From NCBI GenBank assembly GCA_019752535.1, contig JAIEMA010000045.1, forward strand, positions 1 through 64,000: a stretch of DNA of 64,000 bases, read 5' to 3'. Both the position numbers and the translations under genes were made by a program. Origin of the DNA: Bacteriovoracaceae bacterium. Its GTDB lineage: Bacteria; Bdellovibrionota; Bacteriovoracia; Bacteriovoracales; Bacteriovoracaceae. Within the stretch, counting starts at the first letter, position 1; each line of letters opens with the position of its first letter. Shown in pieces: positions 1-64,000 of this stretch. The notes under the pieces were generated by a model that did not search any database, was not told the DNA's origin, and was given only the letters and a program-made list of their open reading frames with translations.

Positions 1-878
1 TCTAGTGAGGAGACTGAGAGTAAAAGAAACAAACATATCGAAAGTGGATCCACAGGATGACCCATCCACCCCATCCCACCATAAACAAGAGCGGCTGAAT
101 AAATCACTGAGATAAAATAAAGGGGTCCAGCCTTCCAAGATCCAAACATCCATTTAAACGCAAGAATGATTATAAGTATTCCCAAAAAATTGAGCCACTG
201 AGATTCAGAGAGACCAACCATCGTGAAGTACTCTTGAGCCGATGTCCCACTTATCTGAGTTTCAAGAGGGATGAGATTTTTGACCTCACTTATAAGCTGT
301 TCGATCAACTGCGGATTAAATGTTCCATAGGTACCCGGAGGATTCAGAGGCTCTAGGCTTAAATTAAAAGCCAAATCCTTAATTTCTTTTCCTGAAATAA
401 GTTGCGACCAAGGAGTTGATTGAATGAAGGACAAATCAACCAAACGATCCGGTTCTCCCAAGCAGACATCATCAATTAATGGCATGTAAAATAGCTTATT
501 TCCCTCAATTTTCGATCTTCTAATATCAAAGAGTGAAAATGAATCTTTAACTTCAACATGGTTTTCTTTAATTTTTTGGATGGCCCTCTTGATGAGGCAG
601 AGATCAATGGCCTTAAATCCTGTCTTTGGCGCCATCACAATGAAGCCGAATGAGGATTGAGCTCCGAAATTATTTTTTAGAGACTTAAGGTCTTTGGTCG
701 ATTGAAGTTTTGAATCCAGTTGATCTTCAATGGAGACCACTTGATGCAATCGGCTTGCCCCAAAAAGAGCGATGATAAATATAAGCAAGCTGACCGAAAG
801 AATCAGCTTGGGTCTAAGCCATGAAGCCTTAATCATGCCTGTGAGCAATTTATCAAAATTCTCAAGTCTAGATCGCAC
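1..878 (-). CDS. RND/MMPL-family exporter, N-terminal part (runs off left edge)
   Basis: The reading frame stays open to the left edge, so only the N-terminal ~292 residues are present. One membrane helix near residues 20-38 is followed by a ~200-residue soluble loop and then two or more hydrophobic helices (LGILIIILAFKW; FISVIYSAALVYGG). That is the TM1, periplasmic loop, TM2-TM3 plan of hydrophobe exporters of the RND/MMPL superfamily, which move lipids or hopanoid-like molecules. I prefer the GTG at 878: it overlaps the previous stop by 11 bases, follows an AAAAAGG ribosome site, and adds a short amphipathic N-terminus (RLENFDKLLTG). An ATG at 836 is the alternative. Translational coupling to the upstream desaturase fusion suggests it exports the product of that pathway, which is inference. 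Confidence 0.7.
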   Translation of the reverse strand, partial: MRSRLENFDKLLTGMIKASWLRPKLILSVSLLIFIIALFGASRLHQVVSIEDQLDSKLQSTKDLKSLKNNFGAQSSFGFIVMAPKTGFKAIDLCLIKRAIQKIKENHVEVKDSFSLFDIRRSKIEGNKLFYMPLIDDVCLGEPDRLVDLSFIQSTPWSQLISGKEIKDLAFNLSLEPLNPPGTYGTFNPQLIEQLISEVKNLIPLETQISGTSAQEYFTMVGLSESQWLNFLGILIIILAFKWMFGSWKAGPLYFISVIYSAALVYGGMGWMGHPVDPLSICLFLLLSVSSL

Positions 879-2631
879 TCATCGCCTTTTTGATGTACTT
901 GTCCATTGAACGAACAAAAATGAGAAAGACTTTCTTTCCTGGCTCGTCAATTAGAGCATTGAGTTCAGCTTTAGCTTTCAGGGAGTAGTCTTGAACTTTA
1001 ATGTTTTCAGACTTGAGCCATTCTTGAACCTTTGAATTTCTTGCCCATGATTTATCTGGACTTTTATTCGGCCAGTGCTCTCCAAAAACTTCTACGGGTA
1101 TATTAACCAATCCCTTATCTAGATCTTCCTCGAGATCGCGATACATTGAGCACCAAGCAAAGACATCCAAGATTGAGGGCGCATCTTTTGTCCGAAGTGA
1201 GCTACCCATTGAAATCAGCAATATATCAAGTGATGTGGAGAAGGTTTTACGATGTTGAGCAATCAGTTGATCGTAATTGAGTTCAAGCTTATTAACGACT
1301 CTTGAGCGATCAAACATCATCGCTTCAATCACGACTTTTAAAATCTCTACGCCCTCAAGATAATCAGGACTGGATTTAAGTTGGGAGAGATAGACTTTAA
1401 ACAGTTGATGGAGATCTGATTGGCCCCAGTCGTTGGTTTCAAGACATTGCAAAACTTTTGCCACCACCTCAAGAGGCTCTCCTTGGCACTTTCTATCACC
1501 ATCAAGGAGGTCATCCACGACTTGAAGAGCACAAAATCCATGCCTCAGCCTTTTGGCCATTTTCCAATTTTTAAATGAGAAACTATACAAAATAAAGGCG
1601 ATAGAAGCGTATCTTTTATTTCTTAGGCTAAATTGAATAAACTGCTTAAAGCAATTCCATTCACAAGACTCTTGTTTCTCTACTCTTAAATCTTCATCAG
1701 ACGAGAGCTCATTTTTAATATCTTCTTTGAGAATGGGATTTGGAGCTTGCGCCGGTCTTGGACCTTTCCACATTTCAAAATATATTTTCAAGAAGGAAGG
1801 TTGTGGCTCATGGGGGTCAACATGCTTAGGTAAATGATTCCAAGGAAGCTTTGGATTCATGTGATGCACTTGATGGTAGTGATAATTCAAAAAAAACCAG
1901 CGCGTGATTGGATTTACTTTTAAATTCCAAGCCCCTTTGAGTATATCGCGTGGAGACCAGGCATGATCGGCGTATTGAAGCGAGCCCCAAAAGAGACCGA
2001 AGACCCAAAAACATGCCAGAGTTTGAAGAAATTTTAAATCAAGCAAAAGATAGATCGCTACTTGCAGAGCGATCACAAAGAGCAGTTCAAAACGTATACG
2101 CCATTTTTTAGGATGATCGATAAAGGGATGAAGCATGATCGCACCCGTGTGTTTAATCGCCACATTGTCCGTTTTTAGGAGTCGATAGCTCCACGGGCAA
2201 ATCAGATAAGTGAGCCATCCAATAGGAATTGTGAGCCAATAGATACCAGTCAAAATGGAATAGAATTGGGCGCGCTTCAAAAATAAATTGTCTTCTTCGT
2301 AGTACATGTCAAACATTTCATGATCTGTGCGATTTCTTAAATGATGACCGAGATGACAGACGCGCTGAAAGGTCAGTCCTGTGGGAAAAAGGGCCCCATT
2401 GATAATGCCCATAATTTCATTGAGCCACTCAGTGTGCGAATAAACTCGGTGCACACTTTCATGTAGCAGAGCAAAGATGGTATTAGCGACATAGGAGAAG
2501 AGGAATATACAACCTAAAATGACGGGAATCGATTCAGAATGAGAGACCACGTAGAGACACATTAAAAACAAAAATATAGCCGCCAAATTAATGCTGAGAT
2601 TGAGCAAATTATTTGGCTTCGCTGATTTCAT
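868..2631 (-). CDS. Fatty-acid-desaturase fused to squalene/phytoene-synthase-like domain
   Basis: 587 residues with two domains. Residues ~10-290 form a membrane di-iron desaturase/hydroxylase with several helices and the His boxes HESVH (57-61), HLGHH (93-97) and HYHQVHH (251-257). Residues ~325-587 look like a head-to-head isoprenyl diphosphate synthase: VVDDLLDGDR (371-380) matches the first aspartate-rich motif, and YRDLEEDLDKG (497-507) followed by NIPVE matches the second motif of phytoene/squalene synthases. The linker ~295-325 is charged. The N-terminal half is closely similar to the separate desaturase at 8172-9146. I know of no characterised enzyme with this architecture. Joint action on an isoprenoid substrate is inference, and the synthase half could instead be a non-catalytic relative. 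Confidence 0.82.
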   Translation of the reverse strand: MKSAKPNNLLNLSINLAAIFLFLMCLYVVSHSESIPVILGCIFLFSYVANTIFALLHESVHRVYSHTEWLNEIMGIINGALFPTGLTFQRVCHLGHHLRNRTDHEMFDMYYEEDNLFLKRAQFYSILTGIYWLTIPIGWLTYLICPWSYRLLKTDNVAIKHTGAIMLHPFIDHPKKWRIRFELLFVIALQVAIYLLLDLKFLQTLACFWVFGLFWGSLQYADHAWSPRDILKGAWNLKVNPITRWFFLNYHYHQVHHMNPKLPWNHLPKHVDPHEPQPSFLKIYFEMWKGPRPAQAPNPILKEDIKNELSSDEDLRVEKQESCEWNCFKQFIQFSLRNKRYASIAFILYSFSFKNWKMAKRLRHGFCALQVVDDLLDGDRKCQGEPLEVVAKVLQCLETNDWGQSDLHQLFKVYLSQLKSSPDYLEGVEILKVVIEAMMFDRSRVVNKLELNYDQLIAQHRKTFSTSLDILLISMGSSLRTKDAPSILDVFAWCSMYRDLEEDLDKGLVNIPVEVFGEHWPNKSPDKSWARNSKVQEWLKSENIKVQDYSLKAKAELNALIDEPGKKVFLIFVRSMDKYIKKAMSAI

Positions 2632-2667
2632 AAATCCTCAAGCTTTCATTTCACCACTATTGGCCTG

Positions 2668-2673
2668 TATAAT
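2668..2673 (+). promoter_or_regulatory. -10 box (TATAAT) 6 nt before the Rieske gene start
   Basis: A perfect TATAAT ends 6 bases before the ATG at 2680, so transcription should begin at or next to the start codon, giving a leaderless mRNA. There is no Shine-Dalgarno sequence before the ATG. The -35 region (TTCATT, 17-base spacer) is weak. Confidence 0.5.
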
Positions 2674-2679
2674 CATCGC

Positions 2680-3621
2680 ATGGCTTCTGCACAAATTCTA
2701 AAATCTTCACCCCATGGCTGGTACTACATTGGTGCTTCAAAAAGTATTCAGGCGCCAAAATTCGTCACAGTCGCTGAAGAAGAGATTGTCGTTTATAGAG
2801 GAGAAAATGGCCATTTCTACGCCGTTCAATCCCGCTGCCCACATATGGGAGCAGCGCTTAATAAAGCGAAAGTCAGAGGGAATAGTCTCCAATGCTCACT
2901 CCATCAATGGACGTACAATAACCAAGGAAAATGCACAGGAATTCCCGGCTCTACCCAAGAGAGTATTCCTGAATTTGCTAAGCTTGATGTTTACTCAATT
3001 GAAGAGAGACATGGCCATCTCTTTGTCCATTCAAAGAGAAATGAAGTCCGAACACTACCCTTCTTTCAAAATGAAAATCCTAACGACTATAGCTGCGCTC
3101 ACGTAAGACTTCTCAAAGGGAATAACCACTGGAGTGTCCCTGCGGCAAACGCCTTTGATTTAGCTCATTTTGAATATGTTCATCACAGAAAACCCACTGC
3201 CCCACCGATCATAGATAAATCGGAGCAACAAAAAAGAGGCATCAAACTTCAATATGAAATTTTAGGTAAAGAAGCGGCAGATAAATGGTTGGTAAAAAAA
3301 TACGGTAAAAATGCACAGCTAGATTACACCGTTTATGAAGGAAATCTCATCGTCGCAAAAACAACAGTAGGAAAATTCACAAATCACATGATGGTATTTA
3401 TTGAAGCGGAAGGTGATAAATGGAAAGCCTGGCTGTTTGTTTTATCAAAAACTAATAATCATTTACTCAGTAAAATTAAAAATGAAATAAGTGCATATTT
3501 CTCTTATCAATTTTTTGCCAAAGAATGCCTTGAACTTGATGGCGTGACCATTTCTCCAGAACGCCTAGGCCCAAAAGATGAGCTTTTAAGAGACTATATG
3601 AATTGGCTTACTACTCTCTAA
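2680..3621 (+). CDS. Rieske [2Fe-2S] non-heme iron oxygenase
   Basis: 313 residues. The N-terminal Rieske domain has Cys53-x-His55 and Cys72-x2-His75 (SRCPHMG; QCSLHQW). The catalytic half contains NAFDLAHFEYVHH (157-169), the D/N-x2-H-x4-H mononuclear iron site of Rieske oxygenases. The size and a single-component layout resemble oxygenases acting on ring systems such as chlorophyll derivatives, sterols and cholesterol (PaO, KshA, DAF-36 types), but no closer subgroup can be named. It is divergent from the desaturase fusion and its stop codon overlaps the stop of the PAP2 gene by 4 bases (CTAA). A reductase partner is not encoded nearby. Confidence 0.88.
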   Translation: MASAQILKSSPHGWYYIGASKSIQAPKFVTVAEEEIVVYRGENGHFYAVQSRCPHMGAALNKAKVRGNSLQCSLHQWTYNNQGKCTGIPGSTQESIPEFAKLDVYSIEERHGHLFVHSKRNEVRTLPFFQNENPNDYSCAHVRLLKGNNHWSVPAANAFDLAHFEYVHHRKPTAPPIIDKSEQQKRGIKLQYEILGKEAADKWLVKKYGKNAQLDYTVYEGNLIVAKTTVGKFTNHMMVFIEAEGDKWKAWLFVLSKTNNHLLSKIKNEISAYFSYQFFAKECLELDGVTISPERLGPKDELLRDYMNWLTTL

Positions 3622-4253
3622 GGTTTCCATCTAAAAGCTGGATCAATATCTTTCGATTGATAAATGAGATGGCAGCCAGTCGCCAAAAGAACTCCACCCA
3701 CAATATCCAAAAGATGATGCTGCCAAGTGAAAAGAACGGCTAAGCAAATTGTGGAAAACCACAAAAAGAAAAACAATTTGTAATTTGTATTCACCTTCGA
3801 CCATAGGGCCATCACAGTCAGAGCCGAATATGTGATGTGTAGCGAGGGAAGAGTATTACTGGTTTTATCCAGGGACCAAATAATTTGAAAGATAAAATCT
3901 AAAGACTCAGCATGAGAAGGACGGATAAATCCGATAGGAGCAGGAAAAAAATAAAAGATGGCGCCAGCAATGAATGTGACAATCGCTAATTTTCTTCCCA
4001 ACAGACGCATCTCACTGGGATTCAGAATAAAAACGGGAACGGCCGTCAAAAGATTGAGTGAAGTGTAAGGCAGAATCATCCAGGGGATGAGTGGTATCGT
4101 GAGCTCCCAATCGAAGTAAAACTTATAAAGTTTTTCAGCATGATCTGCATGCCAATTGGTGTAACCATAAATTGCAGAAAAAACGATTGTTAACCAAGTT
4201 CCAGTCCATAAAAACTGATACAAACTTGGCAGACTGAATTTAAACGATTTCAT
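3618..4253 (-). CDS. PAP2/AUR1-like membrane phosphatase or phosphotransferase
   Basis: 211 residues with about five to six membrane helices. The PAP2 motifs are recognisable: GFIRP (109-112), LPSLH (135-139) with the catalytic His139, and HHLLD (179-183), the His-x3-Asp of motif 3. The spacing resembles AUR1/inositol-phosphoceramide-synthase-like PAP2 proteins more than soluble acid phosphatases. In this setting it may release isoprenoid or lipid diphosphates or transfer a head group. The ATG overlaps the upstream desaturase by 14 bases, so it is the last gene of the minus-strand operon that begins at 8119. Substrate unknown. Confidence 0.75.
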   Translation of the reverse strand: MKSFKFSLPSLYQFLWTGTWLTIVFSAIYGYTNWHADHAEKLYKFYFDWELTIPLIPWMILPYTSLNLLTAVPVFILNPSEMRLLGRKLAIVTFIAGAIFYFFPAPIGFIRPSHAESLDFIFQIIWSLDKTSNTLPSLHITYSALTVMALWSKVNTNYKLFFFLWFSTICLAVLFTWQHHLLDIVGGVLLATGCHLIYQSKDIDPAFRWKP

Positions 4254-5082
4254 TTTGATGCTTATAACCAGGTATCACATAGTTTTTAAAAATAAAGCCA
4301 AAGAGACTTAATTCATTAAGCTCAGGCTTGATTCTTGGAATAACCATTTTTCTATGGATAACAGCCAACTCACTCCAATGAGCTGAGGGCTGAAGATGAT
4401 GGGCCGAATGATAACCATTGTTAAAAAGAAAAAAATTCACAATTGGTGATATAAAATTCCGACATCGATTCACACCATTATTATTCTCAAGGCCATCGTG
4501 CTGAACCAAGTTGATAACAAAGAGAAGGCAGAGAGCAATTAAGCGCGTGAGCACATAGAAAATGGCAAATCTGGCAGGAGAGATCGCCAAGAGGACAACG
4601 ACTAAGCCGAGAATTAAGCGCGACTCTATCTGGGAGCGAAGAAAAAGAGACTTAGGAATATCCGCGCCTCCCTCTCTCTTCGAAAGCTTAGGAAGTGAGA
4701 AGACATGCTTAATATAATTTAAAATTCGAAGTATTCCCCACTGATCTTTTAGCACCGTTGAGCGCATCCAATCATTGTGATCATTGTTATGAGCGTGATG
4801 ATTATAGATATGTGACGCTGCAATTGGTGCCGAAGGAATCCCCATCAAAGTGGAGAGATAAAGAAAAAAGTAGTGATTTAATTTTTTAGAAACGAAGACG
4901 GGCAAATGAGAGGCATTATGATTCATCACATGCCCCATCAAAGTGAAGGCGATATTGAGAAGCACTAAGATGACTTGCTCCCAAAGGGTTAACTTCGCGA
5001 ACATCGAAATAATAAGAAGAGCACCCGCTAGCCCAGAGGCATAGAGGGTGCTGCGATCGGCTTTATTTCTTAAAATTTTCAT
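4240..5082 (-). CDS. Membrane fatty-acid desaturase/hydroxylase-type di-iron enzyme
   Basis: 280 residues from the ATG at 5082; a TTG four codons upstream would give 284. Histidine boxes are visible as HNASH, HIYNHHAHNNDH, QHDG and GYHSAHH, set among hydrophobic helices. This is the fatty acid desaturase/CrtW/alkane-hydroxylase superfamily. It is not a close paralogue of the other two desaturases in the window, so it probably acts on a different bond or substrate. It sits 4 bases after the stop of the secreted protein gene and overlaps the PAP2 gene. Confidence 0.82.
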   Translation of the reverse strand: MKILRNKADRSTLYASGLAGALLIISMFAKLTLWEQVILVLLNIAFTLMGHVMNHNASHLPVFVSKKLNHYFFLYLSTLMGIPSAPIAASHIYNHHAHNNDHNDWMRSTVLKDQWGILRILNYIKHVFSLPKLSKREGGADIPKSLFLRSQIESRLILGLVVVLLAISPARFAIFYVLTRLIALCLLFVINLVQHDGLENNNGVNRCRNFISPIVNFFLFNNGYHSAHHLQPSAHWSELAVIHRKMVIPRIKPELNELSLFGFIFKNYVIPGYKHQNEIV

Positions 5083-5086
5083 TCTT

Positions 5087-6583
5087 CTATTCAATAATAT
5101 CGGCTAAAGGCATCGCACTCATCCAACTTCCCCAACTCTGAGAGAGAACTCTCACACTTGCAGGAATATCTTTACCCGTTTTCACATCTGGGAAAATTTG
5201 CTTATACGTTTGCGCATCCCAATTATTTGCTCTTCCGATTTCATAGTTGCGATACTTCACCGTTTGAACTTTGCCAGAAGCATCTTTTAAACTCATTTCT
5301 TTCCACTCGCTGCCTTCGACAAATGCAGTAGGAAGAAACGCTTTTAAATCTTGTGGAGGATTTTTATAGAAGGCTGGAAGATCAACCTTCACCATCTCAC
5401 CGGTGATCGCACTTCTGATTTGAGCAGGTCCCTCAACGATGGCTAACATATTTTCAATCGAGAGATCACTGCCACGCTCATAAGCTCGGGCAAATGAAGT
5501 ATCAAACAGGAAAGCCTCAGTCAGTGGACGATCTTCTCGCTTGATTTGATCCCACACCATCGCTGTTAATCGAACGCTCTCTTGAAGATGATGGAAAGAC
5601 TGAGCCATCCATTCTTGTCCGTCTGGCAAAAGGGTTCCGTAATTCTTGTAAGTCGATTTTCTTAGAACATTTGTTCTCTTTGATGATGGGGCTCCATCAA
5701 CTTCTGAAAGAAATCCGTCGACTCCATAGAGTTTTCCCATATCTTGAAACAGCTTCATTGAATTCTCAGATGAATAGGCTCTTTGATAAGAGATTTGAGC
5801 AAGAGAGCTATGAATTGACGCTAGAGAGCTAATACGCTCGACTTCACCGACTAAGCGAAAGCGATCGACATCATCGACAAAAGACGCTTTACCAAAGAAC
5901 AATTTATTATCCCAAACGATTGTCTTCCCATTGAGATCAATGGCCTGAATTCTCTTCGCTGCCTTAAGCATCGAGCTTCTTACAGGGCCAGAGAAGTGAG
6001 ATACAAGATCTGATTCATTCTTGAATGTTTCGGCTACTTTCCCCTCTCTAACGTAAGGAGTTGTAATATATTCAAAACCAGCACTCCACTGCTCAGTAGG
6101 AAGGAAGATCTTCATACTCGATTGAGTATTCTTAAGCATCGTCAGCACATAGCTATGGGTGATTTTCGCTTTGCTAAAAACAGGAGCACTTCTCCAGGCA
6201 ATCCCTCTTAATTCACGAAGAGGAAGGACATGGGCGACAAAGAACTTTTGGTCTTCATCCTTAAATGAGCCATAGTTCTGCTCAAGATCGTTAAGAAAGG
6301 CTTCAATCTCATCGGCCGATTTCAATTTCAAGAACTGATCACGGGTTTTTCTAAAGGCGTCACTCATCATCGACTCATCGCCAGAGTTTTGATTACTAGG
6401 ATTTCTCTTCTGGTTAGAAAACTTCGCCTTTCCTTCTTTCACTTTCGACAATGTTGTCCAAGTGTAGGCGTTTTCCTCAGCTTTATAAGGAGCTTTCTTT
6501 GAAACTTCTTGGCCATACGGAGAGGGTTTGGCGAACCCAAGCGTTGGAACCAATAGTGCTGTGATTAAAAGATACTTTTTCAA
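5087..6583 (-). CDS. Secreted protein of unknown family in the desaturase operon
   Basis: 498 residues with a clear signal peptide (KKYLLITALLVPTLGFA). The start is TTG: it lies 5 bases after a strong GAGGAGG ribosome site and directly follows the TAA of the upstream gene, while no usable ATG exists nearby. The mature protein is soluble, rich in Ser/Ala/Lys, with no membrane helix and no motif I recognise. Being embedded among lipid-modifying enzymes, it could be a periplasmic enzyme or a lipid-binding or heme-binding factor. It contains several conserved-looking aromatic stretches (SFHHLQESVRL; NYEIGRANNWDAQTY) that could help find homologues. Function not assigned. Confidence 0.8.
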   Translation of the reverse strand: MKKYLLITALLVPTLGFAKPSPYGQEVSKKAPYKAEENAYTWTTLSKVKEGKAKFSNQKRNPSNQNSGDESMMSDAFRKTRDQFLKLKSADEIEAFLNDLEQNYGSFKDEDQKFFVAHVLPLRELRGIAWRSAPVFSKAKITHSYVLTMLKNTQSSMKIFLPTEQWSAGFEYITTPYVREGKVAETFKNESDLVSHFSGPVRSSMLKAAKRIQAIDLNGKTIVWDNKLFFGKASFVDDVDRFRLVGEVERISSLASIHSSLAQISYQRAYSSENSMKLFQDMGKLYGVDGFLSEVDGAPSSKRTNVLRKSTYKNYGTLLPDGQEWMAQSFHHLQESVRLTAMVWDQIKREDRPLTEAFLFDTSFARAYERGSDLSIENMLAIVEGPAQIRSAITGEMVKVDLPAFYKNPPQDLKAFLPTAFVEGSEWKEMSLKDASGKVQTVKYRNYEIGRANNWDAQTYKQIFPDVKTGKDIPASVRVLSQSWGSWMSAMPLADIIE

Positions 6584-7243
6584 TTAGGCCTCCTCATGAG
6601 TCATGATAAAGATTGCGTCTTGTTTTATTCCAGATTCATTAAACATTTGATTATTTTTAAAATGATAAAAAGGAGGCAAAGCCGAAGTGGCTTTAAGCGT
6701 TTCTCCCTCACCTAACATGGCCCCAGGCGCGATCGCACTCATGGTGCCGACAATCGCTCGATTTCCAATTTTCGGTTCTCCAAAAATTAAGCTCAATTTT
6801 AAAGTCTTTGGATCTTTCGTTAGAAGATGAGAAGTCATCTTCGCGCCATAACCCAACACCGCTTGATCTCCAATCTCCACAAATGGGCGATCAGCAATCA
6901 GAACTTTGGGAGACCAAAAGACAAACTTTCCAACCTTGGCGCCCCAAAGACGCAGCCAAAAACTGTAGAGCCCAGGCACCAGGCGCAAAAGCTCTTCAAG
7001 AAAACTAAAGCGCATGAAAGGGACCTGAAGTTGTGTTGTAATCCACCAAGCGTAGGCACTCTTAGAAGGCACAGGACTATTATTTTCTGGCTTCCCTAAA
7101 ATGAGCAATGTCACACGAGCGAGAAAGGGAGGCATAAGATAAAGTGCCACCACCGCGACCCATAGAGGATAAGCGTAACCAAGCCATGCGATCGTAACCG
7201 CCAAGGCAAACCCAATATAGTTAATGGCAATCCAAGTAATCAT
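6584..7243 (-). CDS. Membrane-anchored hexapeptide-repeat (left-handed beta-helix) acyltransferase-like protein
   Basis: 219 residues. Two hydrophobic helices occupy residues ~1-50. From ~100 on, the sequence shows hexapeptide-type turns (GAKVGKFVFW, VEIGDQAVLGYGAKM, IGNRAIVGTMSAIAPGAML), as in trimeric LbetaH acyltransferases. The catalytic His of classical acetyltransferases is not obvious. Start and stop abut both neighbours (TAG/ATG upstream, TAA/TTG downstream), so it is translated with the AurF-like gene and the secreted protein. A role in acylating the pathway product is inferred from context. Confidence 0.68.
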   Translation of the reverse strand: MITWIAINYIGFALAVTIAWLGYAYPLWVAVVALYLMPPFLARVTLLILGKPENNSPVPSKSAYAWWITTQLQVPFMRFSFLEELLRLVPGLYSFWLRLWGAKVGKFVFWSPKVLIADRPFVEIGDQAVLGYGAKMTSHLLTKDPKTLKLSLIFGEPKIGNRAIVGTMSAIAPGAMLGEGETLKATSALPPFYHFKNNQMFNESGIKQDAIFIMTHEEA

Positions 7244-8119
7244 CTACCAGCCTAAAAAAGCAAAATGCTTAAAGTAAGAATCAGATTCTTTGTGAATCAA
7301 TTTAGAGAACACTTTTCTCGTCGCTGGGAAGGCCGGATGAATCCAGAGCACCCAAGAGATAAATTTTGAAAAAAGATAAAATTTCTTGAATGTATTTTCT
7401 TTATAAAACACGCGACTCATCAACTTCCAAGCCGGACTAATCAGACACACTTGAGTCATCAGGACACACATCAAGGTGGCCACATGAAGTCTCACTCTTT
7501 GAATGAGTGTCATCTTTTGAATTTCATCTCTTAGTAATTCAAAATCTTTGGCGATGTGGCTCGCTTCATCAATCGCGTGATGTTTTACAAGTGAAGCCCA
7601 TCGATTTTCAATTTTTGAATTTTTGCTTAAAGCAACATGATACTGAACGGCATAAATCTCAGACTTGGCCCCTGGTAGAAACACCGCCAGTGGTTCCCAA
7701 CGATAAAGCCAGGCACAAAATTTTCTGCTCCAAGATTTTTGATGGAGAAAAAATGAAGTCTCGGGCCAGCAGCCCTTTGATTCTTCTGAAAGAAATTTTC
7801 TAAACTCATCAATGTGAAGAATTTCATCACTGATAAACTCTTTCATTCCCTGATCAAGTTTTAAGCCACGCTTCTCAAGCACTTTTGAAGAGAGCAGCAA
7901 TCCTTGCTCAAGATGAATGATCACTTCTGCATTGAGTTGCACAAAGCCCCACGCGAGCTCGCGTTTTTGCTCATCACTTAAAGAATCCCAAACAGAAGTG
8001 TTGAAGAAAGGAGTTTGATTTTCATCAAATTCCAGATTCACCCAACTCTTTTGCTTGTAGGCTTCCCAGTGAATGGGATAAGCATTTGTTACCGATTGAA
8101 GATTAGTTGCAGCAGTCAT
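7244..8119 (-). CDS. AurF-like (p-aminobenzoate N-oxygenase family) diiron protein
   Basis: 291 residues from the ATG at 8119; a TTG at 8140 is possible but has no better ribosome site. It is helical, with ligand-type motifs in ferritin-like order: EVIIHLEQ, ISDEILHIDEF, an E/H pair in KSEIYAVQYH, and KHHAIDEASHIAKD. This matches the AurF/diiron oxygenase family (PF11583-like), whose members oxidise arylamines or other small substrates. It is the first gene of the minus operon and divergent from the desaturase at 8172 with only 52 bases between them, so both may share control. Specific substrate unknown. Confidence 0.72.
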   Translation of the reverse strand: MTAATNLQSVTNAYPIHWEAYKQKSWVNLEFDENQTPFFNTSVWDSLSDEQKRELAWGFVQLNAEVIIHLEQGLLLSSKVLEKRGLKLDQGMKEFISDEILHIDEFRKFLSEESKGCWPETSFFLHQKSWSRKFCAWLYRWEPLAVFLPGAKSEIYAVQYHVALSKNSKIENRWASLVKHHAIDEASHIAKDFELLRDEIQKMTLIQRVRLHVATLMCVLMTQVCLISPAWKLMSRVFYKENTFKKFYLFSKFISWVLWIHPAFPATRKVFSKLIHKESDSYFKHFAFLGW

Positions 8120-8171
8120 CCCAAAAAGTATAATTTCCAAAGGTTCAGACTACAAGCAAGCAAGGACGACC

Positions 8172-9146
8172 ATGGCGCGCGGAGTATATTTAGGAAAGGA
8201 AATCACGATCCCCGGAACGCTAAATATATTCATAGCTTTATCCGCCTATTCTCTTGCGATCCTTTGTTTATATTTTGCGGCCACGTCCAACACCCTTTGG
8301 ACATACTTGATCAGCACACTCTGTTTTTCCTATATTGGCAATACTCTCTTCTCTCTGCTGCATGAAAGTGTCCACCGGGTCTTCCATCCCAACAAAACCT
8401 TAAACGATTTGTTTGGCGTTTTTTCAGCGGCTTTTTTTCCCACTGGTTTCACTCTCCAGCGTGCCTTTCATCTGGGTCATCATCGACGCAACAGAACTGA
8501 TGTTGAAATGTTCGATATGTATTACCCAAGCGATAGTAAACTTCTTAAAAGACTTCAGATGTACACCATCCTCTTGGGCTTTTACTGGACGTCGGCCCCT
8601 ATTGCAGGACTGGCCTACCTCTTCGCTCCTTGGCTTTTAAACATTCCTCTTCTGCGCTCTCCTGATCCACGCATTCAAAGAATGAGTGCCGATGCCATGC
8701 TCTCTGGCATTGAGAAAGTGAATCCTCTTAAAGCGCGAGCGGAACTTCTCTTCACTCTTCTCTTTCATCTCGCCCTTGGCTATTTCATGGGATTAAGTTT
8801 CTGGAAATGGCTCGGATGCTACTGGGCCTTTGCAATCAATTGGGGCTCTCTTCAATACGCTGATCATGCCTGGACCAAGAGAGATATTCGCCACGGGGCT
8901 TGGAATTTAAAAGTGAACCCGATCGTTCATTGGATTTTTCTTCATTATCATCATCACAAATCACACCATGAAAACCCTCAGGTCCCTTGGATTCATCTGC
9001 ATAAATTCGTTGATTTCAAGGAAGAGCGTCCCACTCACTTTTCTATATGGCTTAAGATGTGGAAAGGCCCAACGTTAACGCAAGAATCTTCACCAAAGGC
9101 CCTCGATAAGTCTTTTGAGGACGCATTGTACGAAAGCCCTCAATAA
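8172..9146 (+). CDS. Membrane fatty-acid desaturase, paralogue of the fusion's N-terminal domain
   Basis: 324 residues with His boxes HESVH, HLGHH and HYHHHKSHH, plus shared blocks such as RNRTD-EMFDMYY, WGSLQYADHAW and GAWNLKVNP that are nearly identical to the fused desaturase at 868-2631. It lacks the synthase domain, ending in a ~25-residue polar tail. The ATG is preceded by AAGGA at good spacing. The two copies bracket the cluster in opposite orientation, indicating an old duplication. Probably introduces a double bond or hydroxyl into a lipid chain; regiochemistry cannot be told. Confidence 0.88.
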   Translation: MARGVYLGKEITIPGTLNIFIALSAYSLAILCLYFAATSNTLWTYLISTLCFSYIGNTLFSLLHESVHRVFHPNKTLNDLFGVFSAAFFPTGFTLQRAFHLGHHRRNRTDVEMFDMYYPSDSKLLKRLQMYTILLGFYWTSAPIAGLAYLFAPWLLNIPLLRSPDPRIQRMSADAMLSGIEKVNPLKARAELLFTLLFHLALGYFMGLSFWKWLGCYWAFAINWGSLQYADHAWTKRDIRHGAWNLKVNPIVHWIFLHYHHHKSHHENPQVPWIHLHKFVDFKEERPTHFSIWLKMWKGPTLTQESSPKALDKSFEDALYESPQ

Positions 9147-9208
9147 GAGTGTGAAGATTTTACAAAGCTTCAGGACAGATTCATTGGCGCTCTGGCATTT
9201 TTGCCCTC

Positions 9209-10504
9209 ATGAAAACACTATTGTCACTATGCTTAGTTTTATTCAGCTTTTCTCTTTTTGCCCAAGATAAATACTACGGGGCCAAATCCACAGAAGCTAT
9301 TTTACGCTTTGAAGGAAAAATTGAATTAACTCCGGGTCTCGCGGCAGCTCAAAAAAAAGAAGCCATCGATTCTCAAGTTCAACATTTAATCGGCTATTTT
9401 CAATCTGAAAGTTTCCTAGACGCTTTTCGATTCCCAGGTGTCTTAGGACAAAAATATAAAATTATCTTGAAAGGCCAAAAAATTAAAGGTGACATGGTTG
9501 AAGTGAGCTATCACTTCGAAGGAAAAACCAATTTCCATAGAAGTGTATTTAGAAATGGCCGCAAAACTCAAATCCCACTCAGCCTTCCCTACAACATCGA
9601 TAAAATTTATGAACTCGGAGTCGTGCGTGGAAAGAACTTATGCTCCGATGAACACTATAACTCTGAAGGTGACTTCTTCTATTTCTGGGATCCCGATAAG
9701 GATGAGTGTCCTCTTAAAGGAAACACAACAGATGTCTTGAGAATAAATGGCACACTAGATGAACTAGAAAATACCACTTCTACTTACCCTGAATACGATC
9801 GCCTCTATCAAAAAGATAAAATTAAAGTCGCCGTCTTTATCGGCTACATCGACGGGCCCACCAACCGTGACTCAGGTGCCTACTCTTATAGAGGTCTTAA
9901 AGAGAAATTCACAGATCTTGGATTTGAACTTAAAGAAGAGAAAAAATTATTTCGCCATAGCGGCCAAAGAGTGACTCAAGGAGTGAACTATCTTGCCACT
10001 TTTTCAGGCATGACAAAAACGGCTTTGGGCACAAACAGCGAAATTGAAATTCAATTGATGCTCGCTGAAACAGAAATGGATAACCGCGATTCCACTTTTC
10101 ATAAATATTTAATTGAGGCTTATGAGAACGCTGACATCATCGCTTATGATGGACATTCTGGTCTGGGTGGAAACCTTGATCTGAACTCACTTCCGACAGT
10201 CAATTTTAAGCGCAACTATCAGATCATCTTCTTTAATGGTTGCAGCTCTTATCCTTACTACAATCAAAACTATTTTGCGGCCAAACCAGGCGGCAGTAAA
10301 AATCTTGATATCATCACGGCGGGTCTTCCGACTCTGACATCGACATCAGAAGACAACATGATGGCTTTCCTGACTCCTTTCCTCAAAGGCTATCTCTCAA
10401 GCTGGCAAACCCTGATGAATCGCCTTGAAGCGTCAAATGGTGAAGAGACGACTTATTTGATGGGTGTGAACGGCGATGAGGACAATCAATTCCGTCCGCG
10501 CTGA
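9209..10504 (+). CDS. Secreted caspase/gingipain-like (clan CD-like) protein
   Basis: 431 residues with signal peptide (LLSLCLVLFSFSLFAQ). The C-terminal half has a Rossmann-like beginning (KIKVAVFIGYID) and then a plausible clan CD His/Cys dyad: ADIIAYDGHSG with His316, and QIIFFNGCSS with Cys345. Each follows a hydrophobic strand, as in gingipain and caspase folds, and the 29-residue spacing is gingipain-like. Residues ~20-190 are an unassigned N-terminal domain. This suggests a periplasmic or exported cysteine peptidase, or an inactive relative. No Shine-Dalgarno precedes the ATG. Confidence 0.6.
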   Translation: MKTLLSLCLVLFSFSLFAQDKYYGAKSTEAILRFEGKIELTPGLAAAQKKEAIDSQVQHLIGYFQSESFLDAFRFPGVLGQKYKIILKGQKIKGDMVEVSYHFEGKTNFHRSVFRNGRKTQIPLSLPYNIDKIYELGVVRGKNLCSDEHYNSEGDFFYFWDPDKDECPLKGNTTDVLRINGTLDELENTTSTYPEYDRLYQKDKIKVAVFIGYIDGPTNRDSGAYSYRGLKEKFTDLGFELKEEKKLFRHSGQRVTQGVNYLATFSGMTKTALGTNSEIEIQLMLAETEMDNRDSTFHKYLIEAYENADIIAYDGHSGLGGNLDLNSLPTVNFKRNYQIIFFNGCSSYPYYNQNYFAAKPGGSKNLDIITAGLPTLTSTSEDNMMAFLTPFLKGYLSSWQTLMNRLEASNGEETTYLMGVNGDEDNQFRPR

Positions 10505-10544
10505 AATCGGTCTATAATAATTGAAATTCTATGAAGGAGTTTCA

Positions 10545-11057
10545 ATGAAACCAGCTGGCTTTTGGATTCGTGTTTTAGCGGCCATTATCGACGTCATCAT
10601 CTTTGCTCTTGTGAAAGGAGCGATTAATTTTCTCCTGATGTTTGCGGGCATTGTTAGAGACCTCTCTCCGCAAGAAGAAAAGCTCATTCAAGAGATGGCC
10701 CAGAATGGAGCGACTCCGGCTGAAATCATAGGAGCGACTCTAAGAATTTATTCAGAATCAGGCATGTTCATCACGGGTGGTCTCTTCTTAGTCGCGGGCT
10801 ACGTTGTGACAATTCTCTTTATATCACTTAAGGGCGGCACACCCGGTAAACTCGCGCTTGGACTTCAAGTGAGAGATGTGAAATCAGGAAAAATCCCAAC
10901 GATTTGGAGCGCCTTTCTTCGTGAAGTGGTGGGCAAAGCGTTTCTCTTCCCACTCACCCTTGGCATTGGTCTTGTCATCACGGCCTTCACTGAAAAGAAG
11001 CGCGGAATTCATGATTATGTTTCTGGAACGAGAGTCGTTAAACTTGATGATGAATGA
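10545..11057 (+). CDS. RDD family membrane protein
   Basis: 170 residues from the ATG at 10545, chosen because AAGGAG lies 5 bases upstream. Three membrane helices with the family residues: GFWIRVLAAIIDVIIF (Arg and Asp of helix 1), GGTPGKLALGLQV, and a C-terminal EKKRGIHDYVSGTRVV (Asp). RDD proteins are small inner-membrane proteins of uncertain function, in some cases linked to Na+/H+ exchange. A TATAAT element at ~10513 fits a promoter just upstream, so the gene seems to be transcribed on its own. Confidence 0.85.
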   Translation: MKPAGFWIRVLAAIIDVIIFALVKGAINFLLMFAGIVRDLSPQEEKLIQEMAQNGATPAEIIGATLRIYSESGMFITGGLFLVAGYVVTILFISLKGGTPGKLALGLQVRDVKSGKIPTIWSAFLREVVGKAFLFPLTLGIGLVITAFTEKKRGIHDYVSGTRVVKLDDE

Positions 11058-11059
11058 AT

Positions 11060-11086
11060 AAAAAAAAGGGACCCATACGGGTCCCT
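11060..11086 (-). terminator. Intrinsic terminator for the small basic protein gene
   Basis: A perfect 8-bp stem (AGGGACCC at 11067-11074 with GGGTCCCT at 11079-11086) and a 4-base loop is followed, on the minus strand, by a run of Us (A60-A67 on the plus strand). There is no T tract on the plus side, so it serves the minus-strand gene, although the stem lies just after the RDD gene. Confidence 0.85.
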
Positions 11087-11111
11087 CAAAAATGCAGGTT
11101 GTATTTTTAGA

Positions 11112-11282
11112 TTAAGCTGCTTTCTTCTTATCTTTGTTTTGATAAGCAGTAATATCCACCACATTAGAATTATCTGAAGCTGAGATAGGTGCAAAGCCAC
11201 CTTTCTTTGAAGACATGAGCTTCGCGTGGTTTTGTGCTTTAAGCTCTTTCTTCGTGAGTTTTTTCTTACCTTTATCGCCCAT
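11112..11282 (-). CDS. Small basic conserved-looking protein (56 aa)
   Basis: 56 codons from ATG at 11282, with a strong GGAGGAAATT ribosome site and its own terminator downstream. The product begins MGDKGKKKLTKKELKAQNHAK and ends in KDKKKAA, with a short central hydrophobic/polar patch (GGFAPISASDN). No enzyme motif. The lysine-rich termini suggest a nucleic-acid-associated or ribosome-associated small protein, but that is only a guess. The signals at both ends are what make the gene credible. Confidence 0.75.
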   Translation of the reverse strand: MGDKGKKKLTKKELKAQNHAKLMSSKKGGFAPISASDNSNVVDITAYQNKDKKKAA

Positions 11283-11511
11283 AATTTCCTCCTTCGGAAA
11301 CGTCCCGCATATGTACTGGGGTTTGCCTTACTCTTCGGAATACATTTCCATAAACTTGAGCGGCAACATCAACTATTATAACAACTTTCGGCTTCTCATA
11401 CAAAATCGGTTACTTACAAACGAGCTTATCTCTCTAAGAGGCCGAAATTTCTGACAAAAAATTTTAACGGCCTATAATTTAAACTCACTCCATTAAGCTG
11501 AAGGATTCCAC

Positions 11512-12378
11512 GTGCTCTTTATCTTCCTTGCCACTCTTCTCTCATCTTCACACGCAGCTCTTGAAGCTAAATGGCTTGGAGTCTCTGGAATATCTGTGAC
11601 TGATGGAGAGACCACTGTTCTTTTTGATCCAGTCACAACAAAAGCCAATATGTTTCATTGGATTTTGAATTCAGTCATGAACCCGGATAAAGAGGAAGTA
11701 AAAGCAGCTCTGAAACGATGGAACATCTCTAAGGCCGATGGCATCTTAATTAGTCACACTCACTTCGATCATGCCTCTGACGTCGGTCGAGTGGCAGAGC
11801 TGACTGGTGCCACAGTTTATGGCGGAGAATCACTTAAACGAGTGGCGACATTTCAATACCCCGCTGTGAATTTTAAATATGTAAAAAATAAAGAACCTAT
11901 TCAAGTGGGTAAATTCAAAGTCACTTCATTTTTGCGAGGACATGCTCCCATTATTCATCTACTCAATTGGCATTTTCTTCAAGGTGAAGTGCCAAAAGAT
12001 TTTAAGGGAAATTTCTATGATTATTATGATGGTGACGCCTGGGGATTTTATATTGAACATCCCGAAGGCAATGTACTCATCGATCAAGGCAGCCATTATA
12101 ACGATTACTATAAAGAGTTAGCTGGCAAGGTCACAGCTTTCTTTATGGGAGTCGCGAATAAGAAGAGTCTTGAGTCACTTGTGAATGAAAACATTGGAAC
12201 CATTAAACCAAAAATCGTCATCCCTTTGCATTTCGATATCTTCTTTCTCCCCTTTGAAGCCCCAGCCTCATGGCACATGCCGGGAACAAATGTTGAAGCC
12301 GTTAAAGAGAAAACGGAAAGTACATTTAAAGAGATTAAGTTTCACATCCCTACTATTGGTGAAGCGATTGCACTTTAA
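11512..12378 (+). CDS. Secreted metallo-beta-lactamase-fold hydrolase (UlaG/NAPE-PLD type)
   Basis: 288 residues, GTG start with AAGGA upstream and a TATAAT near 11467. A short signal peptide precedes AKWLGVSGISVTDGETTVLFDP, typical of the UlaG/NAPE-PLD branch. The metal motif is HTHFDHASD, followed by a later His in RGHAP, an Asp in LIDQGSH and a C-terminal PLHFD. Relatives cleave phosphodiesters or lactones; NAPE-PLD-like members act on N-acylphosphatidylethanolamine. The last 26 bases overlap the convergent cysteine synthase gene. Confidence 0.82.
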   Translation: MLFIFLATLLSSSHAALEAKWLGVSGISVTDGETTVLFDPVTTKANMFHWILNSVMNPDKEEVKAALKRWNISKADGILISHTHFDHASDVGRVAELTGATVYGGESLKRVATFQYPAVNFKYVKNKEPIQVGKFKVTSFLRGHAPIIHLLNWHFLQGEVPKDFKGNFYDYYDGDAWGFYIEHPEGNVLIDQGSHYNDYYKELAGKVTAFFMGVANKKSLESLVNENIGTIKPKIVIPLHFDIFFLPFEAPASWHMPGTNVEAVKEKTESTFKEIKFHIPTIGEAIAL

Positions 12379-13312
12379 GGTTTTTTGAATCAAGAAATTC
12401 TGAATTAAAAACTTTGGAAGCGTATCTCATCGCTGAATCACAGAGCACCGTCACAATATTGAGCCCTTTACCTTTGTGTTGTAATGCGTATTCATAAGCC
12501 GCATACACATTTAAAGCAGCCGATGTTCCCACGAGTAATCCATCATGCTGAGCGAGGTGATGAAGCATAGTGAGCATTTGTTGATCATCAATCTGAACAG
12601 CTTCATCGATCTTGGCTTGTTTAAAATTTTCAGTCACTCGCATAATGCCAATGCCTTCAGTAATCGAGCTGCCTGTGGATTTCATCTCTCCTGATTTAAA
12701 ATAGGAGTAGAGTCCTGAGCCCATGGGATCAATGAGTCGAGTGTGAATCTTGGGATTTTTCTCTTTTAAAAAACGAGTCACTCCCCCAATCGTGCCTCCC
12801 GTTCCAGCGGCACACATGAACGCATCGACTTTATGCTGAGTCTGCTCCCAGATCTCAGGCCCTGTGGTGTGATAATGAATATCAGCGTTAGCGGTGTTCT
12901 CGAACTGATTGGCCCAAAAAGCGCCTCGCTCTTCGGCGATTCGTTTAGCGGTATGATAGAAATGCGCCTGATTAGCGAACGGACAAGGAGGAACAGTGAT
13001 GAGTTCCACTCCTAAGGCCTTGAGTGTAAGGTATTTCTCTTGGGCCTGATTGTCTGGCATGACAATCACACATTTGTAGCCGCGTTGAGCGGCAAAAGTC
13101 GCAAGGCCAATTCCCGTGTTGCCGGCCGTGCCTTCAACGATCACTCCGCCTTTTTTCAGTGATCCGTTTTTCTCTGCTGCTTCAATCATGCCGTAAGCCG
13201 CTCGATCTTTGACAGAGCCTCCAATATGGAGGAATTCGGCTTTACCAAAAATATGACATCCCGTGATTTTCGAGAGGGATTCAATTTTAATCAGTGGAGT
13301 TTTAAGCAACAT
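12353..13312 (-). CDS. cysK: Cysteine synthase-family PLP enzyme
   Basis: 319 residues of the fold type II family. The PLP lysine is in GGSVKDRAA, the substrate loop is EGTAGNTGIGLA, and the phosphate-binding glycine loop is AAGTGGTIGG. It makes cysteine from O-acetylserine and sulfide, or a related beta-replacement product. The context EFLHIGGSVKDR differs from the usual NPGGSxKDR, so a cystathionine or other beta-synthase activity is possible. It overlaps the AEC permease gene by 11 bases and probably forms an operon with it and serA. Confidence 0.82.
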   Translation of the reverse strand: MLLKTPLIKIESLSKITGCHIFGKAEFLHIGGSVKDRAAYGMIEAAEKNGSLKKGGVIVEGTAGNTGIGLATFAAQRGYKCVIVMPDNQAQEKYLTLKALGVELITVPPCPFANQAHFYHTAKRIAEERGAFWANQFENTANADIHYHTTGPEIWEQTQHKVDAFMCAAGTGGTIGGVTRFLKEKNPKIHTRLIDPMGSGLYSYFKSGEMKSTGSSITEGIGIMRVTENFKQAKIDEAVQIDDQQMLTMLHHLAQHDGLLVGTSAALNVYAAYEYALQHKGKGLNIVTVLCDSAMRYASKVFNSEFLDSKNLKVQSLHQ

Positions 13313-14243
13313 AATAAATTCCTAAAATGGCATCCCATAAGGGGACACTCAGAAGAGAGATTGGAATACTGAGACCGACCATCAGATTAGCGAGCTCTTC
13401 ATCTAAACCAAATTCAGAAGCCACGACAGCAGAAGTAATCATCGTCGCCATGGCCGCTTCAAGAATCGTAATCCTCGTCATAAAGCTCAGCTCGCCAATA
13501 ATAAAAACATAGAAAATAAAAAAGATGAGAGGAGCGAGAAGAAGTTTATAAGACAAGCCGATCAAAAGCGATTTCCAATAGCGCTTGAGAATCGCCTGAT
13601 TGAGTTTCAGCTGAAAGCCCACGGCGACTAAAGCCAGAGGGACAAGTGTTGAAGCTAAACGCTGAAGAACTTCTTGAGCGACACCGGAGAAGCGAAACTG
13701 AAAGAGTGAGAGGATCAAGGCCATTGAGAGTGCGATAAAAGGGGGGAAGGTTAATATTTGCTTTAAAGGTGTTCGCCTTGTGCCATCTTTTGAGTGACCA
13801 CGAAGGCTTGCCACCATGAGACCCAAAGTCGAGAGCACAAGAAATGAGCCCAGCTGATCAATTAAGACGCCCCACTGTACCGCGAGCTCTCCGTGCAAAG
13901 CCTCAAGAAGAGGAAAGCCCACAAAGGATGTATTGCCTAATCCTGCCGTGAGAGTGAGGGCACCTACGCGTGAGGATGACCATTGATAGCGTTTGCCAAG
14001 AAGATGAAAAAATCCCCAAGAGCCTAAAAATAAAATCCAGGCCATGGAGATGGGAATAATAAGTTCCACTCCCAAACTCACTCGGGCCATGAGCTCTGTG
14101 AGTTGCAGCAAAACCATCGCAGGCATTGAGACAAAAATGATAAAACTATTAAGGCTGTGGGCCGTGTTTGTAGGAAAGCGACCTGTCCTCTTTAAAAGTG
14201 CTCCGATGAGCATACATATAAAGATCAAAACAAAATTAGACAA
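13302..14243 (-). CDS. AEC-family permease (auxin efflux carrier-like)
   Basis: 313 residues with about ten membrane helices and the inverted five-helix repeat of AEC/BASS-type carriers (GNTSFVGFPLLEALHG is the characteristic first unwound helix). The start is TTG, one base after the serA stop and preceded by GGTGAG; the next ATG would cut the first helix. Bacterial relatives transport malate or malonate, or export amino acids. Being between serA and a cysteine synthase hints at an amino-acid or organic-acid exporter. Confidence 0.78.
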   Translation of the reverse strand: MSNFVLIFICMLIGALLKRTGRFPTNTAHSLNSFIIFVSMPAMVLLQLTELMARVSLGVELIIPISMAWILFLGSWGFFHLLGKRYQWSSSRVGALTLTAGLGNTSFVGFPLLEALHGELAVQWGVLIDQLGSFLVLSTLGLMVASLRGHSKDGTRRTPLKQILTFPPFIALSMALILSLFQFRFSGVAQEVLQRLASTLVPLALVAVGFQLKLNQAILKRYWKSLLIGLSYKLLLAPLIFFIFYVFIIGELSFMTRITILEAAMATMITSAVVASEFGLDEELANLMVGLSIPISLLSVPLWDAILGIYYVA

Positions 14244-14244
14244 T

Positions 14245-15450
14245 CTAGCTCACCACTCGGGTGCGAATAGAGCGTGAGATTTTGCTAATTTCATCAGCAA
14301 GTGCATGAGCTTGCTTGGCGTGAACATCCATCACCAGATAGCCAATCTTATCATCTGTAGAGAGATACTGCCCTTCGATGTTGGCCCCAGCTTTGGAGAT
14401 GATACCGTTAATCTCACCAAGCACTCCGGGCTCGTTTCTATGAACATTAATAATGCGGGAAGTTCCGGCCTTCATGGAAAGTTCGACATTCGGAAAGTTC
14501 ACAGCGCCCGCACTTGAGCCAATTTTAAGGAACCGTCTAAAACTTTCGGCGACTTCATAGCCGATCGCCTCTTGCGCTTCTTCAGTTGAGCCCCCGATGT
14601 GCGGAGTTAAAATCACATTCGACAAGCCTTGCAGAGGAGAAGTGAATTTTTCTTTGTTCGAAGCCGGCTCTTCAGGGAAGACATCAATCGCACAGCCTGC
14701 AATTTTCTTCTCTTTAAGAGCAATGACGAGATCATTAATCTCAACCACTGTCCCTCGAGAGGCATTGATGAGATAAGAGCCCTTCTTCATGTGAGAGATT
14801 TCTTTCTTTCCGATAAGACCTTTGGTCTCTTGGCTCTCTGGAACGTGCAACGTCACAAAATCTGAAGCTTCAAGAAGACTCTCAAGAGTCGGCATCATAC
14901 GGGCATTGCCCATCGGAAGTTTTTTCACGACATCATAAAACATCACACTCAATCCCATCGCTTCAGCGAGCACACTCACTTGACTGCCAATGTGCCCATA
15001 GCCCACGATGCCTAAAGTTTTTCCTCTCACTTCACGTGAGCCTTCAGCTGATTTTACCCACTGGCCTAAATGGGCCTGAGTGTTGCGATCACCGAGTTGT
15101 CGGGAGAGAGAAATCATTTCGGCGATCACCAGTTCCGCTACACTTCGAGTGTTGGAGTGAGGAGCATTAAAGACTGCGACCCCACTTTGGCGAGCGACAT
15201 CGAGATCGACTTGATTGGTGCCGATACAAAAACATCCTACAGAAATTAGATTCGGTGATTGTTTTAAAACATGAGAGGTAATTTGCGTTTTAGAGCGAAT
15301 TCCTAAAACATCATATTTTTTTAAAAGCGTGATGAGCTCTGCTTCATCGGGAGCGTGAGAAATAAGATCCACCTCAAAGCCCTCGCTCTCAAGCGACTTC
15401 TTAGCCACTGGGTGAATGTTTTCAACGAGTAAAATGCGCGGTTTTGTCAT
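14245..15450 (-). CDS. serA: D-3-phosphoglycerate dehydrogenase
   Basis: 401 residues, the length of the E. coli-type enzyme. NAD-binding GYGHIGSQ near residue 160, catalytic Arg in LINASRG, Glu in the PEEP region and His in TPHIGGST. A C-terminal ACT domain (IINVHRNEPGVLGEINGIIS) gives serine feedback control. It performs the first step of serine synthesis, which feeds the downstream cysteine synthase gene. A 10-bp palindrome (TCACTAGTGA, 15475-15484) lies in the divergent upstream region. Confidence 0.95.
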   Translation of the reverse strand: MTKPRILLVENIHPVAKKSLESEGFEVDLISHAPDEAELITLLKKYDVLGIRSKTQITSHVLKQSPNLISVGCFCIGTNQVDLDVARQSGVAVFNAPHSNTRSVAELVIAEMISLSRQLGDRNTQAHLGQWVKSAEGSREVRGKTLGIVGYGHIGSQVSVLAEAMGLSVMFYDVVKKLPMGNARMMPTLESLLEASDFVTLHVPESQETKGLIGKKEISHMKKGSYLINASRGTVVEINDLVIALKEKKIAGCAIDVFPEEPASNKEKFTSPLQGLSNVILTPHIGGSTEEAQEAIGYEVAESFRRFLKIGSSAGAVNFPNVELSMKAGTSRIINVHRNEPGVLGEINGIISKAGANIEGQYLSTDDKIGYLVMDVHAKQAHALADEISKISRSIRTRVVS

Positions 15451-15474
15451 AAAAGCTCCCTCGACAGTATTTTG

Positions 15475-15484
15475 TCACTAGTGA
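15475..15484. promoter_or_regulatory. Palindrome between serA and the thioesterase gene
   Basis: TCACTAGTGA is a perfect 10-bp palindrome in the 76-base divergent region. It sits 25 bases before serA and just ahead of a candidate promoter for the plus-strand gene (TTGGCG at 15491, TATGCT at 15514, 17-base spacer). It could be a binding site, but a palindrome of this length may also arise by chance. Confidence 0.3.
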
Positions 15485-15526
15485 GTTTTCTTGGCGAGAG
15501 TGGTTTAAAGAGATATGCTTTTTTCC

Positions 15527-15943
15527 ATGAAAATACGCGTTATTGATATCAATGAAATGAAAGCCCCCCCAACCTTGCTCGATTCACTCGGGATTAAAAT
15601 CACACGCATCACTGAAGACTTCATTGAGGGCACGATGCCAGTCGATGGGCGCACCCATCAGCCCTATGGTCTGCTTCACGGAGGCGCCTCAGTGGCCCTC
15701 GCAGAAACCTTAGGCAGCATAGGCGCTAATCTTTGCGTCGATCCAAAGACTCATTACTGTGTGGGTCTTGATATCAACGCCAATCACATCTCTGGTGTGC
15801 GGTCTGGTCTAGTCACGGGTGTCGCTAAACCGATTCACGTCGGTCGCAGCACCCAAGTTTGGGATATTCGAATCACAAGTGCAGAAGGGAAATTGGTTTG
15901 CGTCTCAAGACTCACGATGGCCGTTGTGGCGATTAAGGCTTGA
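15527..15943 (+). CDS. Hotdog-fold thioesterase (PaaI/MenI-like)
   Basis: 138 residues. GLLHGGASVALAETLGSIGA carries the PaaI-type HGG and catalytic Glu; VGLDINANHI and GRSTQVWDIRI complete the fold. It hydrolyses acyl-CoA thioesters. I choose the ATG at 15527 because the earlier in-frame ATG (15515) lies inside a likely -10 box (TATGCT, 15514-15519) that sits 7 bases before 15527, suggesting a leaderless mRNA; the longer form would add four residues. The 3' end overlaps the convergent MaoC-like gene by 11 bases. Confidence 0.85.
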   Translation: MKIRVIDINEMKAPPTLLDSLGIKITRITEDFIEGTMPVDGRTHQPYGLLHGGASVALAETLGSIGANLCVDPKTHYCVGLDINANHISGVRSGLVTGVAKPIHVGRSTQVWDIRITSAEGKLVCVSRLTMAVVAIKA

Positions 15944-16385
15944 GTTCCACTATTTGAATCGTCGCCATTTCAGCGAGCTCTTCATTGGTCTGAGCATTCA
16001 TGATGATATTTTTAAGTTTTACAATTCCATGTTTTGGAAATCGTCCGGAGCGTCTGAGCTCCGTCACATGACTCTCCATCTTAAGCGTCATGCCTGGAAG
16101 TGTGGGTCGCTTCCAGCGAATATGCTCAACGCCAAGACCGATCATGCCACCCGCAAACTGATGCTCACCCGTCACAAGTAAGCGCATGCCAATGGAAGCT
16201 GTCTGCCAGCCGCTCGCCACATGTTGACCAAAGAAGCTCTCGGCTGCTTTTTCAGGTTTGGTGTGAAAATACTGAGGATCATAGCTTTGAGCAAACGAGA
16301 TGATTTCTTCTTTTGAGAGGAGATAGTCAGGACCCTTGAAAATTTGCCCGACATTTAAATCTTCAAAATAGCGAATTAGCGACAT
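15933..16385 (-). CDS. MaoC-like acyl dehydratase
   Basis: 150 residues from the ATG at 16385 (three more with an upstream GTG or ATG). RYFEDLNVGQIF at the N-terminus and the hydratase motif DPQYFHTKPEKA identify a single-hotdog MaoC/R-hydratase, which dehydrates or hydrates 3-hydroxyacyl or enoyl-CoA. GQHVASGWQTASIGMRL is the typical second half. It overlaps the small secreted protein gene by 10 bases and probably shares its transcript. Confidence 0.83.
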   Translation of the reverse strand: MSLIRYFEDLNVGQIFKGPDYLLSKEEIISFAQSYDPQYFHTKPEKAAESFFGQHVASGWQTASIGMRLLVTGEHQFAGGMIGLGVEHIRWKRPTLPGMTLKMESHVTELRRSGRFPKHGIVKLKNIIMNAQTNEELAEMATIQIVELKP

Positions 16386-16705
16386 GACCCACAAGTCACT
16401 TTGGGAAGGTAGTCCCCTTTCACGCAGGCCTTCCCAGGAAAAGGAAAACAGTGATGAAGCTCTTTTTGAACTTCATCACAATCAGGTTCCTCAAGCAGGA
16501 CGCTCATTACTCGTTGACCTTTCATATTCTCATGAAATTGATGAACGAAACTTTGGCAGTCTAGCTCGAGAGTTATAGCGGGATTTTTTGTTTTCATCGT
16601 CCAGGCCCAATCCATACCAGTCATTTTTTTGATTTGAATGGCTTCAAACGGACCCCAAGCAAAGGCATAAATTGGAAAAACCAGAAGGAATAAAAGGATG
16701 CGCAT
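16376..16705 (-). CDS. Small secreted cysteine-containing protein
   Basis: 109 residues with signal peptide (ILLFLLVFPIYAFA). The mature part holds six cysteines (ELDCQSF, EPDCDE, HHCF, KACVKG, VTCGSC), compatible with disulfides in the periplasm. No family recognised. The gene shares a transcript with the MaoC-like protein, but a functional link is not apparent. Confidence 0.6.
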   Translation of the reverse strand: MRILLFLLVFPIYAFAWGPFEAIQIKKMTGMDWAWTMKTKNPAITLELDCQSFVHQFHENMKGQRVMSVLLEEPDCDEVQKELHHCFPFPGKACVKGDYLPKVTCGSCR

Positions 16706-16834
16706 CTTTTAAGTTTATCGACTTCCGCGAATAACTCTCTGGGGAACAATTTGCCGCGCTGCCCACGGCTATTTGGCCTACTGGATCACTATTCTACTTG
16801 CTGCTAAGGAAGGGAAATTTTATAACCAAGGGGT

Positions 16835-16911
16835 GCACCCGTAGCTCAGCTGAATAGAGCGTTTCCCTCCGAAGGAAAAGGTCGGTGGTTTGAATCCACT
16901 CGGGTGCGCCA
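16835..16911 (+). tRNA. tRNA-Arg (anticodon CCG)
   Basis: A full cloverleaf can be folded: acceptor GCACCCG with CGGGTGC, D arm GCTC/GAGC, anticodon stem TTTCC/GGAAA around the loop CTCCGAA (anticodon CCG, reads CGG), T arm GGTGG-TTTGAAT-CCACT, and encoded GCCA at the 3' end. It stands alone, directly before the AT-rich regulatory region. Confidence 0.95.
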
Positions 16912-16981
16912 ATACTAACGGATTGCCGTATTTCCTTGAAAGCATCGCTTCATTTCGATAGATTATGCCCAACGGAATAAG

Positions 16982-17857
16982 ATGAAAGAATTAGAACAAA
17001 ATTGGCCAATTATCTTTAAGGCAATTCGCAGCGTATTGGGTGCGTCTCAATATGATCTCTCGCGCTACACGGGCATCACCCAATCAAAGATCGCGCGCAT
17101 TGAGAAAGGGAAATCTCAACTAAGCTATCAAGAAGTGGCAGAAATCTCTAAGCAGCTTTTCATCACTCCAGCTGAATTTGCAAGCGGCCACTTCGAACTT
17201 AATCATGAATTTGAAAAGGCGATTAAAATCTTTGGCCTAAAAGATTCACTCTTTAATGAACGCCGTTACGTGCTCTCCGCTACTCTCACTCCCCTTCTGA
17301 AATTCATCATTAAAGAATTGGGGAGAAGAGATGTCCTCGAAATACTCTATGACTTGGATCTAAGAGAAGATATCTTTGTGATAAAAAACTTCCCCATCAA
17401 TCTTGATCGTTTTGAGATTTTTATTTCGACTCTCTTTAGTGAAGGCATTTTAAATTCTGATTATTTTAAAGAAATCGCGAGGACAAGTTTTTGTCCTGAG
17501 GTCTTCGGAGAGCAGCTTTTTCAAGAAATCCGGAATAAAGAATCCCCTATTGATAGACTTCATCTTCAATACAATAAGGGTCCCCATTTAGAGAATTTTT
17601 CAAAAATCGAGTTTCAAAGATCGAGCAAGACAAACGCTAAGATCAAAAGAGTTTTTAAGCCTAGGAAGATTTCTGATTTTCAGTATAAGGGTTACGTTAA
17701 TAAACTCGATCAAAACCATTGGAATGATTACTATATTCACTTTCTTAATTCCTTTCTCGAAGCTGGAAAAAGTCTAAAATCGTTCCATATTCTTTCTGAA
17801 AAGATAGTAACGACAACTGAGTCTTTTATGTTTTACAATCTTCAATTTGACGCTTGA
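16982..17857 (+). CDS. XRE-family HTH regulator with unassigned C-terminal domain
   Basis: 291 residues. An XRE helix-turn-helix lies at ~12-65 (YDLSRYTGITQSKIARIEKGK). The remaining ~225 residues are helical, with a basic segment (KTNAKIKRVFKPRK) followed by a compact C-terminal region; no known ligand domain is recognised. Overall size resembles Rgg/PlcR-like one-component regulators of Gram-positive bacteria, but that is only a size comparison. It is followed 13 bases later by the membrane protein gene, suggesting one operon. Confidence 0.78.
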   Translation: MKELEQNWPIIFKAIRSVLGASQYDLSRYTGITQSKIARIEKGKSQLSYQEVAEISKQLFITPAEFASGHFELNHEFEKAIKIFGLKDSLFNERRYVLSATLTPLLKFIIKELGRRDVLEILYDLDLREDIFVIKNFPINLDRFEIFISTLFSEGILNSDYFKEIARTSFCPEVFGEQLFQEIRNKESPIDRLHLQYNKGPHLENFSKIEFQRSSKTNAKIKRVFKPRKISDFQYKGYVNKLDQNHWNDYYIHFLNSFLEAGKSLKSFHILSEKIVTTTESFMFYNLQFDA

Positions 17858-17870
17858 AGATGGAAGCTCT

Positions 17871-18590
17871 ATGCCTGATGAGAAAAACCTAATCAATCTC
17901 CTGTTTCTAATCTTGTTTGGTTATATCTTTCTGAATTTTATCATTACTGTTGTTTTGCAAAACATCACAAGCTCTAAAAGCTACAAAGACTTAGCCATTT
18001 ATTGGATATCCCTATTTATCACATTTATCTTTCATGGTTTTTTTCAACACTCTCCGCTCGAAATCGCACTCTCATTTGGAATCGCTGTTATCCCTATGTC
18101 AATTTTGGCTAACCTCGTTCTTCAAACGTATCACTTGGAACTTCCTTGGAAGAAGCAATCTCTCCTCTACATAGCGCTTTATGGAATGAGTTTACTCATC
18201 TCAAGAGTAACAACAAACTTTACACTCATCTCTCTCCCCATTACAGTGTGCCTCACCATTCCACTTCTCTACACTTCTTATATTTGCCTTATCAAATTTC
18301 GCCAGACCTCAACACTGCTTCAGAAATTCCTGGGTACTATTTTCTTACTCATGCCCATTCACTGCATCGATTTTGCTTTTTTTCGTTTGGAAGAAGGAGC
18401 TCAACTCTGGGGATGGCTAGTCTCTTTTAGCATCTATCAGTGCCTCTCTGTGATATTGCCTACTTTTATCCTCGAAGAGATCACACGTAATGAGAACAAG
18501 AGGATTTCAAACATAATGAAATCCTCTTATGAAGAGATCGAACAATTAAAAAGAAGAGTTATTGATTTAGAAAAATCAAAATCAATTTAA
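17871..18590 (+). CDS. Seven-helix membrane protein with C-terminal coiled coil, no output domain
   Basis: 239 residues from the ATG at 17871 (GGAAG ribosome site). Seven hydrophobic helices span ~8-205, followed by a charged coiled coil (~206-239; YEEIEQLKRRVIDLEK). This looks like the sensor half of a histidine kinase or cyclase, cut off after the signalling helix. A membrane-less kinase is encoded 1.9 kb away at 20430-21053, so the two may form a split sensor. The stop overlaps the convergent gene by 4 bases. Confidence 0.7.
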   Translation: MPDEKNLINLLFLILFGYIFLNFIITVVLQNITSSKSYKDLAIYWISLFITFIFHGFFQHSPLEIALSFGIAVIPMSILANLVLQTYHLELPWKKQSLLYIALYGMSLLISRVTTNFTLISLPITVCLTIPLLYTSYICLIKFRQTSTLLQKFLGTIFLLMPIHCIDFAFFRLEEGAQLWGWLVSFSIYQCLSVILPTFILEEITRNENKRISNIMKSSYEEIEQLKRRVIDLEKSKSI

Positions 18591-19213
18591 GCCACACGAG
18601 CAGCGAACTTTGAGCTTTTAGCTATACTATTAATCATAGAACAATACGCGACTTTTGATTGAATTAGGTTTTCAAAGATGAGTTTCTTTCTTGTTTCATT
18701 GAGTGACTCAATTACATTAAGGGCATCTTGAACGTGGGTGGGATCTTCCTCTCCATGAACTCTTAGAAAGGTTCCCGTATTTCGGCCATGAAAAGATTCA
18801 ACTTTCCTGTATATCCAAGGGCAAACCTCTGTTGCAACGTCTTCCAAAAGAAGGATATAGCCCATAAGGGCCATCGGATCAATGTGTTCAATTTTATAAT
18901 ATTGCGTTTCCCAAAATATTTTTGTTTCCACTCTTTCGGGAAAATCAGACAGAGAAAACCCAAGGTTCTCCAAATCTTTTTTAACCATTAAATCGTGAGC
19001 ATTCTCTTCATTTAGATGAGCAAAAAATCGAGTCTGGATTTTCCGGTCTTCATTTTTCATTCTGGCAGCAGCCAGTGCCAATAATTTCTCAGAATGATTC
19101 ACATAATAGTAAGTCTGGGCTAAGTAATCTCCAAATTGTCTTTTATTTGACCAGTCAAAGGATTTCAAACCTTCAATTAATTCTGCTTTCTCTTTTTGAT
19201 AGTCAGGAAACAT
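18587..19213 (-). CDS. Heme-oxygenase-like diiron enzyme (HDO superfamily)
   Basis: 208 residues, all helical. The ligand-like motifs HLNEENAHD (~67-75), LEDVATE (~122-128) and HGEEDPTHV (~152-160) follow the E/H, E and D/E-x-x-H order of heme-oxygenase-like diiron oxidases (the fold of TenA, UndA, SznF and CADD). Such enzymes oxidise fatty acids or amino-acid-derived substrates with O2. It overlaps the GNAT-like gene upstream by 11 bases, so both are translated together and probably work in one short pathway. Product unknown. Confidence 0.72.
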   Translation of the reverse strand: MFPDYQKEKAELIEGLKSFDWSNKRQFGDYLAQTYYYVNHSEKLLALAAARMKNEDRKIQTRFFAHLNEENAHDLMVKKDLENLGFSLSDFPERVETKIFWETQYYKIEHIDPMALMGYILLLEDVATEVCPWIYRKVESFHGRNTGTFLRVHGEEDPTHVQDALNVIESLNETRKKLIFENLIQSKVAYCSMINSIAKSSKFAARVA

Positions 19214-19937
19214 GTAGTACCTCTTTGTTTAAATAATTAATCTCACTAGATTCAAAACGGCTTTTCCAAATTATATTTTTCACATTGCGTAGTTTTCTAT
19301 CTTCAAGCTCCAAAATCTCTTTACTCCAAAACAGAAGATCTACCTCTTCATCGCCCGCCTGATTTTTGCCATCAATCAGATAGGGCAATCCTTTACTGAA
19401 AGGCTTCGCTCCGAATTTGTAACAAAGATTTTCATTTGATTTCTTTTTTCTTGCTGCCGTGACGAGGATTTCTGAATCTGAAGATTTAAAACTTTCAAGA
19501 TATAAACTCAAAAATAAATCTTTCCAGTTAATAATCTGATCTCTCCCTCTAAAGTCATGATGAATTGTGAAATGTGAGGCGATCGACATTTTTATAGATG
19601 ACTCTTTTATGCTTTCTAATATTGCTTTTGGCCAATATCTAAAGCAGGAGTCCTCCATGATTGGAGTAGAAAGTTGATTCACTTCTCTAATAAATGCTGT
19701 ACCGACAAACATATCTTTGAAGTAGAGAGCGATGATTTTGTCTTGTCGTGTAAAATCGTCAGAGTAAAAACGATGATCAAGCTGCATTTCATTTTGAAAT
19801 ACATCCACCCATACTTTTTTCCACTGTTGATAGATGTCTTCTAGAAGCTTAATAGAATGTGTCTCTCTCTCTCTACCAGAGAAAACAAAGAGCTTTGAAT
19901 TCTTGACTAAAAGAATCTCATCGATCGGATTTTTCAT
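19203..19937 (-). CDS. GNAT-like N-acyltransferase, possibly a signal-molecule synthase
   Basis: 244 residues. The core pattern FVGTAFIREVN, then IASHFTIHHDFRGRDQII (acyl-donor-binding R-G-R loop) and YKFGAKPF, matches a diverged GNAT fold. The N-terminal WKKVWVDVFQ ... DDFTRQDKIIALYF recalls the arrangement of N-acyl amino acid synthases (FeeM) and LuxI-like enzymes. The donor may be acyl-ACP or acyl-CoA. The pairing with an HDO enzyme between regulatory genes suggests production of a small acylated compound, which is inference. Confidence 0.5.
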   Translation of the reverse strand: MKNPIDEILLVKNSKLFVFSGRERETHSIKLLEDIYQQWKKVWVDVFQNEMQLDHRFYSDDFTRQDKIIALYFKDMFVGTAFIREVNQLSTPIMEDSCFRYWPKAILESIKESSIKMSIASHFTIHHDFRGRDQIINWKDLFLSLYLESFKSSDSEILVTAARKKKSNENLCYKFGAKPFSKGLPYLIDGKNQAGDEEVDLLFWSKEILELEDRKLRNVKNIIWKSRFESSEINYLNKEVLHVS

Positions 19938-20048
19938 CCGCCTAGGTTATTAAATTTGGAATAATGAACAATAGGACCCAATTACCCCACAGGCAATGCG
20001 TCTTGCTAGTTATTCAAATGCAAATATTATTGAAAGTTTTTTGAAAAA

Positions 20049-20297
20049 TTATTTTTTAGAATCTTGGATGAGCCCAAACACTTGTTTGGTGGCAGAATTC
20101 ACACCTAAACCCTTTAGGCATTGAAGCAATTCCGCAGCTGAAAGCTCGAGGGTTCCGTTTTCAAATTTTGAAATTTTACTTTGAGAGACTCCTGCAATCT
20201 TAGCCATTTCAATTTGAGTGAGATTCTTCTTTTTTCTTGTGGTGACAAGAATGTTTTTTATCTTCTCTGAATAGAATGTAGACGCAGTATTGCTCAT
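20049..20297 (-). CDS. Small XRE-family HTH regulator
   Basis: 82 residues. One XRE domain (~12-68) with a clear recognition region, LTQIEMAKIAGVSQSKISKFENG, written here in part as QIEMAKIAGVSQSKI. Typical size of autoregulated repressors. It is 111 bases upstream of the GNAT/HDO pair in the same direction and 132 bases from the kinase gene. Its own upstream region holds two nested inverted repeats (20305-20361), which fits autoregulation. Confidence 0.85.
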   Translation of the reverse strand: MSNTASTFYSEKIKNILVTTRKKKNLTQIEMAKIAGVSQSKISKFENGTLELSAAELLQCLKGLGVNSATKQVFGLIQDSKK

Positions 20298-20304
20298 TAG
20301 AATC

Positions 20305-20361
20305 CCTCACGGCTGAATAATTCTAATCATCATAATAAAAAATATTATGCATCGAGTGAGG
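20305..20361. promoter_or_regulatory. Nested inverted repeats upstream of the small XRE gene
   Basis: CCTCAC (20305-20310) pairs with GTGAGG (20356-20361). Inside them CATAAT (20331-20336) pairs with ATTATG (20344-20349) around a 7-base A/T spacer. The inner repeat overlaps the most plausible -10 region for the minus-strand XRE gene. This is the layout of a repressor operator, but binding is not shown. Confidence 0.4.
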
Positions 20362-20429
20362 TCGAGCGAAGGATTTAGGTTTTTGTAAAAATTCAATAAC
20401 TTGCTTGGCTTTTATGAACCAATCTTGAC

Positions 20430-21053
20430 TTAACTCCGCGTCAAAAACTGAATATCTATACGGTACGACTCTGAGGCCTGGGCCAACATTTTAATTTTGG
20501 CTTTCATCGATTTTAAACCTTCAAATATAATGTTCTTCCCTATGCCGTGAGGAAGTGTTCTTGATTCGCGTGGGCTTTTTTTAATTTTCCCATTATCTTC
20601 AATGATCAAATGAAATTCACTATTTCTCTCCAAAAATGAAAGACTAATAGTCGTGGCATTCGCATTCACAGAATTCTCGATAATATTTTCAAGAACGCTG
20701 TAAAAAAGATCCTTATCTAGAAAAAACTCAGTTTCAAGTCTTTGAATTTGATCATCAAGGAAAATATGACATTGAGGGAACAAAAACATTAACTTTTCAA
20801 GACTTTCTGAAACAAAAATTGAAAAGTCCTGAAACTTAACCCATTCATTCTGAGGATCTCGAGGTGACTCTCTTAGTACTGACTCACAAAGATTATTAAT
20901 AATTTCTCCGATTCTTATCACTACGGGAGAAATTGTCTCAGTTGAGATTTTTGTATTTTTTGATTCGGCAGTTAAAACAATCACATTTAAAATAGCAAAT
21001 TTATTAACTAAGTCATGAGTGATATTTCGTATTTCTTTCAATTCAGTCTCCAT
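20430..21053 (-). CDS. Membrane-less histidine kinase (HisKA-like helix plus HATPase)
   Basis: 207 residues. The protein starts almost directly with the phospho-acceptor helix (NITHDLVNKFAIL, His13), followed by the ATPase domain: N box LENIIENSVNANA, G1 IEDNGKI and G2 HGIGKNIIFEGL. There is no sensor, PAS or transmembrane part. It may pair with the output-less membrane protein at 17871, or be controlled by another protein. No response regulator is present in the window. Its upstream region contains an inverted repeat (21080-21112). Confidence 0.8.
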   Translation of the reverse strand: METELKEIRNITHDLVNKFAILNVIVLTAESKNTKISTETISPVVIRIGEIINNLCESVLRESPRDPQNEWVKFQDFSIFVSESLEKLMFLFPQCHIFLDDQIQRLETEFFLDKDLFYSVLENIIENSVNANATTISLSFLERNSEFHLIIEDNGKIKKSPRESRTLPHGIGKNIIFEGLKSMKAKIKMLAQASESYRIDIQFLTRS

Positions 21054-21069
21054 TATTCCCTCAAGAATA

Positions 21070-21112
21070 TATCGCGATAGATCGTTTTCTTAAACTTAAT
21101 TAAAACCGATCT
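21070..21112. promoter_or_regulatory. Palindrome and imperfect inverted repeat upstream of the kinase gene
   Basis: TATCGCGATA (21070-21079) is a perfect 10-bp palindrome. It is followed by AGATCG-TTTT and AAAAC-CGATCT arms (21079-21112; one unpaired base). Both lie in the 117-base divergent region between the kinase and the PLP enzyme gene. They may be regulator sites for one of the XRE proteins. Confidence 0.35.
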
Positions 21113-21170
21113 AATTAATCCGAATTGCTTTGATGATTTACTATTTTTTGAATCCTGTTATTCTTTATGA

Positions 21171-22355
21171 ATGAGTGATTTCCTCAGACAGTTGGCCTTT
21201 TTGAATGCATTCTTGCCTCAGGAAGCTCTCAACTTTGATTCACAAGATCTAGAATCACAAATGAATGCAAAGTTCTTACTCATGCAACAGCTGCGAGCTC
21301 ACTGCGTAAGAGAGATTACCCAAAATGTGACGAATCGAAGTCACGAAAAACTAGATTGGTATGGTTATCCTCTGGCCTGGGACTATAGACGACAGCAATT
21401 ATTTATAAATAAAGATCTCACTCCAGATGTGTTTCATCCTGGCTTAAAAAACAAAAGATCTGTCGCCACTGCTTTTTTTACTTCATCTGGCCAAGTCGCC
21501 ATTCATGCCACACTCACTACACTCTTGAGAAAATTCGGCCCCTACAAGCTTGTGACCCCGCATGGAATCTATTTTGAATCACAGAGGGCCTACGATTTTG
21601 TCATGCATCTTCAAACACTCAATTCTTCTTCTCCTGAACTTCTGGTGATTGATTCAGGTGCCATGAGGCCTGGAGATGAAAAGCATCTCGACGCACTCAT
21701 TAAAAAATGCAGTTGGGTGATGATCGATTCAACTTGCTGGGACAGTGAGAATCCACTGCTTGCTCAAATCTTAGAGTTAACAAAAGATAAAACAGTCTTT
21801 CTTACGCGCTCGCATTTGAAACTCGACTGTTTCGGAGCTGAGTACTCACTTTTAGGGTCTGTGACGTTACTCTCAGAGCCGAATCAAGAGCTTGCGAATC
21901 TTCTCATGATGTCGATTTCTATGGTGGGAGGATACCCTTCATTTGATGAGATCTATCCCTTTTTAACTTCAGCAGAGCATAGAGTGTTGACAAGAGAGAG
22001 GACGAAAAGAATTCAAAAGAACACTGAACGCTTATTTCATTTTACTGAGAAACTTCTTCCTAAGCGGGAAGACTTAAAAATTGTCCGTTTCACGCATGAT
22101 CTTTATTTTATGATTGAATTTGAGCCCAACGGAAAAAACTGGCCCCTGCTGCTTGAAAAATGGCGCTCACTTGGTGGCAGTATCGGTCACACCTGTGACA
22201 GTTTTGGCTTTGATGGATTCACACTCGCTCATTTTATTCAAAATTGCCGTCCAATGCGCCAACATGTCATTCGATTCTGTGGATCAGATTTACCCAATGA
22301 CGAAATCGCTGGAGCCGAAGAAACCATTAAGCATATCTTAAGTGAGTTGATTTAA
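21171..22355 (+). CDS. PLP-dependent fold type I enzyme, unassigned subfamily
   Basis: 394 residues. It shows the landmarks of a Cys/Met-metabolism-type PLP fold: phosphate loop AFFTSSGQVA (101-110), Asp186 in VMIDSTCW as the pyridine partner, and SHLKLDCFGAEYSLLGS with Lys217 as the likely Schiff-base lysine. The long N-terminal ~95 residues are not typical and no annotated enzyme matches in detail. The stop overlaps the convergent carbamoyltransferase stop by 4 bases. Together they may belong to a small-molecule pathway, which is inference. Confidence 0.62.
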   Translation: MSDFLRQLAFLNAFLPQEALNFDSQDLESQMNAKFLLMQQLRAHCVREITQNVTNRSHEKLDWYGYPLAWDYRRQQLFINKDLTPDVFHPGLKNKRSVATAFFTSSGQVAIHATLTTLLRKFGPYKLVTPHGIYFESQRAYDFVMHLQTLNSSSPELLVIDSGAMRPGDEKHLDALIKKCSWVMIDSTCWDSENPLLAQILELTKDKTVFLTRSHLKLDCFGAEYSLLGSVTLLSEPNQELANLLMMSISMVGGYPSFDEIYPFLTSAEHRVLTRERTKRIQKNTERLFHFTEKLLPKREDLKIVRFTHDLYFMIEFEPNGKNWPLLLEKWRSLGGSIGHTCDSFGFDGFTLAHFIQNCRPMRQHVIRFCGSDLPNDEIAGAEETIKHILSELI

Positions 22356-24085
22356 TCTTTTGAAATAAGCCAATTTCCATAGGCCATAAATTTAACTGCT
22401 GGGGCGGTTTCAAAAAACTTCAAGGCATCCTGAACATCCTCAAGAATGGGCTGCCCCATAATATTCAAACTCGTATTGAGTAGCACGTGTACGCCGGTCT
22501 TTTGTGAGAATTTCTCTAAAAGCAAATGAAGACGCGGGTTCTGGTTTTTATCCACAGTTTGGATCCGGCAGGTCTCATCTAAATGCGTGACACCCGCTAA
22601 GACATCTTTTTTCTCTTTCTTGATTTGTGGAGCAAAGGTCATGAAAGGCATTTGGGTATTTTGAGGAACATCAACATAATCATGCACATTTTCAAGCATG
22701 ACCATCGCGCCATATGGTCTGAAGTCTTCTCTGAATTTCACATAATTATTAAGATACTTTTTCACATCCTTTCTATCAGGACGTACAAGTAAACTTCTAT
22801 GGCCCAAAGCTCGTGGGCCCACTTCTGATCGCCCTTGAAGCCACGCCACCACTTCTCCCTTTTCAAGGAGTTTGGCGACCTCTTCTTCAATGGAATTTGA
22901 AAGCTGTATTTTAAAATTTTTAAACACTTGAGGAATCTTGCTCTCATGTTTTTTTGTATCATGCTCCGGACTTCCGAGTGCTGCAGTCAGCTCTCTCCAT
23001 TCTTTCTTTTTAAACTTGATCTGACCGTCTTCATACGCTTTCCCCCAAGCTGCTCCAAGAGCAATACCTTCATCATTAGGGAAAGGAGGCACAAAAACAT
23101 TTTCAAACAGACCAGACTTCATGAGATGAGAATTGAACAAACAATTCAGAGCACATCCACCGACCAAGACAATATTTTTTTCATTGGGATAAAGTGATTT
23201 CAGCTCACTGACTTTGAGCCACATCTGCTCCATAAAGTAAGCCTGAACAGTTGCAGACAAATCGACGGCACGCTTAAAATCTTCCTCGGGCTGTTCATCA
23301 AATTCTTTCTTACCCTTCCTTGGCGTCCACTCTTCTGCATAGAACTCTTGAATGAATTTTTCAGAGTCCTCAATTTTCTTTGTAATCTTGCCATAGGCAC
23401 TCATGCCCATGACTTTTCCCGCTTGCTTCCAATCCCCAAAAATAACTTGGGAAGCTGACTGAAATAAATTGCCAAGCCCATCACAAACTTTCACGCCTTC
23501 AAAAGGTGAGGAGAGATGGCGAGAAAATTTCTTTTTGACCGTCGCTAGTTTGTGGCCATCCCAATGATAGGCGCTTGAAGTTTCAAAAAACTTCACATCT
23601 TTAGGAAGATTTTGAGGAAAGTGAGATCGTTCAGGATGATCCTTCGAAAAAGCCTCGATTGCGCTTCCAGCTCCATCGACAACAAGAATCAGACATGATT
23701 CGAATGGAGAAAAAGCGACGGCCGAATAGGCATGACAGCGATGGTGAGTCGCCGTATTCATTTGTGGATTATTCTTAAACAGCAAACGATCCAGCCCTAG
23801 ATGATTTAAGAGTTCACCTATAGTGGGTATCCATTTCTCAGAAAAAACTTTTTCTAAGGCCTGCGGTGTAAGTAAGAAACTTGTGGCCACAATATTTTCA
23901 TTTTTAAGTGCATTGAAAAATTTTGCGTTGTGATTGAAAGCATGAAGGAGCGAGGCATGGGGGAAATATCCCGCATTCTTCACCTTTGAAATTCTCTCCG
24001 TCAGATAGATCGCGACCTCTCCATTGTCTTCTAAGAGACAAGCCGAAGAATCGTGTGCTCCAACATTTAAGCCTAGATAACCCAT
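22352..24085 (-). CDS. NodU/TobZ-family carbamoyltransferase
   Basis: 577 residues, full length for the family. The N-terminal Kae1-like part has NVGAHDSSACL and HHRCHAYSA (metal-binding His residues) and DGAGSAIEAF. The C-terminal YrdC-like part has LQGRSEVGPRALGHRSLL, KFREDFRPYGA and NTSLNIMGQPI. Such enzymes use carbamoyl phosphate and ATP to O-carbamoylate sugars, antibiotics or Nod factors. The acceptor is unknown; no glycosyltransferase or assembly line lies next to it. Confidence 0.9.
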   Translation of the reverse strand: MGYLGLNVGAHDSSACLLEDNGEVAIYLTERISKVKNAGYFPHASLLHAFNHNAKFFNALKNENIVATSFLLTPQALEKVFSEKWIPTIGELLNHLGLDRLLFKNNPQMNTATHHRCHAYSAVAFSPFESCLILVVDGAGSAIEAFSKDHPERSHFPQNLPKDVKFFETSSAYHWDGHKLATVKKKFSRHLSSPFEGVKVCDGLGNLFQSASQVIFGDWKQAGKVMGMSAYGKITKKIEDSEKFIQEFYAEEWTPRKGKKEFDEQPEEDFKRAVDLSATVQAYFMEQMWLKVSELKSLYPNEKNIVLVGGCALNCLFNSHLMKSGLFENVFVPPFPNDEGIALGAAWGKAYEDGQIKFKKKEWRELTAALGSPEHDTKKHESKIPQVFKNFKIQLSNSIEEEVAKLLEKGEVVAWLQGRSEVGPRALGHRSLLVRPDRKDVKKYLNNYVKFREDFRPYGAMVMLENVHDYVDVPQNTQMPFMTFAPQIKKEKKDVLAGVTHLDETCRIQTVDKNQNPRLHLLLEKFSQKTGVHVLLNTSLNIMGQPILEDVQDALKFFETAPAVKFMAYGNWLISKD

Positions 24086-24180
24086 GTTTTATCCTCATGA
24101 ATATAATTTCATTGAGTTAGACCCTTGTAAACATTTCAAAACTTAAGTTTTGGGAGAGCATTTAGGAGATATTACCTCTC

Positions 24181-25017
24181 ATGAAAATACTCATTTTAAG
24201 CCTCCTCGTTTTAAGCACTTTATCCTCTGAAGCCAGGGCCCAAATGATCTTGGTGTCTGACGTAGATGACACCATTAAGGTCTCGCATGTTCTGGATAAA
24301 GATTCGACTGTTGCCAATTTTCCAATGCTGCGCAACGTTTTTACCGGTATGCCTGAGCTTTATAATCTAATAGTTAAGCATCCAGAATTGACGACGGCTA
24401 AATATCTTTCTAATTCTCCTCAAAAACTTATTGGAGATCGCCATGAAAAGTTTTTGAAAATTAATAATTTTCCAAAAGGTGATCTTGTTGGAAGAAAGTG
24501 GAGCATGATCTTCAGTGGAAAAAACCACAAGATTAATTCGTTGAGAAAATTTGTTAAAGAATTCGCTCCCCGTGAAATGATCCTCATTGGTGATAACGGA
24601 GAGGCGGATACAGAAGTTTACTCCCAAATCAGAAAAGAGTTTCCTCAAATTGGGGGCCTGACTTACATCCATCAAGTCTACTCGCTGGAAGGCTTTCACA
24701 ACAAGAAAGGAAAACCTCTTGAAGAAAACCAAATCGGGTTTGCGACAAGTTTAGATATTGCCTTGGACCTTCTTAATCGCGGCTACCTCAAGCAGGAAGA
24801 CGTGGAAGAATTATTTATAAAAGTCGCTCCGTCCATTCTAGCTGAAGGAAACTTTGAAGAGAGAGGACACGCCATGGCCTTCCCTGCTTGGCTGGATTGC
24901 AGAGATTTTAAAGTCGCTGAGCTACCAACGTTTCAATCTCAAGAAGCCCAGGATTTGCTTTTACAGTATGGTCAAAAGACGAAGTCCCGCTGTGAGCACG
25001 TCCCTTACAAGAACTAA
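24181..25017 (+). CDS. Secreted App1-like phosphatidate phosphatase (DUF2183)
   Basis: 278 residues with signal peptide (ILILSLLVLSTLSSEARA). The haloacid-dehalogenase-type catalytic motif is VSDVDDTIK with Asp27 and Asp29, then YLSNSPQ (motif II Ser), a lysine near KINSLRKF and LIGDNGEADTEVY (acidic motif IV). This is the APP1 catalytic domain; yeast App1 hydrolyses phosphatidate. A secreted form would act on periplasmic or foreign lipids. The C-terminal ~50 residues contain two cysteines that may form a disulfide. Confidence 0.82.
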   Translation: MKILILSLLVLSTLSSEARAQMILVSDVDDTIKVSHVLDKDSTVANFPMLRNVFTGMPELYNLIVKHPELTTAKYLSNSPQKLIGDRHEKFLKINNFPKGDLVGRKWSMIFSGKNHKINSLRKFVKEFAPREMILIGDNGEADTEVYSQIRKEFPQIGGLTYIHQVYSLEGFHNKKGKPLEENQIGFATSLDIALDLLNRGYLKQEDVEELFIKVAPSILAEGNFEERGHAMAFPAWLDCRDFKVAELPTFQSQEAQDLLLQYGQKTKSRCEHVPYKN

Positions 25018-25106
25018 TTGTTGCCAAAATCAGGACAGTCATTCTCGATTGTCCCGCCTGGTAGTTTCCCCAAAAAAGTCTATAATGACTCCATCAGGGA
25101 GTATTT

Positions 25107-25802
25107 ATGTTAAAAATTAGAAAATCAAATGAAAGAGGCGCTGGCGACCATGGATGGCTAAAGAGCTATCACACATTCTCTTTTGCTGATTACTATGATC
25201 CCTCAAATATGAGTTTTAGAACACTGAGAGTAATTAATGAAGACAAGATCGCTGGCGGCGGAGGTTTCCCTACTCACCCTCATCGCGATATGGAAATTGT
25301 CACTTATATGATCGAAGGTGAGCTTGCCCACAGAGATAGCATGGGTAACAGTGAAGTGATCCGTAGAGGAGAAGTTCAGTACATGTGTGCGGGAACAGGA
25401 ATCGCCCATTCCGAGTTTAATGCTCATCAAGATAAAGAAGCCCATCTTTTGCAAATTTGGATCATGCCGGATAAAACTCAACTGAAACCGGGCTATGGAC
25501 AAAAATCTTTTATGGATGAATTTTCCAAAGGCCATCTCGTGAAGGTTCTCTCATCTGATGGATCAGATGGTTCGGTGAAGATTCATCAAGATGCAAAACT
25601 TTGGGTAGGGTGGCTTAAACCTCAAACACTCACCCTCCCTCTAAGCTCTCATCGTCATGGCTGGCTTCAAGTGGTTAAGGGCGAAATTGAGATGGCCGGC
25701 AATCTTCTCAAGGCCGGTGATGCGGTGGCGATGAGTAACGAGAATGATCCACAGATTAGTCTCAAAAATAACGCCGAGATTTTATTCTTTGATTTGGCGT
25801 GA
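25107..25802 (+). CDS. Pirin family protein (bicupin, possible quercetinase)
   Basis: 231 residues, the length of bacterial pirins. FPTHPHRDMEIVTYMIEGE and AGTGIAHSEFN carry the metal-binding His/Glu set of the N-terminal cupin (HPHRD, E, H). YhhW-type members show quercetin dioxygenase activity; eukaryotic pirin is a redox-sensing co-regulator. It has its own promoter-like TATAAT (25081) and an AGGGAG ribosome site. The 3' end overlaps the convergent SDR gene by 21 bases. Confidence 0.9.
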   Translation: MLKIRKSNERGAGDHGWLKSYHTFSFADYYDPSNMSFRTLRVINEDKIAGGGGFPTHPHRDMEIVTYMIEGELAHRDSMGNSEVIRRGEVQYMCAGTGIAHSEFNAHQDKEAHLLQIWIMPDKTQLKPGYGQKSFMDEFSKGHLVKVLSSDGSDGSVKIHQDAKLWVGWLKPQTLTLPLSSHRHGWLQVVKGEIEMAGNLLKAGDAVAMSNENDPQISLKNNAEILFFDLA

Positions 25803-26534
25803 TTTCTTATAAGCGGAGCGGGCCAAGTCCGCTCCGAACGGAAGATAGCGATAGAGACCAGTCATTAATTTTCCACTCAAAGTTGGAATCACTTCTCTCT
25901 CACCACTTAAAACAGCGTCTACAATTTCTTTGGCACAGTTTTCTGGAGTGGTGGCAAATTTTTGCAACTTTTCCGGAAGGCCATACTTGGTACCAACTTT
26001 CATAATGTCCGTTTTGACAAAACCGGGAGTCACCAGACACGTCGAAGCTTTGGCCTGATTAAAATCTAGTTCTAATTGAATCGCACGTGTAAAACCAATA
26101 AGGGCATGCTTACTAGCCACGTACGAGCTCATATCGCCACTAGGGATAAAGCCTGCTGCTGAAGACATGTTCACCACAATACCTGCACTCTCTTCAAGCT
26201 TTGGTAACCAAAAGCGTGTTGCCGTGACGACAGAGTTAAAATTCACATCCATGACACGTTGAAAATCACGAGCACTAATTTCATTAAAAGGACCCAACAC
26301 CGCTATACCGGCATTATTAATCCAAATCTTTACATCATATTTTTTTGAAATGACTTCGTACGTTTTTATCGCTTGATCAGTTTGAGTAACATCCACTTGA
26401 TAATAATCAATTGCGAGATCACTTGAATCAGCTAAATCAAGTCCAATCACTTTGTGCCCGCGTCTTTGAAACTCAAAGCATAAGGCTTTTCCTATACCAC
26501 CGTTAATTCCGGTAATGGCTATGACTTGACTCAT
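25782..26534 (-). CDS. Short-chain dehydrogenase/reductase
   Basis: 250 residues. Classical SDR: TGINGGIGKAL (cofactor loop), NNAG, catalytic Ser in NMSSAAG, and YVASKHA (Tyr-x3-Lys). Asp in GLDLAD after strand 2 favours NAD. The ATG overlaps the stop of the hydrolase gene by one base (TAATG), so both are co-translated. Substrate unknown; the partner genes suggest a hydrophobic ketone or alcohol. Confidence 0.9.
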   Translation of the reverse strand: MSQVIAITGINGGIGKALCFEFQRRGHKVIGLDLADSSDLAIDYYQVDVTQTDQAIKTYEVISKKYDVKIWINNAGIAVLGPFNEISARDFQRVMDVNFNSVVTATRFWLPKLEESAGIVVNMSSAAGFIPSGDMSSYVASKHALIGFTRAIQLELDFNQAKASTCLVTPGFVKTDIMKVGTKYGLPEKLQKFATTPENCAKEIVDAVLSGEREVIPTLSGKLMTGLYRYLPFGADLARSAYKKSRQIKE

Positions 26535-27253
26535 TATTTTGTACCAAAAATAAGTGTTTCAATTAAATGATTTAATTCTTCAGGATGAGTTCGCATAGGC
26601 CAATGTCCACCTATCGTTTTATGAAGACGGGCGTCTTGAAAAAATCTTTTCATTTCATTTTCACTTGGAATCATTAGAAAGGGATCATCTTCTCCAAAAA
26701 TAACATCTACGGGAACAATGACTGGTTCACTTGGATTAAAAAGTTTTTTTGGAATGATAAAAGCAAATTCTTTATATCGTGCAAGTCCATCTAAGACTTC
26801 AGATGAATTAGTCCTCAATGGATCATCCTTATCGAGTTTTGCAGAATTATAAATGGCATTGAGAATTTTTTTATGGATGAGTTTAAGGGTTGTGGTATTC
26901 ACAAACGGATTGATGAACACACTCATGTAACTTGAGCGCAGCATCTGCTCTAAAAGTTTCAATCGATGGGCAAACATTTCAAGACCCATGCTATTGATCA
27001 AAATAACTTTTCTAATTTTGGATGGATTCTGCTGAGCATACTCCACCGCCAGCGGGCCACCCATGTCATGGCCAATCAAAACAACATCCTGACTTCCCTC
27101 GCATAGATCATCCAATAAACGCTGCTGTTTTTTAAAATCAAGCGAATGAATATCAGGAGCTAAGCATTCAGCGCGCTCTTTAAAGTATTCAATACAGTGA
27201 CTCCAAACCTTGGAATTATCAGGAAAGCCATGAAGGAAGATCAATTTCATCAT
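26534..27253 (-). CDS. Alpha/beta hydrolase with aspartate nucleophile (epoxide hydrolase/dehalogenase-like)
   Basis: 239 residues. LHGFPDNSKVW forms the oxyanion loop and LIGHDMGGPLA the nucleophile elbow, where Asp replaces the usual Ser; this is the signature of epoxide hydrolases and haloalkane dehalogenases. The terminal catalytic His is in GGHWPMRTHP. DVIFGEDDPF provides the acid. It shares an operon with the SDR and is divergent from the PF10118-type gene. Confidence 0.83.
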   Translation of the reverse strand: MMKLIFLHGFPDNSKVWSHCIEYFKERAECLAPDIHSLDFKKQQRLLDDLCEGSQDVVLIGHDMGGPLAVEYAQQNPSKIRKVILINSMGLEMFAHRLKLLEQMLRSSYMSVFINPFVNTTTLKLIHKKILNAIYNSAKLDKDDPLRTNSSEVLDGLARYKEFAFIIPKKLFNPSEPVIVPVDVIFGEDDPFLMIPSENEMKRFFQDARLHKTIGGHWPMRTHPEELNHLIETLIFGTK

Positions 27254-27322
27254 GACATAATCGTATCATTAGTTTTTGCAGTGTTGGCAAAATCCCGTTA
27301 AAGAGAGTTACAATATAGGGGC

Positions 27323-28135
27323 ATGGCAAATAAAATAACACCTAGGCGTCCCAATTTTGATTTCTCTGTTGAGATACCTCGCCATTGGTTAGAATCCTCG
27401 CCCTTTAAAACTCATTTATGCAACAGTTTCACTCTTCTTTTTCCCACGGGAGAGAAGTTTTTTATTCGCTCTATTCAAAAATTTATGAGTCGTCTCGAAA
27501 ATGAGGAACTCCGATTGGCCGCTAAAGCTTTTATTCAACAAGAAGCTCAACACGCCATAGAGCATGATAAGTTTCTAAAAAATTTGAGAGAGCAAGGCTA
27601 TGACATTGACCCTATTTTAAAATTAGTTGATGAAGTCATTACTAAGTTTGTTGAAAACAATACCTCTCAATCTTTTCAGCTTGCTCTTACGGCCGGCTTT
27701 GAACATCTCACCTCACTTCTCGCTGAGATTGGCTTGAGTGAAAACTTCTTTCAAGAAGCCACACCTGTGATGAAATCACTCTTTGAGTGGCATGCAATGG
27801 AAGAGATTGAACATCGTGCTGTCGCTTTTGATGTGCTCCAGAGTGTTGACTCAAGTTATCGTCATCGAGTGGCAGGTCTCATAAGTGCCTACGCTATCCT
27901 CTCGGGCCTTTGCGCTCTCGTGACTGCGAATCTCTTATGGCAAGATAAATTGCTATTTAAGAAAAAAACCATTCAAGATGGATTAGACGTTTTCTTTTTA
28001 AAACATCAGTTATTTCCCAAAGCTTTAAGCATCTTTACTCGCTACTTAAAACCTTCCTTTCATCCAGAAGATGAATCACATCTTGAATCACTACTCGTGC
28101 GTTTCTATCCAAGAGAATCGACTGAGGTCGCTTAA
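27323..28135 (+). CDS. Predicted metal-dependent hydrolase (PF10118-like, ferritin-like fold)
   Basis: 270 residues. PRRPNFDFSVEIPRHW followed by SPFKTHLCNSF and LFPTGEKFFIRSI are the hallmark N-terminal blocks of the family. Diiron-type ligands appear as FIQQEAQHAIEH and MEEIEHRAVAFD. Biochemistry is little known; several members sit with SDR and hydrolase genes as here. A candidate -10 (TACAAT) lies 8 bases before the ATG. The stop codon overlaps the next start (TAATG). Confidence 0.82.
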   Translation: MANKITPRRPNFDFSVEIPRHWLESSPFKTHLCNSFTLLFPTGEKFFIRSIQKFMSRLENEELRLAAKAFIQQEAQHAIEHDKFLKNLREQGYDIDPILKLVDEVITKFVENNTSQSFQLALTAGFEHLTSLLAEIGLSENFFQEATPVMKSLFEWHAMEEIEHRAVAFDVLQSVDSSYRHRVAGLISAYAILSGLCALVTANLLWQDKLLFKKKTIQDGLDVFFLKHQLFPKALSIFTRYLKPSFHPEDESHLESLLVRFYPRESTEVA

Positions 28136-28932
28136 TGGATGAACTCTTTCAAATGAAAGCTGCCCAGAAACTTGCTTATGAAGCTGTTGTGTCTGTTCGC
28201 TCCCAATTAAAAGTAGGTATGAGTGAAATCGAAGCTACAGAGTTAATTGAAGATTTTTTTGCGAAAAGAGATCACACTCTTTTTTTTCACAAGCCTTTTG
28301 CCTGGTTTGGTGATCGGACTGCATTTGTAGGATTTAAAAGACCTGGGCTAGATTCCCTCGGGTTAGATTTTCTCCCGACGAAGCGTAAGCTTGAAGAAGG
28401 AATGCCCGTCATTTTAGATGTGGCCCCAGCTGTAGATGGTTTGGCCGTTGATATTGGCTACAGTTTTTGTTTTGGAGAAAATCAAGAAGTTGAATTAGCG
28501 AGGAAGGATCTGCTCCTCTTTCGTGAGCTTATTTTAAAAGCGGCTAATGAAAAGCAACCTATCACAGAGATCTATCGCCAAGTCGACCAATTGCTAAAGG
28601 ATAAGGGTTATAAAAACTGCCACGCGATTTATCCGCTAGGTGTTTTAGGGCATAAAATTGGAAAGCTTCCTTTATTAAAGTTGCCTAAAATTCCTATCAT
28701 GGGATTTCACCCGCAAGCTTATGCTTATCTTTTAAAAGAGAAAATCATGGGCCCGGCCATTATGACTGAGGATGAGACTCGTCCACTTTCAGTTGGTTTA
28801 TGGGCCATTGAGCCGCATCTTGGAAAAGAGAATTTTGGAGTGAAATTCGAAGAAATTTTGGTGGTTACTCCCACTCACTCTTATTGGTTGGATGATTCAC
28901 TTCCACACGTCACAGAAATCAAGAGCGCTTAA
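28135..28932 (+). CDS. M24-family metallopeptidase (aminopeptidase P-like)
   Basis: 265 residues, only the pita-bread domain. The five metal ligands can be placed: Asp in VILDVAPAVDG, Asp in LAVDIGYSF, His in GVLGHKIG, Glu in LWAIEPHLG and Glu in GVKFEEILVV. It lacks the N-terminal domain of true aminopeptidase P. It may be a peptidase or a creatinase-fold relative with another substrate. It is translationally coupled to the PF10118-type gene. Confidence 0.85.
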   Translation: MDELFQMKAAQKLAYEAVVSVRSQLKVGMSEIEATELIEDFFAKRDHTLFFHKPFAWFGDRTAFVGFKRPGLDSLGLDFLPTKRKLEEGMPVILDVAPAVDGLAVDIGYSFCFGENQEVELARKDLLLFRELILKAANEKQPITEIYRQVDQLLKDKGYKNCHAIYPLGVLGHKIGKLPLLKLPKIPIMGFHPQAYAYLLKEKIMGPAIMTEDETRPLSVGLWAIEPHLGKENFGVKFEEILVVTPTHSYWLDDSLPHVTEIKSA

Positions 28933-30040
28933 GAATAGTGAGTAACTCAATGTGAGGAGTTTGAGGGAACATGTCTAACGGTGTGAGACTCTCCACACTC
29001 CATCCTTGAGTTTGAAAATCCTTAATGTCTCTTGACCATGTTGTGGGTTCACAAGATATATAAATAATAGATTCAAGATCAGGGAGATGCTGAAAAATCT
29101 CGGCCCTCTCTTCAAGACCCTCTCTTGGTGGATCTACGACAAGAACTTTTGTGCTCTTTTGCTGGCGGGCCAACTGCTTCCAAACTCCCTTGCTATTCAT
29201 ATCTATTTCAAAAACTTTCACTCCCGCTAGTTTTTTTGATCGCAACTCCTCTAGAGCACTTCCTCTTACCTCGGCCGCCAAAATATTTTTAAACGCCCTA
29301 GAGACAAAAACTTCCGTAAGATTGCCTGAGCCACAAAAAGCTTCCATGACGGGTGCATCAGGAGAAATATCTTTGATGACCTCATGAAGCCAAGCCTTCA
29401 TCGATTCATTTTGAGCGCTATTTCCCTGTCTAAAGGGACGTCTTTTATTAGCCGTTACTTCTTGAGCTTTTTGCCCGTCATCGACTTCAAGAAAATTCCA
29501 GAGGTGCTTTCCCGTGGGCTCCCACTCTTTTTTGGGAAGTGAAGACTTCAACGTTTGAAAGAGCGATTTCATTTTATCATTAAGGATAAGACAATCATCA
29601 ATCGCAGCTAGGTTATGTGAGCCTTCGCTCATATAACCGATTTTTTTTCCATCGGTTTTAAATTGGGCCCTGTTTCGGTAGCCCAGTTTTTCTCTGGCTT
29701 CAATCAAAGGGAATCGATGAAGAACGGGAATATTATTTTTATCCAATAAGAAGCTGACTCTTTGCTCTTTGGCGCGCACTTGCTCAGCATAATTCACAAT
29801 CATCCAGGGGCATCCACCACAGATTTCTTGATGAGCGCATTCAACTTCTACTCTTTGATCTGAGAGAATATCTAATTGAACGACACTCGCCTCTGCATAA
29901 CTTTTAGCTTTATCCTCAATGGAGAAAGTTCCCTCATCTCCAGGCCAGGTACGTTTCGCAAAAAACACTCGGCCATCCGGATGGTCGACCACACCATGCC
30001 CCTTATGGGAGAGGATTCGTACTTTTGCTTTAAATTCCAT
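28919..30040 (-). CDS. TrmA/RlmC/RlmD-type RNA (uracil-C5) methyltransferase
   Basis: 373 residues. The N-terminal TRAM domain (~1-60) is followed by an iron-sulfur cysteine cluster (ECAHQEICGGCPW plus a later Cys in DDCLILND), a SAM site in EAFCGSGNLTEVF, VVDPPREGLEE, and the catalytic Cys in IYISCEPTTWSRD. It methylates a uridine in 23S rRNA or tRNA; which site cannot be told from the sequence. It converges with the M24 peptidase gene with a 14-base overlap. Confidence 0.9.
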   Translation of the reverse strand: MEFKAKVRILSHKGHGVVDHPDGRVFFAKRTWPGDEGTFSIEDKAKSYAEASVVQLDILSDQRVEVECAHQEICGGCPWMIVNYAEQVRAKEQRVSFLLDKNNIPVLHRFPLIEAREKLGYRNRAQFKTDGKKIGYMSEGSHNLAAIDDCLILNDKMKSLFQTLKSSLPKKEWEPTGKHLWNFLEVDDGQKAQEVTANKRRPFRQGNSAQNESMKAWLHEVIKDISPDAPVMEAFCGSGNLTEVFVSRAFKNILAAEVRGSALEELRSKKLAGVKVFEIDMNSKGVWKQLARQQKSTKVLVVDPPREGLEERAEIFQHLPDLESIIYISCEPTTWSRDIKDFQTQGWSVESLTPLDMFPQTPHIELLTILKRS

Positions 30041-30055
30041 GCTAAACTAATCCTC

Positions 30056-30337
30056 ATGAAGCCACTCAGTCTGACTATTCTCTTTATTTTAGCCTCGTGC
30101 AGCTCGCTCGGGCCACAAACTAACTCGAAGGCCCAAGAAGTAAAAGAAGAAACTCCAAGTGTTTCTGTGGACTCTGCTCTTGAGCACATTCAACAGTCCT
30201 ATACTTTAGGTTGTGTGGAAGCTCTTCGCTCAGTTGGAAAGAAAAACATTTATCCTCAGTGCCGAGAGAAGGCCCTAAGGCACAAAGCCGCCGTGCGGCA
30301 GGTATTAGATTCTCCAATTGATATAATCAAACCCTAG
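30056..30337 (+). CDS. Small lipoprotein
   Basis: 93 residues from the ATG at 30056. SLTILFILASCSSLG is a lipoprotein signal with the lipobox LASC. The mature part is soluble with two Cys (YTLGCVEALR; YPQCREKA). A TAAACT -10 candidate ends 7 bases before the ATG and no ribosome site is present, so the message may be leaderless. It overlaps no other gene and is followed 9 bases later by the Mpo1-like gene. Function unknown. Confidence 0.65.
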   Translation: MKPLSLTILFILASCSSLGPQTNSKAQEVKEETPSVSVDSALEHIQQSYTLGCVEALRSVGKKNIYPQCREKALRHKAAVRQVLDSPIDIIKP

Positions 30338-30346
30338 GAGAATTTT

Positions 30347-30811
30347 ATGCGCACATTTGAACAATGGATGGCGGAATACGCCGTCAGTCACCGTCACCCT
30401 ACTAATCAGATGATTCATAAGATCTGCGTTCCTCCAATCATGCTCACAGTTTTGGGTTTTCTCTGGGCGATTCCTACTCCTGCTGAGATGAGTTTCATTT
30501 CAAATTGGTTTAACTGGGCCACTATTTTTACTTTTTTCTGCTTAGTCTTTTATGCCTCGCTAAATCTAAAAATGTTTCTAGGCATGCTCATTCAAGTCAG
30601 CCTCATGCTTTTCATCGTCAGTCGCATCGCGACCACTGGATATTTAATTCATTTCAGCGCTGTCGTTTTTGTTCTTGCCTGGATAGGACAGTTCTATGGA
30701 CACAAAATTGAAGGCAAAAAACCTTCATTCCTTCAAGACTTAGCTTTTCTTCTGATTGGGCCACTTTGGGTTCAGCGATTTATTTTCAAGAAGATGGGAA
30801 TTAACGTTTAA
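30347..30811 (+). CDS. Mpo1-like (DUF962) 2-hydroxy fatty acid dioxygenase
   Basis: 154 residues with four membrane helices. The family blocks are RHPTNQMIHKICVPP near the N-terminus and WIGQFYGHKIEGKKPSFLQD near the C-terminus, giving the conserved His residues that bind Fe2+. Yeast Mpo1 shortens 2-hydroxy fatty acids during sphingoid-base breakdown. The bacterial function is little studied. It fits the lipid-oxidation theme of the window. Confidence 0.85.
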   Translation: MRTFEQWMAEYAVSHRHPTNQMIHKICVPPIMLTVLGFLWAIPTPAEMSFISNWFNWATIFTFFCLVFYASLNLKMFLGMLIQVSLMLFIVSRIATTGYLIHFSAVVFVLAWIGQFYGHKIEGKKPSFLQDLAFLLIGPLWVQRFIFKKMGINV

Positions 30812-31306
30812 TTATTCGAACAAATAAACTTGGTGAGGAATTTTTACCCCCGCTATCTCTTCATCTCTTTCAACAGGAAGAAGCACTCCCCCCATCTTTT
30901 GATAAAAACCGTGGGCCAGTTTATTTTCACTGGCGACCCAAATACACATGGGAATCTCTACACGTTTTTTAAATTCCTCGAGCATTGATCCACCAATCCC
31001 ATGTCCCCAAAATTCGGGATGAACATAGATGGCCCAAACTTCGCTCTTCGCCTCTGGTACGAGATTCAAATGGCGATTTTCTAATCCCACAGCAAAACCT
31101 AAAATGTGATCATTTTTTTCTGCGACCAATCGAATGAGGGTCGGATCTTTCTCGAATCCGCCACGCCATCTCTCTGCTCTTTGAAAGACATCTAGGGAAT
31201 CCAAAAAATCTTGAGGCATGATGCCCTTATAGACTTTCTGCCAAGCTTTCACATGGATATTAGCGACTTGATCTGCATCCTCAAGTCGCATATCGCGAAT
31301 AAGCAT
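30812..31306 (-). CDS. GNAT acetyltransferase
   Basis: 164 residues from the ATG at 31306, which overlaps the aminotransferase stop by one base. MLIRDMRLEDADQVANIHVKAW is the classic GNAT N-terminus; VHPEFWGHGIGGSMLEEF is the acetyl-CoA loop (a GHGIGG variant of R/Q-x-x-G-x-G/A); WVASENKLAHGFYQKMGG completes the fold. Substrate unknown. It is translationally coupled to the aminotransferase. Confidence 0.87.
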   Translation of the reverse strand: MLIRDMRLEDADQVANIHVKAWQKVYKGIMPQDFLDSLDVFQRAERWRGGFEKDPTLIRLVAEKNDHILGFAVGLENRHLNLVPEAKSEVWAIYVHPEFWGHGIGGSMLEEFKKRVEIPMCIWVASENKLAHGFYQKMGGVLLPVERDEEIAGVKIPHQVYLFE

Positions 31307-32496
31307 TAGTGAAGTTTCGCCAAAGCTGTTTTGATTCTCTTGCAAGCATCAGTGATTTTATCTTCACTGGTCGCATAGCTTAGACGGAAATAATCAGGAG
31401 CTCCAAAAGATCCACCCGGAGTCAGAGCGACTTTGGCTTCATCAAGCAGCCACATGCAAAGATCTTTGGCATCTTTGACCACAGTTTTTCCATCGGTTTT
31501 TCCAAAATACCAACTCACTTTTGGAAAGAGATAAAACGCTCCTTCGGGATGATTGATTTCAACATTTGGAATTTCTTTAAAAAGAGAAACAATAAGATCA
31601 CGACGTTTCCTGAACGCTTCACGCATAGGAGCAATCTCTGAAGGATCCATTTCCATGGCCGCAATCGCAGCACGTTGTGTGATTGAACAAGCTCCACTGG
31701 TGAATTGACCTTGGATCTTCACACAGGCATCAGCAATAGCTTTTGGTGCACCAATGTAACCTAAGCGCCAGCCTGTCATCGCAAATCCCTTAGAGAGACC
31801 ATTCACTGTTACGGTTCTGTCATAGAGCTCAGGGATGGCCGCAAGAGAGAACGTCTTTCCTTGAAAATTGATGTGCTCATAAATTTCATCTGAAATGATG
31901 ACAACGTTTGGAAATTTTTTAAACACTTCACCTAGCGCTCTCAACTCAGATTCTGTGTAAGTTGTTCCCGTTGGGTTGCAGGGACTCGAAAATAGAAAAG
32001 CTTTCGTTTTAGGATTTAAATATTTTTCAAGAAGAGCTGGAGTGATTTTAAAATCAGTTTCAATCCCCGTACTCGCCTCTACAACCTTTCCTTCAAACAG
32101 ACTTACCATCTCTGAATAACTCACCCAATACGGAGCCGGAAGAATCACTTCATCTCCCGGATTCACAATCGCCATAATCACATTGATGATCGATTGTTTC
32201 GCTCCAGTCGAAGTCACGATTTGATTCGGTTGATAATCAAGACCGTTATCGCGCTTAAATTTTTTACAAATGGCCGTTTGTAAATCTTTGTATCCCGGAA
32301 CCGGAGTGTAGTAAGAGAAATCTTTATCAATGGCTTCTTTCGCCGCTCTTTTGATAAAGTCAGGAGTTTTAAAATCAGGCTCTCCCAAACTCATATTGAT
32401 GACATCAACACCTTTCTCTTTAAGCTCATTGGCCCTGCGGCTCATGGCAAGAGTTTCTGATTCAGCAAGTTTCAGCACACGTTGAGAGAGTTGCAT
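31306..32496 (-). CDS. Class I aminotransferase (aspartate aminotransferase-like)
   Basis: 396 residues. MSLGEPDFKTPDFI and SYYTPVPGYKDLQ are typical of the aspartate/prephenate aminotransferase Ib subgroup. SSPCNPTG, DEIYEHINF (Asp and Tyr for PLP) and GLSKGFAMTGWRLGY with the Schiff-base lysine complete the set; Arg of FRLSYA binds the substrate carboxylate. It likely transfers amino groups between aspartate or aromatic amino acids and 2-oxoglutarate. Confidence 0.93.
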   Translation of the reverse strand: MQLSQRVLKLAESETLAMSRRANELKEKGVDVINMSLGEPDFKTPDFIKRAAKEAIDKDFSYYTPVPGYKDLQTAICKKFKRDNGLDYQPNQIVTSTGAKQSIINVIMAIVNPGDEVILPAPYWVSYSEMVSLFEGKVVEASTGIETDFKITPALLEKYLNPKTKAFLFSSPCNPTGTTYTESELRALGEVFKKFPNVVIISDEIYEHINFQGKTFSLAAIPELYDRTVTVNGLSKGFAMTGWRLGYIGAPKAIADACVKIQGQFTSGACSITQRAAIAAMEMDPSEIAPMREAFRKRRDLIVSLFKEIPNVEINHPEGAFYLFPKVSWYFGKTDGKTVVKDAKDLCMWLLDEAKVALTPGGSFGAPDYFRLSYATSEDKITDACKRIKTALAKLH

Positions 32497-32531
32497 GTGT
32501 TGTATCCTTTAAAAGTTGGTGAGCGGTCGCT

Positions 32532-32960
32532 TTATTTTAGGAAAGTACGCAGAGTTAAGATAGTGGCTTGAGCCTCTTCTGGAGAAATGTTTTTGCTCGC
32601 AAAATCTTGCATCTGAAGCCAAGGCGGATTTTCTCGCCTTGGGTCATCTGCATATCTCGGAAAGAGATGCCAATGGAGATGATCGACGACATTTCCAAGA
32701 CTACATAAATTCATTTTGTGAGGTTTAAAAACACGCTCTATGACACTGTGTGCTTTTAAAAGCTCACTAAAAACCTCAGAAGCCACCTGAGAAGAAAAGT
32801 CGGTCATCTCTCTTACATGACCCTTTACAAGCAAAACACTATAGCCCTGATAATATTGATGTTCCCCTAAAAGCCACCAAGAATGCTTAAATTCATGAAT
32901 GAGGTAGGGGTATTCATCTGCGGCCAAAAGTTTTTCACGCTCACACAAACTACATGTCAT
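32532..32960 (-). CDS. HIT-family hydrolase
   Basis: 142 residues. The HIT triad is HLHWHLFPRY, with NLCSLGNVVDH just before. An N-terminal CSLCEREK gives a zinc-knuckle-like Cys pair seen in many bacterial HIT proteins. They act as nucleotidyl hydrolases or transferases (Ap4A, adenylylated compounds). Single gene with 86 bases to the next divergent gene. Confidence 0.9.
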   Translation of the reverse strand: MTCSLCEREKLLAADEYPYLIHEFKHSWWLLGEHQYYQGYSVLLVKGHVREMTDFSSQVASEVFSELLKAHSVIERVFKPHKMNLCSLGNVVDHLHWHLFPRYADDPRRENPPWLQMQDFASKNISPEEAQATILTLRTFLK

Positions 32961-33046
32961 AATATCCTCAAGGGCTTTTTTTCCTCATTGTACGAAGTGA
33001 GGGACAGACGGAAAATAAAAAAGTCTAAAATTTTGAAGGATTCATC

Positions 33047-33547
33047 ATGAAAAGATCACTTTTATGCTTTGTTTTTTTTGTCAGTATGCTCTTCGCCCTT
33101 GATGCACCTGCTGCGAGCTGGAAAAGTGAAACGAAAGCGATCTTACGTGAATACTCTTATGCCTGTAGAAACTCTGAAGTTGTTGTTGATGAGATCGTCA
33201 AAGACTCTCACATTTCAGGTCACATTGTTGGACTTCCTTATGAAGCCTTAGAGAAATTTAAAGTCATTTTTTATGTTAAAACAAATCGCTGGTACGTTCA
33301 TCCCTTTTTCCAGCCAGAAAATCCTCAAGAAGGTTCAGCGTTTGCGGCCATCAATCAAGATGGCACATTTAAAATTCAAACGATCAAACGTCGCGTCGAT
33401 GCTTCCCGTTTAGCAGTGAGTGTTGTTCCAAGTCCCTACGTGATAAAGTCTCAAATGCTTTGGCTTAAACCTTTCTTAGGATTATTTGGGGGCGTTTTCA
33501 AATACAGCTGTCGCGGAGTTGTTGTTCCGTTAAACGGAGAGATCTGA
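33047..33547 (+). CDS. Secreted protein of unknown function
   Basis: 166 residues with signal peptide (LLCFVFFVSMLFALDAPAAS). The mature part is probably beta-rich (FKVIFYVKTNRWYVHPFF; TFKIQTIKRR), with two Cys (SYACRNSE; KYSCRGVV) that may form a disulfide. AAGGATTC precedes the ATG. The last 18 bases overlap the convergent MATE gene. No family recognised. Confidence 0.65.
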   Translation: MKRSLLCFVFFVSMLFALDAPAASWKSETKAILREYSYACRNSEVVVDEIVKDSHISGHIVGLPYEALEKFKVIFYVKTNRWYVHPFFQPENPQEGSAFAAINQDGTFKIQTIKRRVDASRLAVSVVPSPYVIKSQMLWLKPFLGLFGGVFKYSCRGVVVPLNGEI

Positions 33548-34828
33548 AATTTTTTTTCTCGTAAGAATCAGTAAGCTCAAAGCGACTAGACATAAAGATG
33601 TGCTGAGTCCCACCCAAAAGCCTTGAGCTTCCATTCCCACTTTATTTCCAAGAATCCATCCTAACGGAATACCTATCAACCAGTAGCCAATAAAAGTGAC
33701 GACCGATACAGGTTTAGAGATAGAGAGGCCTCGCAAGATGGCAGAGAGAGTCACTTGGGAGCCATCAAAAACTTGAAAAATGGCAACCCAGAAAATCAAT
33801 TTCACTCCCCACTCCATTACATCACTTGCAGGGCCAAAAATAGAGAGGATTGGGCGTGGAAAAAGAGCAAAAGTTAAAGCAGAACAGGCCATAAAAGTGA
33901 TGCTCATCGACAAGCCGGTCCATGCATAGCGAGAGACCATATCGGGATTTTTTTCCCCAAAAGCATGCCCTACTTTCACTCCAACGGCACTGGCAATCGC
34001 CATCGGAACCATGAATGTGATCGAAGCCAAAGTCAGTACAAGACTATTGGCGGCAGTTTGCACCTCACCAAAGCTTCCAACAAATATGGTAACGGAACAG
34101 AAAGCCATCACTTCAAAGAACATGGAAATAGCTGAAGGCGCACCAAGTTTGATCACATCAAAAATGAATTCTTTTTCCACTTCAAATCTTTTGAGCATTG
34201 TTGGAATTAACGGAATTAACAAAGAGAGTCCGAGAAAATTTCGAATCCAGAATGAAGCCCACGCCAATCCATCCACACCTAAAGCCGGCATGCCATACTC
34301 TCCAAAAACTAGAGCGCGATTTAAAAAGATATTGAGCGGAACACCGATAATAGCCACGGCATTCGCCAGCCATGTTCTTTCATGGGCTTGAAGCCATTCA
34401 CGCAGTGAGGTGTAAACGAAAACTCCAGGCATCGACCAAGCAGAAATTCGAATATAAGACATCACCATTTCTGTGATCTTTGCATCGTATTTTAAAAGTG
34501 GGACGGCCAGAGATGAGAGATAGGTCAGAATAACAAAAGGAATGGATAGCAATAAAGCGTAGGCCAGAGAAGTCGTAGCGAGATGTGTTGTGTCTCTCTT
34601 TTCTCCACGTCTTTGAGCAATTAAAGGAGAGAGAGCAAATTGAAAGGCAAGGCCCACAACAAACACTGGATTGGCAAAAGCCACAGCTAGTCCAATCGCT
34701 GCGAGTGCAGTCGTTGAATGTTGAGTGGCAATCATGACATCACCCGCACCGATGAGCATGAGACCCAACTGGCCAATCACAACAGGCATAGCAAATTTAA
34801 TAAGCTCAATATAAACGGATTTCTTCAT
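33530..34828 (-). CDS. MATE-family multidrug/sodium exporter
   Basis: 432 residues with twelve predicted helices in two halves. Conserved features include PVVIGQLGLMLIGAGDVMIATQ in helices 1-2 (shown in part) and PSAISMFFEVMAF at the start of the second half. GAPSAIS and the matching MPVVIGQ mark the internal repeat. It exports cationic compounds or drugs by Na+ or H+ antiport. It is 18 bases downstream of the deformylase gene and could be co-transcribed. Confidence 0.93.
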   Translation of the reverse strand: MKKSVYIELIKFAMPVVIGQLGLMLIGAGDVMIATQHSTTALAAIGLAVAFANPVFVVGLAFQFALSPLIAQRRGEKRDTTHLATTSLAYALLLSIPFVILTYLSSLAVPLLKYDAKITEMVMSYIRISAWSMPGVFVYTSLREWLQAHERTWLANAVAIIGVPLNIFLNRALVFGEYGMPALGVDGLAWASFWIRNFLGLSLLIPLIPTMLKRFEVEKEFIFDVIKLGAPSAISMFFEVMAFCSVTIFVGSFGEVQTAANSLVLTLASITFMVPMAIASAVGVKVGHAFGEKNPDMVSRYAWTGLSMSITFMACSALTFALFPRPILSIFGPASDVMEWGVKLIFWVAIFQVFDGSQVTLSAILRGLSISKPVSVVTFIGYWLIGIPLGWILGNKVGMEAQGFWVGLSTSLCLVALSLLILTRKKISDLSV

Positions 34829-34846
34829 GAGGGATTCAATGTTTCA

Positions 34847-35404
34847 CTAAACGTCTTCTTCGTCTAGCGAAGGTGCTTGGCCGTAGAACTGCTGAAACTC
34901 TTCCTGAAAGCTTAAAAGACGCATATCTTCCATGCGATCAACGTAGAGATGACCCCACAAATGATCCAATTCGTGCTGAACAACTGTAGCGAGAAAATTT
35001 TCAGCGATAAGAATTTTCTCTTCACCCCTCTCATTAAGGTAAGTGACTTTCACTTTACGAGGACGTTCCACAAATCCTCTCAGTCCAGGAACCGAGAGAC
35101 AGCCCTCCCAAAAACCTTGAGTCGCCATATCTAGCACTTCAAGAACGGGATTAATGAAGATTGTAAAAGGTAAGCCTTCCGTACTTCCGTAGCGATTCTT
35201 TCCTTCCTCAAGTTCAATAACGGCCACTTGAACCGACTCACCCACTTGAGGAGCCGCTAATCCAATCCCCCCATGATGCTTCATGCTCTCTCTCATATCA
35301 CTGAGAAATTGTTGAAAATCAGCTGATTGAATATCGGCGACACTCACTTTGTGGGCCGTTTGTCTGAGGATGGGATGACCCATTCTTAAAAGTGGTCTAA
35401 TCAT
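34847..35404 (-). CDS. def: Peptide deformylase
   Basis: 185 residues. The three motifs are GIGLAAPQVG, EGCLSVPG and QHELDHLWG, giving the Cys/His/His metal site and catalytic Glu. It removes the formyl group from nascent proteins. No fmt gene is adjacent, unlike the common def-fmt pair. The C-terminal ~25 residues are acidic. Confidence 0.95.
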   Translation of the reverse strand: MIRPLLRMGHPILRQTAHKVSVADIQSADFQQFLSDMRESMKHHGGIGLAAPQVGESVQVAVIELEEGKNRYGSTEGLPFTIFINPVLEVLDMATQGFWEGCLSVPGLRGFVERPRKVKVTYLNERGEEKILIAENFLATVVQHELDHLWGHLYVDRMEDMRLLSFQEEFQQFYGQAPSLDEEDV

Positions 35405-35506
35405 GCAGAAAATATTAGCAGTTTCAGTGTCCTAGATAAACTTTTTCCCTCAACTTTTATTTTGAATAACCGATAAGAAAGGTTGTAAGCCCCTAATGGA
35501 GTTCCT

Positions 35507-36190
35507 ATGAGTAATTTCTTAATAAAGACTTTTGTACTCTCCACTCTTCTGATTTCATTCAGTTCAATAGCTTATGCTCAATTTACCGACAAAAAAGATC
35601 CACTATTTAAAGTCGAAGCCGATCTTCTTAGCGAAGGAGAAGTTCATTTTTCTCAATACACTATGAAGGGCTCAACCCTAGAGAAAGAACTTCCAGAAAT
35701 TATTGAATTGGATGCTGGCAAATTTCTCAACCAAGAAGGGGCAACCATCGAGTTAGCAAAAACAGCTTACGTGGTGAATAAGCCGGTTGGTTTTTTTTCT
35801 ACAGAACAGATGAGTGATCCAAAGTGGTTAAGCCAAATTACAGGCTCTGAACTTAAAAAAACTGAAAATGGAGATTTCGTTAATCAGAAGAAAGAAGAAG
35901 TAAAAGTATTCTTTGACTCAGATGATTTAAGTAATTTAAAAAGTTCAAAAGTCGTTCATTCAATTTCTCAAAGCAAAAAACTTGATCCTATTGCACTGAG
36001 CGGGTTTTCGACTGTTTTAATACAAATGAAAAAAAGCATCCAAATTTTTAACCACATTCCCCTTTCACCCTCTAAGACTCTTATCATTAGCTATCAACTC
36101 TCAGTTGTTGAGAAGTCTATCTCTGGGCAGGGAAGTAGAAAAAAATTCCTTAAAGACACTGAAGCAAGACTCAAAGCGACTTATCCCTAA
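35507..36190 (+). CDS. Secreted protein of unknown function
   Basis: 227 residues with signal peptide (LIKTFVLSTLLISFSSIAYAQ). The mature part is charged and mixed alpha/beta without cysteines. GGAGTTCCT before the ATG is a good ribosome site. It converges with the first radical SAM gene, stops overlapping by 4 bases, so no co-transcription. No family recognised, and I do not see a modification-precursor signature in it. Confidence 0.65.
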   Translation: MSNFLIKTFVLSTLLISFSSIAYAQFTDKKDPLFKVEADLLSEGEVHFSQYTMKGSTLEKELPEIIELDAGKFLNQEGATIELAKTAYVVNKPVGFFSTEQMSDPKWLSQITGSELKKTENGDFVNQKKEEVKVFFDSDDLSNLKSSKVVHSISQSKKLDPIALSGFSTVLIQMKKSIQIFNHIPLSPSKTLIISYQLSVVEKSISGQGSRKKFLKDTEARLKATYP

Positions 36191-37410
36191 TCAAAGAATT
36201 GAGATAACTCTGGGAGTGTCTTCGAAACTGACTCCGCTCTCAACTTATCAAGTTGGATTGTATACAGTTTAAAATCTTCAAACATTGCTGGATTTGATTT
36301 CGCATTCAAGGCATTAAAGACTTCGTCAAAAAGCGTATACTTAACCTCAAATCTCTTCTGAAAACTCTCTTCATAAGTCTTTAATTTGTTGTAACAAAAT
36401 TTCTTAGCAGCATCTGGCATGTGTTCTACTCGGTAGAATTCCGGAAAGTGAACGACATTATAAATAAATCCGTAAGAGCGGTGGGGTTCGTGCTTATTAG
36501 GCTTAATGTGACCTACGCTTATAAAATACTCAACAATCTCATCCAGGTAAAAAACATTCAGACTCGAGACGGTGATATTGAAATTTAGATTAAATTTGCC
36601 ATCTACCAATCGCCTTATATTTCTATCCAGCTGTGTCCAGTTCGTCCCGCTGCGAATGTATTCCGATTTCTCACCTACAGCATCAAGACTTCCACTAATA
36701 ACAACATCTTTAAACTGTTTCCAAAAATCATTTACAAAGTCATTACCTTTGAAATTGAGAGTACTCAAATTGGAGTTATACCTCAGTTTAACATCGAATC
36801 TTTTTTTATCTTTTAAAAGGTTAAGCACTTTTAAATGCTCTTCCATGATGAGTGGTTCGCCACCAGCAAAATAGATTTCCTTCACCTTGTCAGCGTAGCT
36901 CTCAATCAACTTGACTCTGCCCTCAGAATTGTTTTTCCATCCCCCTTGATCAGGAATGTATTGCCCCATGGCTTTAGCATCTTCTAGCCATGAAGTTGAA
37001 TAACTCGGATTACATGTTCGGCATTTAAAATTACAATAGTTTGAAAAACGAAAATCCCAATATTCTAGGTTTACTTCTTCACAGCTTCCATCGGCTTGAG
37101 TGGATTGAATCACTTCCCCCACACGGCTAAAACTTTTGACCATGTTGTTTTCAACATTTGTTCTAAAGCTTCCACCACCTACGGCTTCATTGCGATAACA
37201 AATCTCGCATCTTGCATCACCTTTCTCAGTCATTAGATTTTTCCTGAGAGACTTAATTCCATCGCTGTTCCAGATTTCCTCAAGAGATGTTTTGTTTATG
37301 TTTCCAATCACTGAATTTTGCATGGGCTGCATTATGCAGCATGGCCTAACATCACCATTGGGATCAACTTGCAAATGACTCCATGGAATTGAGCAAAAAA
37401 CTTTAGACAT
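36187..37410 (-). CDS. Radical SAM protein with N-terminal SPASM/twitch domain (copy A)
   Basis: 407 residues. The N-terminal ~75 residues hold an auxiliary iron-sulfur domain: FCSIPWSHL, DVRPCCIM, EIWNS and RCEICY. The radical SAM core follows, with the 4Fe-4S loop NYCNFKCRTC (C-x3-C-x2-C) and AGGEPLIMEEH for SAM binding. In most SPASM enzymes that domain is C-terminal, so the order is permuted. It resembles the family annotated as twitch-domain radical SAM proteins, for which I know no assigned reaction. It is divergent from copies B and C with a 69-base gap. Confidence 0.85.
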   Translation of the reverse strand: MSKVFCSIPWSHLQVDPNGDVRPCCIMQPMQNSVIGNINKTSLEEIWNSDGIKSLRKNLMTEKGDARCEICYRNEAVGGGSFRTNVENNMVKSFSRVGEVIQSTQADGSCEEVNLEYWDFRFSNYCNFKCRTCNPSYSTSWLEDAKAMGQYIPDQGGWKNNSEGRVKLIESYADKVKEIYFAGGEPLIMEEHLKVLNLLKDKKRFDVKLRYNSNLSTLNFKGNDFVNDFWKQFKDVVISGSLDAVGEKSEYIRSGTNWTQLDRNIRRLVDGKFNLNFNITVSSLNVFYLDEIVEYFISVGHIKPNKHEPHRSYGFIYNVVHFPEFYRVEHMPDAAKKFCYNKLKTYEESFQKRFEVKYTLFDEVFNALNAKSNPAMFEDFKLYTIQLDKLRAESVSKTLPELSQFFD

Positions 37411-37479
37411 AAGAACCCCAAAATTTGTGTAACCTTGGATTTATGATATCCTCAAATGAAGTCTAATAATGGAAAAAAT

Positions 37480-38814
37480 ATGAGTGAAAAAAAACCAAGT
37501 CAGTATTTTTGCATAGCTCCTTGGACTCATACTTATCTTAGCCCTCAAGCGGAACGACGCTTATGTTGTGCGAGTCGTGAAAAAGCCAACTGGCAGAGGC
37601 AGTATATTGACGCAGAAGGCTCTACAACGGAGAAATTCGATCCCCTTTCACTCAAAGAGCATTGGAATAGTGAGCACATGAAATCCGTGAGGAAGCGAAT
37701 CCTCGATGGGGAAAACATTCCTGAGTGCCAAGTTTGCAATCACAACATCCTTAACCTCTATACTTATCGAGATTACTTTACAAAAACACTCTTTCCTCAA
37801 AAAGTTCAGCAGGCCCTAGAGTCTACAGATGAAACTGGTTTCACAACGATGGAGCCGATAAGTTTTGATTATCGAATCTCCAATGTCTGTTCATTTAAAT
37901 GTCGGATGTGTGGTGAACTCTTCTCTAGCGCCTGGGAAGCCGAAAAAAGAGCTATGAACCAATGGGATCCAGAAAGAGATCGCTGGATGCTTCCAGAAAA
38001 TAAAAAACTTATTGAAAACTTTCAAGTTAATGTAGCAGAGCCTGAGCTTTGGGAAGCTGCAAAATCTGGCAAGCTTGAAGAGATCTACTGGGTTGGTGGA
38101 GAGCCACTCGCCTATCAAATACACTGGGACATTATGAAGTACTTGGTTGAAACTGACCAAGCCTCTAGAGTCACTGTTCGCTATAACACGAATCTCAATC
38201 GAATTAGTCAAAAGGGAGTCAATCTCTTCGAACTTCTACCCAAATTTAAAAATGTAAACATGTGTTGCTCGATCGATGCGACTGGTGAAATTGGTGAGTG
38301 GGTTCGCTCTGGTCTGAACTGGGAAAATTGGTTGAGAAATTTCAAGTCTGGTCTTTTTTTAACGAAACTCTTTGGCATGGATGCCATGGTGATGGATGTA
38401 ACCCTCACTCTGCCTGGAATGTTTGATGTTAAAAACCTTATTAAACTCGCTGTTGATCTTAGAGTGAAGACCTATGTAAAGATCACATTTGATTTTGACT
38501 CAGCGATTATGATGAGTCCGATGGCCCTTCCTCGAAAAATTCTCAATCGTCTTTGTGACGAACTCATCGAATTTGAAAAAGCGAATGGAAATCAATACAC
38601 AAGGATCTATACAGAGACTTTCGAGAGCATGAAGACTCGTCCTAACTTCGAGGAAAAATATCCAGACTGGAAAGAGGGTCAAATCGAAGGCAAGCATCGA
38701 CTTCAAAAGATAGCGAAGTATCGTGGAGACAATGAGGCATTTTCAATGGAGAAAATTCTCTCTCAAGACGCTGAAGTGTTAAACTGGTGGAGTAGTATCA
38801 ATGAAAAAGTCTAA
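37480..38814 (+). CDS. Radical SAM protein with N-terminal SPASM/twitch domain (copy B)
   Basis: 444 residues from the ATG at 37480, preceded by GGA 7 bases upstream; an in-frame ATG at 37456 lacks a ribosome site. Same layout as copy A: FCIAPWTHTYLSP, RRLCCAS, EHWNSEHMKSVRKR, ECQVCN, then the core loop NVCSFKCRMC and VGGEPLAYQIHW. Sequence between the motifs differs strongly from A and C, so the three are not recent duplicates. It overlaps copy C by 14 bases and must be translated with it. Confidence 0.85.
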   Translation: MSEKKPSQYFCIAPWTHTYLSPQAERRLCCASREKANWQRQYIDAEGSTTEKFDPLSLKEHWNSEHMKSVRKRILDGENIPECQVCNHNILNLYTYRDYFTKTLFPQKVQQALESTDETGFTTMEPISFDYRISNVCSFKCRMCGELFSSAWEAEKRAMNQWDPERDRWMLPENKKLIENFQVNVAEPELWEAAKSGKLEEIYWVGGEPLAYQIHWDIMKYLVETDQASRVTVRYNTNLNRISQKGVNLFELLPKFKNVNMCCSIDATGEIGEWVRSGLNWENWLRNFKSGLFLTKLFGMDAMVMDVTLTLPGMFDVKNLIKLAVDLRVKTYVKITFDFDSAIMMSPMALPRKILNRLCDELIEFEKANGNQYTRIYTETFESMKTRPNFEEKYPDWKEGQIEGKHRLQKIAKYRGDNEAFSMEKILSQDAEVLNWWSSINEKV

Positions 38815-40042
38815 AACCTTCTGTGTTCTCCCTTGGAATCACATGTCTGTTGACCCAAGTGGCATGACGTCACTTTGTTGTGTCAGTGACCACACGAATA
38901 ACCTCAACACATCAAGAAATTTTAATACACCAACCTTTAAACCGCTCAATCTGAACGAAAACAGCATGCTTGAGATGATGAACAGTGATTACTTCAGACA
39001 AGTTCGCTTACAAATGCTCAATGATGAGATACCGGATGCCTGTAAGCGCTGCTTTGAAGCAGAAAGTCTTGGCAGGAGCAGTAAGCGTATTGAAGAGATG
39101 GATCGTTTTTCATTAACGGAAGAGAAAGCTCGAGTTCTGACACAAGATGACGGCTCAATTCCACTTGCACTCGAATTTATTGAACTTCGCTTAGGCAATC
39201 TTTGTAATATTAAATGTCGCACTTGTAATCCTGGATCAAGTTCAAAGTGGACTTCTGAATACAATATCGTTCAAAAGAAACTCGATTTCGTAGCAGAATT
39301 TGAACACCCTACGAATTGCTCATGGACTGAAAGTGAAAAATTCTGGGATGACTTCCTAGAAAACAGTCGCAATGCCAAACTCCTTTACATTAATGGTGGT
39401 GAGCCCACGTTAGTTGAGAGGCACTGGAAATTCCTAGAGAGCCTTATTGCAAGAAAGCAAAATGAAGAAATGACTCTTTGGTACAACATCAACATGACGA
39501 ATCTACCACCAAAGCTCATTAATATTTGGAAACAGTTCAAGCGAGTGATCTTGTTTTGCTCGATTGACGATCTCTATGAGAGAAATAATTATCTGAGGAC
39601 AGGAACCAACTGGGATACAGTTGTCACGAATCTGGACACCATTCAATCTCATCCCTGGATTGAATCAAGTGTCTGTCAAACTGTGAGCTGGTTGAATATT
39701 TATACTCTGGATGAATTTTATTCCTACATGAAGAAGAGAAATTTAGACGTACATCTCAATTTGGTTTTTGATCCTAAGTTTCTTAACCCCTCAGTTCTAA
39801 ATGATGATTTAAAAAAGATTGTTTTAGATAAAGTTAAGTCAATTGATCCGTGGAAATTTGATTCTTTAAAAAGACACCTTACGATCCCAGGTAACGATCA
39901 ACTCTTTGAGCAGGGATTAATTTATAATAAGTTATTAGATGATATGCGATCTCATGATTTCAAAAAAATGTATCCTGAATGGTTTGAAATCATCATGTCT
40001 AATACAAAACTCAGCTACAAATCCTTGCCTCAGCAAGCCTAA
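38801..40042 (+). CDS. Radical SAM protein with N-terminal SPASM/twitch domain (copy C)
   Basis: 413 residues. FCVLPWNHMSVDPSG, TSLCCVSDH, EMMNSDYFRQVRLQ, ACKRCFEAE, core loop NLCNIKCRTC, INGGEPTLVERHW. The start ATG has GGAG upstream inside copy B. The final codons form one arm of a strong hairpin at 40025-40057. Three such enzymes together suggest sequential steps on one substrate, perhaps a cell-surface carbohydrate or peptide, but no precursor gene is evident. Confidence 0.85.
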   Translation: MKKSKTFCVLPWNHMSVDPSGMTSLCCVSDHTNNLNTSRNFNTPTFKPLNLNENSMLEMMNSDYFRQVRLQMLNDEIPDACKRCFEAESLGRSSKRIEEMDRFSLTEEKARVLTQDDGSIPLALEFIELRLGNLCNIKCRTCNPGSSSKWTSEYNIVQKKLDFVAEFEHPTNCSWTESEKFWDDFLENSRNAKLLYINGGEPTLVERHWKFLESLIARKQNEEMTLWYNINMTNLPPKLINIWKQFKRVILFCSIDDLYERNNYLRTGTNWDTVVTNLDTIQSHPWIESSVCQTVSWLNIYTLDEFYSYMKKRNLDVHLNLVFDPKFLNPSVLNDDLKKIVLDKVKSIDPWKFDSLKRHLTIPGNDQLFEQGLIYNKLLDDMRSHDFKKMYPEWFEIIMSNTKLSYKSLPQQA

Positions 40043-40057
40043 AGGCTTCTGAGGCAA
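40025..40057. repeat. Long stable hairpin spanning the copy C stop codon
   Basis: TTGCCTCAG (40025-40033), one bulged C, AAGCC, loop TAAA, GGCTT and CTGAGGCAA (40049-40057) form a 14-bp stem with one bulge. It covers the TAA of copy C and the gap to the convergent RaiA-like gene. Neither side has a U tract, so it is not a standard terminator. It may protect the mRNA end or stop transcription in both directions with a factor. Confidence 0.6.
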
Positions 40058-40068
40058 AGACAATAAAC

Positions 40069-40386
40069 TTACCCTTGAAGTCGTCTAAAGCGCTTATTGA
40101 TCTTGTCTTTTGTGTAGCGCTTAAACTCTCCAATCTTTCGCTCCAAATGCTCGAAAGCTGCCATTAAGCCTTCGGTTAGATTGGCGCCTTCGCCGGTCAC
40201 CCACCAATCCCTGCCTAAAGCTTGAACATGCACACGGGCCCGGTAGCGCTCGCCCTCTTGCCTGAAGCGAACACCCATTTGCTCTGCCACCGGAAAGCGT
40301 CTCTCTAAACGTGAGATTTCACGCTCTAGAATCGGTTGCATATAGGGTGATGAGGGGATGTTGTGCCAACTTACCTGTACGTTCAT
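40069..40386 (-). CDS. Ribosome hibernation factor, HPF/RaiA family
   Basis: 105 residues, the short form without the C-terminal dimerisation domain. VQVSWHNIPSSPYMQPILEREI shows the beta-alpha start (in part), then RVHVQALGRDWWVTGEGANLTEGLMAAF, the central strand-helix of the family, again given in part: VTGEGANLTEGLMAAFE. A basic tail (KDKINKRFRRLQ) fits ribosome binding. It sits downstream of a palindromic divergent region, consistent with stress control. Confidence 0.85.
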   Translation of the reverse strand: MNVQVSWHNIPSSPYMQPILEREISRLERRFPVAEQMGVRFRQEGERYRARVHVQALGRDWWVTGEGANLTEGLMAAFEHLERKIGEFKRYTKDKINKRFRRLQG

Positions 40387-40465
40387 AAGTACCTCCTTGT
40401 CGGTCCATAGTTAAAGCCTACGCCTCTAAAACGCTTAAAAACATGTCCAAATAGTGAAGTTTGAG

Positions 40466-40520
40466 TTCAGTTGAACTGAAGGATTGTCTAAAAATTTGAC
40501 AATAAGCCTAAAAGTGTCAA
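40466..40520. promoter_or_regulatory. Two inverted repeats in the divergent region of the RaiA-like gene
   Basis: TTCAGTT-G-AACTGAA (40466-40480) is a perfect 7-1-7 palindrome. TTGACA (40496-40501) and TGTCAA (40515-40520) form a second perfect inverted repeat with a 13-base spacer; TTGACA is also a consensus -35 box toward the plus-strand gene at 40603. Both lie in the 216-base region between divergent genes and look like regulator operators. Confidence 0.45.
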
Positions 40521-40602
40521 AAGCGTCACCTGCTAACTCTTCAATCTCACATAGGTCTTCTTGGCACGCGCTTTGGATATACAGAGGCACAGGGAGAAAC
40601 TT

Positions 40603-40959
40603 ATGAAAACGATCAACTTACATACACTTTTTGCTTTAGCCGGATTTCTTTTTATCCTCAACGCTAATGCTGCTATCAAATGCGAAACCGCGTTTGGTGA
40701 AAAAACTTTTGTCATCGAAGAAGACAGAGTTGTGTTTGAAAAAGATGTTCCTGAACAGGGTCGCTCGATTTCTTCAATCGACCAAGTTCGCACCGAGCGT
40801 CGTCACTTAGGTTTTGATAAGGTTCTTTTTAAAGAAGGTCTCAAGCACCGCATTCATATTGATAACAAATCTACTTTTAATGAAGTTGAAGATTATATGG
40901 TTATAACGTCCCCCAAGGGCCATGAAATGACATACCCCCTGTCATGTCATAAGTCCTAG
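40603..40959 (+). CDS. Small secreted protein of unknown function
   Basis: 118 residues from the ATG at 40603, which has GGGAG upstream. Signal peptide HTLFALAGFLFILNANA, then a mature part with two Cys (AIKCETAF; YPLSCHKS) at its ends, suggesting one disulfide. Alternating charged strands (FVIEEDRVVFEKDV) suggest a small beta protein. It has its own promoter region with inverted repeats and its own terminator. Confidence 0.7.
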   Translation: MKTINLHTLFALAGFLFILNANAAIKCETAFGEKTFVIEEDRVVFEKDVPEQGRSISSIDQVRTERRHLGFDKVLFKEGLKHRIHIDNKSTFNEVEDYMVITSPKGHEMTYPLSCHKS

Positions 40960-40980
40960 GTTTTCCCCCCTGTCAAAATG

Positions 40981-41011
40981 GGGCCCACCGGATGTGGGCC
41001 TCATTTTTTTT
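40981..41011 (+). terminator. Intrinsic terminator
   Basis: GGCCCAC (40982-40988) and GTGGGCC (40994-41000) form a 7-bp stem around CGGAT, extended by a G-T pair, followed by eight Ts. It ends transcription of the small secreted protein gene. Confidence 0.92.
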
Positions 41012-41048
41012 GCTTCACATCTCTTTCAATTTTTTCTACGCTCTTTGA

Positions 41049-41801
41049 ATGAAAACACTTTTGTTCGCTCTTCTCATTTCTACATCTGTCTTTGCACGCC
41101 CTCAAGTTTATACAGAGCTTTTGGATTATGTGATTCAAGCTCCAGATCAAGGCGAAACGGCCACTTGTCTTTTTGTAGGCTCAACGGGAGCGATGGAAAT
41201 TTTAGCGAACAAAAAACATCATCTCAAACACCAGCGCCCTGGCGATCGTTTTGATCTCGCTGAACAATTCTTGATCTGGCAGAAAGACTGGAATGAGCCA
41301 GGTCATCGTGTTGAAACTCCCATCCGAAAATTTAATTACGGTGAAGCCATCCATGCTTCAGATCTTCCCTTTGTCGCTTGGAATCCAGATGGCTCAGTCA
41401 ATAATCGAGTTTGGAAATACCCTCCTGGCTTTCAGACTCTTCCTCGAATTGAAGTTCCCAAGATTAAAACTGAGCAACTTTTTGTCCGCGGTGGAAAGTG
41501 GGATACCTACGTTTTAAAAAAAGGCGACATTGAGCTCATCAAAGAAGCGTTGTGGAAATACAAGTCTCCCATTCTCGTCAATTACAACGATGAAGGCTTC
41601 TGGCACGTGATCACGATTATCGGTTATGATGACACGCTTCAAGATGCTGCCTGCTATGACACACCTCAAGAAGAATGCGAGCAAACTCAAGACGGAGCTC
41701 TCTACATCCGTGACTCATTTGGAGTTCCCACAGAAGCACGCGACGCTGATTGGTTTCGCGTCAAAGGCAACGCTGCTTTCGTTGTTCGGCTAGTTGAATA
41801 A
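41049..41801 (+). CDS. Secreted papain-like (C1-type) cysteine peptidase-like protein
   Basis: 250 residues with signal peptide (LLFALLISTSVFA). The order of elements is that of papain-family peptidases: QGETATCLFVGSTGAMEI (oxyanion Gln, Cys nucleophile, helix), WHVITIIGYDD (catalytic His) and ALYIRDSFG, where the usual Asn of KNSWG is replaced by Asp. No pro-domain is seen. Probably an exported peptidase, useful to a predator; activity with Asp in the third position is uncertain. The end overlaps the convergent gene by 12 bases. Confidence 0.6.
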   Translation: MKTLLFALLISTSVFARPQVYTELLDYVIQAPDQGETATCLFVGSTGAMEILANKKHHLKHQRPGDRFDLAEQFLIWQKDWNEPGHRVETPIRKFNYGEAIHASDLPFVAWNPDGSVNNRVWKYPPGFQTLPRIEVPKIKTEQLFVRGGKWDTYVLKKGDIELIKEALWKYKSPILVNYNDEGFWHVITIIGYDDTLQDAACYDTPQEECEQTQDGALYIRDSFGVPTEARDADWFRVKGNAAFVVRLVE

Positions 41802-42209
41802 CTTTTTATCTGCAATTGAACTGCGAATAACTTTTCCATCTGCTAATTCAATACAAAGTACTGGAGGATACTGATCCATCATGTTAAGTCTATAAAGCAT
41901 GTGGCACAAATGATCCGCATGAGGAATGTTTTTGGATTTTTCCTCTCTATTTTGTCCAAAAAAAACATCTTCTCCCAACATCTGCAAAACTTCGTTTTCT
42001 GTCTTTCCCTGAATTATTTTAATAACGTCTTTTGCCATACTGAGTCTAGCAAGTGGCTCTCCACTCTTCTGATAGATCGCTTGAGCACCCCACCAATCAT
42101 CAGCCTGAAATGAACGAGTCATGTTGCTTGTGACAAAATAATTAATCACTCTATAGGTTGAAAAAAGAGAAAGAACGATACTTAGAATTATTAAAAACTT
42201 TCGATTCAT
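41790..42209 (-). CDS. Membrane-anchored protein of unknown function, leaderless start
   Basis: 139 residues from the ATG at 42209. One N-terminal helix (FLIILSIVLSLFSTYRVINYFV) anchors a small domain whose segment KTENEVLQMLGE recalls BamE/SmpA-type folds. It has two Cys (HLCHML; PVLCIEL). The start follows from the promoter: a consensus -10 ends 6 bases before this ATG, so an upstream ATG at 42230 would be outside the transcript. Confidence 0.6.
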   Translation of the reverse strand: MNRKFLIILSIVLSLFSTYRVINYFVTSNMTRSFQADDWWGAQAIYQKSGEPLARLSMAKDVIKIIQGKTENEVLQMLGEDVFFGQNREEKSKNIPHADHLCHMLYRLNMMDQYPPVLCIELADGKVIRSSIADKKLFN

Positions 42210-42215
42210 CGTTGT

Positions 42216-42243
42216 ATTATAACGCGACACATTCCACTGTCAA
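42216..42243 (-). promoter_or_regulatory. Consensus sigma-70 promoter giving a leaderless mRNA
   Basis: On the minus strand TTGACA (42238-42243) and TATAAT (42216-42221) are separated by 16 bases; both match consensus exactly. The predicted start of transcription, about 7 bases past the -10, falls on the A of the ATG at 42209. It also lies just upstream of leuS on the other strand. Confidence 0.8.
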
Positions 42244-42284
42244 ACAGCTAGATTCTCCGCTAAACTTCTCCCCTCGGAGGATGC

Positions 42285-44687
42285 ATGGACTATAAGCACT
42301 TAGAAATCGAAGCCAAATGGCAAAAATACTGGGCCGATCACAAAACTTTTAAAACTGTCACAGATAAATCCAAACCCAAGTACTACGTGCTCGACATGTT
42401 TCCTTATCCTTCTGGAGCAGGCCTTCATGTCGGCCACCCTGAAGGCTACACCGCTACTGATATCATGGCGCGCTTTAAGCGCATGAAAGGCTTCAACGTT
42501 CTTCACCCGATGGGTTGGGATTCGTTTGGGTTGCCGGCAGAAAACTATGCGATTAAAACCGGCATTCATCCAGATGTCGTGACTCAACAAAATATTAAAA
42601 CCTTCAAGCGCCAACTCACCTCTTTGGGTTTCAGCTATGACTGGGACCGTGAAGTCGCGACATCGAACGTTGACTACTACAAATGGACGCAGTGGATTTT
42701 CGTGCAACTCTTTAACAAGGGCCTCGCTTACGAATCTCACATGATGGTGAACTGGTGTCCGGAACTTAAAACAGTTCTAGCAAACGAAGAAGTCATCAAC
42801 GGTAAATCGGAAGTCGGTGGTCACCCAGTGATCAGAAAACCGATGAAGCAGTGGATGCTTAAAATCACTGAATACGCCGATCGCTTACTCAATGATCTTG
42901 AAACACTCGACTGGCCTGAATCCATTAAAGAGCAGCAGCGCGTGTGGATTGGAAAATCGGAAGGCGCCACAGTTAAATTTGCTGTCGAAGGCTCAAAGGA
43001 AGAGATCGAAGTTTTCACCACTCGCCCTGATACACTCTTTGGTGCAACGTATATGGTGCTCGCTCCTGAGCACAAGCTTGTTGACCTCATTTCAACTGCT
43101 GACAAGAAAGCCGAGATTGAAAAATACCGTGGCGTGTGTGCTTTAAAATCTGATCTTGAGCGCACAGAGCTCAATAAAGATAAATCCGGTGTCTTCACAG
43201 GCGCCTATGCCATTAATCCAGTAAACAATCAAAAGATCCCCGTGTGGATTGCAGACTATGTTCTCACCACCTATGGAACTGGGGCGATCATGTCAGTTCC
43301 AGGTCATGATGAACGTGACTGGGAGTTTGCCAAAAAATTTAATCTTCCGATCGTTGAAGTCTTAAAGGGCGGCAACATAGAAGAAGCCGCATTCACAGAA
43401 GATGGCGAACATGTGAATTCGGGCTTTTTAAATGGCACCAACAAAGTCGATGGCATCAAAAAGATGATTGCGTGGCTGGAAGAAAAAAAGCTTGGGACGA
43501 AGAAAATTAATTACAAACTTCGTGACTGGCTCTTCTCTCGTCAGCGCTACTGGGGTGAGCCCTTCCCACTTTTAAAATATGAAGACGGCACCGTTCGCTG
43601 CTTAGAGGCCGATGAACTTCCAGTCGCTCTTCCTCAAGTCGAGCGCTATGAACCATCCGGTACTGGTGAATCTCCCCTTGCGACCATTGATGAATGGGTC
43701 AATGTGATTTGTCCCAAGACTGGAAAGAAAGCCAAGAGAGAAACAAACACCATGCCTCAATGGGCCGGCTCATGCTGGTACTACTTGCGCTTTATTGATC
43801 CGACAAACTCAACCACTGCGTGGGATAAAGATTTAGAAAAATTCTGGATGCCGGTTGATCTCTATGTTGGTGGCGCTGAACACGCGGTTCTTCATCTTCT
43901 CTACGCTCGCTTTTGGCATAAAGTGCTCTTTGATTTGGGTTATGTCTCCACTCTTGAGCCTTTCCAAAAATTAGTGAACCAGGGTCTCATCCTTGGTGAA
44001 GATGGCGAGAAGATGAGTAAGTCTCGCGGCAACGTCGTGAACCCTGATTCTATCGTTCAGGAGTATGGAGCCGATACATTGCGTCTTTATGAAATGTTCA
44101 TGGGCCCACTTGAAAAAGTGAAACCGTGGAATCAAAACGGCGTGAAGGGAGTGCATAACTTCCTCTCTCGTGCTCTTCGCATTTTCTGCAACAAAGAAGT
44201 TCAACATGACGGAGCCGAGAATCCAGAGCTATTAAAAGAGCTGCATAAGACTATTAAAAAAGTTACCGAAGACTATGAAGGCATGAAGTTCAACACAGCG
44301 ATCTCGCAGTTGATGATTCTGGTCAATACGGCCACGAAAGTGGGTAAAGTCACTAAGAAGACGGCCGAAACGTTTGCTCTTCTTCTCTCTCCGATGGCGC
44401 CGCATTTAGCTGAAGAGATGTGGTCACTCGCAGGTCACACAAAAACTCTCGCTTTTGAGCCATGGCCTGGCTTTGATCCGGCCCTCGCCAAAGACGATAT
44501 GATTACGATGGCCGTGCAAGTGAACGGGAAGACCCGCCATACTCTTGATGTGCCACCAGACATCAGCAAAGAGGCTTTCTTTGAGCTCGCGAAGGCAGAT
44601 GCTAACGTGGCGAAATGGCTTACTGGACCGATTGTTAAAGAGGTCTATGTTCCAGGTAAAATTTGCAACTTTATCGTCAAAGGCTAA
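42285..44687 (+). CDS. leuS: Leucyl-tRNA synthetase
   Basis: 800 residues. HIGH motif as HVGHPEGY near residue 45, editing domain with [20 protein letters not shown] (in part [12 protein letters not shown]) and [20 protein letters not shown] motif in [12 protein letters not shown] near 570, and the C-terminal anticodon part. GGAGG lies 5 bases before the ATG. About 60 residues shorter than the E. coli enzyme, normal for many bacteria. Confidence 0.97.
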
Positions 44688-44709
44688 AAGCCATGGGAAT
44701 CTCCCAGTC

Positions 44710-45237
44710 ATGTTAAGTTGCTTAGCCTTTGTGGCCTTTGCTCAAACGATGCCTGATTTCATCTCTCTTCCGAGAGGCAGCACTCGTTTGGAATCCGGTC
44801 ATATTTCAAGTCAGATCATTGAGGACACGCGCACCTTTCTTAAAGCCCAAGACGGCAGCCATTACTATCTCGTCGAATCTAAATTTGGACCTCTTAAGAG
44901 ATTCGTAGAAAAAGTTCCTCAACGAGGACTTGATATTGAATTTTGCGGAATCATGGATGTTGATTTTTCTCAGAAACAAAATTCAATTTGGAGCTTTAAA
45001 GGTCACTTAACGGCGGAAAATGGCGGCAATTTTATTTCAGGTGAAGTTGATATCGCTCAAAGTTATTTCTTTAATCACACTGTCGTTGATTCACCCAATT
45101 TACTTCATCTCACAGTGAAGGCCCTTCCTGCTGTTGAAGTGGGAAAACTAGATTTAAGCTCTGTTGTTTTGTGTGAAGATGAATTGATGAATGTGAGTTG
45201 TGGCGAAGTGCAAGATCTATCAAATCTTAAACTTTAA
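44710..45237 (+). CDS. Secreted protein of unknown function
   Basis: 175 residues from the ATG at 44710, with a short signal peptide (LSCLAFVAFAQ). The mature part is beta-rich, with Cys at DIEFCGIM, VLCEDEL and NVSCGEV. It follows leuS by 22 bases, so it may be read through from it. No ribosome site is obvious, and the start is uncertain. The end overlaps the next convergent gene by 4 bases. Confidence 0.55.
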   Translation: MLSCLAFVAFAQTMPDFISLPRGSTRLESGHISSQIIEDTRTFLKAQDGSHYYLVESKFGPLKRFVEKVPQRGLDIEFCGIMDVDFSQKQNSIWSFKGHLTAENGGNFISGEVDIAQSYFFNHTVVDSPNLLHLTVKALPAVEVGKLDLSSVVLCEDELMNVSCGEVQDLSNLKL

Positions 45238-45650
45238 TTTTTCTCGTCTGTCTTCACTTTAAATTGCTTGTCCGTAAAATCAAAATTCCAAAGAACTTTT
45301 CTGACCTTATCTTTTTTAACAGCTGAGCTTGGAGCGTATTGTGTAAAGCTCTCCCAGTCTCCTCTCTTTACTGGCATGACAACACCCTGAACGGAGACGA
45401 GGGGCTTCCAGCAATCATTTTTAATTTTAAGAAGGAAGCTGACACTACAAACTTTTCGATAGCACGTTTTAGGAGTCATCATCCATCTGGCCGACAAATT
45501 CTTTATTCGAATATCTTGTTTTTTAAGAGGCATCGGCTTGGACTCTTCATGGCCCCATTCGTCAGCATAATGCTTCCACATGTCCTTTTCTGCAATAGGA
45601 CATTCTGGTGAAGCAAAAATCATTTGAGTCATAAACAAAATGAAAAACAT
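45234..45650 (-). CDS. Small secreted protein co-translated with the sphingomyelinase-like gene
   Basis: 138 residues from the ATG at 45650, which overlaps the TAA of the upstream gene (TAATG); a longer form from 45677 would lie inside that gene. Signal peptide FFILFMTQMIFAS. The mature part has four Cys (PECPIAE, KTCYRKVCSV, NDCWKPL) and a strand-rich centre. Function unknown, but coupling to a secreted phosphodiesterase suggests a related role. Confidence 0.6.
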   Translation of the reverse strand: MFFILFMTQMIFASPECPIAEKDMWKHYADEWGHEESKPMPLKKQDIRIKNLSARWMMTPKTCYRKVCSVSFLLKIKNDCWKPLVSVQGVVMPVKRGDWESFTQYAPSSAVKKDKVRKVLWNFDFTDKQFKVKTDEKN

Positions 45651-46552
45651 TAGGGAATTTCCACAACCATTTCCCAACCGTAATGATCCGAAACATTAGT
45701 TTCAAGGCCAGAAACTTCTGAAATGAATTTTTCAGTTAAGACCACTTGGCCGCTTATGGCTTCTAAACCATATGAGACAAAGAGATGATCAATTTTCCCA
45801 ACATTGTACTCATTCCAAGAATTTCTATCACTACTCGTCGATGTTGAATTCTCGTCATACGAAGCTTGAGCAAACCCTGGAAAGTAACTTTGCCACTGAT
45901 CCCAGGCAACATCTCTGGCCACTGGGTTTGGCCCCATGTTCAAATCCCCGCCAAAAATCACATCACCATTTTCTGTTTCATTCAAAACGACATCGGAAAG
46001 CTTTGCGAGCTGTAGAGCTCGAACATTCTCATATGTCACACAATCGACTCTTATGAGAGTGTCACAATAATTGGCCACTAAATGAGTGTTCGCCAACCAA
46101 ACGGATTTATTATTGCCTAGATTCAATTTTGCGAGATAAATAGACTTTCTTACGATCGCTTCACCATGTTTAAAAACAGCTTGAAATCCAGAAGGCTTTA
46201 CCATTCTAAAACGTCTTTGCTGCTCAAGAGGATAGCGAGAGAGAATTAATAATCCTGAACCAAGATTTTTTTCTTTTTTTACAGATCCTGTTTTTCTCAA
46301 ATCCATCACGTACTCAAAGCCGCAATGACTTAACCTCTCTCGATGATTTGCAGTCCAAACTTCTTGAAGAAAAACGACATCCCAGTCACTGACTTTCAAC
46401 TTTTCACACAAATTATTCATTCGCTCTTCGGTTAAGCGAGCATTAAAAAAATCTGGCTTCGCGTACACATTGTACGTAAGCATTTTAAGGCGCGTTTGAG
46501 CAAACGATAGAGAGGAGAAACTCAAGAGGAGCAGAATAAAAAGTTTAAGCAT
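45650..46552 (-). CDS. Secreted sphingomyelinase/EEP-family phosphodiesterase
   Basis: 300 residues with signal peptide (LFILLLLSFSSLSFAQ). Endonuclease/exonuclease/phosphatase motifs are complete: LTYNVYAKP, DVVFLQEVW (metal Glu), NTHLVANY (catalytic His), GGDLNMGP and a terminal KIDHLFVS ... SDHYGWEM. The pattern is that of bacterial and neutral sphingomyelinases; a DNase I-like role is possible. A secreted form could attack host or prey membranes. A TATAAG box lies 5 bases before the ATG, suggesting a leaderless message. Confidence 0.8.
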   Translation of the reverse strand: MLKLFILLLLSFSSLSFAQTRLKMLTYNVYAKPDFFNARLTEERMNNLCEKLKVSDWDVVFLQEVWTANHRERLSHCGFEYVMDLRKTGSVKKEKNLGSGLLILSRYPLEQQRRFRMVKPSGFQAVFKHGEAIVRKSIYLAKLNLGNNKSVWLANTHLVANYCDTLIRVDCVTYENVRALQLAKLSDVVLNETENGDVIFGGDLNMGPNPVARDVAWDQWQSYFPGFAQASYDENSTSTSSDRNSWNEYNVGKIDHLFVSYGLEAISGQVVLTEKFISEVSGLETNVSDHYGWEMVVEIP

Positions 46553-46600
46553 AGTGGCTTATAACTTAGAAAACTCAAGATGAAATGGGGAGGGGAATTT

Positions 46601-47269
46601 TTACAAAATATGGAAGACGTAATTTAAAACAGTTAACCCTAAACCAGATATGACAGGAATAGTAAGATTATCATCTACGTTAAAGGCCGACATCATTTCA
46701 GCAATCGCCCCAACCACTCCGCCGAGGATGGCAAACCAAAGCAACCCAGAGCCAGTTGATCCGTAGCTCATTCCGTAAAATAAGGCGAGAAGATAGCAGG
46801 TAAAGAATCCAGCAATCGCACCCTGAAGTGACTTGTTAGGCATGATTTTATCTTTGCCATAAAGAATCCCAAAAAATGAAGAAATGGGATCTGAGTAAAC
46901 AAGAAACATAATTGAGAGTAGGGCAATTTTTGGTTTAAAGAGCAAAAGGGCCAGCGCCACACCAAGAGCATAAAAAGGCAGACCCGTGAAACCATTTCTC
47001 TCTGAGGCGCGCATGAAAGGGCCCATCATTGAAATCACAACTTCATTCAACTTTGACCATCTCGCTCGGGCCAAATCAAGGGCAAAACCAGTAATGGCGA
47101 CCGCTAAAATTGCCCATCCCCATAAATTGGCCAGCTCTCCGGTTTGGTAATAGACGGCTAAACATAACGTGCCGCTTCCCATGTGCCAAATCTTGCGCAG
47201 AAGATGCAAATCGGATCTCTTAGCGAGAACGCGATTGAGAGGATTTGAATTGTAGGAACTCGCTGACAT
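46601..47269 (-). CDS. DGK1/dolichol-kinase-like CTP-dependent lipid kinase
   Basis: 222 residues with about six membrane helices. Family blocks: LLRKIWHMGSG, LPFYALGVALAL, VYSDPISSFFGILYG, KSLQGAIAGF and AEMMSAFNVDDNLTIP. This is the CTP-using diacylglycerol/dolichol/polyprenol kinase superfamily related to CdsA. It probably phosphorylates diacylglycerol or a polyprenol. Divergent from the MinD-like gene. Confidence 0.82.
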   Translation of the reverse strand: MSASSYNSNPLNRVLAKRSDLHLLRKIWHMGSGTLCLAVYYQTGELANLWGWAILAVAITGFALDLARARWSKLNEVVISMMGPFMRASERNGFTGLPFYALGVALALLLFKPKIALLSIMFLVYSDPISSFFGILYGKDKIMPNKSLQGAIAGFFTCYLLALFYGMSYGSTGSGLLWFAILGGVVGAIAEMMSAFNVDDNLTIPVISGLGLTVLNYVFHIL

Positions 47270-47403
47270 ATTGATCTCACCAAACCTTACAAAGTGCTCA
47301 CTTTAAGGATTTTGGGGCGGCCCGTCCACCCCTAGTGCATCATTTTCATGATCTCTTCCCATTTTCGTCAAAAAATTCCTGCATTTTCTAGTAATTACGT
47401 CCT

Positions 47404-47432
47404 TTATGAATCGCGAGAGACGTCGCTATAAT
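47404..47432 (+). promoter_or_regulatory. Probable promoter of the MinD-like gene
   Basis: TTATGA (47404-47409) and a perfect TATAAT (47427-47432) with a 17-base spacer, 24 bases before the ATG. An AAGGA element sits within the leader. Confidence 0.5.
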
Positions 47433-47456
47433 ATGTAACAACAAGGATGTGAATTT

Positions 47457-48407
47457 ATGAGCTCAGGCTTGAGCGATTCCGGCAAGGGTGCTGGATTAAT
47501 GGGCCCGCAATCCAATAAAAAGGTTTGGGCCATAGGTGGTGGTAAAGGCGGCGTAGGCAAGAGCCTCGTGACTGCTAATATTTCCATCTGTCTAGCTTTA
47601 ATGGGCTACAAAGTGGTGGCCGTGGATCTCGATCTTGGTGGAGCGAATCTTCACACATGTCTTGGTCTCCCTATTCCAGAACTCACTCTCTCAGACTATG
47701 TTTCTAAAAAAGTCACTCGCTTTGAAGATCTTCTCGTTAAGACCCCTATTCCGAATTTGATGATCGTCTCTGGGGCTCAAGATGAGATTGGTATCGCTAA
47801 TCTCAAGCACATGCATAAAAACAAAATTATCTCTAAGCTTCACGACGTTGATGCAGATTTTATTTTGTTTGATCTTGGGGCCGGCACATCATTCAACACA
47901 GTGGATTTTTTCATTTCCGCTGATAGAGGAATTCTGGTCTCACTTCCAGAGCCGACCTCAATTGAAAACACCTATCGCTTTATTAAAACAGTTTATTACC
48001 GTCGCTTGAAAATGCTTGAAGGCTTTCTTGATATTGAACCTCTAATCAATCAAGCCATGAATGCGAAACTCTCTTCACCCAATAGTTCTCCTACAGATAT
48101 GGTGAGAAAGGTTATTGAAATCAATCCACAGATGGGTATGAGACTGAGACAAGAGATTGCTCGCTTTCAGCCTTGTTTGATTTTAAATCAAGTCAGAAGC
48201 CAAGCCGATATTGATATTGGCTTTTCGATTCAAAGCGTTTGCCGACGATACTTTGGGATTGAAATGGATTACGTGGGCTACCTTGATCACGACGCAGCCG
48301 TCTGGCAGTCAGTGAAAAAACGTAAACCACTTCTTATGGAATTTCCGAATTCAAAACTCGTTCACCACTTTGATCGAATTGTTCACCGTTTACTCGGTGT
48401 CTCGTAA
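47457..48407 (+). CDS. MinD/FlhG-like ParA-family ATPase
   Basis: 316 residues. The deviant Walker A motif is GGGKGGVGKSLVT (~26-38), then VAVDLDLGGANLH, the switch region LFDLGAGTSFNTVDFF and a C-terminal Leu-rich helix that could bind membrane. It resembles FlhG/MinD proteins in deltaproteobacteria. It is followed after 12 bases by the J-domain/HTH protein, so both likely act in cell organisation or flagellum placement. Confidence 0.85.
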   Translation: MSSGLSDSGKGAGLMGPQSNKKVWAIGGGKGGVGKSLVTANISICLALMGYKVVAVDLDLGGANLHTCLGLPIPELTLSDYVSKKVTRFEDLLVKTPIPNLMIVSGAQDEIGIANLKHMHKNKIISKLHDVDADFILFDLGAGTSFNTVDFFISADRGILVSLPEPTSIENTYRFIKTVYYRRLKMLEGFLDIEPLINQAMNAKLSSPNSSPTDMVRKVIEINPQMGMRLRQEIARFQPCLILNQVRSQADIDIGFSIQSVCRRYFGIEMDYVGYLDHDAAVWQSVKKRKPLLMEFPNSKLVHHFDRIVHRLLGVS

Positions 48408-48419
48408 AAGGATCACTCG

Positions 48420-49157
48420 ATGAATACAGAGAAGAAGAACTATTACGAAGTCCTTGAAGTTGCTATAGGCGCTCCCCCTCAAGAAATTGAGAGAGCTTAT
48501 ATGCGCGCGAAAAATGCCTACTCAGGTGACTCTGTGGCTCTGTATTCACTCATGTCTGCAGCGGAGTGCGAAGCTATTGTTAATCAAATCGAAGAAGCTT
48601 ACTCCATTCTTGGCTTTCCAGAAAAGCGCAGAGAGTATGACCGAGTGAGAGGCTTTAATAGCATTTCTAAAAATCCATTTGAAGATGCGACTCCTCATGT
48701 ATTTGAAGCACCTAAAACTTCAATGCCAGCAGAGCCATTTATTGATAATTCACTTCCCACTCAAGATACTTCAAGACCTAATTTTCAGTATGAAAATTAT
48801 GGCTCAAACCTTCAGGAAGCGAAGGTTTCCAAAGTTCAGGCGCTCAAAAAATTCAGTCTCGATTACAATGTTGATCAAGCCATGGAACAGAGGATTGAGC
48901 AATCAACAGACTTCTCTGGAGCTTTTTTAAGAGAGATTCGTGAATACAAGAATGTTCCGATGGAGCGTCTTGTAGAGATGACCCGAATTTCAAGAACTCA
49001 TCTTGAAGCGATTGAAAATGAAAATCTCGCTAAGCTTCCTGCAGACGCTTACACGCGAGGGTTTGTTTCTCAATATGCCAAGGTTCTTAAACTTAATCCT
49101 GATCTTGTGGCAACTTCATTTCTTCACCACATTAAGCGTCTTCGAGGAAATAAGTAA
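48420..49157 (+). CDS. Degenerate J-domain protein with RodZ-type HTH
   Basis: 245 residues. Residues ~5-75 look like a DnaJ domain (NYYEVLEVAIGAPPQEIERAY; EEAYSILGFPEKRREYD, shown in part) but the HPD motif is replaced by YSGDS, so it should not stimulate DnaK in the usual way. A ~90-residue linker leads to a C-terminal HTH of the RodZ type (LREIREYKNVPMERL; RGFVSQYAKVL). No membrane helix. It probably works with the MinD-like ATPase upstream. Confidence 0.78.
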   Translation: MNTEKKNYYEVLEVAIGAPPQEIERAYMRAKNAYSGDSVALYSLMSAAECEAIVNQIEEAYSILGFPEKRREYDRVRGFNSISKNPFEDATPHVFEAPKTSMPAEPFIDNSLPTQDTSRPNFQYENYGSNLQEAKVSKVQALKKFSLDYNVDQAMEQRIEQSTDFSGAFLREIREYKNVPMERLVEMTRISRTHLEAIENENLAKLPADAYTRGFVSQYAKVLKLNPDLVATSFLHHIKRLRGNK

Positions 49158-49159
49158 TC

Positions 49160-50137
49160 ATGAGCAGCGCTGACACCAATGAGGTTGATGCGCGTGTGCT
49201 TACTGTTACCGAGGCAGATAAGGCTGAGTATAGACGACTTGATCTCTGGCTAGCCGCTAAGCTGGATGACCTCTCTCGGACGACCATCAAACGGCTCTAT
49301 GAAGACGGCAACATCACAACAATTGATGGGCGCAGTCTCTCGTTAAGTAAGATGCCTCAAGTCTCCACAGAAATTGAAATTGAAGTTCCACCGCCGATTA
49401 CAACCGAACTAGTGGCACAAAATATACCGCTCGATATTCTCTTTGAAGACGAGCATTTGATCATTATTGTTAAACCAGCTGGTCTCTGCGTTCACCCAGC
49501 ACCAGGGCATCCCGACCAAACTCTTGTGAATGCGATTCTCTATCATTGCCCAAATCTTAAAGGCATAGGCGGAGAGAAGCGTCCTGGTATAGTTCACCGC
49601 CTCGATCTTGGAACGTCTGGGGTGATGGTTGTGGCCAAGACGCAAGAAGCTCATGAGGGACTCGTTCAGCTCTTTTCTCGTCACGACATCGAACGAGCCT
49701 ATGAAACAGTGATGCTAGGGACTCCAAAAATGCAGGCGGGAAAGATTGAAACCTTCATTGGTCGCCATCCTCAGCATCGACAAAAAATGAGCTGCCTCGT
49801 CAAAAGTGGCAAGAAAGCTATTTCTCATTTTAAAATTCTTAAAAGCTCACAAAATCTTCAGCACGCAGAGTTTAGACTTGAGACGGGAAGAACACATCAA
49901 ATCCGAGTCCATGCCTCTCAGTTTCTCAATGCGCCCGTTTTGTGTGATCCCCTCTATGCTGATGTGAATTCACAAATGAACCGCATCAGTGAAGAGATGA
50001 AAGTCCTTCTCAAAGATTGGCCTCATCAACTTCTTCACGCCAAAATCCTAGGATTTAAACACCCCATAAGTGGAGAAGCTCTTCATTTTGAATCCCCACT
50101 TCCCACTCCGATGAAAGAGATCATCAATCTTCTATGA
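49160..50137 (+). CDS. rluD: RluA-family 23S rRNA pseudouridine synthase
   Basis: 325 residues. An N-terminal S4 domain (~20-75) and the catalytic block RPGIVHRLDLGTSGVMVVAK with the active Asp in HRLD, followed by RTHQIRVHAS. Closest in layout to RluD/RluC; RluD is inferred because pgeF follows directly, a common pair. The stop overlaps the pgeF start by 4 bases (ATGA). Confidence 0.9.
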   Translation: MSSADTNEVDARVLTVTEADKAEYRRLDLWLAAKLDDLSRTTIKRLYEDGNITTIDGRSLSLSKMPQVSTEIEIEVPPPITTELVAQNIPLDILFEDEHLIIIVKPAGLCVHPAPGHPDQTLVNAILYHCPNLKGIGGEKRPGIVHRLDLGTSGVMVVAKTQEAHEGLVQLFSRHDIERAYETVMLGTPKMQAGKIETFIGRHPQHRQKMSCLVKSGKKAISHFKILKSSQNLQHAEFRLETGRTHQIRVHASQFLNAPVLCDPLYADVNSQMNRISEEMKVLLKDWPHQLLHAKILGFKHPISGEALHFESPLPTPMKEIINLL

Positions 50138-50712
50138 ATCTTTTATTTGAAAAGAAACTCTCTTTTGCTTCTTTTAAAGCTTTTGACGAAAAGCCTAATC
50201 TAGATTTTGCTCATGTGATCCAGACCCACTCCTCCATCGTTATTGATGCTAAGGATGCTCCACGGGAGGCAGACGGAATTTTCACTCATGAAAGTAAAAC
50301 TCTGGCCATCAAAACGGCTGATTGTCTGCCGATCGCAATAAAAGGCACAAAAGGGATGGCCCTGATCCATGCGGGATGGAAAGGCTTGGCCCATCATATT
50401 CTCCTCCAAGAAGAAATTAAGTCGCTTGATCCCCAAGAGTTTTTTATTGGACCAAGCATTCATGTCTGCTGCTTTGAGGTCACTGAAGAATTTGCTCAAA
50501 ACTTCCCTCAGGGCCCGCTTCTGATGAACACTGATGGAAAATTGCGATTTGATTTACAAAAAGAAGCTCAAAGACAAATAGTTGAGCTTTACCCAGCAGC
50601 TAAAATCTCAGACTCTGGGATCTGTACGTGCTGTAATAGTAAATTTCCAAGTTTTCGCCGCGACAAAACGACAAAACGTATTTGGAATCTCCTGGTGCCA
50701 CTGGCACAATAG
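50134..50712 (+). CDS. pgeF: PgeF/YfiH-type peptidoglycan editing factor (laccase domain)
   Basis: 192 residues, shorter than the usual ~240. AHVIQTHSS, KTADCLPIAI, IHAGWKGLAHH and IGPSIHVCCFEV give the Cys/His zinc site; a CTCC near the C-terminus replaces the usual SRR region. Bacterial relatives correct wrongly built muropeptides; others are purine nucleoside phosphorylases. The missing ~45 residues are from the N-terminus. Confidence 0.86.
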   Translation: MNLLFEKKLSFASFKAFDEKPNLDFAHVIQTHSSIVIDAKDAPREADGIFTHESKTLAIKTADCLPIAIKGTKGMALIHAGWKGLAHHILLQEEIKSLDPQEFFIGPSIHVCCFEVTEEFAQNFPQGPLLMNTDGKLRFDLQKEAQRQIVELYPAAKISDSGICTCCNSKFPSFRRDKTTKRIWNLLVPLAQ

Positions 50713-50732
50713 AGTTCAACAAAGGATGAGAT

Positions 50733-51875
50733 ATGGATAAAAAAGGGTTAACACTTCAAGGAATGACATCTCAGCATGCTGTCCACATCTTAGTGGCCAT
50801 CTTAATGATTGGCACCGGTGTGTATCTGACTTCTCATTACTATAGCACTCTTTATCCCACAACCTTGGGAGGCTCTAGTACTCTTTGTGACGTTTCTGCT
50901 TTTTGGAATTGTGACGTGGCCACTCATTCACCTGTTGCCGCTATTGCCGGAGTCCCGATTGCTTTCTTTGGATTACTTAACGGAATAATGCTTTTAGCCG
51001 CATCCATTTTTCCCAATCCGGCCATGGAGAAAACATGTAGTGCTGTTTCAAAATACAATGCCATGGGAACGATTGCCCTTCTAGGATACTCCCTCGTTGC
51101 ACTCGGTGGCCTCTGCCCAGTCTGTAGCCTTTATTATGTGTTAAGTTGGATTTCTTGTTTTCTCTTTATTCGCTATGGTCTTAATGAGTGGATGCCCGAT
51201 TTAAAAGTAACTGCCATTGCAGCTGTGATCACTATTGCAGGCGGTGCAGGTTTTAATCAATACACCAGCACTCGTGCCACAAAGCAATTAACCATCACGA
51301 CCCAAGTAATCGATCAATACAAAAAACTTGCGGACTACGGGGATCCAGAGAACGCTTCTCCCTACAGAGTTCACTCCTCTACTGAAAACTTTCAAGACGC
51401 TCCTATCAGAGTTTCCGTCTTCTCCGACTTTCAGTGCCCATTTTGTAAAATGGTTGCAGAGCAGATGCCTCAACTGGCCAGACGTTATGAAGGTAAAATC
51501 AATATTCAGTATTTCTTTTATCCTCTTGATAGCGCTTGTAATCCCAATGTGAAAAGTGCCATGCATGAGTTTGCTTGTAGCGCAGCGATGCTTGCTGCTT
51601 GTAACACAAAAAACTTTGCCTCGATTCATGATGAGATTTTTGCGGCTCAAGAAAAATTAAACTTTGAGACTCTGAAAGCCATTGCCGAGAAAAATGGACT
51701 GAGCGAATGCTTTACAAAACAAAGTACAAGAGATGCAGTCCTCACTTCTATGAATGCGGCGACTAAATTTAATCTTAGAAGTACACCGACCATTATTATT
51801 AATGGAAAGAAGATTGAGGGATCAATTCCTAATCCGCAATTTTTTGCCATATTTGATGAAATACTGAAAAAATGA
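50733..51875 (+). CDS. VKOR-DsbA fusion (disulfide-bond formation)
   Basis: 380 residues. Residues ~15-165 form a four- to five-helix VKOR domain with Cys pair GLCPVCSLYY and loop Cys in STLCDVSAFWNCD. After a linker the C-terminal domain (~215-380) is DsbA-like: SVFSDFQCPFCKM and the cis-proline in RSTPTIIING. The protein can oxidise quinone-linked and then substrate thiols in one chain. It supplies disulfides for the many cysteine-bearing secreted proteins here. Confidence 0.9.
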   Translation: MDKKGLTLQGMTSQHAVHILVAILMIGTGVYLTSHYYSTLYPTTLGGSSTLCDVSAFWNCDVATHSPVAAIAGVPIAFFGLLNGIMLLAASIFPNPAMEKTCSAVSKYNAMGTIALLGYSLVALGGLCPVCSLYYVLSWISCFLFIRYGLNEWMPDLKVTAIAAVITIAGGAGFNQYTSTRATKQLTITTQVIDQYKKLADYGDPENASPYRVHSSTENFQDAPIRVSVFSDFQCPFCKMVAEQMPQLARRYEGKINIQYFFYPLDSACNPNVKSAMHEFACSAAMLAACNTKNFASIHDEIFAAQEKLNFETLKAIAEKNGLSECFTKQSTRDAVLTSMNAATKFNLRSTPTIIINGKKIEGSIPNPQFFAIFDEILKK

Positions 51876-52639
51876 AAATAGTAGAAACTCACTGCCATCT
51901 TGATTACTTAAAGGAGCGCCCCATAGAGGAGACGCTCCAAAAGTGTTTAGAGGCTGGAGTTGAAAAGATTGTTACGATTGGTGTCGATCCGGCCAATATT
52001 GATGCCGTGATGACTCTCGCTGAATCCCATCCTTATATTTGGTGCACACAAGGCATTCACCCTCATGATGTGAAAGATATGAACGATGAAGTTTTTAATC
52101 GCATCAAATCTAGAGCTCAACATCCTAAGGTTGTGGCGATTGGCGAAATTGGCCTCGATTATTTTTACAATCATTCAGTCAAAGAAGACCAAAAAAAATG
52201 GTTTAGAACGCAGCTTGAACTCGCAGTTGCTACAGATAAGCCAGTAGTCATTCACTCAAGAGACGCAGATGAGGATATGATCGAGTTTCTTTCTGAATTT
52301 GGGCCTCAGCTCAAAAAGAAAGGCGTAGTTCACAGTTTCTCCTCTGGACTCAAACTCGCTGAAACGGCACTCGCTCAAGGCTTCTTTTTGGGATTTAACG
52401 GTATGGTCACATTTCCTAAAGCTGAGAACGTAAGAGATGCTGTGAGGCTTTGTCCCCTAGAGCAGCTTATCTTAGAGACTGATAGCCCCTTCTTGACTCC
52501 GGTGCCTCATAGAGGCAAAGAGAACGCCCCTTTCTATCTTCCTTTTATCCTTAAGAAGGTAGCAGAAATAAAAAGCACCTCCGAAGAGGTGCTTATGAAT
52601 CAGGCTTGGCTAAATTCTCATCGATTATTTAGTATTTAG
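51872..52639 (+). CDS. TatD-family metal-dependent DNase
   Basis: 255 residues. Metal ligands: ETHCHLDYL, GEIGLDYFY, HSRDADED, VHSFSSG and ETDSPFL. TatD enzymes are 3'-5' DNases and D-aminoacyl-tRNA deacylase-like in some members. It overlaps the VKOR-DsbA stop by 4 bases (ATGA). Its last 20 codons contain the terminator of the opposing operon. Confidence 0.93.
   Translation: MKIVETHCHLDYLKERPIEETLQKCLEAGVEKIVTIGVDPANIDAVMTLAESHPYIWCTQGIHPHDVKDMNDEVFNRIKSRAQHPKVVAIGEIGLDYFYNHSVKEDQKKWFRTQLELAVATDKPVVIHSRDADEDMIEFLSEFGPQLKKKGVVHSFSSGLKLAETALAQGFFLGFNGMVTFPKAENVRDAVRLCPLEQLILETDSPFLTPVPHRGKENAPFYLPFILKKVAEIKSTSEEVLMNQAWLNSHRLFSI
52571..52594 (-). terminator. Intrinsic terminator inside the tatD 3' end
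   Basis: On the minus strand AAGCACCTC-TTCG-GAGGTGCTT (9-bp stem, C(UUCG)G tetraloop), followed by TTTATTT. It sits 46 bases past the end of the cytochrome operon but within the tatD coding region (plus-strand stem 52573-52581 with 52586-52594). Confidence 0.85.
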
Positions 52640-54286
52640 TTATTTCTCGCTCGGAACATTCTTTTCAATCCAATCAAGAAGTTTCATACGCTCTTGCTCT
52701 GACATATTTGATCCCTTAGGCATATGGCGGGTAAACACAACACCAAAGATTTGATCCTTTCTATCAGCGAGTTTACTTGGATCAGAGAAATCGATTGGGT
52801 ATTTATGCTGAGAAGTATGGCATTGTTGACATAAGAATAATTTATTCTCACCTTCAATGTCATTGTTGCCAGATTGATTGGCTTCAACAACTTTGACTTC
52901 TTCTGATTTTTTCCCCTTAGGGCAAGCCGCAAGCAAACTTGATTTTGAGGCACCCACAAACTGTTGGTAGTAATTGTTTAATACATCCTCATTGGCCTTA
53001 TTAGAATCTGCAGTCACATTTGTTTTAGTCTTTTTATTTTTTACATCGGCTTTAAATTGATCCCAATACTTATTCACCATTTTTTTACAATTGAGTGGAT
53101 CCATCGCAAGCGGTAAATAGGCTAGGCCTTGTGTCGAGACTGACTCATTCATATCGCTACAAATGTCATACCACATAGCCCCTAAAGCCAGTGAAGCCGC
53201 CGTGTCACTTGGTATGCCAGAGCAAGAGTTCACTTTATCAAAGCTCACAAATTTCATTTTCTCTGCACTCTCAAGCTTCGTTCTCACAACTGTATAATTA
53301 TTATCTCTTCTGTTTTCACTATTAGGAGTTTGCTCCATATAGACCACACTGTCGTCTTTCCAAAATGAAGGGTAATAAGCACTTCCCTTTTTTAATTTAG
53401 AAATGCGCTGGATCGAGTCTTCCTTCATGTCCACAACGTACACATTGAAGTTTTGATCTTGTGTGGGTTGCTCATACCATGTGACATCGTTACTTATTGT
53501 AGGATGAGAGTCGGCAGCAAAAACAATTTTATTTCCATCGTTAGAAAATTCGACTTTACCTGTAGCGAATCCAAGGTCTTTTTTGAGTTCACAATTAGAA
53601 ACGCCATTGGTTTGCTTCACATTGAAAATTTTTGTCGTCCCACTATTTACGTCAAAAGCTGCGAGCATTTTTCCATCTTTAGAAATCATCGGAAGCTTGA
53701 AGGGAGATGATCCCAAATTAGAGCACAATGGTTTTGCAGGATGGTTATTGGCATCAAAGACTGGTCCATTGGGGCCGGGCTTTGTCGAGAAATCCTTATA
53801 CATTAGAGAATTACCGCGAGTGTTCCCCGTCGTAAGTGTATCAGTAATAGCGCGATAAACTTTTTTATCATTACTGCCAGGAAGCAGTCCTACAGACTGA
53901 TACACACCCTCTAAAGTATTGGCGGTATCCTCAAACGCTGGCGCGCTTGAACCATTAACAGTATCACGATCGTAAAATGTTAAGCCAGTCATGGGAGTTA
54001 CCATGAATTGACCATCAGGTGTAGCCGTTCCATCGATTGATCCCGGAACTCTGCGATAGTTTCCCGTTTTCATGTCATAAAAAACGTTACCGTCTCTCGA
54101 AATGATCGAAACTTCTTCACGATTATCTTGAGGGCCTTGAGGTGGCATAGGCTTGAAAAAGTATTCTGGAACAAAATCTAGCTTGCCTCGAGTATTCGCA
54201 ACATCTGCACCCAACTCACACAAACTGTCAGGATCTTGAGCAAAGGAGAGGATAGGTAAAATGATGAGGATGATGAAAAGTCTCAT
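52640..54286 (-). CDS. Secreted c-type cytochrome with beta-propeller-like domain
   Basis: 548 residues with signal peptide (LFIILIILPILSFAQ). Repeated strand blocks (ISRDGNVFYDMKTGNYRR; MISKDGKMLAAFD) suggest a TolB/WD-like propeller at ~60-370. A heme c site CQQCHTSQH lies near residue 490. The ATGA overlap with the preceding gene shows one operon of three cytochrome-related genes. Probably electron transfer in the periplasm; partner unknown. Confidence 0.72.
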   Translation of the reverse strand: MRLFIILIILPILSFAQDPDSLCELGADVANTRGKLDFVPEYFFKPMPPQGPQDNREEVSIISRDGNVFYDMKTGNYRRVPGSIDGTATPDGQFMVTPMTGLTFYDRDTVNGSSAPAFEDTANTLEGVYQSVGLLPGSNDKKVYRAITDTLTTGNTRGNSLMYKDFSTKPGPNGPVFDANNHPAKPLCSNLGSSPFKLPMISKDGKMLAAFDVNSGTTKIFNVKQTNGVSNCELKKDLGFATGKVEFSNDGNKIVFAADSHPTISNDVTWYEQPTQDQNFNVYVVDMKEDSIQRISKLKKGSAYYPSFWKDDSVVYMEQTPNSENRRDNNYTVVRTKLESAEKMKFVSFDKVNSCSGIPSDTAASLALGAMWYDICSDMNESVSTQGLAYLPLAMDPLNCKKMVNKYWDQFKADVKNKKTKTNVTADSNKANEDVLNNYYQQFVGASKSSLLAACPKGKKSEEVKVVEANQSGNNDIEGENKLFLCQQCHTSQHKYPIDFSDPSKLADRKDQIFGVVFTRHMPKGSNMSEQERMKLLDWIEKNVPSEK

Positions 54287-55011
54287 TTTTTCTCCATGAA
54301 GCTATTTATAACTTCTGCATACTGTTCTGCTCCCATCACACCAGGAACGATAACATCAACCATTTTTCCATCCTTATACATCATAAGATTTGGAAAATGG
54401 ATAAGAGCATTTCTGAAGCGTAAATCCATACTTGTATTTGGGATGATTGTTATGTCTTTGAGTCCTGCTTTAGAGAGAGCTTCTTTAGCAGTTTTGATAT
54501 CAGCGTTTGGATCAGTGAGAATGCTGAGTGAAAGTTTGTTTTTCTCAGCCGCTTTTTGAATCGCCTTCATCCCATCAAGAGAGAAGCCCATGCCAGGTGA
54601 CCAAGTATACACAAGTCCAGATTTGTTTTTCTCAATCGTCTGGGCCAATGAGGCGTCTGTGAATCCAGACTTTAGTGGATTTGAAAAAACAACATGCGCC
54701 ATCTCTGGCTGACAGTTTTTGAGAGGATACTTAAGGACGACTCTATCAAAAGCCGTTTCTTTGACTAAAATTTCAAATCCCTCTTCTTTATCTAGAATCC
54801 ACCAACGACCCACTCGTGAGGTTGGTGCCATATACATAAAAGAATTTTTAGGATTGAGCTTCGCTCGCCATTTCCCCTCAATCTCGTCCTTGTCGATTTG
54901 ATTTTGAATTTTTTTCCAACACTTATAACTTTTTGAGGGATCTTGATACTGGGGTAATCCATAATCGGCATAAGCAGAAACACTTAAGAACAGAAGGAGA
55001 AGGTACTTCAT
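54283..55011 (-). CDS. Secreted thioredoxin-fold-like protein lacking CxxC
   Basis: 242 residues from the ATG at 55011 (AAGGAG upstream), overlapping the stop of the preceding gene. Signal peptide YLLLLFLSVSAYA. The C-terminal ~110 residues have a thioredoxin-like order: LVYTWSPGMGFS at the position of WCxxC but without cysteines, then HFPNLMMYKDGKMV. It may be an assembly or structural subunit rather than a redox enzyme. Encoded between two c-type cytochrome genes. Confidence 0.6.
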   Translation of the reverse strand: MKYLLLLFLSVSAYADYGLPQYQDPSKSYKCWKKIQNQIDKDEIEGKWRAKLNPKNSFMYMAPTSRVGRWWILDKEEGFEILVKETAFDRVVLKYPLKNCQPEMAHVVFSNPLKSGFTDASLAQTIEKNKSGLVYTWSPGMGFSLDGMKAIQKAAEKNKLSLSILTDPNADIKTAKEALSKAGLKDITIIPNTSMDLRFRNALIHFPNLMMYKDGKMVDVIVPGVMGAEQYAEVINSFMEKK

Positions 55012-56084
55012 GGTGTCTCCTTCACAGAGTCGAGCCACATATTGATGGATGAAATATCCTCTGATTCTAAGGTGCTCAAATAAACTGGCATGGCTCCCAA
55101 GTATCCCTTGGGACGATTAATTCTCTCTTTCATCACTTGGCGATATTCTCTGTATTTTCCCTCTGGCGAATTGAACAGAGCTTCCATTTTGTTTAAGTCA
55201 TTGAATGGGAATACAGGTGCGCCTGAAGCCGTTTGACCACCACCAATATCTTGATGGCACTGTAAGCATTTCACCTCTAAGATACCTTTAACCTTCTCAC
55301 GATTTTTTAACTGCATAGCTGCAGTCACATTTTTTTGAAGCTTCTCTCCTTCTTGAGCGATCTCCAAACTTTTTGTGCAAATCTTATTCGTAGAGGCCAC
55401 TATTTCGGCCTGGCTGCCTTGAATTTTTTCACGATTTCTCTCTTGGAGAAATTGACAATAATCTTTTCCTGTCGTGTTCTCAGCTTGAATCTTTTCAACT
55501 TCACTATCTAAAATATAATCAGGTGAAAAAATATCTGCAAAAGCATAGTCTGAGGGATCCACAGATGTCGAAAAACTTGAAACAGGGATTCCAAGTGGCT
55601 CAAGCATCAACCTTAATTGCCCAACACCATCCGGATTCTCTCCGATATCCTCTCTAAATTCGCCAGGAACAGTGCCCACAACGTTGAGGCCTACGGCCGC
55701 AATATTTTTTTTCCACTCTTCTTCAAGTTTGACCTTAGCCTGATCTTTTCCATAATCATTCGTCAACTCTTTGAGCCAGAACGCTTTTTGTCTGCCTTCC
55801 TTCCTTCTTCTGTGGGCCATCTGTCTTTTGTAGGTATCGTCTTTAACAGCTTTTTGAAGAGCTTCGAATTTCTCTGCTTCTGTTTTTCCATAAATCTTCA
55901 GACCAGGAATTCGTGCTTTAAAATAATTTTCAGCATTTTTCTCTAGCCATGGAGACATAAAGCCTTTCATTTCACAGCCTGAGGCTAATCCGGCTAAAAG
56001 ATATTTGGCATTTTCATAAAGTGGTTTCTCTTTAATTCTCTTGGCGTGAGAGCAACGCATGAGAGAATTCGCTCTATCAAACAT
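55008..56084 (-). CDS. C-terminal part of frameshifted c-type cytochrome
   Basis: 358 residues from the first ATG, but the frame is open without stops back to the A8 run at 56243-56250, where it continues the upstream cytochrome in the -1 frame. A heme site KCLQCHQDIGG lies near residue 280, so the joined protein (~604 residues) has two hemes. It reads smoothly across the junction (RIEKK then SPENARFNAL). No signal peptide at the ATG and no other start codon in the extended part, so this piece alone could not be exported. Confidence 0.7.
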   Translation of the reverse strand: MFDRANSLMRCSHAKRIKEKPLYENAKYLLAGLASGCEMKGFMSPWLEKNAENYFKARIPGLKIYGKTEAEKFEALQKAVKDDTYKRQMAHRRRKEGRQKAFWLKELTNDYGKDQAKVKLEEEWKKNIAAVGLNVVGTVPGEFREDIGENPDGVGQLRLMLEPLGIPVSSFSTSVDPSDYAFADIFSPDYILDSEVEKIQAENTTGKDYCQFLQERNREKIQGSQAEIVASTNKICTKSLEIAQEGEKLQKNVTAAMQLKNREKVKGILEVKCLQCHQDIGGGQTASGAPVFPFNDLNKMEALFNSPEGKYREYRQVMKERINRPKGYLGAMPVYLSTLESEDISSINMWLDSVKETP

Positions 56085-56212
56085 TTGAACAGAAATACCA
56101 CCCTGGCCATCACGCTGATTGGTAATATTTCCTTCTGAATCTTGAAATGGGACTTGAATGACGTTATCAACTTTAAAAGTTTCTCTAACTTTTGCAGCTG
56201 TGAGGAGAGGTT

Positions 56213-56821
56213 TTAAAGCATTAAAGCGGGCATTCTCAGGACTTTTTTTTCGATTCTATCCAAGTAGCCAAGATACCAATTGGCCTCTTCTGAACCACGG
56301 ATCAATTTGTCTTTATTAAATGGAACAGCTCCAGACCAATAGTTATAAGTATCCCAATTAGGCTTTGGTGGCTTTCCGTGACAAGTCTGGCAAGCGCGAG
56401 GATTTTCATCTCCATGCATTTTGCCATTCTCTTCTTTGTAGGCCACTTCCTTGTATTCGAATTCACCCTTCTCTGGATTCCAAATTGAAATTTCAATATT
56501 GTTGAAACCTCTAGCATTAGGGTCAGTTCCAAATGTGACTCTCACACTTCCATCCGTTGATGCCATGATTACGCGAGGATTTTCACGATTACCCGCTTGA
56601 AAGCTTCGAGAATCGGCCATCATCACAAAGTTTGAGCGCATTTCATTAGGAAGTGCAGAAACGAAGTCCTCAACGCTGTTAAAATTTTCTGCTTTTCCAA
56701 TCAACTCTCGAACAGATTTATTCGAAGGACTTAATTGGTCTGCAGATGGACAGTTGGCGGCTATGGCCCTAGTGCTCATATAGGCTAAAAGCATACCAAG
56801 TACGATAAATGTAAGTTTCAT
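56213..56821 (-). CDS. N-terminal part of frameshifted c-type cytochrome
   Basis: 202 residues from the ATG at 56821 (GGAG 8 bases upstream). Signal peptide FIVLGMLLAYMSTRAIA, heme site CQTCHGKPP near residue 140. The frame stops 13 codons after GAAAAAAAAG. A -1 slip on A-AAA-AAA would join it to the following frame. Explanations are programmed slippage, a recent mutation or a sequencing error in the homopolymer. Confidence 0.75.
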   Translation of the reverse strand: MKLTFIVLGMLLAYMSTRAIAANCPSADQLSPSNKSVRELIGKAENFNSVEDFVSALPNEMRSNFVMMADSRSFQAGNRENPRVIMASTDGSVRVTFGTDPNARGFNNIEISIWNPEKGEFEYKEVAYKEENGKMHGDENPRACQTCHGKPPKPNWDTYNYWSGAVPFNKDKLIRGSEEANWYLGYLDRIEKKVLRMPALML

Positions 56822-57045
56822 GGCAAATCTCCCCACCTAAATCATAACCTTTTGAAGAGCTTTTTTAGGGTCTTGGAACAATCTGCCTAGTAGCCGCGCG
56901 CTTTACTCAGTTTTTTTGAACATGCTCACAGCGTTAAGAGCTAGAAATTCTACCCAAGCGCCATCAATTATGGCATTTTCCATGGATAAATTTTCAATCT
57001 CAAATCTACACTTTCACCCTCTAGGGTTGCTTCAAGGAGACCGCC

Positions 57046-58068
57046 ATGAAATCTATAAAAATTGGTATCAACGGAATGGGCCGCATTGGCAGAACAATTT
57101 TACGTGAACTCGTTAAACGCCAACACGCGGGACTTGATTTAGACATCGAAGTTGTCGCAGTCAACAACCCAGGCGATAAAGCCCCTTACGTCCACCTGCT
57201 TAAATACGATTCTCTTCATGGCAAACTTCCGGTGGAAGCCACTTTGAATGGTGAAGATCTTATGGTCGGTGGAAAGAAAATTGCCTTCTACGGGATCAAG
57301 AGCCCTGCCGAAATCCCTTGGGATTCACATGGCGTTCAAGTTGTTATTGATGCCACTGGTATTTTTAAAGATAAGCCAGGTCTCTCTCAACATCTTCGCG
57401 GCTCAGTTAAAAAAGCTATCATGTGCGCCCCAGGGAAAGATCTTGATGGCACATTTGTAATGGGAATCAATCACGATAAATACCAGAGCGCCAATCACCA
57501 CATCATCTCAAACGCAAGCTGTACAACAAACTGCTTGGCCCCGATCGTAAAAGTTTTAAATGATGCATTTGGAATTGAGAATGGATTCATGACGACTATC
57601 CATGCTTACACATCTGATCAAAATATTCTTGATAATTCACACTCAGACATGCGCCGAGCTCGTGCTGCTGCTGTCAGCATGATTCCCACTTCAACAGGAG
57701 CTGCAAAAGCTCTTGGAGAAGTTATTCCTGAAATGACTGGCAAGCTTGATGGCTACGCTGTACGCGTTCCTACTCCAGATGTTTCAATGGTTGATTTAAC
57801 AGTCAATCTTACAAAAGCTGCTGACAAAAAAGCTATCAATGCAGCAATGAAAGAAGCAAGCCAGGGCTACCTTAAGGGCGTGCTTGGTTACACAGAAGAA
57901 GAACTTGTTTCAGTAGATTTCATGGGGCGTCCAGAATCTTCATTCTTTGATGCCAAACTCACAAACGTGATTGGAAAAACGGCGAAAGTCGTGAGCTGGT
58001 ATGACAATGAAGTCGGCTTCTCAAATCGCGTGATCGATCTTGCTAAATTTGTTGGCGGTAAACTTTAA
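57046..58068 (+). CDS. gapA: Glyceraldehyde-3-phosphate dehydrogenase
   Basis: 340 residues. NAD site GINGMGRIGRT, catalytic Cys in SNASCTTNCLAP, and SWYDNEVGFSNRV at the C-terminus. AAGGAG 7 bases before the ATG. First gene of a glycolytic operon with pgk and tpiA; type I NAD-dependent enzyme. Confidence 0.96.
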   Translation: MKSIKIGINGMGRIGRTILRELVKRQHAGLDLDIEVVAVNNPGDKAPYVHLLKYDSLHGKLPVEATLNGEDLMVGGKKIAFYGIKSPAEIPWDSHGVQVVIDATGIFKDKPGLSQHLRGSVKKAIMCAPGKDLDGTFVMGINHDKYQSANHHIISNASCTTNCLAPIVKVLNDAFGIENGFMTTIHAYTSDQNILDNSHSDMRRARAAAVSMIPTSTGAAKALGEVIPEMTGKLDGYAVRVPTPDVSMVDLTVNLTKAADKKAINAAMKEASQGYLKGVLGYTEEELVSVDFMGRPESSFFDAKLTNVIGKTAKVVSWYDNEVGFSNRVIDLAKFVGGKL

Positions 58069-58077
58069 GGATATTTT

Positions 58078-59256
58078 ATGCAAGTTAAATCAATTCAAGA
58101 TGCAGACCTTAAGGGCAAACGTGTATTAGCACGCTTTGATTTCAATGTGCCTCTGACAAAAACAGAGCCTAGAGAAATCACTGATGCCAGTCGAATCGAT
58201 TTGGCTTTGCCTACTATTCAGTTGATGCTCGAAAAAGGTGCCTCAAAAATTATTTTGATGAGTCATCTTGGTCGACCAGATGGGCAACCCAATCCTAAAT
58301 ACACTCTTGAGCCTGTAGCGACCTATCTTGCAGATAAATTAGGTGTCGACGTCATTCTTACTCAGTCTCCTGTAGACTCAGGAGTAAAAGAGTTTTTGCA
58401 ATTACCAGAGACAAAAATTGTTCTTTTAGAAAATTTACGTTTCTCCCCTCTTGAAGAAAAAAATGATTCTGAATTTGCTGAAAAACTGGCCTCCTATGGT
58501 GACGTTTATGTGAACGATGCCTTCGGCGCAGCTCACAGAAAGCATGCCTCAGTTCATGCCATTAATTCCTTTTTCAAAGGTAGAGCTTACGCGGGTCTTC
58601 TACTCTCAAAAGAGATTGAGGCTCTCTCTCATCTTATGGATCGCCCAGCTAAGCCATTTGTGGCCGTACTCGGTGGGGCAAAAGTCGCTGACAAAATCAA
58701 GACCATCGAAAAACTCCTTGTTCTTGTAGATAAGATTTTGATCGGTGGTGCCATGGCCTATCCTTTCTTGAAAGCAAAAGGTCTTGCTGTAGGAAAATCG
58801 CTTTGCGGTGATGAGGATGTAGTTCTCGCTAAACAACTTCTGACTCAAGATAAGGGTGGAAAGATTCAACTCCCAGTAGATCACATTGTGGCCCAAAGCC
58901 TCGATGGTGAACCCGTAGCGAGTGAGAAGATTGATCCCGACTTTATGGGATTAGACATCGGACCTGCCACAATTGATAAGTACGCACTCCATTTAAAATC
59001 TGCCAAAACAATCTTCTGGAATGGCCCGATGGGATTATTCGAAAATCCAAAATTTGCGACTGGAACGATGGAGATGGCCAATTATATAGCCCACTCTGAA
59101 GCTTTCACGGTTGTAGGTGGTGGCGATTCTGTGGCTGCAGCTCACCAAAGTGGATTTGCTGACCTCTTCACTCACGTCTCCACTGGTGGTGGGGCTTCAC
59201 TTGAGTATATTGAAAAGGGTGAGCTTCCTGGTGTGCAAGCTTTGAGAGGACTTTAA
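58078..59256 (+). CDS. pgk: Phosphoglycerate kinase
   Basis: 392 residues. RVLARFDFNVPL, MSHLGRPDG, VYVNDAFGAAHRKHAS and the nucleotide loop NGPMGLFE ... VVGGGDSVAA. Makes ATP from 1,3-bisphosphoglycerate. It follows gapA by 9 bases and precedes tpiA by 1 base. Confidence 0.96.
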   Translation: MQVKSIQDADLKGKRVLARFDFNVPLTKTEPREITDASRIDLALPTIQLMLEKGASKIILMSHLGRPDGQPNPKYTLEPVATYLADKLGVDVILTQSPVDSGVKEFLQLPETKIVLLENLRFSPLEEKNDSEFAEKLASYGDVYVNDAFGAAHRKHASVHAINSFFKGRAYAGLLLSKEIEALSHLMDRPAKPFVAVLGGAKVADKIKTIEKLLVLVDKILIGGAMAYPFLKAKGLAVGKSLCGDEDVVLAKQLLTQDKGGKIQLPVDHIVAQSLDGEPVASEKIDPDFMGLDIGPATIDKYALHLKSAKTIFWNGPMGLFENPKFATGTMEMANYIAHSEAFTVVGGGDSVAAAHQSGFADLFTHVSTGGGASLEYIEKGELPGVQALRGL

Positions 59257-59257
59257 A

Positions 59258-59983
59258 ATGAAATTGATTGTCGGCAACTGGAAGATGAATCAGACACTTT
59301 CTCAAGTGAAAGCGTTTTTTGAAGCCACTGCTCATGCTTCCTACAAGCAGACCGCGTGGATCGCTCCTCAAGCCTTACACATTTCGACCAGTCTCTCTCT
59401 CGCAGGTGCAAAAATTAAAATCGGTGCTCAAAACTGTAGCGAACATGACAGTGGCGCTTTTACTGGTGAGAACTCTCCGGCCTCTTTAAAGGACGCCGGT
59501 GCTTCTTTCGTGCTCGTCGGACATTCTGAGAGAAGACAAATTTTTGGTGAACAAAATAAAACTCTCTCCCTTAAAGCGGCCAAAGCACTCTCACACAAAC
59601 TTGCCGTTATTTTTTGTATTGGTGAAACACTGGCTGAACGTGAATCAAACCAAACTCTCGCTGTGGTAAAAAAACAACTAAGAGAGGGCTTAGAAGGAAT
59701 TTCATCTTGGGATGAGGGCTTACTCATCGTGGCGTATGAACCTGTTTGGGCCATCGGAACGGGCAAAGTGGCCACTCCGGCCCAGGCTCAGGAAGTCCAT
59801 GCTGCACTTAGAGCAGAACTGAAAGAAATGTATGGCGAAAGCGGGGCCAAGGTCCGCCTTTTATATGGTGGAAGTGTAAAACCAGATAATGTTGTGGAGC
59901 TCATGAGTCAGAGAGATATTGATGGCGCGCTGGTTGGCGGGGCCTCTTTGAAAGCAAATGACTTCTTGGCGCTGTGTCAATAG
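59258..59983 (+). CDS. tpiA: Triosephosphate isomerase
   Basis: 241 residues. VGNWKMNQT (Lys), GHSERRQIFGE (His), AYEPVWAIGTG (catalytic Glu) and LYGGSVKPDN. Complete TIM barrel. One base after pgk. Confidence 0.96.
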   Translation: MKLIVGNWKMNQTLSQVKAFFEATAHASYKQTAWIAPQALHISTSLSLAGAKIKIGAQNCSEHDSGAFTGENSPASLKDAGASFVLVGHSERRQIFGEQNKTLSLKAAKALSHKLAVIFCIGETLAERESNQTLAVVKKQLREGLEGISSWDEGLLIVAYEPVWAIGTGKVATPAQAQEVHAALRAELKEMYGESGAKVRLLYGGSVKPDNVVELMSQRDIDGALVGGASLKANDFLALCQ

Positions 59984-60032
59984 TGGCTTTTTGCAAGCTT
60001 AATATGTTACAACTACTCCCCTAGGAGAATTT

Positions 60033-60476
60033 ATGATCACGACCCTTATTGTTTTACACGTTATTATTTGCATCCTTTTGGTTGTTACCGTTTTGCTTCA
60101 GTTCGGCAAAGGTGCAGAAGTTGGTGCAGTAATGGGTGGCGGTTCCTCTCAAGCTGTTTTCTCTAGCTCAAGCAAAGGAAACTTTTTTACAAAACTCACA
60201 ACTGCATTGGCGATTGGTTTCATGCTGAACTCAATTGCTCTTACAACTCTTAAGAGTCGCGAAGCGAAGAAATCACTCTTTGATGATGAGCAAGAACTTG
60301 CTGCTCCTCTCAATAGCGACACAACTGCTGCTCCAGCTGAAGCGAATGCTGCAGCTCCTACTGCTCCAACTGCACCAGCAACAACAGAAACGCAAGCTGC
60401 TGCTGTTCCAGCTCAGCAAACTCAACAGCCTTCTGCTCCTAATAAAGACCAGCCTCAAAAAGCTGAGCAACAATAA
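60033..60476 (+). CDS. secG: Preprotein translocase subunit SecG
   Basis: 147 residues. Two helices: LIVLHVIICILLVVTVLLQ and FFTKLTTALAIGFMLNSIALT, joined by GKGAEVGAVMGGGSSQAVFSS (in part), which is the family signature. An extra ~60-residue Ala/Pro/Gln/Thr-rich tail follows, longer than in E. coli. Good AGGAGA ribosome site. Confidence 0.93.
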   Translation: MITTLIVLHVIICILLVVTVLLQFGKGAEVGAVMGGGSSQAVFSSSSKGNFFTKLTTALAIGFMLNSIALTTLKSREAKKSLFDDEQELAAPLNSDTTAAPAEANAAAPTAPTAPATTETQAAAVPAQQTQQPSAPNKDQPQKAEQQ

Positions 60477-60500
60477 ATCATTCACATAGAATTTAATGAA

Positions 60501-60528
60501 AGCCACGGTTCATCCGTGGCTTTTTTTT
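60501..60528 (+). terminator. Intrinsic terminator of the glycolysis-secG operon
   Basis: AGCCACGG (60501-60508) and CCGTGGCT (60514-60521) form a perfect 8-bp stem around TTCAT, followed by eight Ts (60521-60528). Confidence 0.95.
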
Positions 60529-60535
60529 ACCCTTA

Positions 60536-61285
60536 ATGAACCAAACTATTATCGTCCCTCTCATCTCATTTTTTGCAGGCTTCATCGATGCTATCGCTGG
60601 CGGTGGCGGTCTCATTACTATTCCAATGTGGGTGATACTTTTAGGACCTGGAGCTCATGTCGTCGGAACAAACAAGATTGGTGCTTTTGCCTCAAGCAGT
60701 ATGGCCCTGTTTGTGTATCAAAGAAGACACAAGCTTCCTTGGCAAGAAGGAATTTGGTTTTTAGTAGCGATAGGTATTGGCTCATTTCTCGGATCTCAGC
60801 TGACTAAGTTTTTATCAGCAAAATACTTTTCACTGTGCCTCCTACTTCTCTGTCCGCTCATTTTGTTGCTGGTCTGGAAAAAAGAAAGTCTTTTTTCACA
60901 AAGACCAAATGAAAAAGTATCTAAGTCTCAATTTGTTTTCACTGGGCTTGCTGTAGGAATTTATGACGGATTTTTTGGCCCAGGAGGAGGAACATTCATG
61001 CTTCTCTCTCTTCTATGGTTTACACAACTCCCTCTCATGAGTGCCCTCGCACTCTCGAAATTGGCGAATGCCATTTCATCGGGGATATCTCTCTCTGGTT
61101 TTGCCATTCAAGGTGTCGTGAATTGGAGATGGGGTTTTATAAGTGGCTTCTCAATTCTGATTGGTGCTTTCTTGGGCGCTCGTCTTGCATCAAAAGATAC
61201 AGTCAAAGTCGTTAAGCCCGCGCTTACGCTCGTCGTGATTTTGTTAATGGTAAAAATTATTTTAGACTTTTTTAATTTGATTTAA
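60536..61285 (+). CDS. TauE/SafE-family permease
   Basis: 249 residues with seven to eight helices. The two family repeats are visible: FFAGFIDAIAGGGGLITIP near the start and AVGIYDGFFGPGGGTFML in the middle. Members carry sulfite, sulfoacetate or other organosulfur anions, often as uptake or export partners. Starts 8 bases after the terminator, without clear ribosome site. The end overlaps the convergent gene by 14 bases. Confidence 0.9.
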   Translation: MNQTIIVPLISFFAGFIDAIAGGGGLITIPMWVILLGPGAHVVGTNKIGAFASSSMALFVYQRRHKLPWQEGIWFLVAIGIGSFLGSQLTKFLSAKYFSLCLLLLCPLILLLVWKKESLFSQRPNEKVSKSQFVFTGLAVGIYDGFFGPGGGTFMLLSLLWFTQLPLMSALALSKLANAISSGISLSGFAIQGVVNWRWGFISGFSILIGAFLGARLASKDTVKVVKPALTLVVILLMVKIILDFFNLI

Positions 61286-61874
61286 GCTCTATTTCGCAAT
61301 CAATCTTATCTTTGCTCATTTTATCTTCATCACTAAAGACTGCCGAGTTGAATCCTAAGGTGACATTAGGGCTCCAGCGAGTCGGCTGAAAATCCTCAGC
61401 TAACCCTCCGTTCATAATAAATTTCCGCCAGATTTGCTTTCTCACTTTCACTAATTCCGGAGAACTAAAAGACAAGAACCAACTCACTTCCTTTTTATCT
61501 TTCACTTCAGTCGTGATTTTTTTGATACATCTCAAATCTATCTTTTTTGTCATCATCTTTTCTTTCTCAACGATGAGATCCAGATCGCTCATTTTTAAAA
61601 CGGATGAGAGCATTCTCCACTCTTCATGCGTGATGAGTGGAATGACAGCCTCAGCTTCATGATTCAATGATTCACCAATTAATTTCTCAAGCTCCACCCT
61701 TATCATTTCAACAGGAGCCTGCTTAAGCGGTATTTCAACTCTTTTGGCTTGGGAGATATAAGGAAGTCTATTCTTTAAATCAGCAGGAGATTCTTGATAA
61801 ATAATAACTTTTCCAAAGGCAGAAAAAGTGAGGAGGAAAAAAATTAAACTATAGGCGTAATTTTTTGGTTTCAT
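61272..61874 (-). CDS. Secreted protein, degenerate 2H-phosphoesterase-like
   Basis: 200 residues with signal peptide (YSLIFFLLTFSAFG). EAVIPLITHEE resembles the first EAHITVIT-type block of 2H-phosphoesterases with His and Thr lost, and SPNVTLGF resembles the second PHxTLG block with His replaced by Asn. It would thus be non-catalytic if the match is right. It overlaps the HD-GYP gene stop by 4 bases and may bind a nucleotide-type ligand. Confidence 0.45.
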   Translation of the reverse strand: MKPKNYAYSLIFFLLTFSAFGKVIIYQESPADLKNRLPYISQAKRVEIPLKQAPVEMIRVELEKLIGESLNHEAEAVIPLITHEEWRMLSSVLKMSDLDLIVEKEKMMTKKIDLRCIKKITTEVKDKKEVSWFLSFSSPELVKVRKQIWRKFIMNGGLAEDFQPTRWSPNVTLGFNSAVFSDEDKMSKDKIDCEIELKSN

Positions 61875-63010
61875 TTCTTTTTATTGTCTATGAGTTTGAT
61901 CTTACCAAAACCGTTTTTTTGAATCGCTTTAATCTCCTCAAGAGGGAGCGTCTCCCAAGGAATAGTAGGATCAAATCGATCTGCAAGGACTAAGTCTTTG
62001 CGAATATCTGTTTTGACATGATCTACATGTTTCTCAAAAATATCGAACAAACTGGGTTCAAGTTTTATACCTCTAAATTTTCTCATCACATTCAGTGCAT
62101 CCGCGATTGGCATGACTTGGTTATAAGATCTCTTAGTGGTAATCGCATCAAAGAAATCAGCAATCGTGCACGCGCGTGCCATGGGATGAATTTCTTCATC
62201 ACGTATTTTTGCAGGATAGCCGGTTCCGTTCCAATTCTCATGATGCTCATGCACAATTCTTGCAATCACATTCACATCAATCGTGTGATGAACTTTAACC
62301 TCACCACTTAAAAGAAGTTCTAATCCTAAGGTCGGATGTTTCTTAATTATTTCATATTCACTCTCAGACAACCCACCTGGGCTATTGAGAATGTTGGTCG
62401 GAATTTTTACTTTCCCTAGATCATGCAAAAGTCCACCAAGGCCTATGTTCACGAGATCTTGCCTTGGAGCATTGGGATGGGCCACATGCCAAATGCTAAT
62501 ACAATACATTGAGACATTGATGGAGTGGTCATAGGTGTAAAAATCATGAAAGCTGAGGCTTCCAATCAAACCTCGTAAACTATCAATGTCATATTCACCT
62601 AAAAGATCCACCATATTTTCTACGACTTCTCGACAGCCTTCGATATTCTTCTCAAGGAGTTCAGTGGAAAATTCTCTGTTCTCATCAAAAATTTTCCCTA
62701 AATACTCTAAAGCAGAGTCTTTGAGGACATTGGCTTTTTGGGTGTCATCGTAATGTTCAGAATGAATCAAACTTTTCATATAGAGATGACGCTGATCTTC
62801 TGCAATGTAGAGCTGAATATATTTGTATTTTAAATTCTCAAGATCAGCAGTGCCCAGCGAATCTCCAGCTGGAAAAATGCGTACAAATTTCTCTTTTTCT
62901 TTGAGAGAAGAGGAATTGACGAACAAATCAAATGGAAGCTGAATGCCAGTGGCAATCAAGTCATAGCGGACAGAAAAGAAGCTTCTTAAAGCGGCTGGAT
63001 TTTGCATCAC
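61871..63010 (-). CDS. HD-GYP domain c-di-GMP phosphodiesterase
   Basis: 379 residues. The HD-GYP core (~150-350) holds HDFYTYDHSINVS, LLHDLGKVKIP (HD), KKHPTLGLELL, HEHHENWNGTGYP (variant of HHE-DGxGYP) and CTIADFFDAITTKRSY. It lowers c-di-GMP. The N-terminal ~140 residues are unassigned, possibly a sensory part. Bdellovibrio-type predators use many such proteins to change lifestyle. Confidence 0.88.
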   Translation of the reverse strand: MMQNPAALRSFFSVRYDLIATGIQLPFDLFVNSSSLKEKEKFVRIFPAGDSLGTADLENLKYKYIQLYIAEDQRHLYMKSLIHSEHYDDTQKANVLKDSALEYLGKIFDENREFSTELLEKNIEGCREVVENMVDLLGEYDIDSLRGLIGSLSFHDFYTYDHSINVSMYCISIWHVAHPNAPRQDLVNIGLGGLLHDLGKVKIPTNILNSPGGLSESEYEIIKKHPTLGLELLLSGEVKVHHTIDVNVIARIVHEHHENWNGTGYPAKIRDEEIHPMARACTIADFFDAITTKRSYNQVMPIADALNVMRKFRGIKLEPSLFDIFEKHVDHVKTDIRKDLVLADRFDPTIPWETLPLEEIKAIQKNGFGKIKLIDNKKK

Positions 63011-63064
63011 TTTGATTCTATCACGAGAGTGATTTGTGACGAGTTTGGAGGGATTTGCCGCTAT

Positions 63065-63090
63065 AAAAAAGGCCCACCGAAGTGGGCCTT
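63065..63090 (-). terminator. Intrinsic terminator of ssb
   Basis: On the minus strand AAGGCCCAC-TTCG-GTGGGCCTT, a 9-bp stem (63069-63077 with 63082-63090) with TTCG loop, followed by TTTTATAG. Same loop as the terminator at 52571. Confidence 0.92.
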
Positions 63091-63120
63091 ATGACAACTT
63101 AATGAGTCAACAATCAGGAT

Positions 63121-63582
63121 CTAGAATGGAATGTCATCTGAAGCAAAATTAGCGTCAGTTGAAACTTTGTAATCTTGATTCATATCCATAGGAGCTGAAC
63201 CTTGATTAAAGCCTGCGCTGTTATCAACATTGCGATCAGTGTTCTTGTCAGCGGAAGCTCCGCCGATAAATTGAACAGTCGCTGCATTGATCTCTGTCAT
63301 GTAGCGCTTGTTTCCGTCTTTATCATCCCAAGAGCGAGTTTGAAGGCGACCTTCAACGAATGCTTGGCGACCTTTAGAGAGATACTGATTACAAAGCTCA
63401 GCCAGCTTGCCCCAAACGACAACACGGTGCCATTCAGTTTTCTCCTGCTTAGCTCCGGCCTTATCAGTCCAAGCTTCAGTCGTTGCGAGAGAGAAATTAC
63501 AAACCGGCGCGCCGCCTGGTGTGTACTTTAACTCTGGATCTTGGCCAAGACGTCCCAATAAAATAACTTTATTCACACTCAT
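63121..63582 (-). CDS. ssb: Single-stranded DNA-binding protein
   Basis: 153 residues from the ATG at 63582, which has AAGGAGA upstream; an in-frame start at 63636 lies upstream of that site. OB-fold blocks [32 protein letters not shown] and [10 protein letters not shown], then a Gly/Asn/Asp-rich linker and the acidic tip DDIPF that recruits other repair proteins. Confidence 0.95.
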
Positions 63583-63783
63583 GAAATCTCCTTTGCCTGA
63601 TGGATAGGCATAATTAGTATTTGTGATTACCATCACGAACCATTCTTATATCCCGGCCGAGAGATAAGGAAAACAGTCGGATTCTCACAAGGGCCTTCAT
63701 TTTGCAAAAGTTCGATGAGAGATGAAATGACGAAAGCCTTGAAATGATTCAAGGAAAAATAAAACAAATAAATTTACTGGAGC

Positions 63784-64000
63784 CTATGAGGAAATTTCTA
63801 CGTTGTTGAGAGTTTTCTTCGCGCGTAGCATTGGAGAATCAGGATTCTCTTTGAGGAAATTTTCAACCTGTCGACGGGCCACTCGCACATCTTTGCGGTA
63901 CCAGGTCGGATCAAATCCACAGACTTTGCACTTGATATCTTTTCTATAGAGAAGTTTTTTTGAAATCTCAAATGTGGCCCATATCACAAACACACTCGAG
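63784..64000 (-). CDS. Membrane-anchored protein, partial at right edge
   Basis: The C-terminal 71 or so residues of a frame still open at the right edge. A helix (FVIWATFEISKKLL) is followed by KCKVCGFDPTWYRKDVRVARRQVENFL, a Cys pair that may bind metal. A GTG at 63993 could start a short version, but the open frame favours continuation. Function unknown. Confidence 0.45.
   Translation of the reverse strand, partial: SSVFVIWATFEISKKLLYRKDIKCKVCGFDPTWYRKDVRVARRQVENFLKENPDSPMLRAKKTLNNVEISS

Follow-up and report, generated by a model that had tools for sequence, protein, structure and literature searches.

The window is a stretch of 64,000 nucleotides whose first base is also that of contig C18 in an assembly of 3.49 Mb and 76 contigs. 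ORF listing combined with Pfam and NCBIfam profile searches gave nine tightly packed open reading frames at positions 1-9146 (Table 1). A sequence-only reading of the same DNA had proposed nine adjoining genes here, for three membrane desaturases (one fused to a squalene/phytoene-synthase-like domain), an AurF-like diiron protein, a Rieske oxygenase, a PAP2/AUR1-like enzyme, a hexapeptide transferase, a secreted protein and an MMPL exporter. The profiles bear out these families, more weakly for the hexapeptide protein and the exporter, and the secreted protein (Sec498) has no match. DesPSY, DesB and DesC score 76, 88 and 68 bits at a Pfam FA_desaturase cut-off of 29.7. The truncation of the MMPL gene has no biological cause: contig C18 ends at base 1 of the window. 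We found no sign of recent import of the locus, since its G+C content (41.3%) is near that of the remaining window (41.7%).

Table 1. Features of the window locus (module B, window positions) and of the second gene set of the same genome (module A, contig C11:70002-78898)
Feature	Location	Strand	Evidence and remarks
MMPL/RND (HAE3-type) exporter, N-terminal 292 aa	1..878	-	TIGR00921 34 bits; truncated at contig end
DesPSY: FA_desaturase (aa ~1-310) + SQS/PSY-like domain (aa ~325-587)	868..2631	-	PF00487 76 bits
SQS/PSY-like domain alone	871..1659	-	motifs DDLLDGDR and RDLEEDLDKGLVNIP (alignment A1)
Rieske-type oxygenase	2680..3621	+	PF00355 74.7 bits
PAP2_3/AUR1-like membrane enzyme	3618..4253	-	PF14378 34.5 bits, cut-off 27; PSLH and HHLLD motifs by eye
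DesB, membrane FA_desaturase	4240..5094	-	PF00487 88 bits; histidine boxes
Sec498, secreted, 498 aa	5087..6583	-	N-terminal signal sequence by eye; cluster-family marker
Hexapeptide transferase, left-handed beta-helix	6584..7243	-	PF00132 20.2 bits (below cut-off 27); TIGR02353 42 bits
AurF-like diiron oxygenase	7244..8140	-	PF11583 37.8 bits, cut-off 29.6
DesC, membrane FA_desaturase	8172..9146	+	PF00487 67.7 bits
FA_hydroxylase (OlsE-like)	C11 70002-71021
Membrane protein	C11 71076-71705
GH3	C11 71665-73203
VanA-type Rieske oxygenase	C11 73191-74246
c7, GNAT-like or unknown	C11 74237-75361
c5, RnfD/FG-GAP/UnbV_ASPIC fusion	C11 75349-78159
c4, GNAT-like or unknown	C11 78131-78898

On the minus strand the distances from AurF through PAP2 are 0, 0, -8 and -14 bp, so the abutting and overlapping genes that the sequence-only reading had described from 8119 to 3618 are as it said, and it is plausible from this packing that the run forms one translational unit. 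DesPSY and MMPL, whose reading frames overlap by 11 bp, lie outside that run, the plus-strand Rieske gene separating the two minus-strand units. The AurF gene has two possible starts (TTG at 8140 or ATG at 8119) and diverges from DesC across a gap of 31 bp. DesC is a paralogue of the N-terminal part of DesPSY (48% identity; a tree was also made), and its orthologue in genome G003 is 78% identical. Orthologues of the hexapeptide protein are present at three other loci (L017, L055 and L106).

The metal sites of the oxygenases are preserved. In the Rieske protein the CxH...CxxH cluster and the D-xx-H-xxxx-H iron site place it in its family, and the ligands C53, H55, C72 and H75 together with D160, H163 and H168 are invariant in seven relatives. 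The AurF-like protein belongs to the diiron oxygenases both by profile score and by ligand pattern, with E72/E78, E106xxH109, E161, H188, E192 and H195 invariant in an alignment of three sequences (A4). The histidine boxes of the desaturases are also present. Judged by these residues, the Rieske, AurF and desaturase enzymes look functional. The AurF-like protein shares its diiron ligand set and Pfam family with the AurF/CmlI-type N-oxygenases, but its setting differs: no PKS/NRPS substrate carrier was noticed nearby, and its neighbours are the hexapeptide transferase and desaturases.

The desaturase-PSY fusion is no assembly error, because two congeneric genomes contain orthologues of the whole fusion (G002, 62%; G003, 59%). 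The reading of this gene as a fusion thus stands, the fused form occurring in three genomes and the PSY domain as a separate gene in three others (L055/L024, L081 and L082). In UBA6261 (Bacteriovoracaceae, L024/L055) it is a separate gene of 274 aa overlapping MMPL, and in G149 and G080 it lies directly behind a desaturase of the fusion's type. The Pfam SQS_PSY score of the window protein is 11.6 bits, under the cut-off of 26 (E=4e-5 for the best relative), and a sequence search of the PDB with the domain gave nothing convincing. Its AF2 model (pLDDT 87, pTM 0.85) has the all-alpha class I terpene synthase fold. Foldseek matched this model throughout that superfamily; terpene cyclases rank first by E-value, and by TM-score HpnC (4hd1, 0.69/0.72) and CrtM (0.66/0.65) stand out. 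Both Asp motifs, DDxLDGDR and RDLxxD, are kept in the fusions and in the separate genes (alignment A1), the second varying to RDLKVD in G003 and RDLEVD in G080. We consider that the fused domain probably works like a squalene/phytoene synthase, because its predicted fold and its motifs fit; it is not filed as a member of the family, because its Pfam score is below the cut-off.

These features invite the explanation that the locus is primarily an isoprenoid pathway, in which the PSY domain would join two prenyl diphosphates to a squalene- or presqualene-like chain, the PAP2 enzyme may remove the diphosphate, the desaturases, Rieske and AurF enzymes would oxidise the chain, and MMPL would export it like a hopanoid or sterol. 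Such a pathway accounts for the fusion, and it agrees with the nearness of the predicted fold to HpnC and CrtM, with the intact Asp motifs and with the unfused PSY genes beside the same type of desaturase (G149, G080) or beside MMPL (G062). Polyprenyl synthases, present in all six genomes with the PSY domain, could supply the substrate. The Rieske protein also matches SdmA (4beta-methylsterol monooxygenase), MMPL matches HpnN, and the desaturases match CrtR/CrtW, all below the cut-offs. The resemblance to the hopanoid cluster (HpnC/D/E, SHC, HpnN) includes the HpnC-like predicted fold, the HAE3/HpnN-like MMPL and, in other members of the cluster family, radical-SAM relatives of HpnJ/HpnR. A difference from that cluster is that the PSY domain is here joined to a desaturase. 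However, the PSY domain was found in only 6 of the 369 Bdellovibrionota genomes as against 82 for Sec498, and is thus absent from most members. Moreover, profile searches detected no squalene-hopene cyclase (PF13243) in any of the six PSY genomes, and CrtI passes its cut-off of 238 bits in G080 alone among them (best score 44 bits in the window's genome). Family searches, on which the genome-wide absences in the window's genome are based, found no canonical PSY/SQS elsewhere in it. The GH3 and GNAT-like partners described below are also left unexplained, and we regard an isoprenoid pathway as rather unlikely. Of the earlier proposal of one modified lipid, possibly isoprenoid-derived, the families and the lipid theme fit; its isoprenoid part fares poorly on the same counts and holds at most for the window's branch, because the PSY domain is an accessory of six genomes. 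A polyprenyl synthase adjoining an FAD enzyme on contig C21 was set aside, as it has no tie to the cluster.

Sec498, in contrast to the PSY domain, is widespread. Sequence searches of Pfam and PDB found no match to it, its predicted fold (AF2, pLDDT 58, low confidence) has no structural match, and a plasmid collection search found no copy on plasmids. Its MMPL neighbour has a full-length orthologue at locus L016 that reaches 26.6 bits for PF03176 (cut-off 20.5), with a weak match to HpnN. Sec498 and MMPL are a candidate envelope lipid-export pair. To list the recurrent partners of Sec498, proteins were clustered from 40 stretches, each at most about 20 kb long, picked by matches to Sec498, PSY or the desaturases. 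The partners are MMPL, GH3, a VanA-type Rieske oxygenase, the families c4, c7 and c5, PAP2, several desaturase families, AurF and B12 radical-SAM proteins. Because the stretches were picked in this way, the counts of distance and co-occurrence form a more independent test. GH3 was found in 128 of the 369 genomes, and 28 of 83 Sec498 placings, among the matches listed, have a GH3 gene no more than 15 kb away, for which we estimate a chance of about 1% per placing in a 3.5 Mb genome. Sec498 and GH3 also occur in the same genomes (Fisher p 2e-12, among the matches listed and uncorrected for shared ancestry); the co-occurrence lists hold the stronger matches or the matches listed (66 and 122 genomes) and are slightly incomplete. 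Strong AurF relatives number 11 in the 369 genomes of the phylum; Sec498 accompanies them in 10 of 11 genomes (Fisher p=1.7e-7, uncorrected for shared ancestry), and 10 of the 11 have Sec498 or GH3 no more than 13 kb away. Both AurF-like and GH3 genes thus sit near Sec498 much more often than chance would predict.

It may be noted that every family at the locus is common by itself, and that G001 and most family members lack module B, as might be expected if these were ordinary membrane-lipid housekeeping genes (fatty-acid desaturation, phosphatase, exporter) that lie side by side but share no pathway. The co-localisation conserved across families and genera contradicts this, as do the overlapping reading frames, the gene fusion and the shared secreted protein Sec498, which makes a housekeeping origin very improbable. 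Scattered homologues that never occur together, the outcome that would have told against a co-occurring gene set, are not what the 369 genomes present. Module B is orthologous in G002, G003 and UBA6261/G062. The B12 radical-SAM proteins of other members are related to lipid-acting families, which suggests that the cluster family consists of a shared scaffold with tailoring that varies between genomes.

Across Bdellovibrionota, relatives of the window's genes that occur together are usually accompanied by a second gene set, module A (Table 1). It is on another contig than module B in the window's own genome, whereas in UBA6261 (L055) the two are contiguous. G001, of the same genus, has module A and no matches to Sec498 or PSY. 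In G002 a third piece carries an FA_hydroxylase, a desaturase, a hexapeptide protein and AurF together. The cluster system is modular, and the window locus is only part of it. The GH3 protein of module A scores 109.8 bits for its family (cut-off 23.6) and keeps three nucleotide motifs (TSGSTFNRK, ATEG and GIWRYQLGD). The FA_hydroxylase beside it matches OlsE, and c4 and c7 are only weakly assigned to GNAT (best E 0.04 and 4e-4). OlsH, a GH3-like enzyme of bacteria, uses ATP and Mg to turn free fatty acid into N-acyl ornithine (PMC12493201). The OlsH/OlsI ornithine-lipid pathway of planctomycetes (PMC12493201) resembles the present system in its GH3-like amide-forming enzyme and in the OlsE-type hydroxylase near the GH3 of module A. 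The GH3 protein is nevertheless not filed as OlsH, because its 27 bits are far under the OlsH equivalog cut-off of 620; moreover, no OlsI/OlsG was noticed, and desaturases, Rieske, AurF, PAP2, MMPL and Sec498 are additions of the window's system. As module A lies in the same genome, the likely product shifts toward an aminolipid.

Module A also holds the RnfD-like and UnbV_ASPIC domains, fused in one protein. UnbU/UnbV are found in enediyne cassettes, and it is conceivable that serial desaturases and the RnfD/UnbV-type protein make a compound or signal resembling a polyyne or polyene, which would be amidated and secreted and may serve in competition or predation. Tailoring enzymes differ strongly from one genome to another, which would suit such a specialised metabolite, as would a related cluster on a mobilizable IncF plasmid of Citrobacter portucalensis, as is seen with accessory metabolites. 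In a single run of genes this plasmid has a c6-type desaturase, PAP2, five radical-SAM proteins, c7, GH3 and c4; searches of a plasmid and an E. coli collection found no other close relative of this cluster at DNA level. In Burkholderia arboris a distant desaturase adjoins GH3. However, UnbV/FG-GAP proteins are common outside enediyne clusters, the module A protein accompanies GH3 and a Rieske oxygenase, and in the loci read we noticed no PKS (enediyne or other), NRPS or dedicated ACP. The MMPL resembles the HAE3 class, which is associated with lipids. We find this explanation unlikely.

We tentatively favour, at somewhat less than even confidence, a split biosynthetic cluster, made up of modules A and B, whose product would be an aminolipid-like molecule that is heavily oxidised and exported. 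In this scheme GH3 would use ATP to activate a fatty acid and would form its amide with an amine or amino acid; the GNAT-like proteins, the VanA-type Rieske oxygenase, the OlsE-like hydroxylase and the RnfD/UnbV membrane redox protein would act alongside. The O2-dependent tailoring enzymes of module B (three membrane diiron desaturases/hydroxylases, Rieske and AurF) would act in series and add double bonds, hydroxyl groups or an N-oxide. An acyl group may be attached by the hexapeptide protein, and a phosphate group may be removed or transferred by the PAP2/AUR1-like enzyme. The MMPL pump and Sec498 would carry the product outward. In the window's branch, the PSY domain would make or attach a prenyl unit that the fused desaturase modifies. 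The substrates, the order of steps, the export and the sharing of one product by the two modules are what we infer from the gene content. Several observations count against the aminolipid reading: the amino-acid or acyl substrate is not readable from the sequence, the GH3 score is far under the OlsH cut-off, the GNAT assignments are weak, the modules are on different contigs in the window's genome, G001 has module A with no matches to Sec498 or PSY, and Sec498 matches no known fold. A bolder extension, which we hold to be improbable, is a new class of hybrid lipid in Bdellovibrionota in which a GH3-amidated acyl chain is combined with a prenyl unit from the desaturase-prenyl synthase fusion and exported by MMPL-Sec498, its cluster family being also plasmid-borne into Enterobacteriaceae.

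No published description of this gene set was found in the open-access literature searched, and open-access literature on Bdellovibrio with these families, on UnbU/UnbV and on GH3 with desaturases offered nothing relevant except OlsH. The gene set is widespread in Bdellovibrionota and apparently undescribed. Bdellovibrionota are known for predatory, bacteria-eating members, and a widespread modular cluster family in this phylum would point to a new class of lipid or metabolite and to a defined, testable set of genes. The copy on the Citrobacter plasmid shows that related clusters can move between phyla, and the desaturase-prenyl synthase fusion makes a new pairing of enzymes directly accessible to study.

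Adjoining the cluster in the window is a secreted 431-aa protein that has no match in Pfam, and in G002, a genome of the same genus, a 67% identical copy likewise adjoins the cluster, together with an RDD protein. Because the motifs YDGHSGLGG and FFNGCSSYP can be read in it by eye, we suggest that it may be a His/Cys caspase-like peptidase. The mini-cluster of G002 stands apart from the main locus of that genome. The RnfD/UnbV-type fusion protein encoded in the window's own genome (G000) is kept across the phylum (Bdellovibrionota), adjoining GH3 and Rieske genes.

The Citrobacter plasmid is a mobilizable IncF plasmid from a gull, and its cluster holds GH3, GNAT-like, PAP2, desaturase and five radical-SAM proteins; a DNA-level search of plasmid and E. 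coli collections found no other plasmid copies of this type of cluster. The Burkholderia replicon is nearly unannotated in the collection used. In G080, a relative bearing a separate squalene/phytoene-synthase-like gene, the CrtI and polyprenyl synthase lie close together and therefore mark a possible carotenoid locus.

Coordinates of the features discussed
Feature	Source	Position
Secreted 431-aa protein	window	9209-10504
FA_hydroxylase, desaturase, hexapeptide protein, AurF mini-cluster	stretch L106 of G002 C313 (positions in L106)	870-4294
RnfD-like membrane domain, FG-GAP repeats and UnbV_ASPIC in one fused protein	stretch L108 of G000 C11 (positions in L108)	13350-16160
Related plasmid cluster	Citrobacter portucalensis NZ_CP134684.1 (L104)	51417-63512
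Distant desaturase, GH3 gene directly after	stretch L105 of Burkholderia arboris NZ_CP101525.1 (positions in L105)	12001-14426
CrtI above cut-off, close to polyprenyl synthase	G080 C1	58559-62642

Follow-up and report, generated by a model that had tools for sequence, protein, structure and literature searches.

A single gene at the start of the analysed window, which comes from an uncultured bacterium related to the predatory Bdellovibrio type, encodes a 587-amino acid protein in which an N-terminal membrane desaturase/hydroxylase is fused to a C-terminal domain with a predicted isoprenoid synthase fold. The window consists of the first 64,000 nucleotides of a contig of 71,439 bases (assembly of 3.49 Mb, 97.5% complete and 1.6% contaminated). 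The fusion protein is best interpreted as a membrane-anchored bifunctional enzyme that would make and oxidise an isoprenoid for export, a reading to which we give a probability of about 0.6. The ORF is encoded by the minus strand, a point on which the preliminary description was silent. It is open for 587 codons with no stop or frameshift between its two halves, as originally described, and many stops are found in the plus strand. A plausible ribosome-binding site (TTGAGGATTTATG) lies just before its ATG at position 2631. The three His boxes and both Asp motifs reported previously were found at the exact residues in this one ORF (Table 1); the two Asp motif regions read VVDDLLDGDR (residues 371-380) and YRDLEEDLDKG (residues 497-507).

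Table 1. Coordinates of the fusion ORF, of its domains and motifs, and of the surrounding gene cluster in the window.
Feature	Position	Strand	Remarks
Fusion ORF, 587 aa: N-terminal membrane desaturase/hydroxylase and C-terminal SQS/PSY-like domain of predicted isoprenoid synthase fold	868..2631	-	
FA_desaturase domain, residues 1-294	1750..2631	-	PF00487, E 5e-21
His box 1, HESVH (57-61)	2449..2463	-	H57, H61 invariant
His box 2, HLGHH (93-97)	2341..2355	-	H93, H96, H97 invariant
His box 3, HYHQVHH (251-257)	1861..1881	-	H251, H253, H256, H257 invariant
Linker, residues 295-323	1663..1749	-	Aligned with the natural C-terminal tail of the L024 stand-alone desaturase
Divergent SQS/PSY-like domain, residues 324-587	871..1662	-	
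First Asp motif, DDLLDGD (373-379)	1495..1515	-	D373, D374, D377, D379 invariant in six homologues
Second Asp motif, RDLEEDLDKGLVNIP (498-512)	1096..1140	-	R498, D499, D503, P512 common with ordinary SQS_PSY proteins
MMPL/RND exporter, truncated by the contig end	3..878	-	Full-length homologues in L022, L023, L024
Rieske oxygenase, divergently transcribed	2680..3621	+	Closest NCBIfam model 4beta-methylsterol monooxygenase SdmA, below cut-off
PAP2-type lipid phosphatase/phosphotransferase	3618..4253	-	
Second membrane desaturase/hydroxylase	4240..5094	-	Weak CrtR similarity
Putatively secreted 498-aa protein, conserved with the cluster	5087..6583	-	No Pfam match
Hexapeptide-repeat acyltransferase-like protein	6584..7243	-	
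AurF-like di-iron oxygenase	7244..8140	-	
Stand-alone paralogue of the desaturase half	8172..9146	+	48% identity

The same full-length fusion is found in two other MAGs of the genus, with 62% and 59% identity (L022 and L023). Chance and assembly error are thus unlikely, and an artefact was rejected as the origin of the fusion. Only three further genomes among the 368 of the phylum encode the C-terminal half (C-half). All three represent other genera within the family, and their version stands alone, with a length of about 260-277 aa. Its gene overlaps the desaturase gene by ATGA in G149, is spaced from it by 35 bases in G080, and lies about 2 kb away in G062 (Bacteriovoracaceae UBA6261), the intervening segment holding Rieske, PAP2 and membrane-protein genes. 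When aligned with the two separate L024 proteins, the fusion has its junction just where the desaturase naturally ends and the synthase naturally begins. The three fused proteins group together in the trees of each half (support 98/98 for the desaturase half and 85/87 for the synthase half; unrooted trees with long branches), so that one fusion event would be the simplest history. The single scan across the genome collection relied on peptide words, which pick up close relatives only and set the scope for distribution outside the phylum. The viral contigs searched yielded no relative, and a tblastn match in a Variovorax megaplasmid (E 0.03) was discarded as due to chance, because it falls in an alcohol-dehydrogenase region without a synthase ORF. 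No description of a fusion between a His-box desaturase and a synthase was found in the literature searched, which left most subscription journals outside its scope.

The N-terminal half (N-half) has the three His boxes of the membrane di-iron desaturase-hydroxylase superfamily and matches Pfam FA_desaturase (PF00487) over residues 36-277 with E 5.2e-21 and 76 bits (cut-off 29.7). All box histidines, together with H223, are invariant in eight homologues, the stand-alone paralogue of the cluster included. No equivalog model was approached by the N-half (DesA, E 0.0031, far below cut-off), and its assignment as a probable desaturase or hydroxylase therefore derives from family membership; the CrtR model matched the paralogue at 8e-5, also far below cut-off. 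A PDB profile search with the desaturase alignment returned nothing. The model of the full-length fusion is of low confidence around the His boxes, too poor there for interdomain geometry, and the fold search carried out with it was dominated by the C-half. Two clusters of genome G019 carry desaturase, PAP2 and Rieske genes, one of them also an MMPL gene, and no recognisable synthase. The desaturase family is thus broader than the synthase and may not need it.

The C-half had been presented as a phytoene/squalene-synthase-like domain with both Asp-rich motifs of head-to-head prenyl synthases. Its two Asp-rich metal-binding motifs, DDxxDxD and RDxxxD, are invariant in all six homologues found, and the residues common with canonical members of the family are D373, D374, D377, M438, D441, R498, D499, D503 and P512. 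The profile search against squalene/phytoene synthases was less favourable. The domain of the window protein matches Pfam SQS_PSY (PF00494) with E 0.24, the best match being that of the G002 homologue (E 3.2e-5, 24.2 bits) followed by the one of G149 (E 6.3e-4), all below the curated cut-off of 26 bits; three of the six homologues gave no match at all. With a canonical profile made from 20 ordinary SQS_PSY proteins of the phylum, two of the six domains outscored all 3000 shuffled sequences. HH-align against 20 canonical proteins of the phylum gave a probability of 40% and, as a single comparison, an E-value of 3e-4, which is supportive and weak. Searching the PDB with the C-half alone retrieved chance matches only, and the six-member profile retrieved only the CrtM-like 8is6 (E 0.23).

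Several hallmarks of SQS_PSY proteins are replaced in the C-half, namely QxxN, the YCYRVAGxVG helix and GRxYLP. In the QxxN that precedes RDxxxD, both Q492 and N495 are found in 20 of the 20 reference proteins; the first position is now variable and the second an invariant Ser (S495). The Y...VAGxVG segment is replaced by QHxxTFxxSxD (T463-F464-x-x-S467-x-D469), GRxYLP by GLxNIP (R508 to Leu and Y510 to Asn), and the KSF of canonical SKSF (340-342) is also replaced in the divergent family. Many of the new residues do not vary among the six homologues (T463, F464, S467, D469, S495, L508, N510), so that the C-half looks like a coherent divergent family, not like decay.

Structure prediction agreed with the isoprenoid synthase fold expected for this half, and no other fold emerged. 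The AlphaFold model of the C-half, built with four homologues as input (pLDDT 88.4, pTM 0.86), has eleven helices and zero strands. The best match in VIA-align is HpnC (4hd1; Z 19.1, rmsd 3.5 A over 244 residues), followed by a CrtM-like protein (Z 18.7) and CrtM (17.8); for this predicted model these matches stand above the background given for mostly helical models, whose typical best Z is 14. Next are the carbazole prenyltransferases CqsB4 and LvqB4 (16.7 and 16.6), abietadiene and taxadiene synthases (16.6) and human squalene synthase (15.6), the class I terpene cyclases staying at Z 16.6 or less, behind HpnC and CrtM. A Z of 8 or more was reached by 924 of the 1000 Foldseek-ranked chains, and the rows listed are isoprenoid-synthase-fold proteins; the Foldseek E-values are modest, no better than 1e-3, and cyclases and trans-prenyl synthases occur among the matches. 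The HpnC/CrtM-type alignment and the fold match suggest that the two Asp motifs face one cavity. The fusion and both Asp motifs thus stand as first described, and the isoprenoid synthase fold is supported by prediction. The head-to-head identity is not established, because the SQS_PSY scores lie below cut-off, otherwise invariant positions (QxxN, VAGxVG, GRxYLP) are replaced and folds associated with other chemistries score close behind.

SQS-like proteins can act as aromatic prenyltransferases, and the carbazole enzymes with this activity have an SQS-like scaffold on which both Asp motifs are retained (PMC7466098). The C-half might then be of the NzsG/CqsB4 kind, moving one prenyl group to a non-prenyl acceptor (aromatic or lipid) subsequently oxidised by the desaturase half. 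The position of CqsB4 and LvqB4 among the top structural matches and the changes at positions invariant in ordinary SQS_PSY proteins are consistent with this possibility, but the neighbouring genes include none recognised as making aromatic precursors, and the carbazole enzymes score lower than HpnC and CrtM; we consider it unlikely. It is quite improbable that the C-half acts as a class I terpene cyclase with an SQS/PSY scaffold, making a cyclic terpene for the cluster oxygenases to decorate. Its second motif is RDxxxD (RDLEED) and not the NSE/DTE triad of cyclases, none of the six homologues has a terpene-synthase Pfam match, and the Z of cyclases is below that of HpnC, although class I cyclases rank first in Foldseek by E-value and the gene has several oxygenase genes around it, a pattern found in terpene clusters. 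Less probable still is a C-half that has lost catalysis and binds prenyl diphosphate or acts as a scaffold for the desaturase: the loss of the Asn at position 495 and of other pocket residues would fit, as would its faster divergence (50% identity between the closest species, versus 75% for the N-half), but the invariance of D373, D374, D377, D499, D503 and R498 down to 28% identity is hard to explain without metal-dependent catalysis.

No SQS_PSY protein was detected at the search threshold in the genome that carries the fusion. The genome has two polyprenyl synthases able to supply substrate. G080 holds an ordinary SQS_PSY protein in addition to the divergent synthase, which argues for different jobs of the two.

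The fusion gene belongs to a cluster extending from window position 1 to about 9.1 kb, most of whose genes recur at related loci. The stop of the synthase overlaps the start of the MMPL gene at all four loci where MMPL follows, by 11 bases in the window, 26 in L022, 14 in L023 and 8 in L024. The MMPL gene does not come next in G080 and G149; the overlap there is between the synthase gene and PAP2 and Rieske genes. The MMPL homologue of L023 matches the sterol-sensing/MMPL group (30.8 bits, cut-off 22.3), and the MMPL homologues match the HpnN model weakly. By analogy, these sterol-sensing/HpnN-like transporters and the SdmA-like Rieske oxygenase point to a hydrophobic isoprenoid-type substrate and to its export. 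The divergent fusion and Rieske genes are separated by 48 bases (2632-2679) containing TGTATAAT, a −10-like box that faces the Rieske gene.

Other conserved genes were observed in or beside these clusters. The putatively secreted protein of about 500 aa (5087-6583), which has no Pfam or NCBIfam match, travels with the cluster and is also found in L022 (2040-3599), in L058 (2554-4059) and twice in L024 (6422-7879 and 17032-18561). A multi-pass membrane protein of about 200 aa that matches no family is encoded in three clusters (L024 13263-13901, L057 2975-3574, L054 11932-12558), being placed in L024 between PAP2 and the synthase. A conserved block coding for a GH3-type ligase, a second Rieske oxygenase and a third protein (L024 18596-21769, L058 9043-12403) adjoins the cluster in two genera and was not seen in the cluster of the window. 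At 9209-10504 the window encodes a 431-aa protein with no Pfam match, and an RDD membrane protein follows; L022 has conserved counterparts of the two (67% and 50%, respectively).

If the fusion is the bifunctional enzyme proposed here, Mg2+ held by the two Asp motifs of the cytosolic C-terminal domain would ionise a prenyl diphosphate of the FPP or GGPP class, which the domain would then condense or cyclise. The hydrophobic isoprenoid product would be oxidised in the adjacent membrane by the N-terminal di-iron desaturase/hydroxylase. Membrane desaturases that have been characterised keep their His boxes and C-terminus on the cytosolic side, and the C-terminal domain would therefore adjoin the di-iron site. 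The Rieske, AurF-like and second desaturase enzymes encoded nearby, together with the PAP2 phosphatase, might process the product further, and the translationally coupled MMPL pump would then export it to the envelope. The cluster looks as if it builds and exports a heavily oxidised isoprenoid lipid. The likeliest single reaction of the C-half is the head-to-head coupling of two prenyl diphosphates, a choice that we make tentatively. A bolder and more doubtful proposal is that the C-half represents a new subfamily of the isoprenoid synthase fold, its site rebuilt around the invariant S495, D469 and D379 and hence not performing standard head-to-head coupling, and that its fusion to an O2-dependent membrane di-iron enzyme yields a new class of exported, oxidised membrane isoprenoids in Bdellovibrionota.

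Fusions hint at which enzymes share a molecule, and this one links an enzyme of membrane oxygenase type with a divergent offshoot of the squalene/phytoene synthase fold, in a phylum known for predatory bacteria and whose envelope lipids have been little explored. With it comes an uncharacterised, compact gene cluster (synthase, PAP2, Rieske, AurF-like, desaturases and MMPL). Because its synthase scores below the Pfam cut-off, routine profile searches would overlook this cluster. The fusion is a concrete enzyme to express, and its divergent catalytic domain merits biochemistry.

Head-to-head synthases act via a presqualene-type intermediate, and in prenyl synthases with this fold two Asp motifs face each other (PMC7839719). 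The C-half resembles HpnC/HpnD and CrtM in its predicted fold and in the positions of both Asp motifs, of MxxD and of RDxxxD...P. It differs from them by scoring below the Pfam cut-off, by the replacement of the QxxN, VAGxVG, GR and SKSF positions and by its fusion to a membrane desaturase, in a genome that gave no match to the C-terminal model of squalene-hopene cyclase. As in hopanoid clusters, the fusion is coupled to an MMPL transporter, here one with weak HpnN similarity. NzsG and CqsB4 have the SQS-like fold and Asp motifs in common with the C-half, but they transfer prenyl groups to aromatic acceptors and are stand-alone enzymes of actinomycete carbazole clusters. The N-half shares PF00487 and the His boxes with hydroxylases and ketolases of the CrtR/CrtW type, to which the paralogue has weak matches; similarity is far below the equivalog cut-offs. 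Fusions of synthases are known from fungal CarRA/CrtYB (phytoene synthase and lycopene cyclase) and from the trifunctional beta-carotene synthase of Aurantiochytrium (PMC3153474, PMC5924542). In Bdellovibrionota, ORFs of about 813-834 aa that combine SQS_PSY with an N-terminal CrtI-like amine oxidase were observed at L032, L036, L045 and L046 (genomes G298, G299, G300 and G038). They are phytoene desaturase-synthase fusions, with an SQS_PSY domain of E 1e-74 in L032. Like the fungal and Aurantiochytrium enzymes and the CrtI-CrtB fusion of L032, the protein described here joins an SQS_PSY-type synthase to an enzyme acting in the next steps. The partner in CarRA/CrtYB-type and CrtI-CrtB fusions is a cyclase or the FAD-dependent CrtI, whereas here it is an N-terminal His-box enzyme of the oxygen-dependent membrane desaturase family, and the synthase is divergent.
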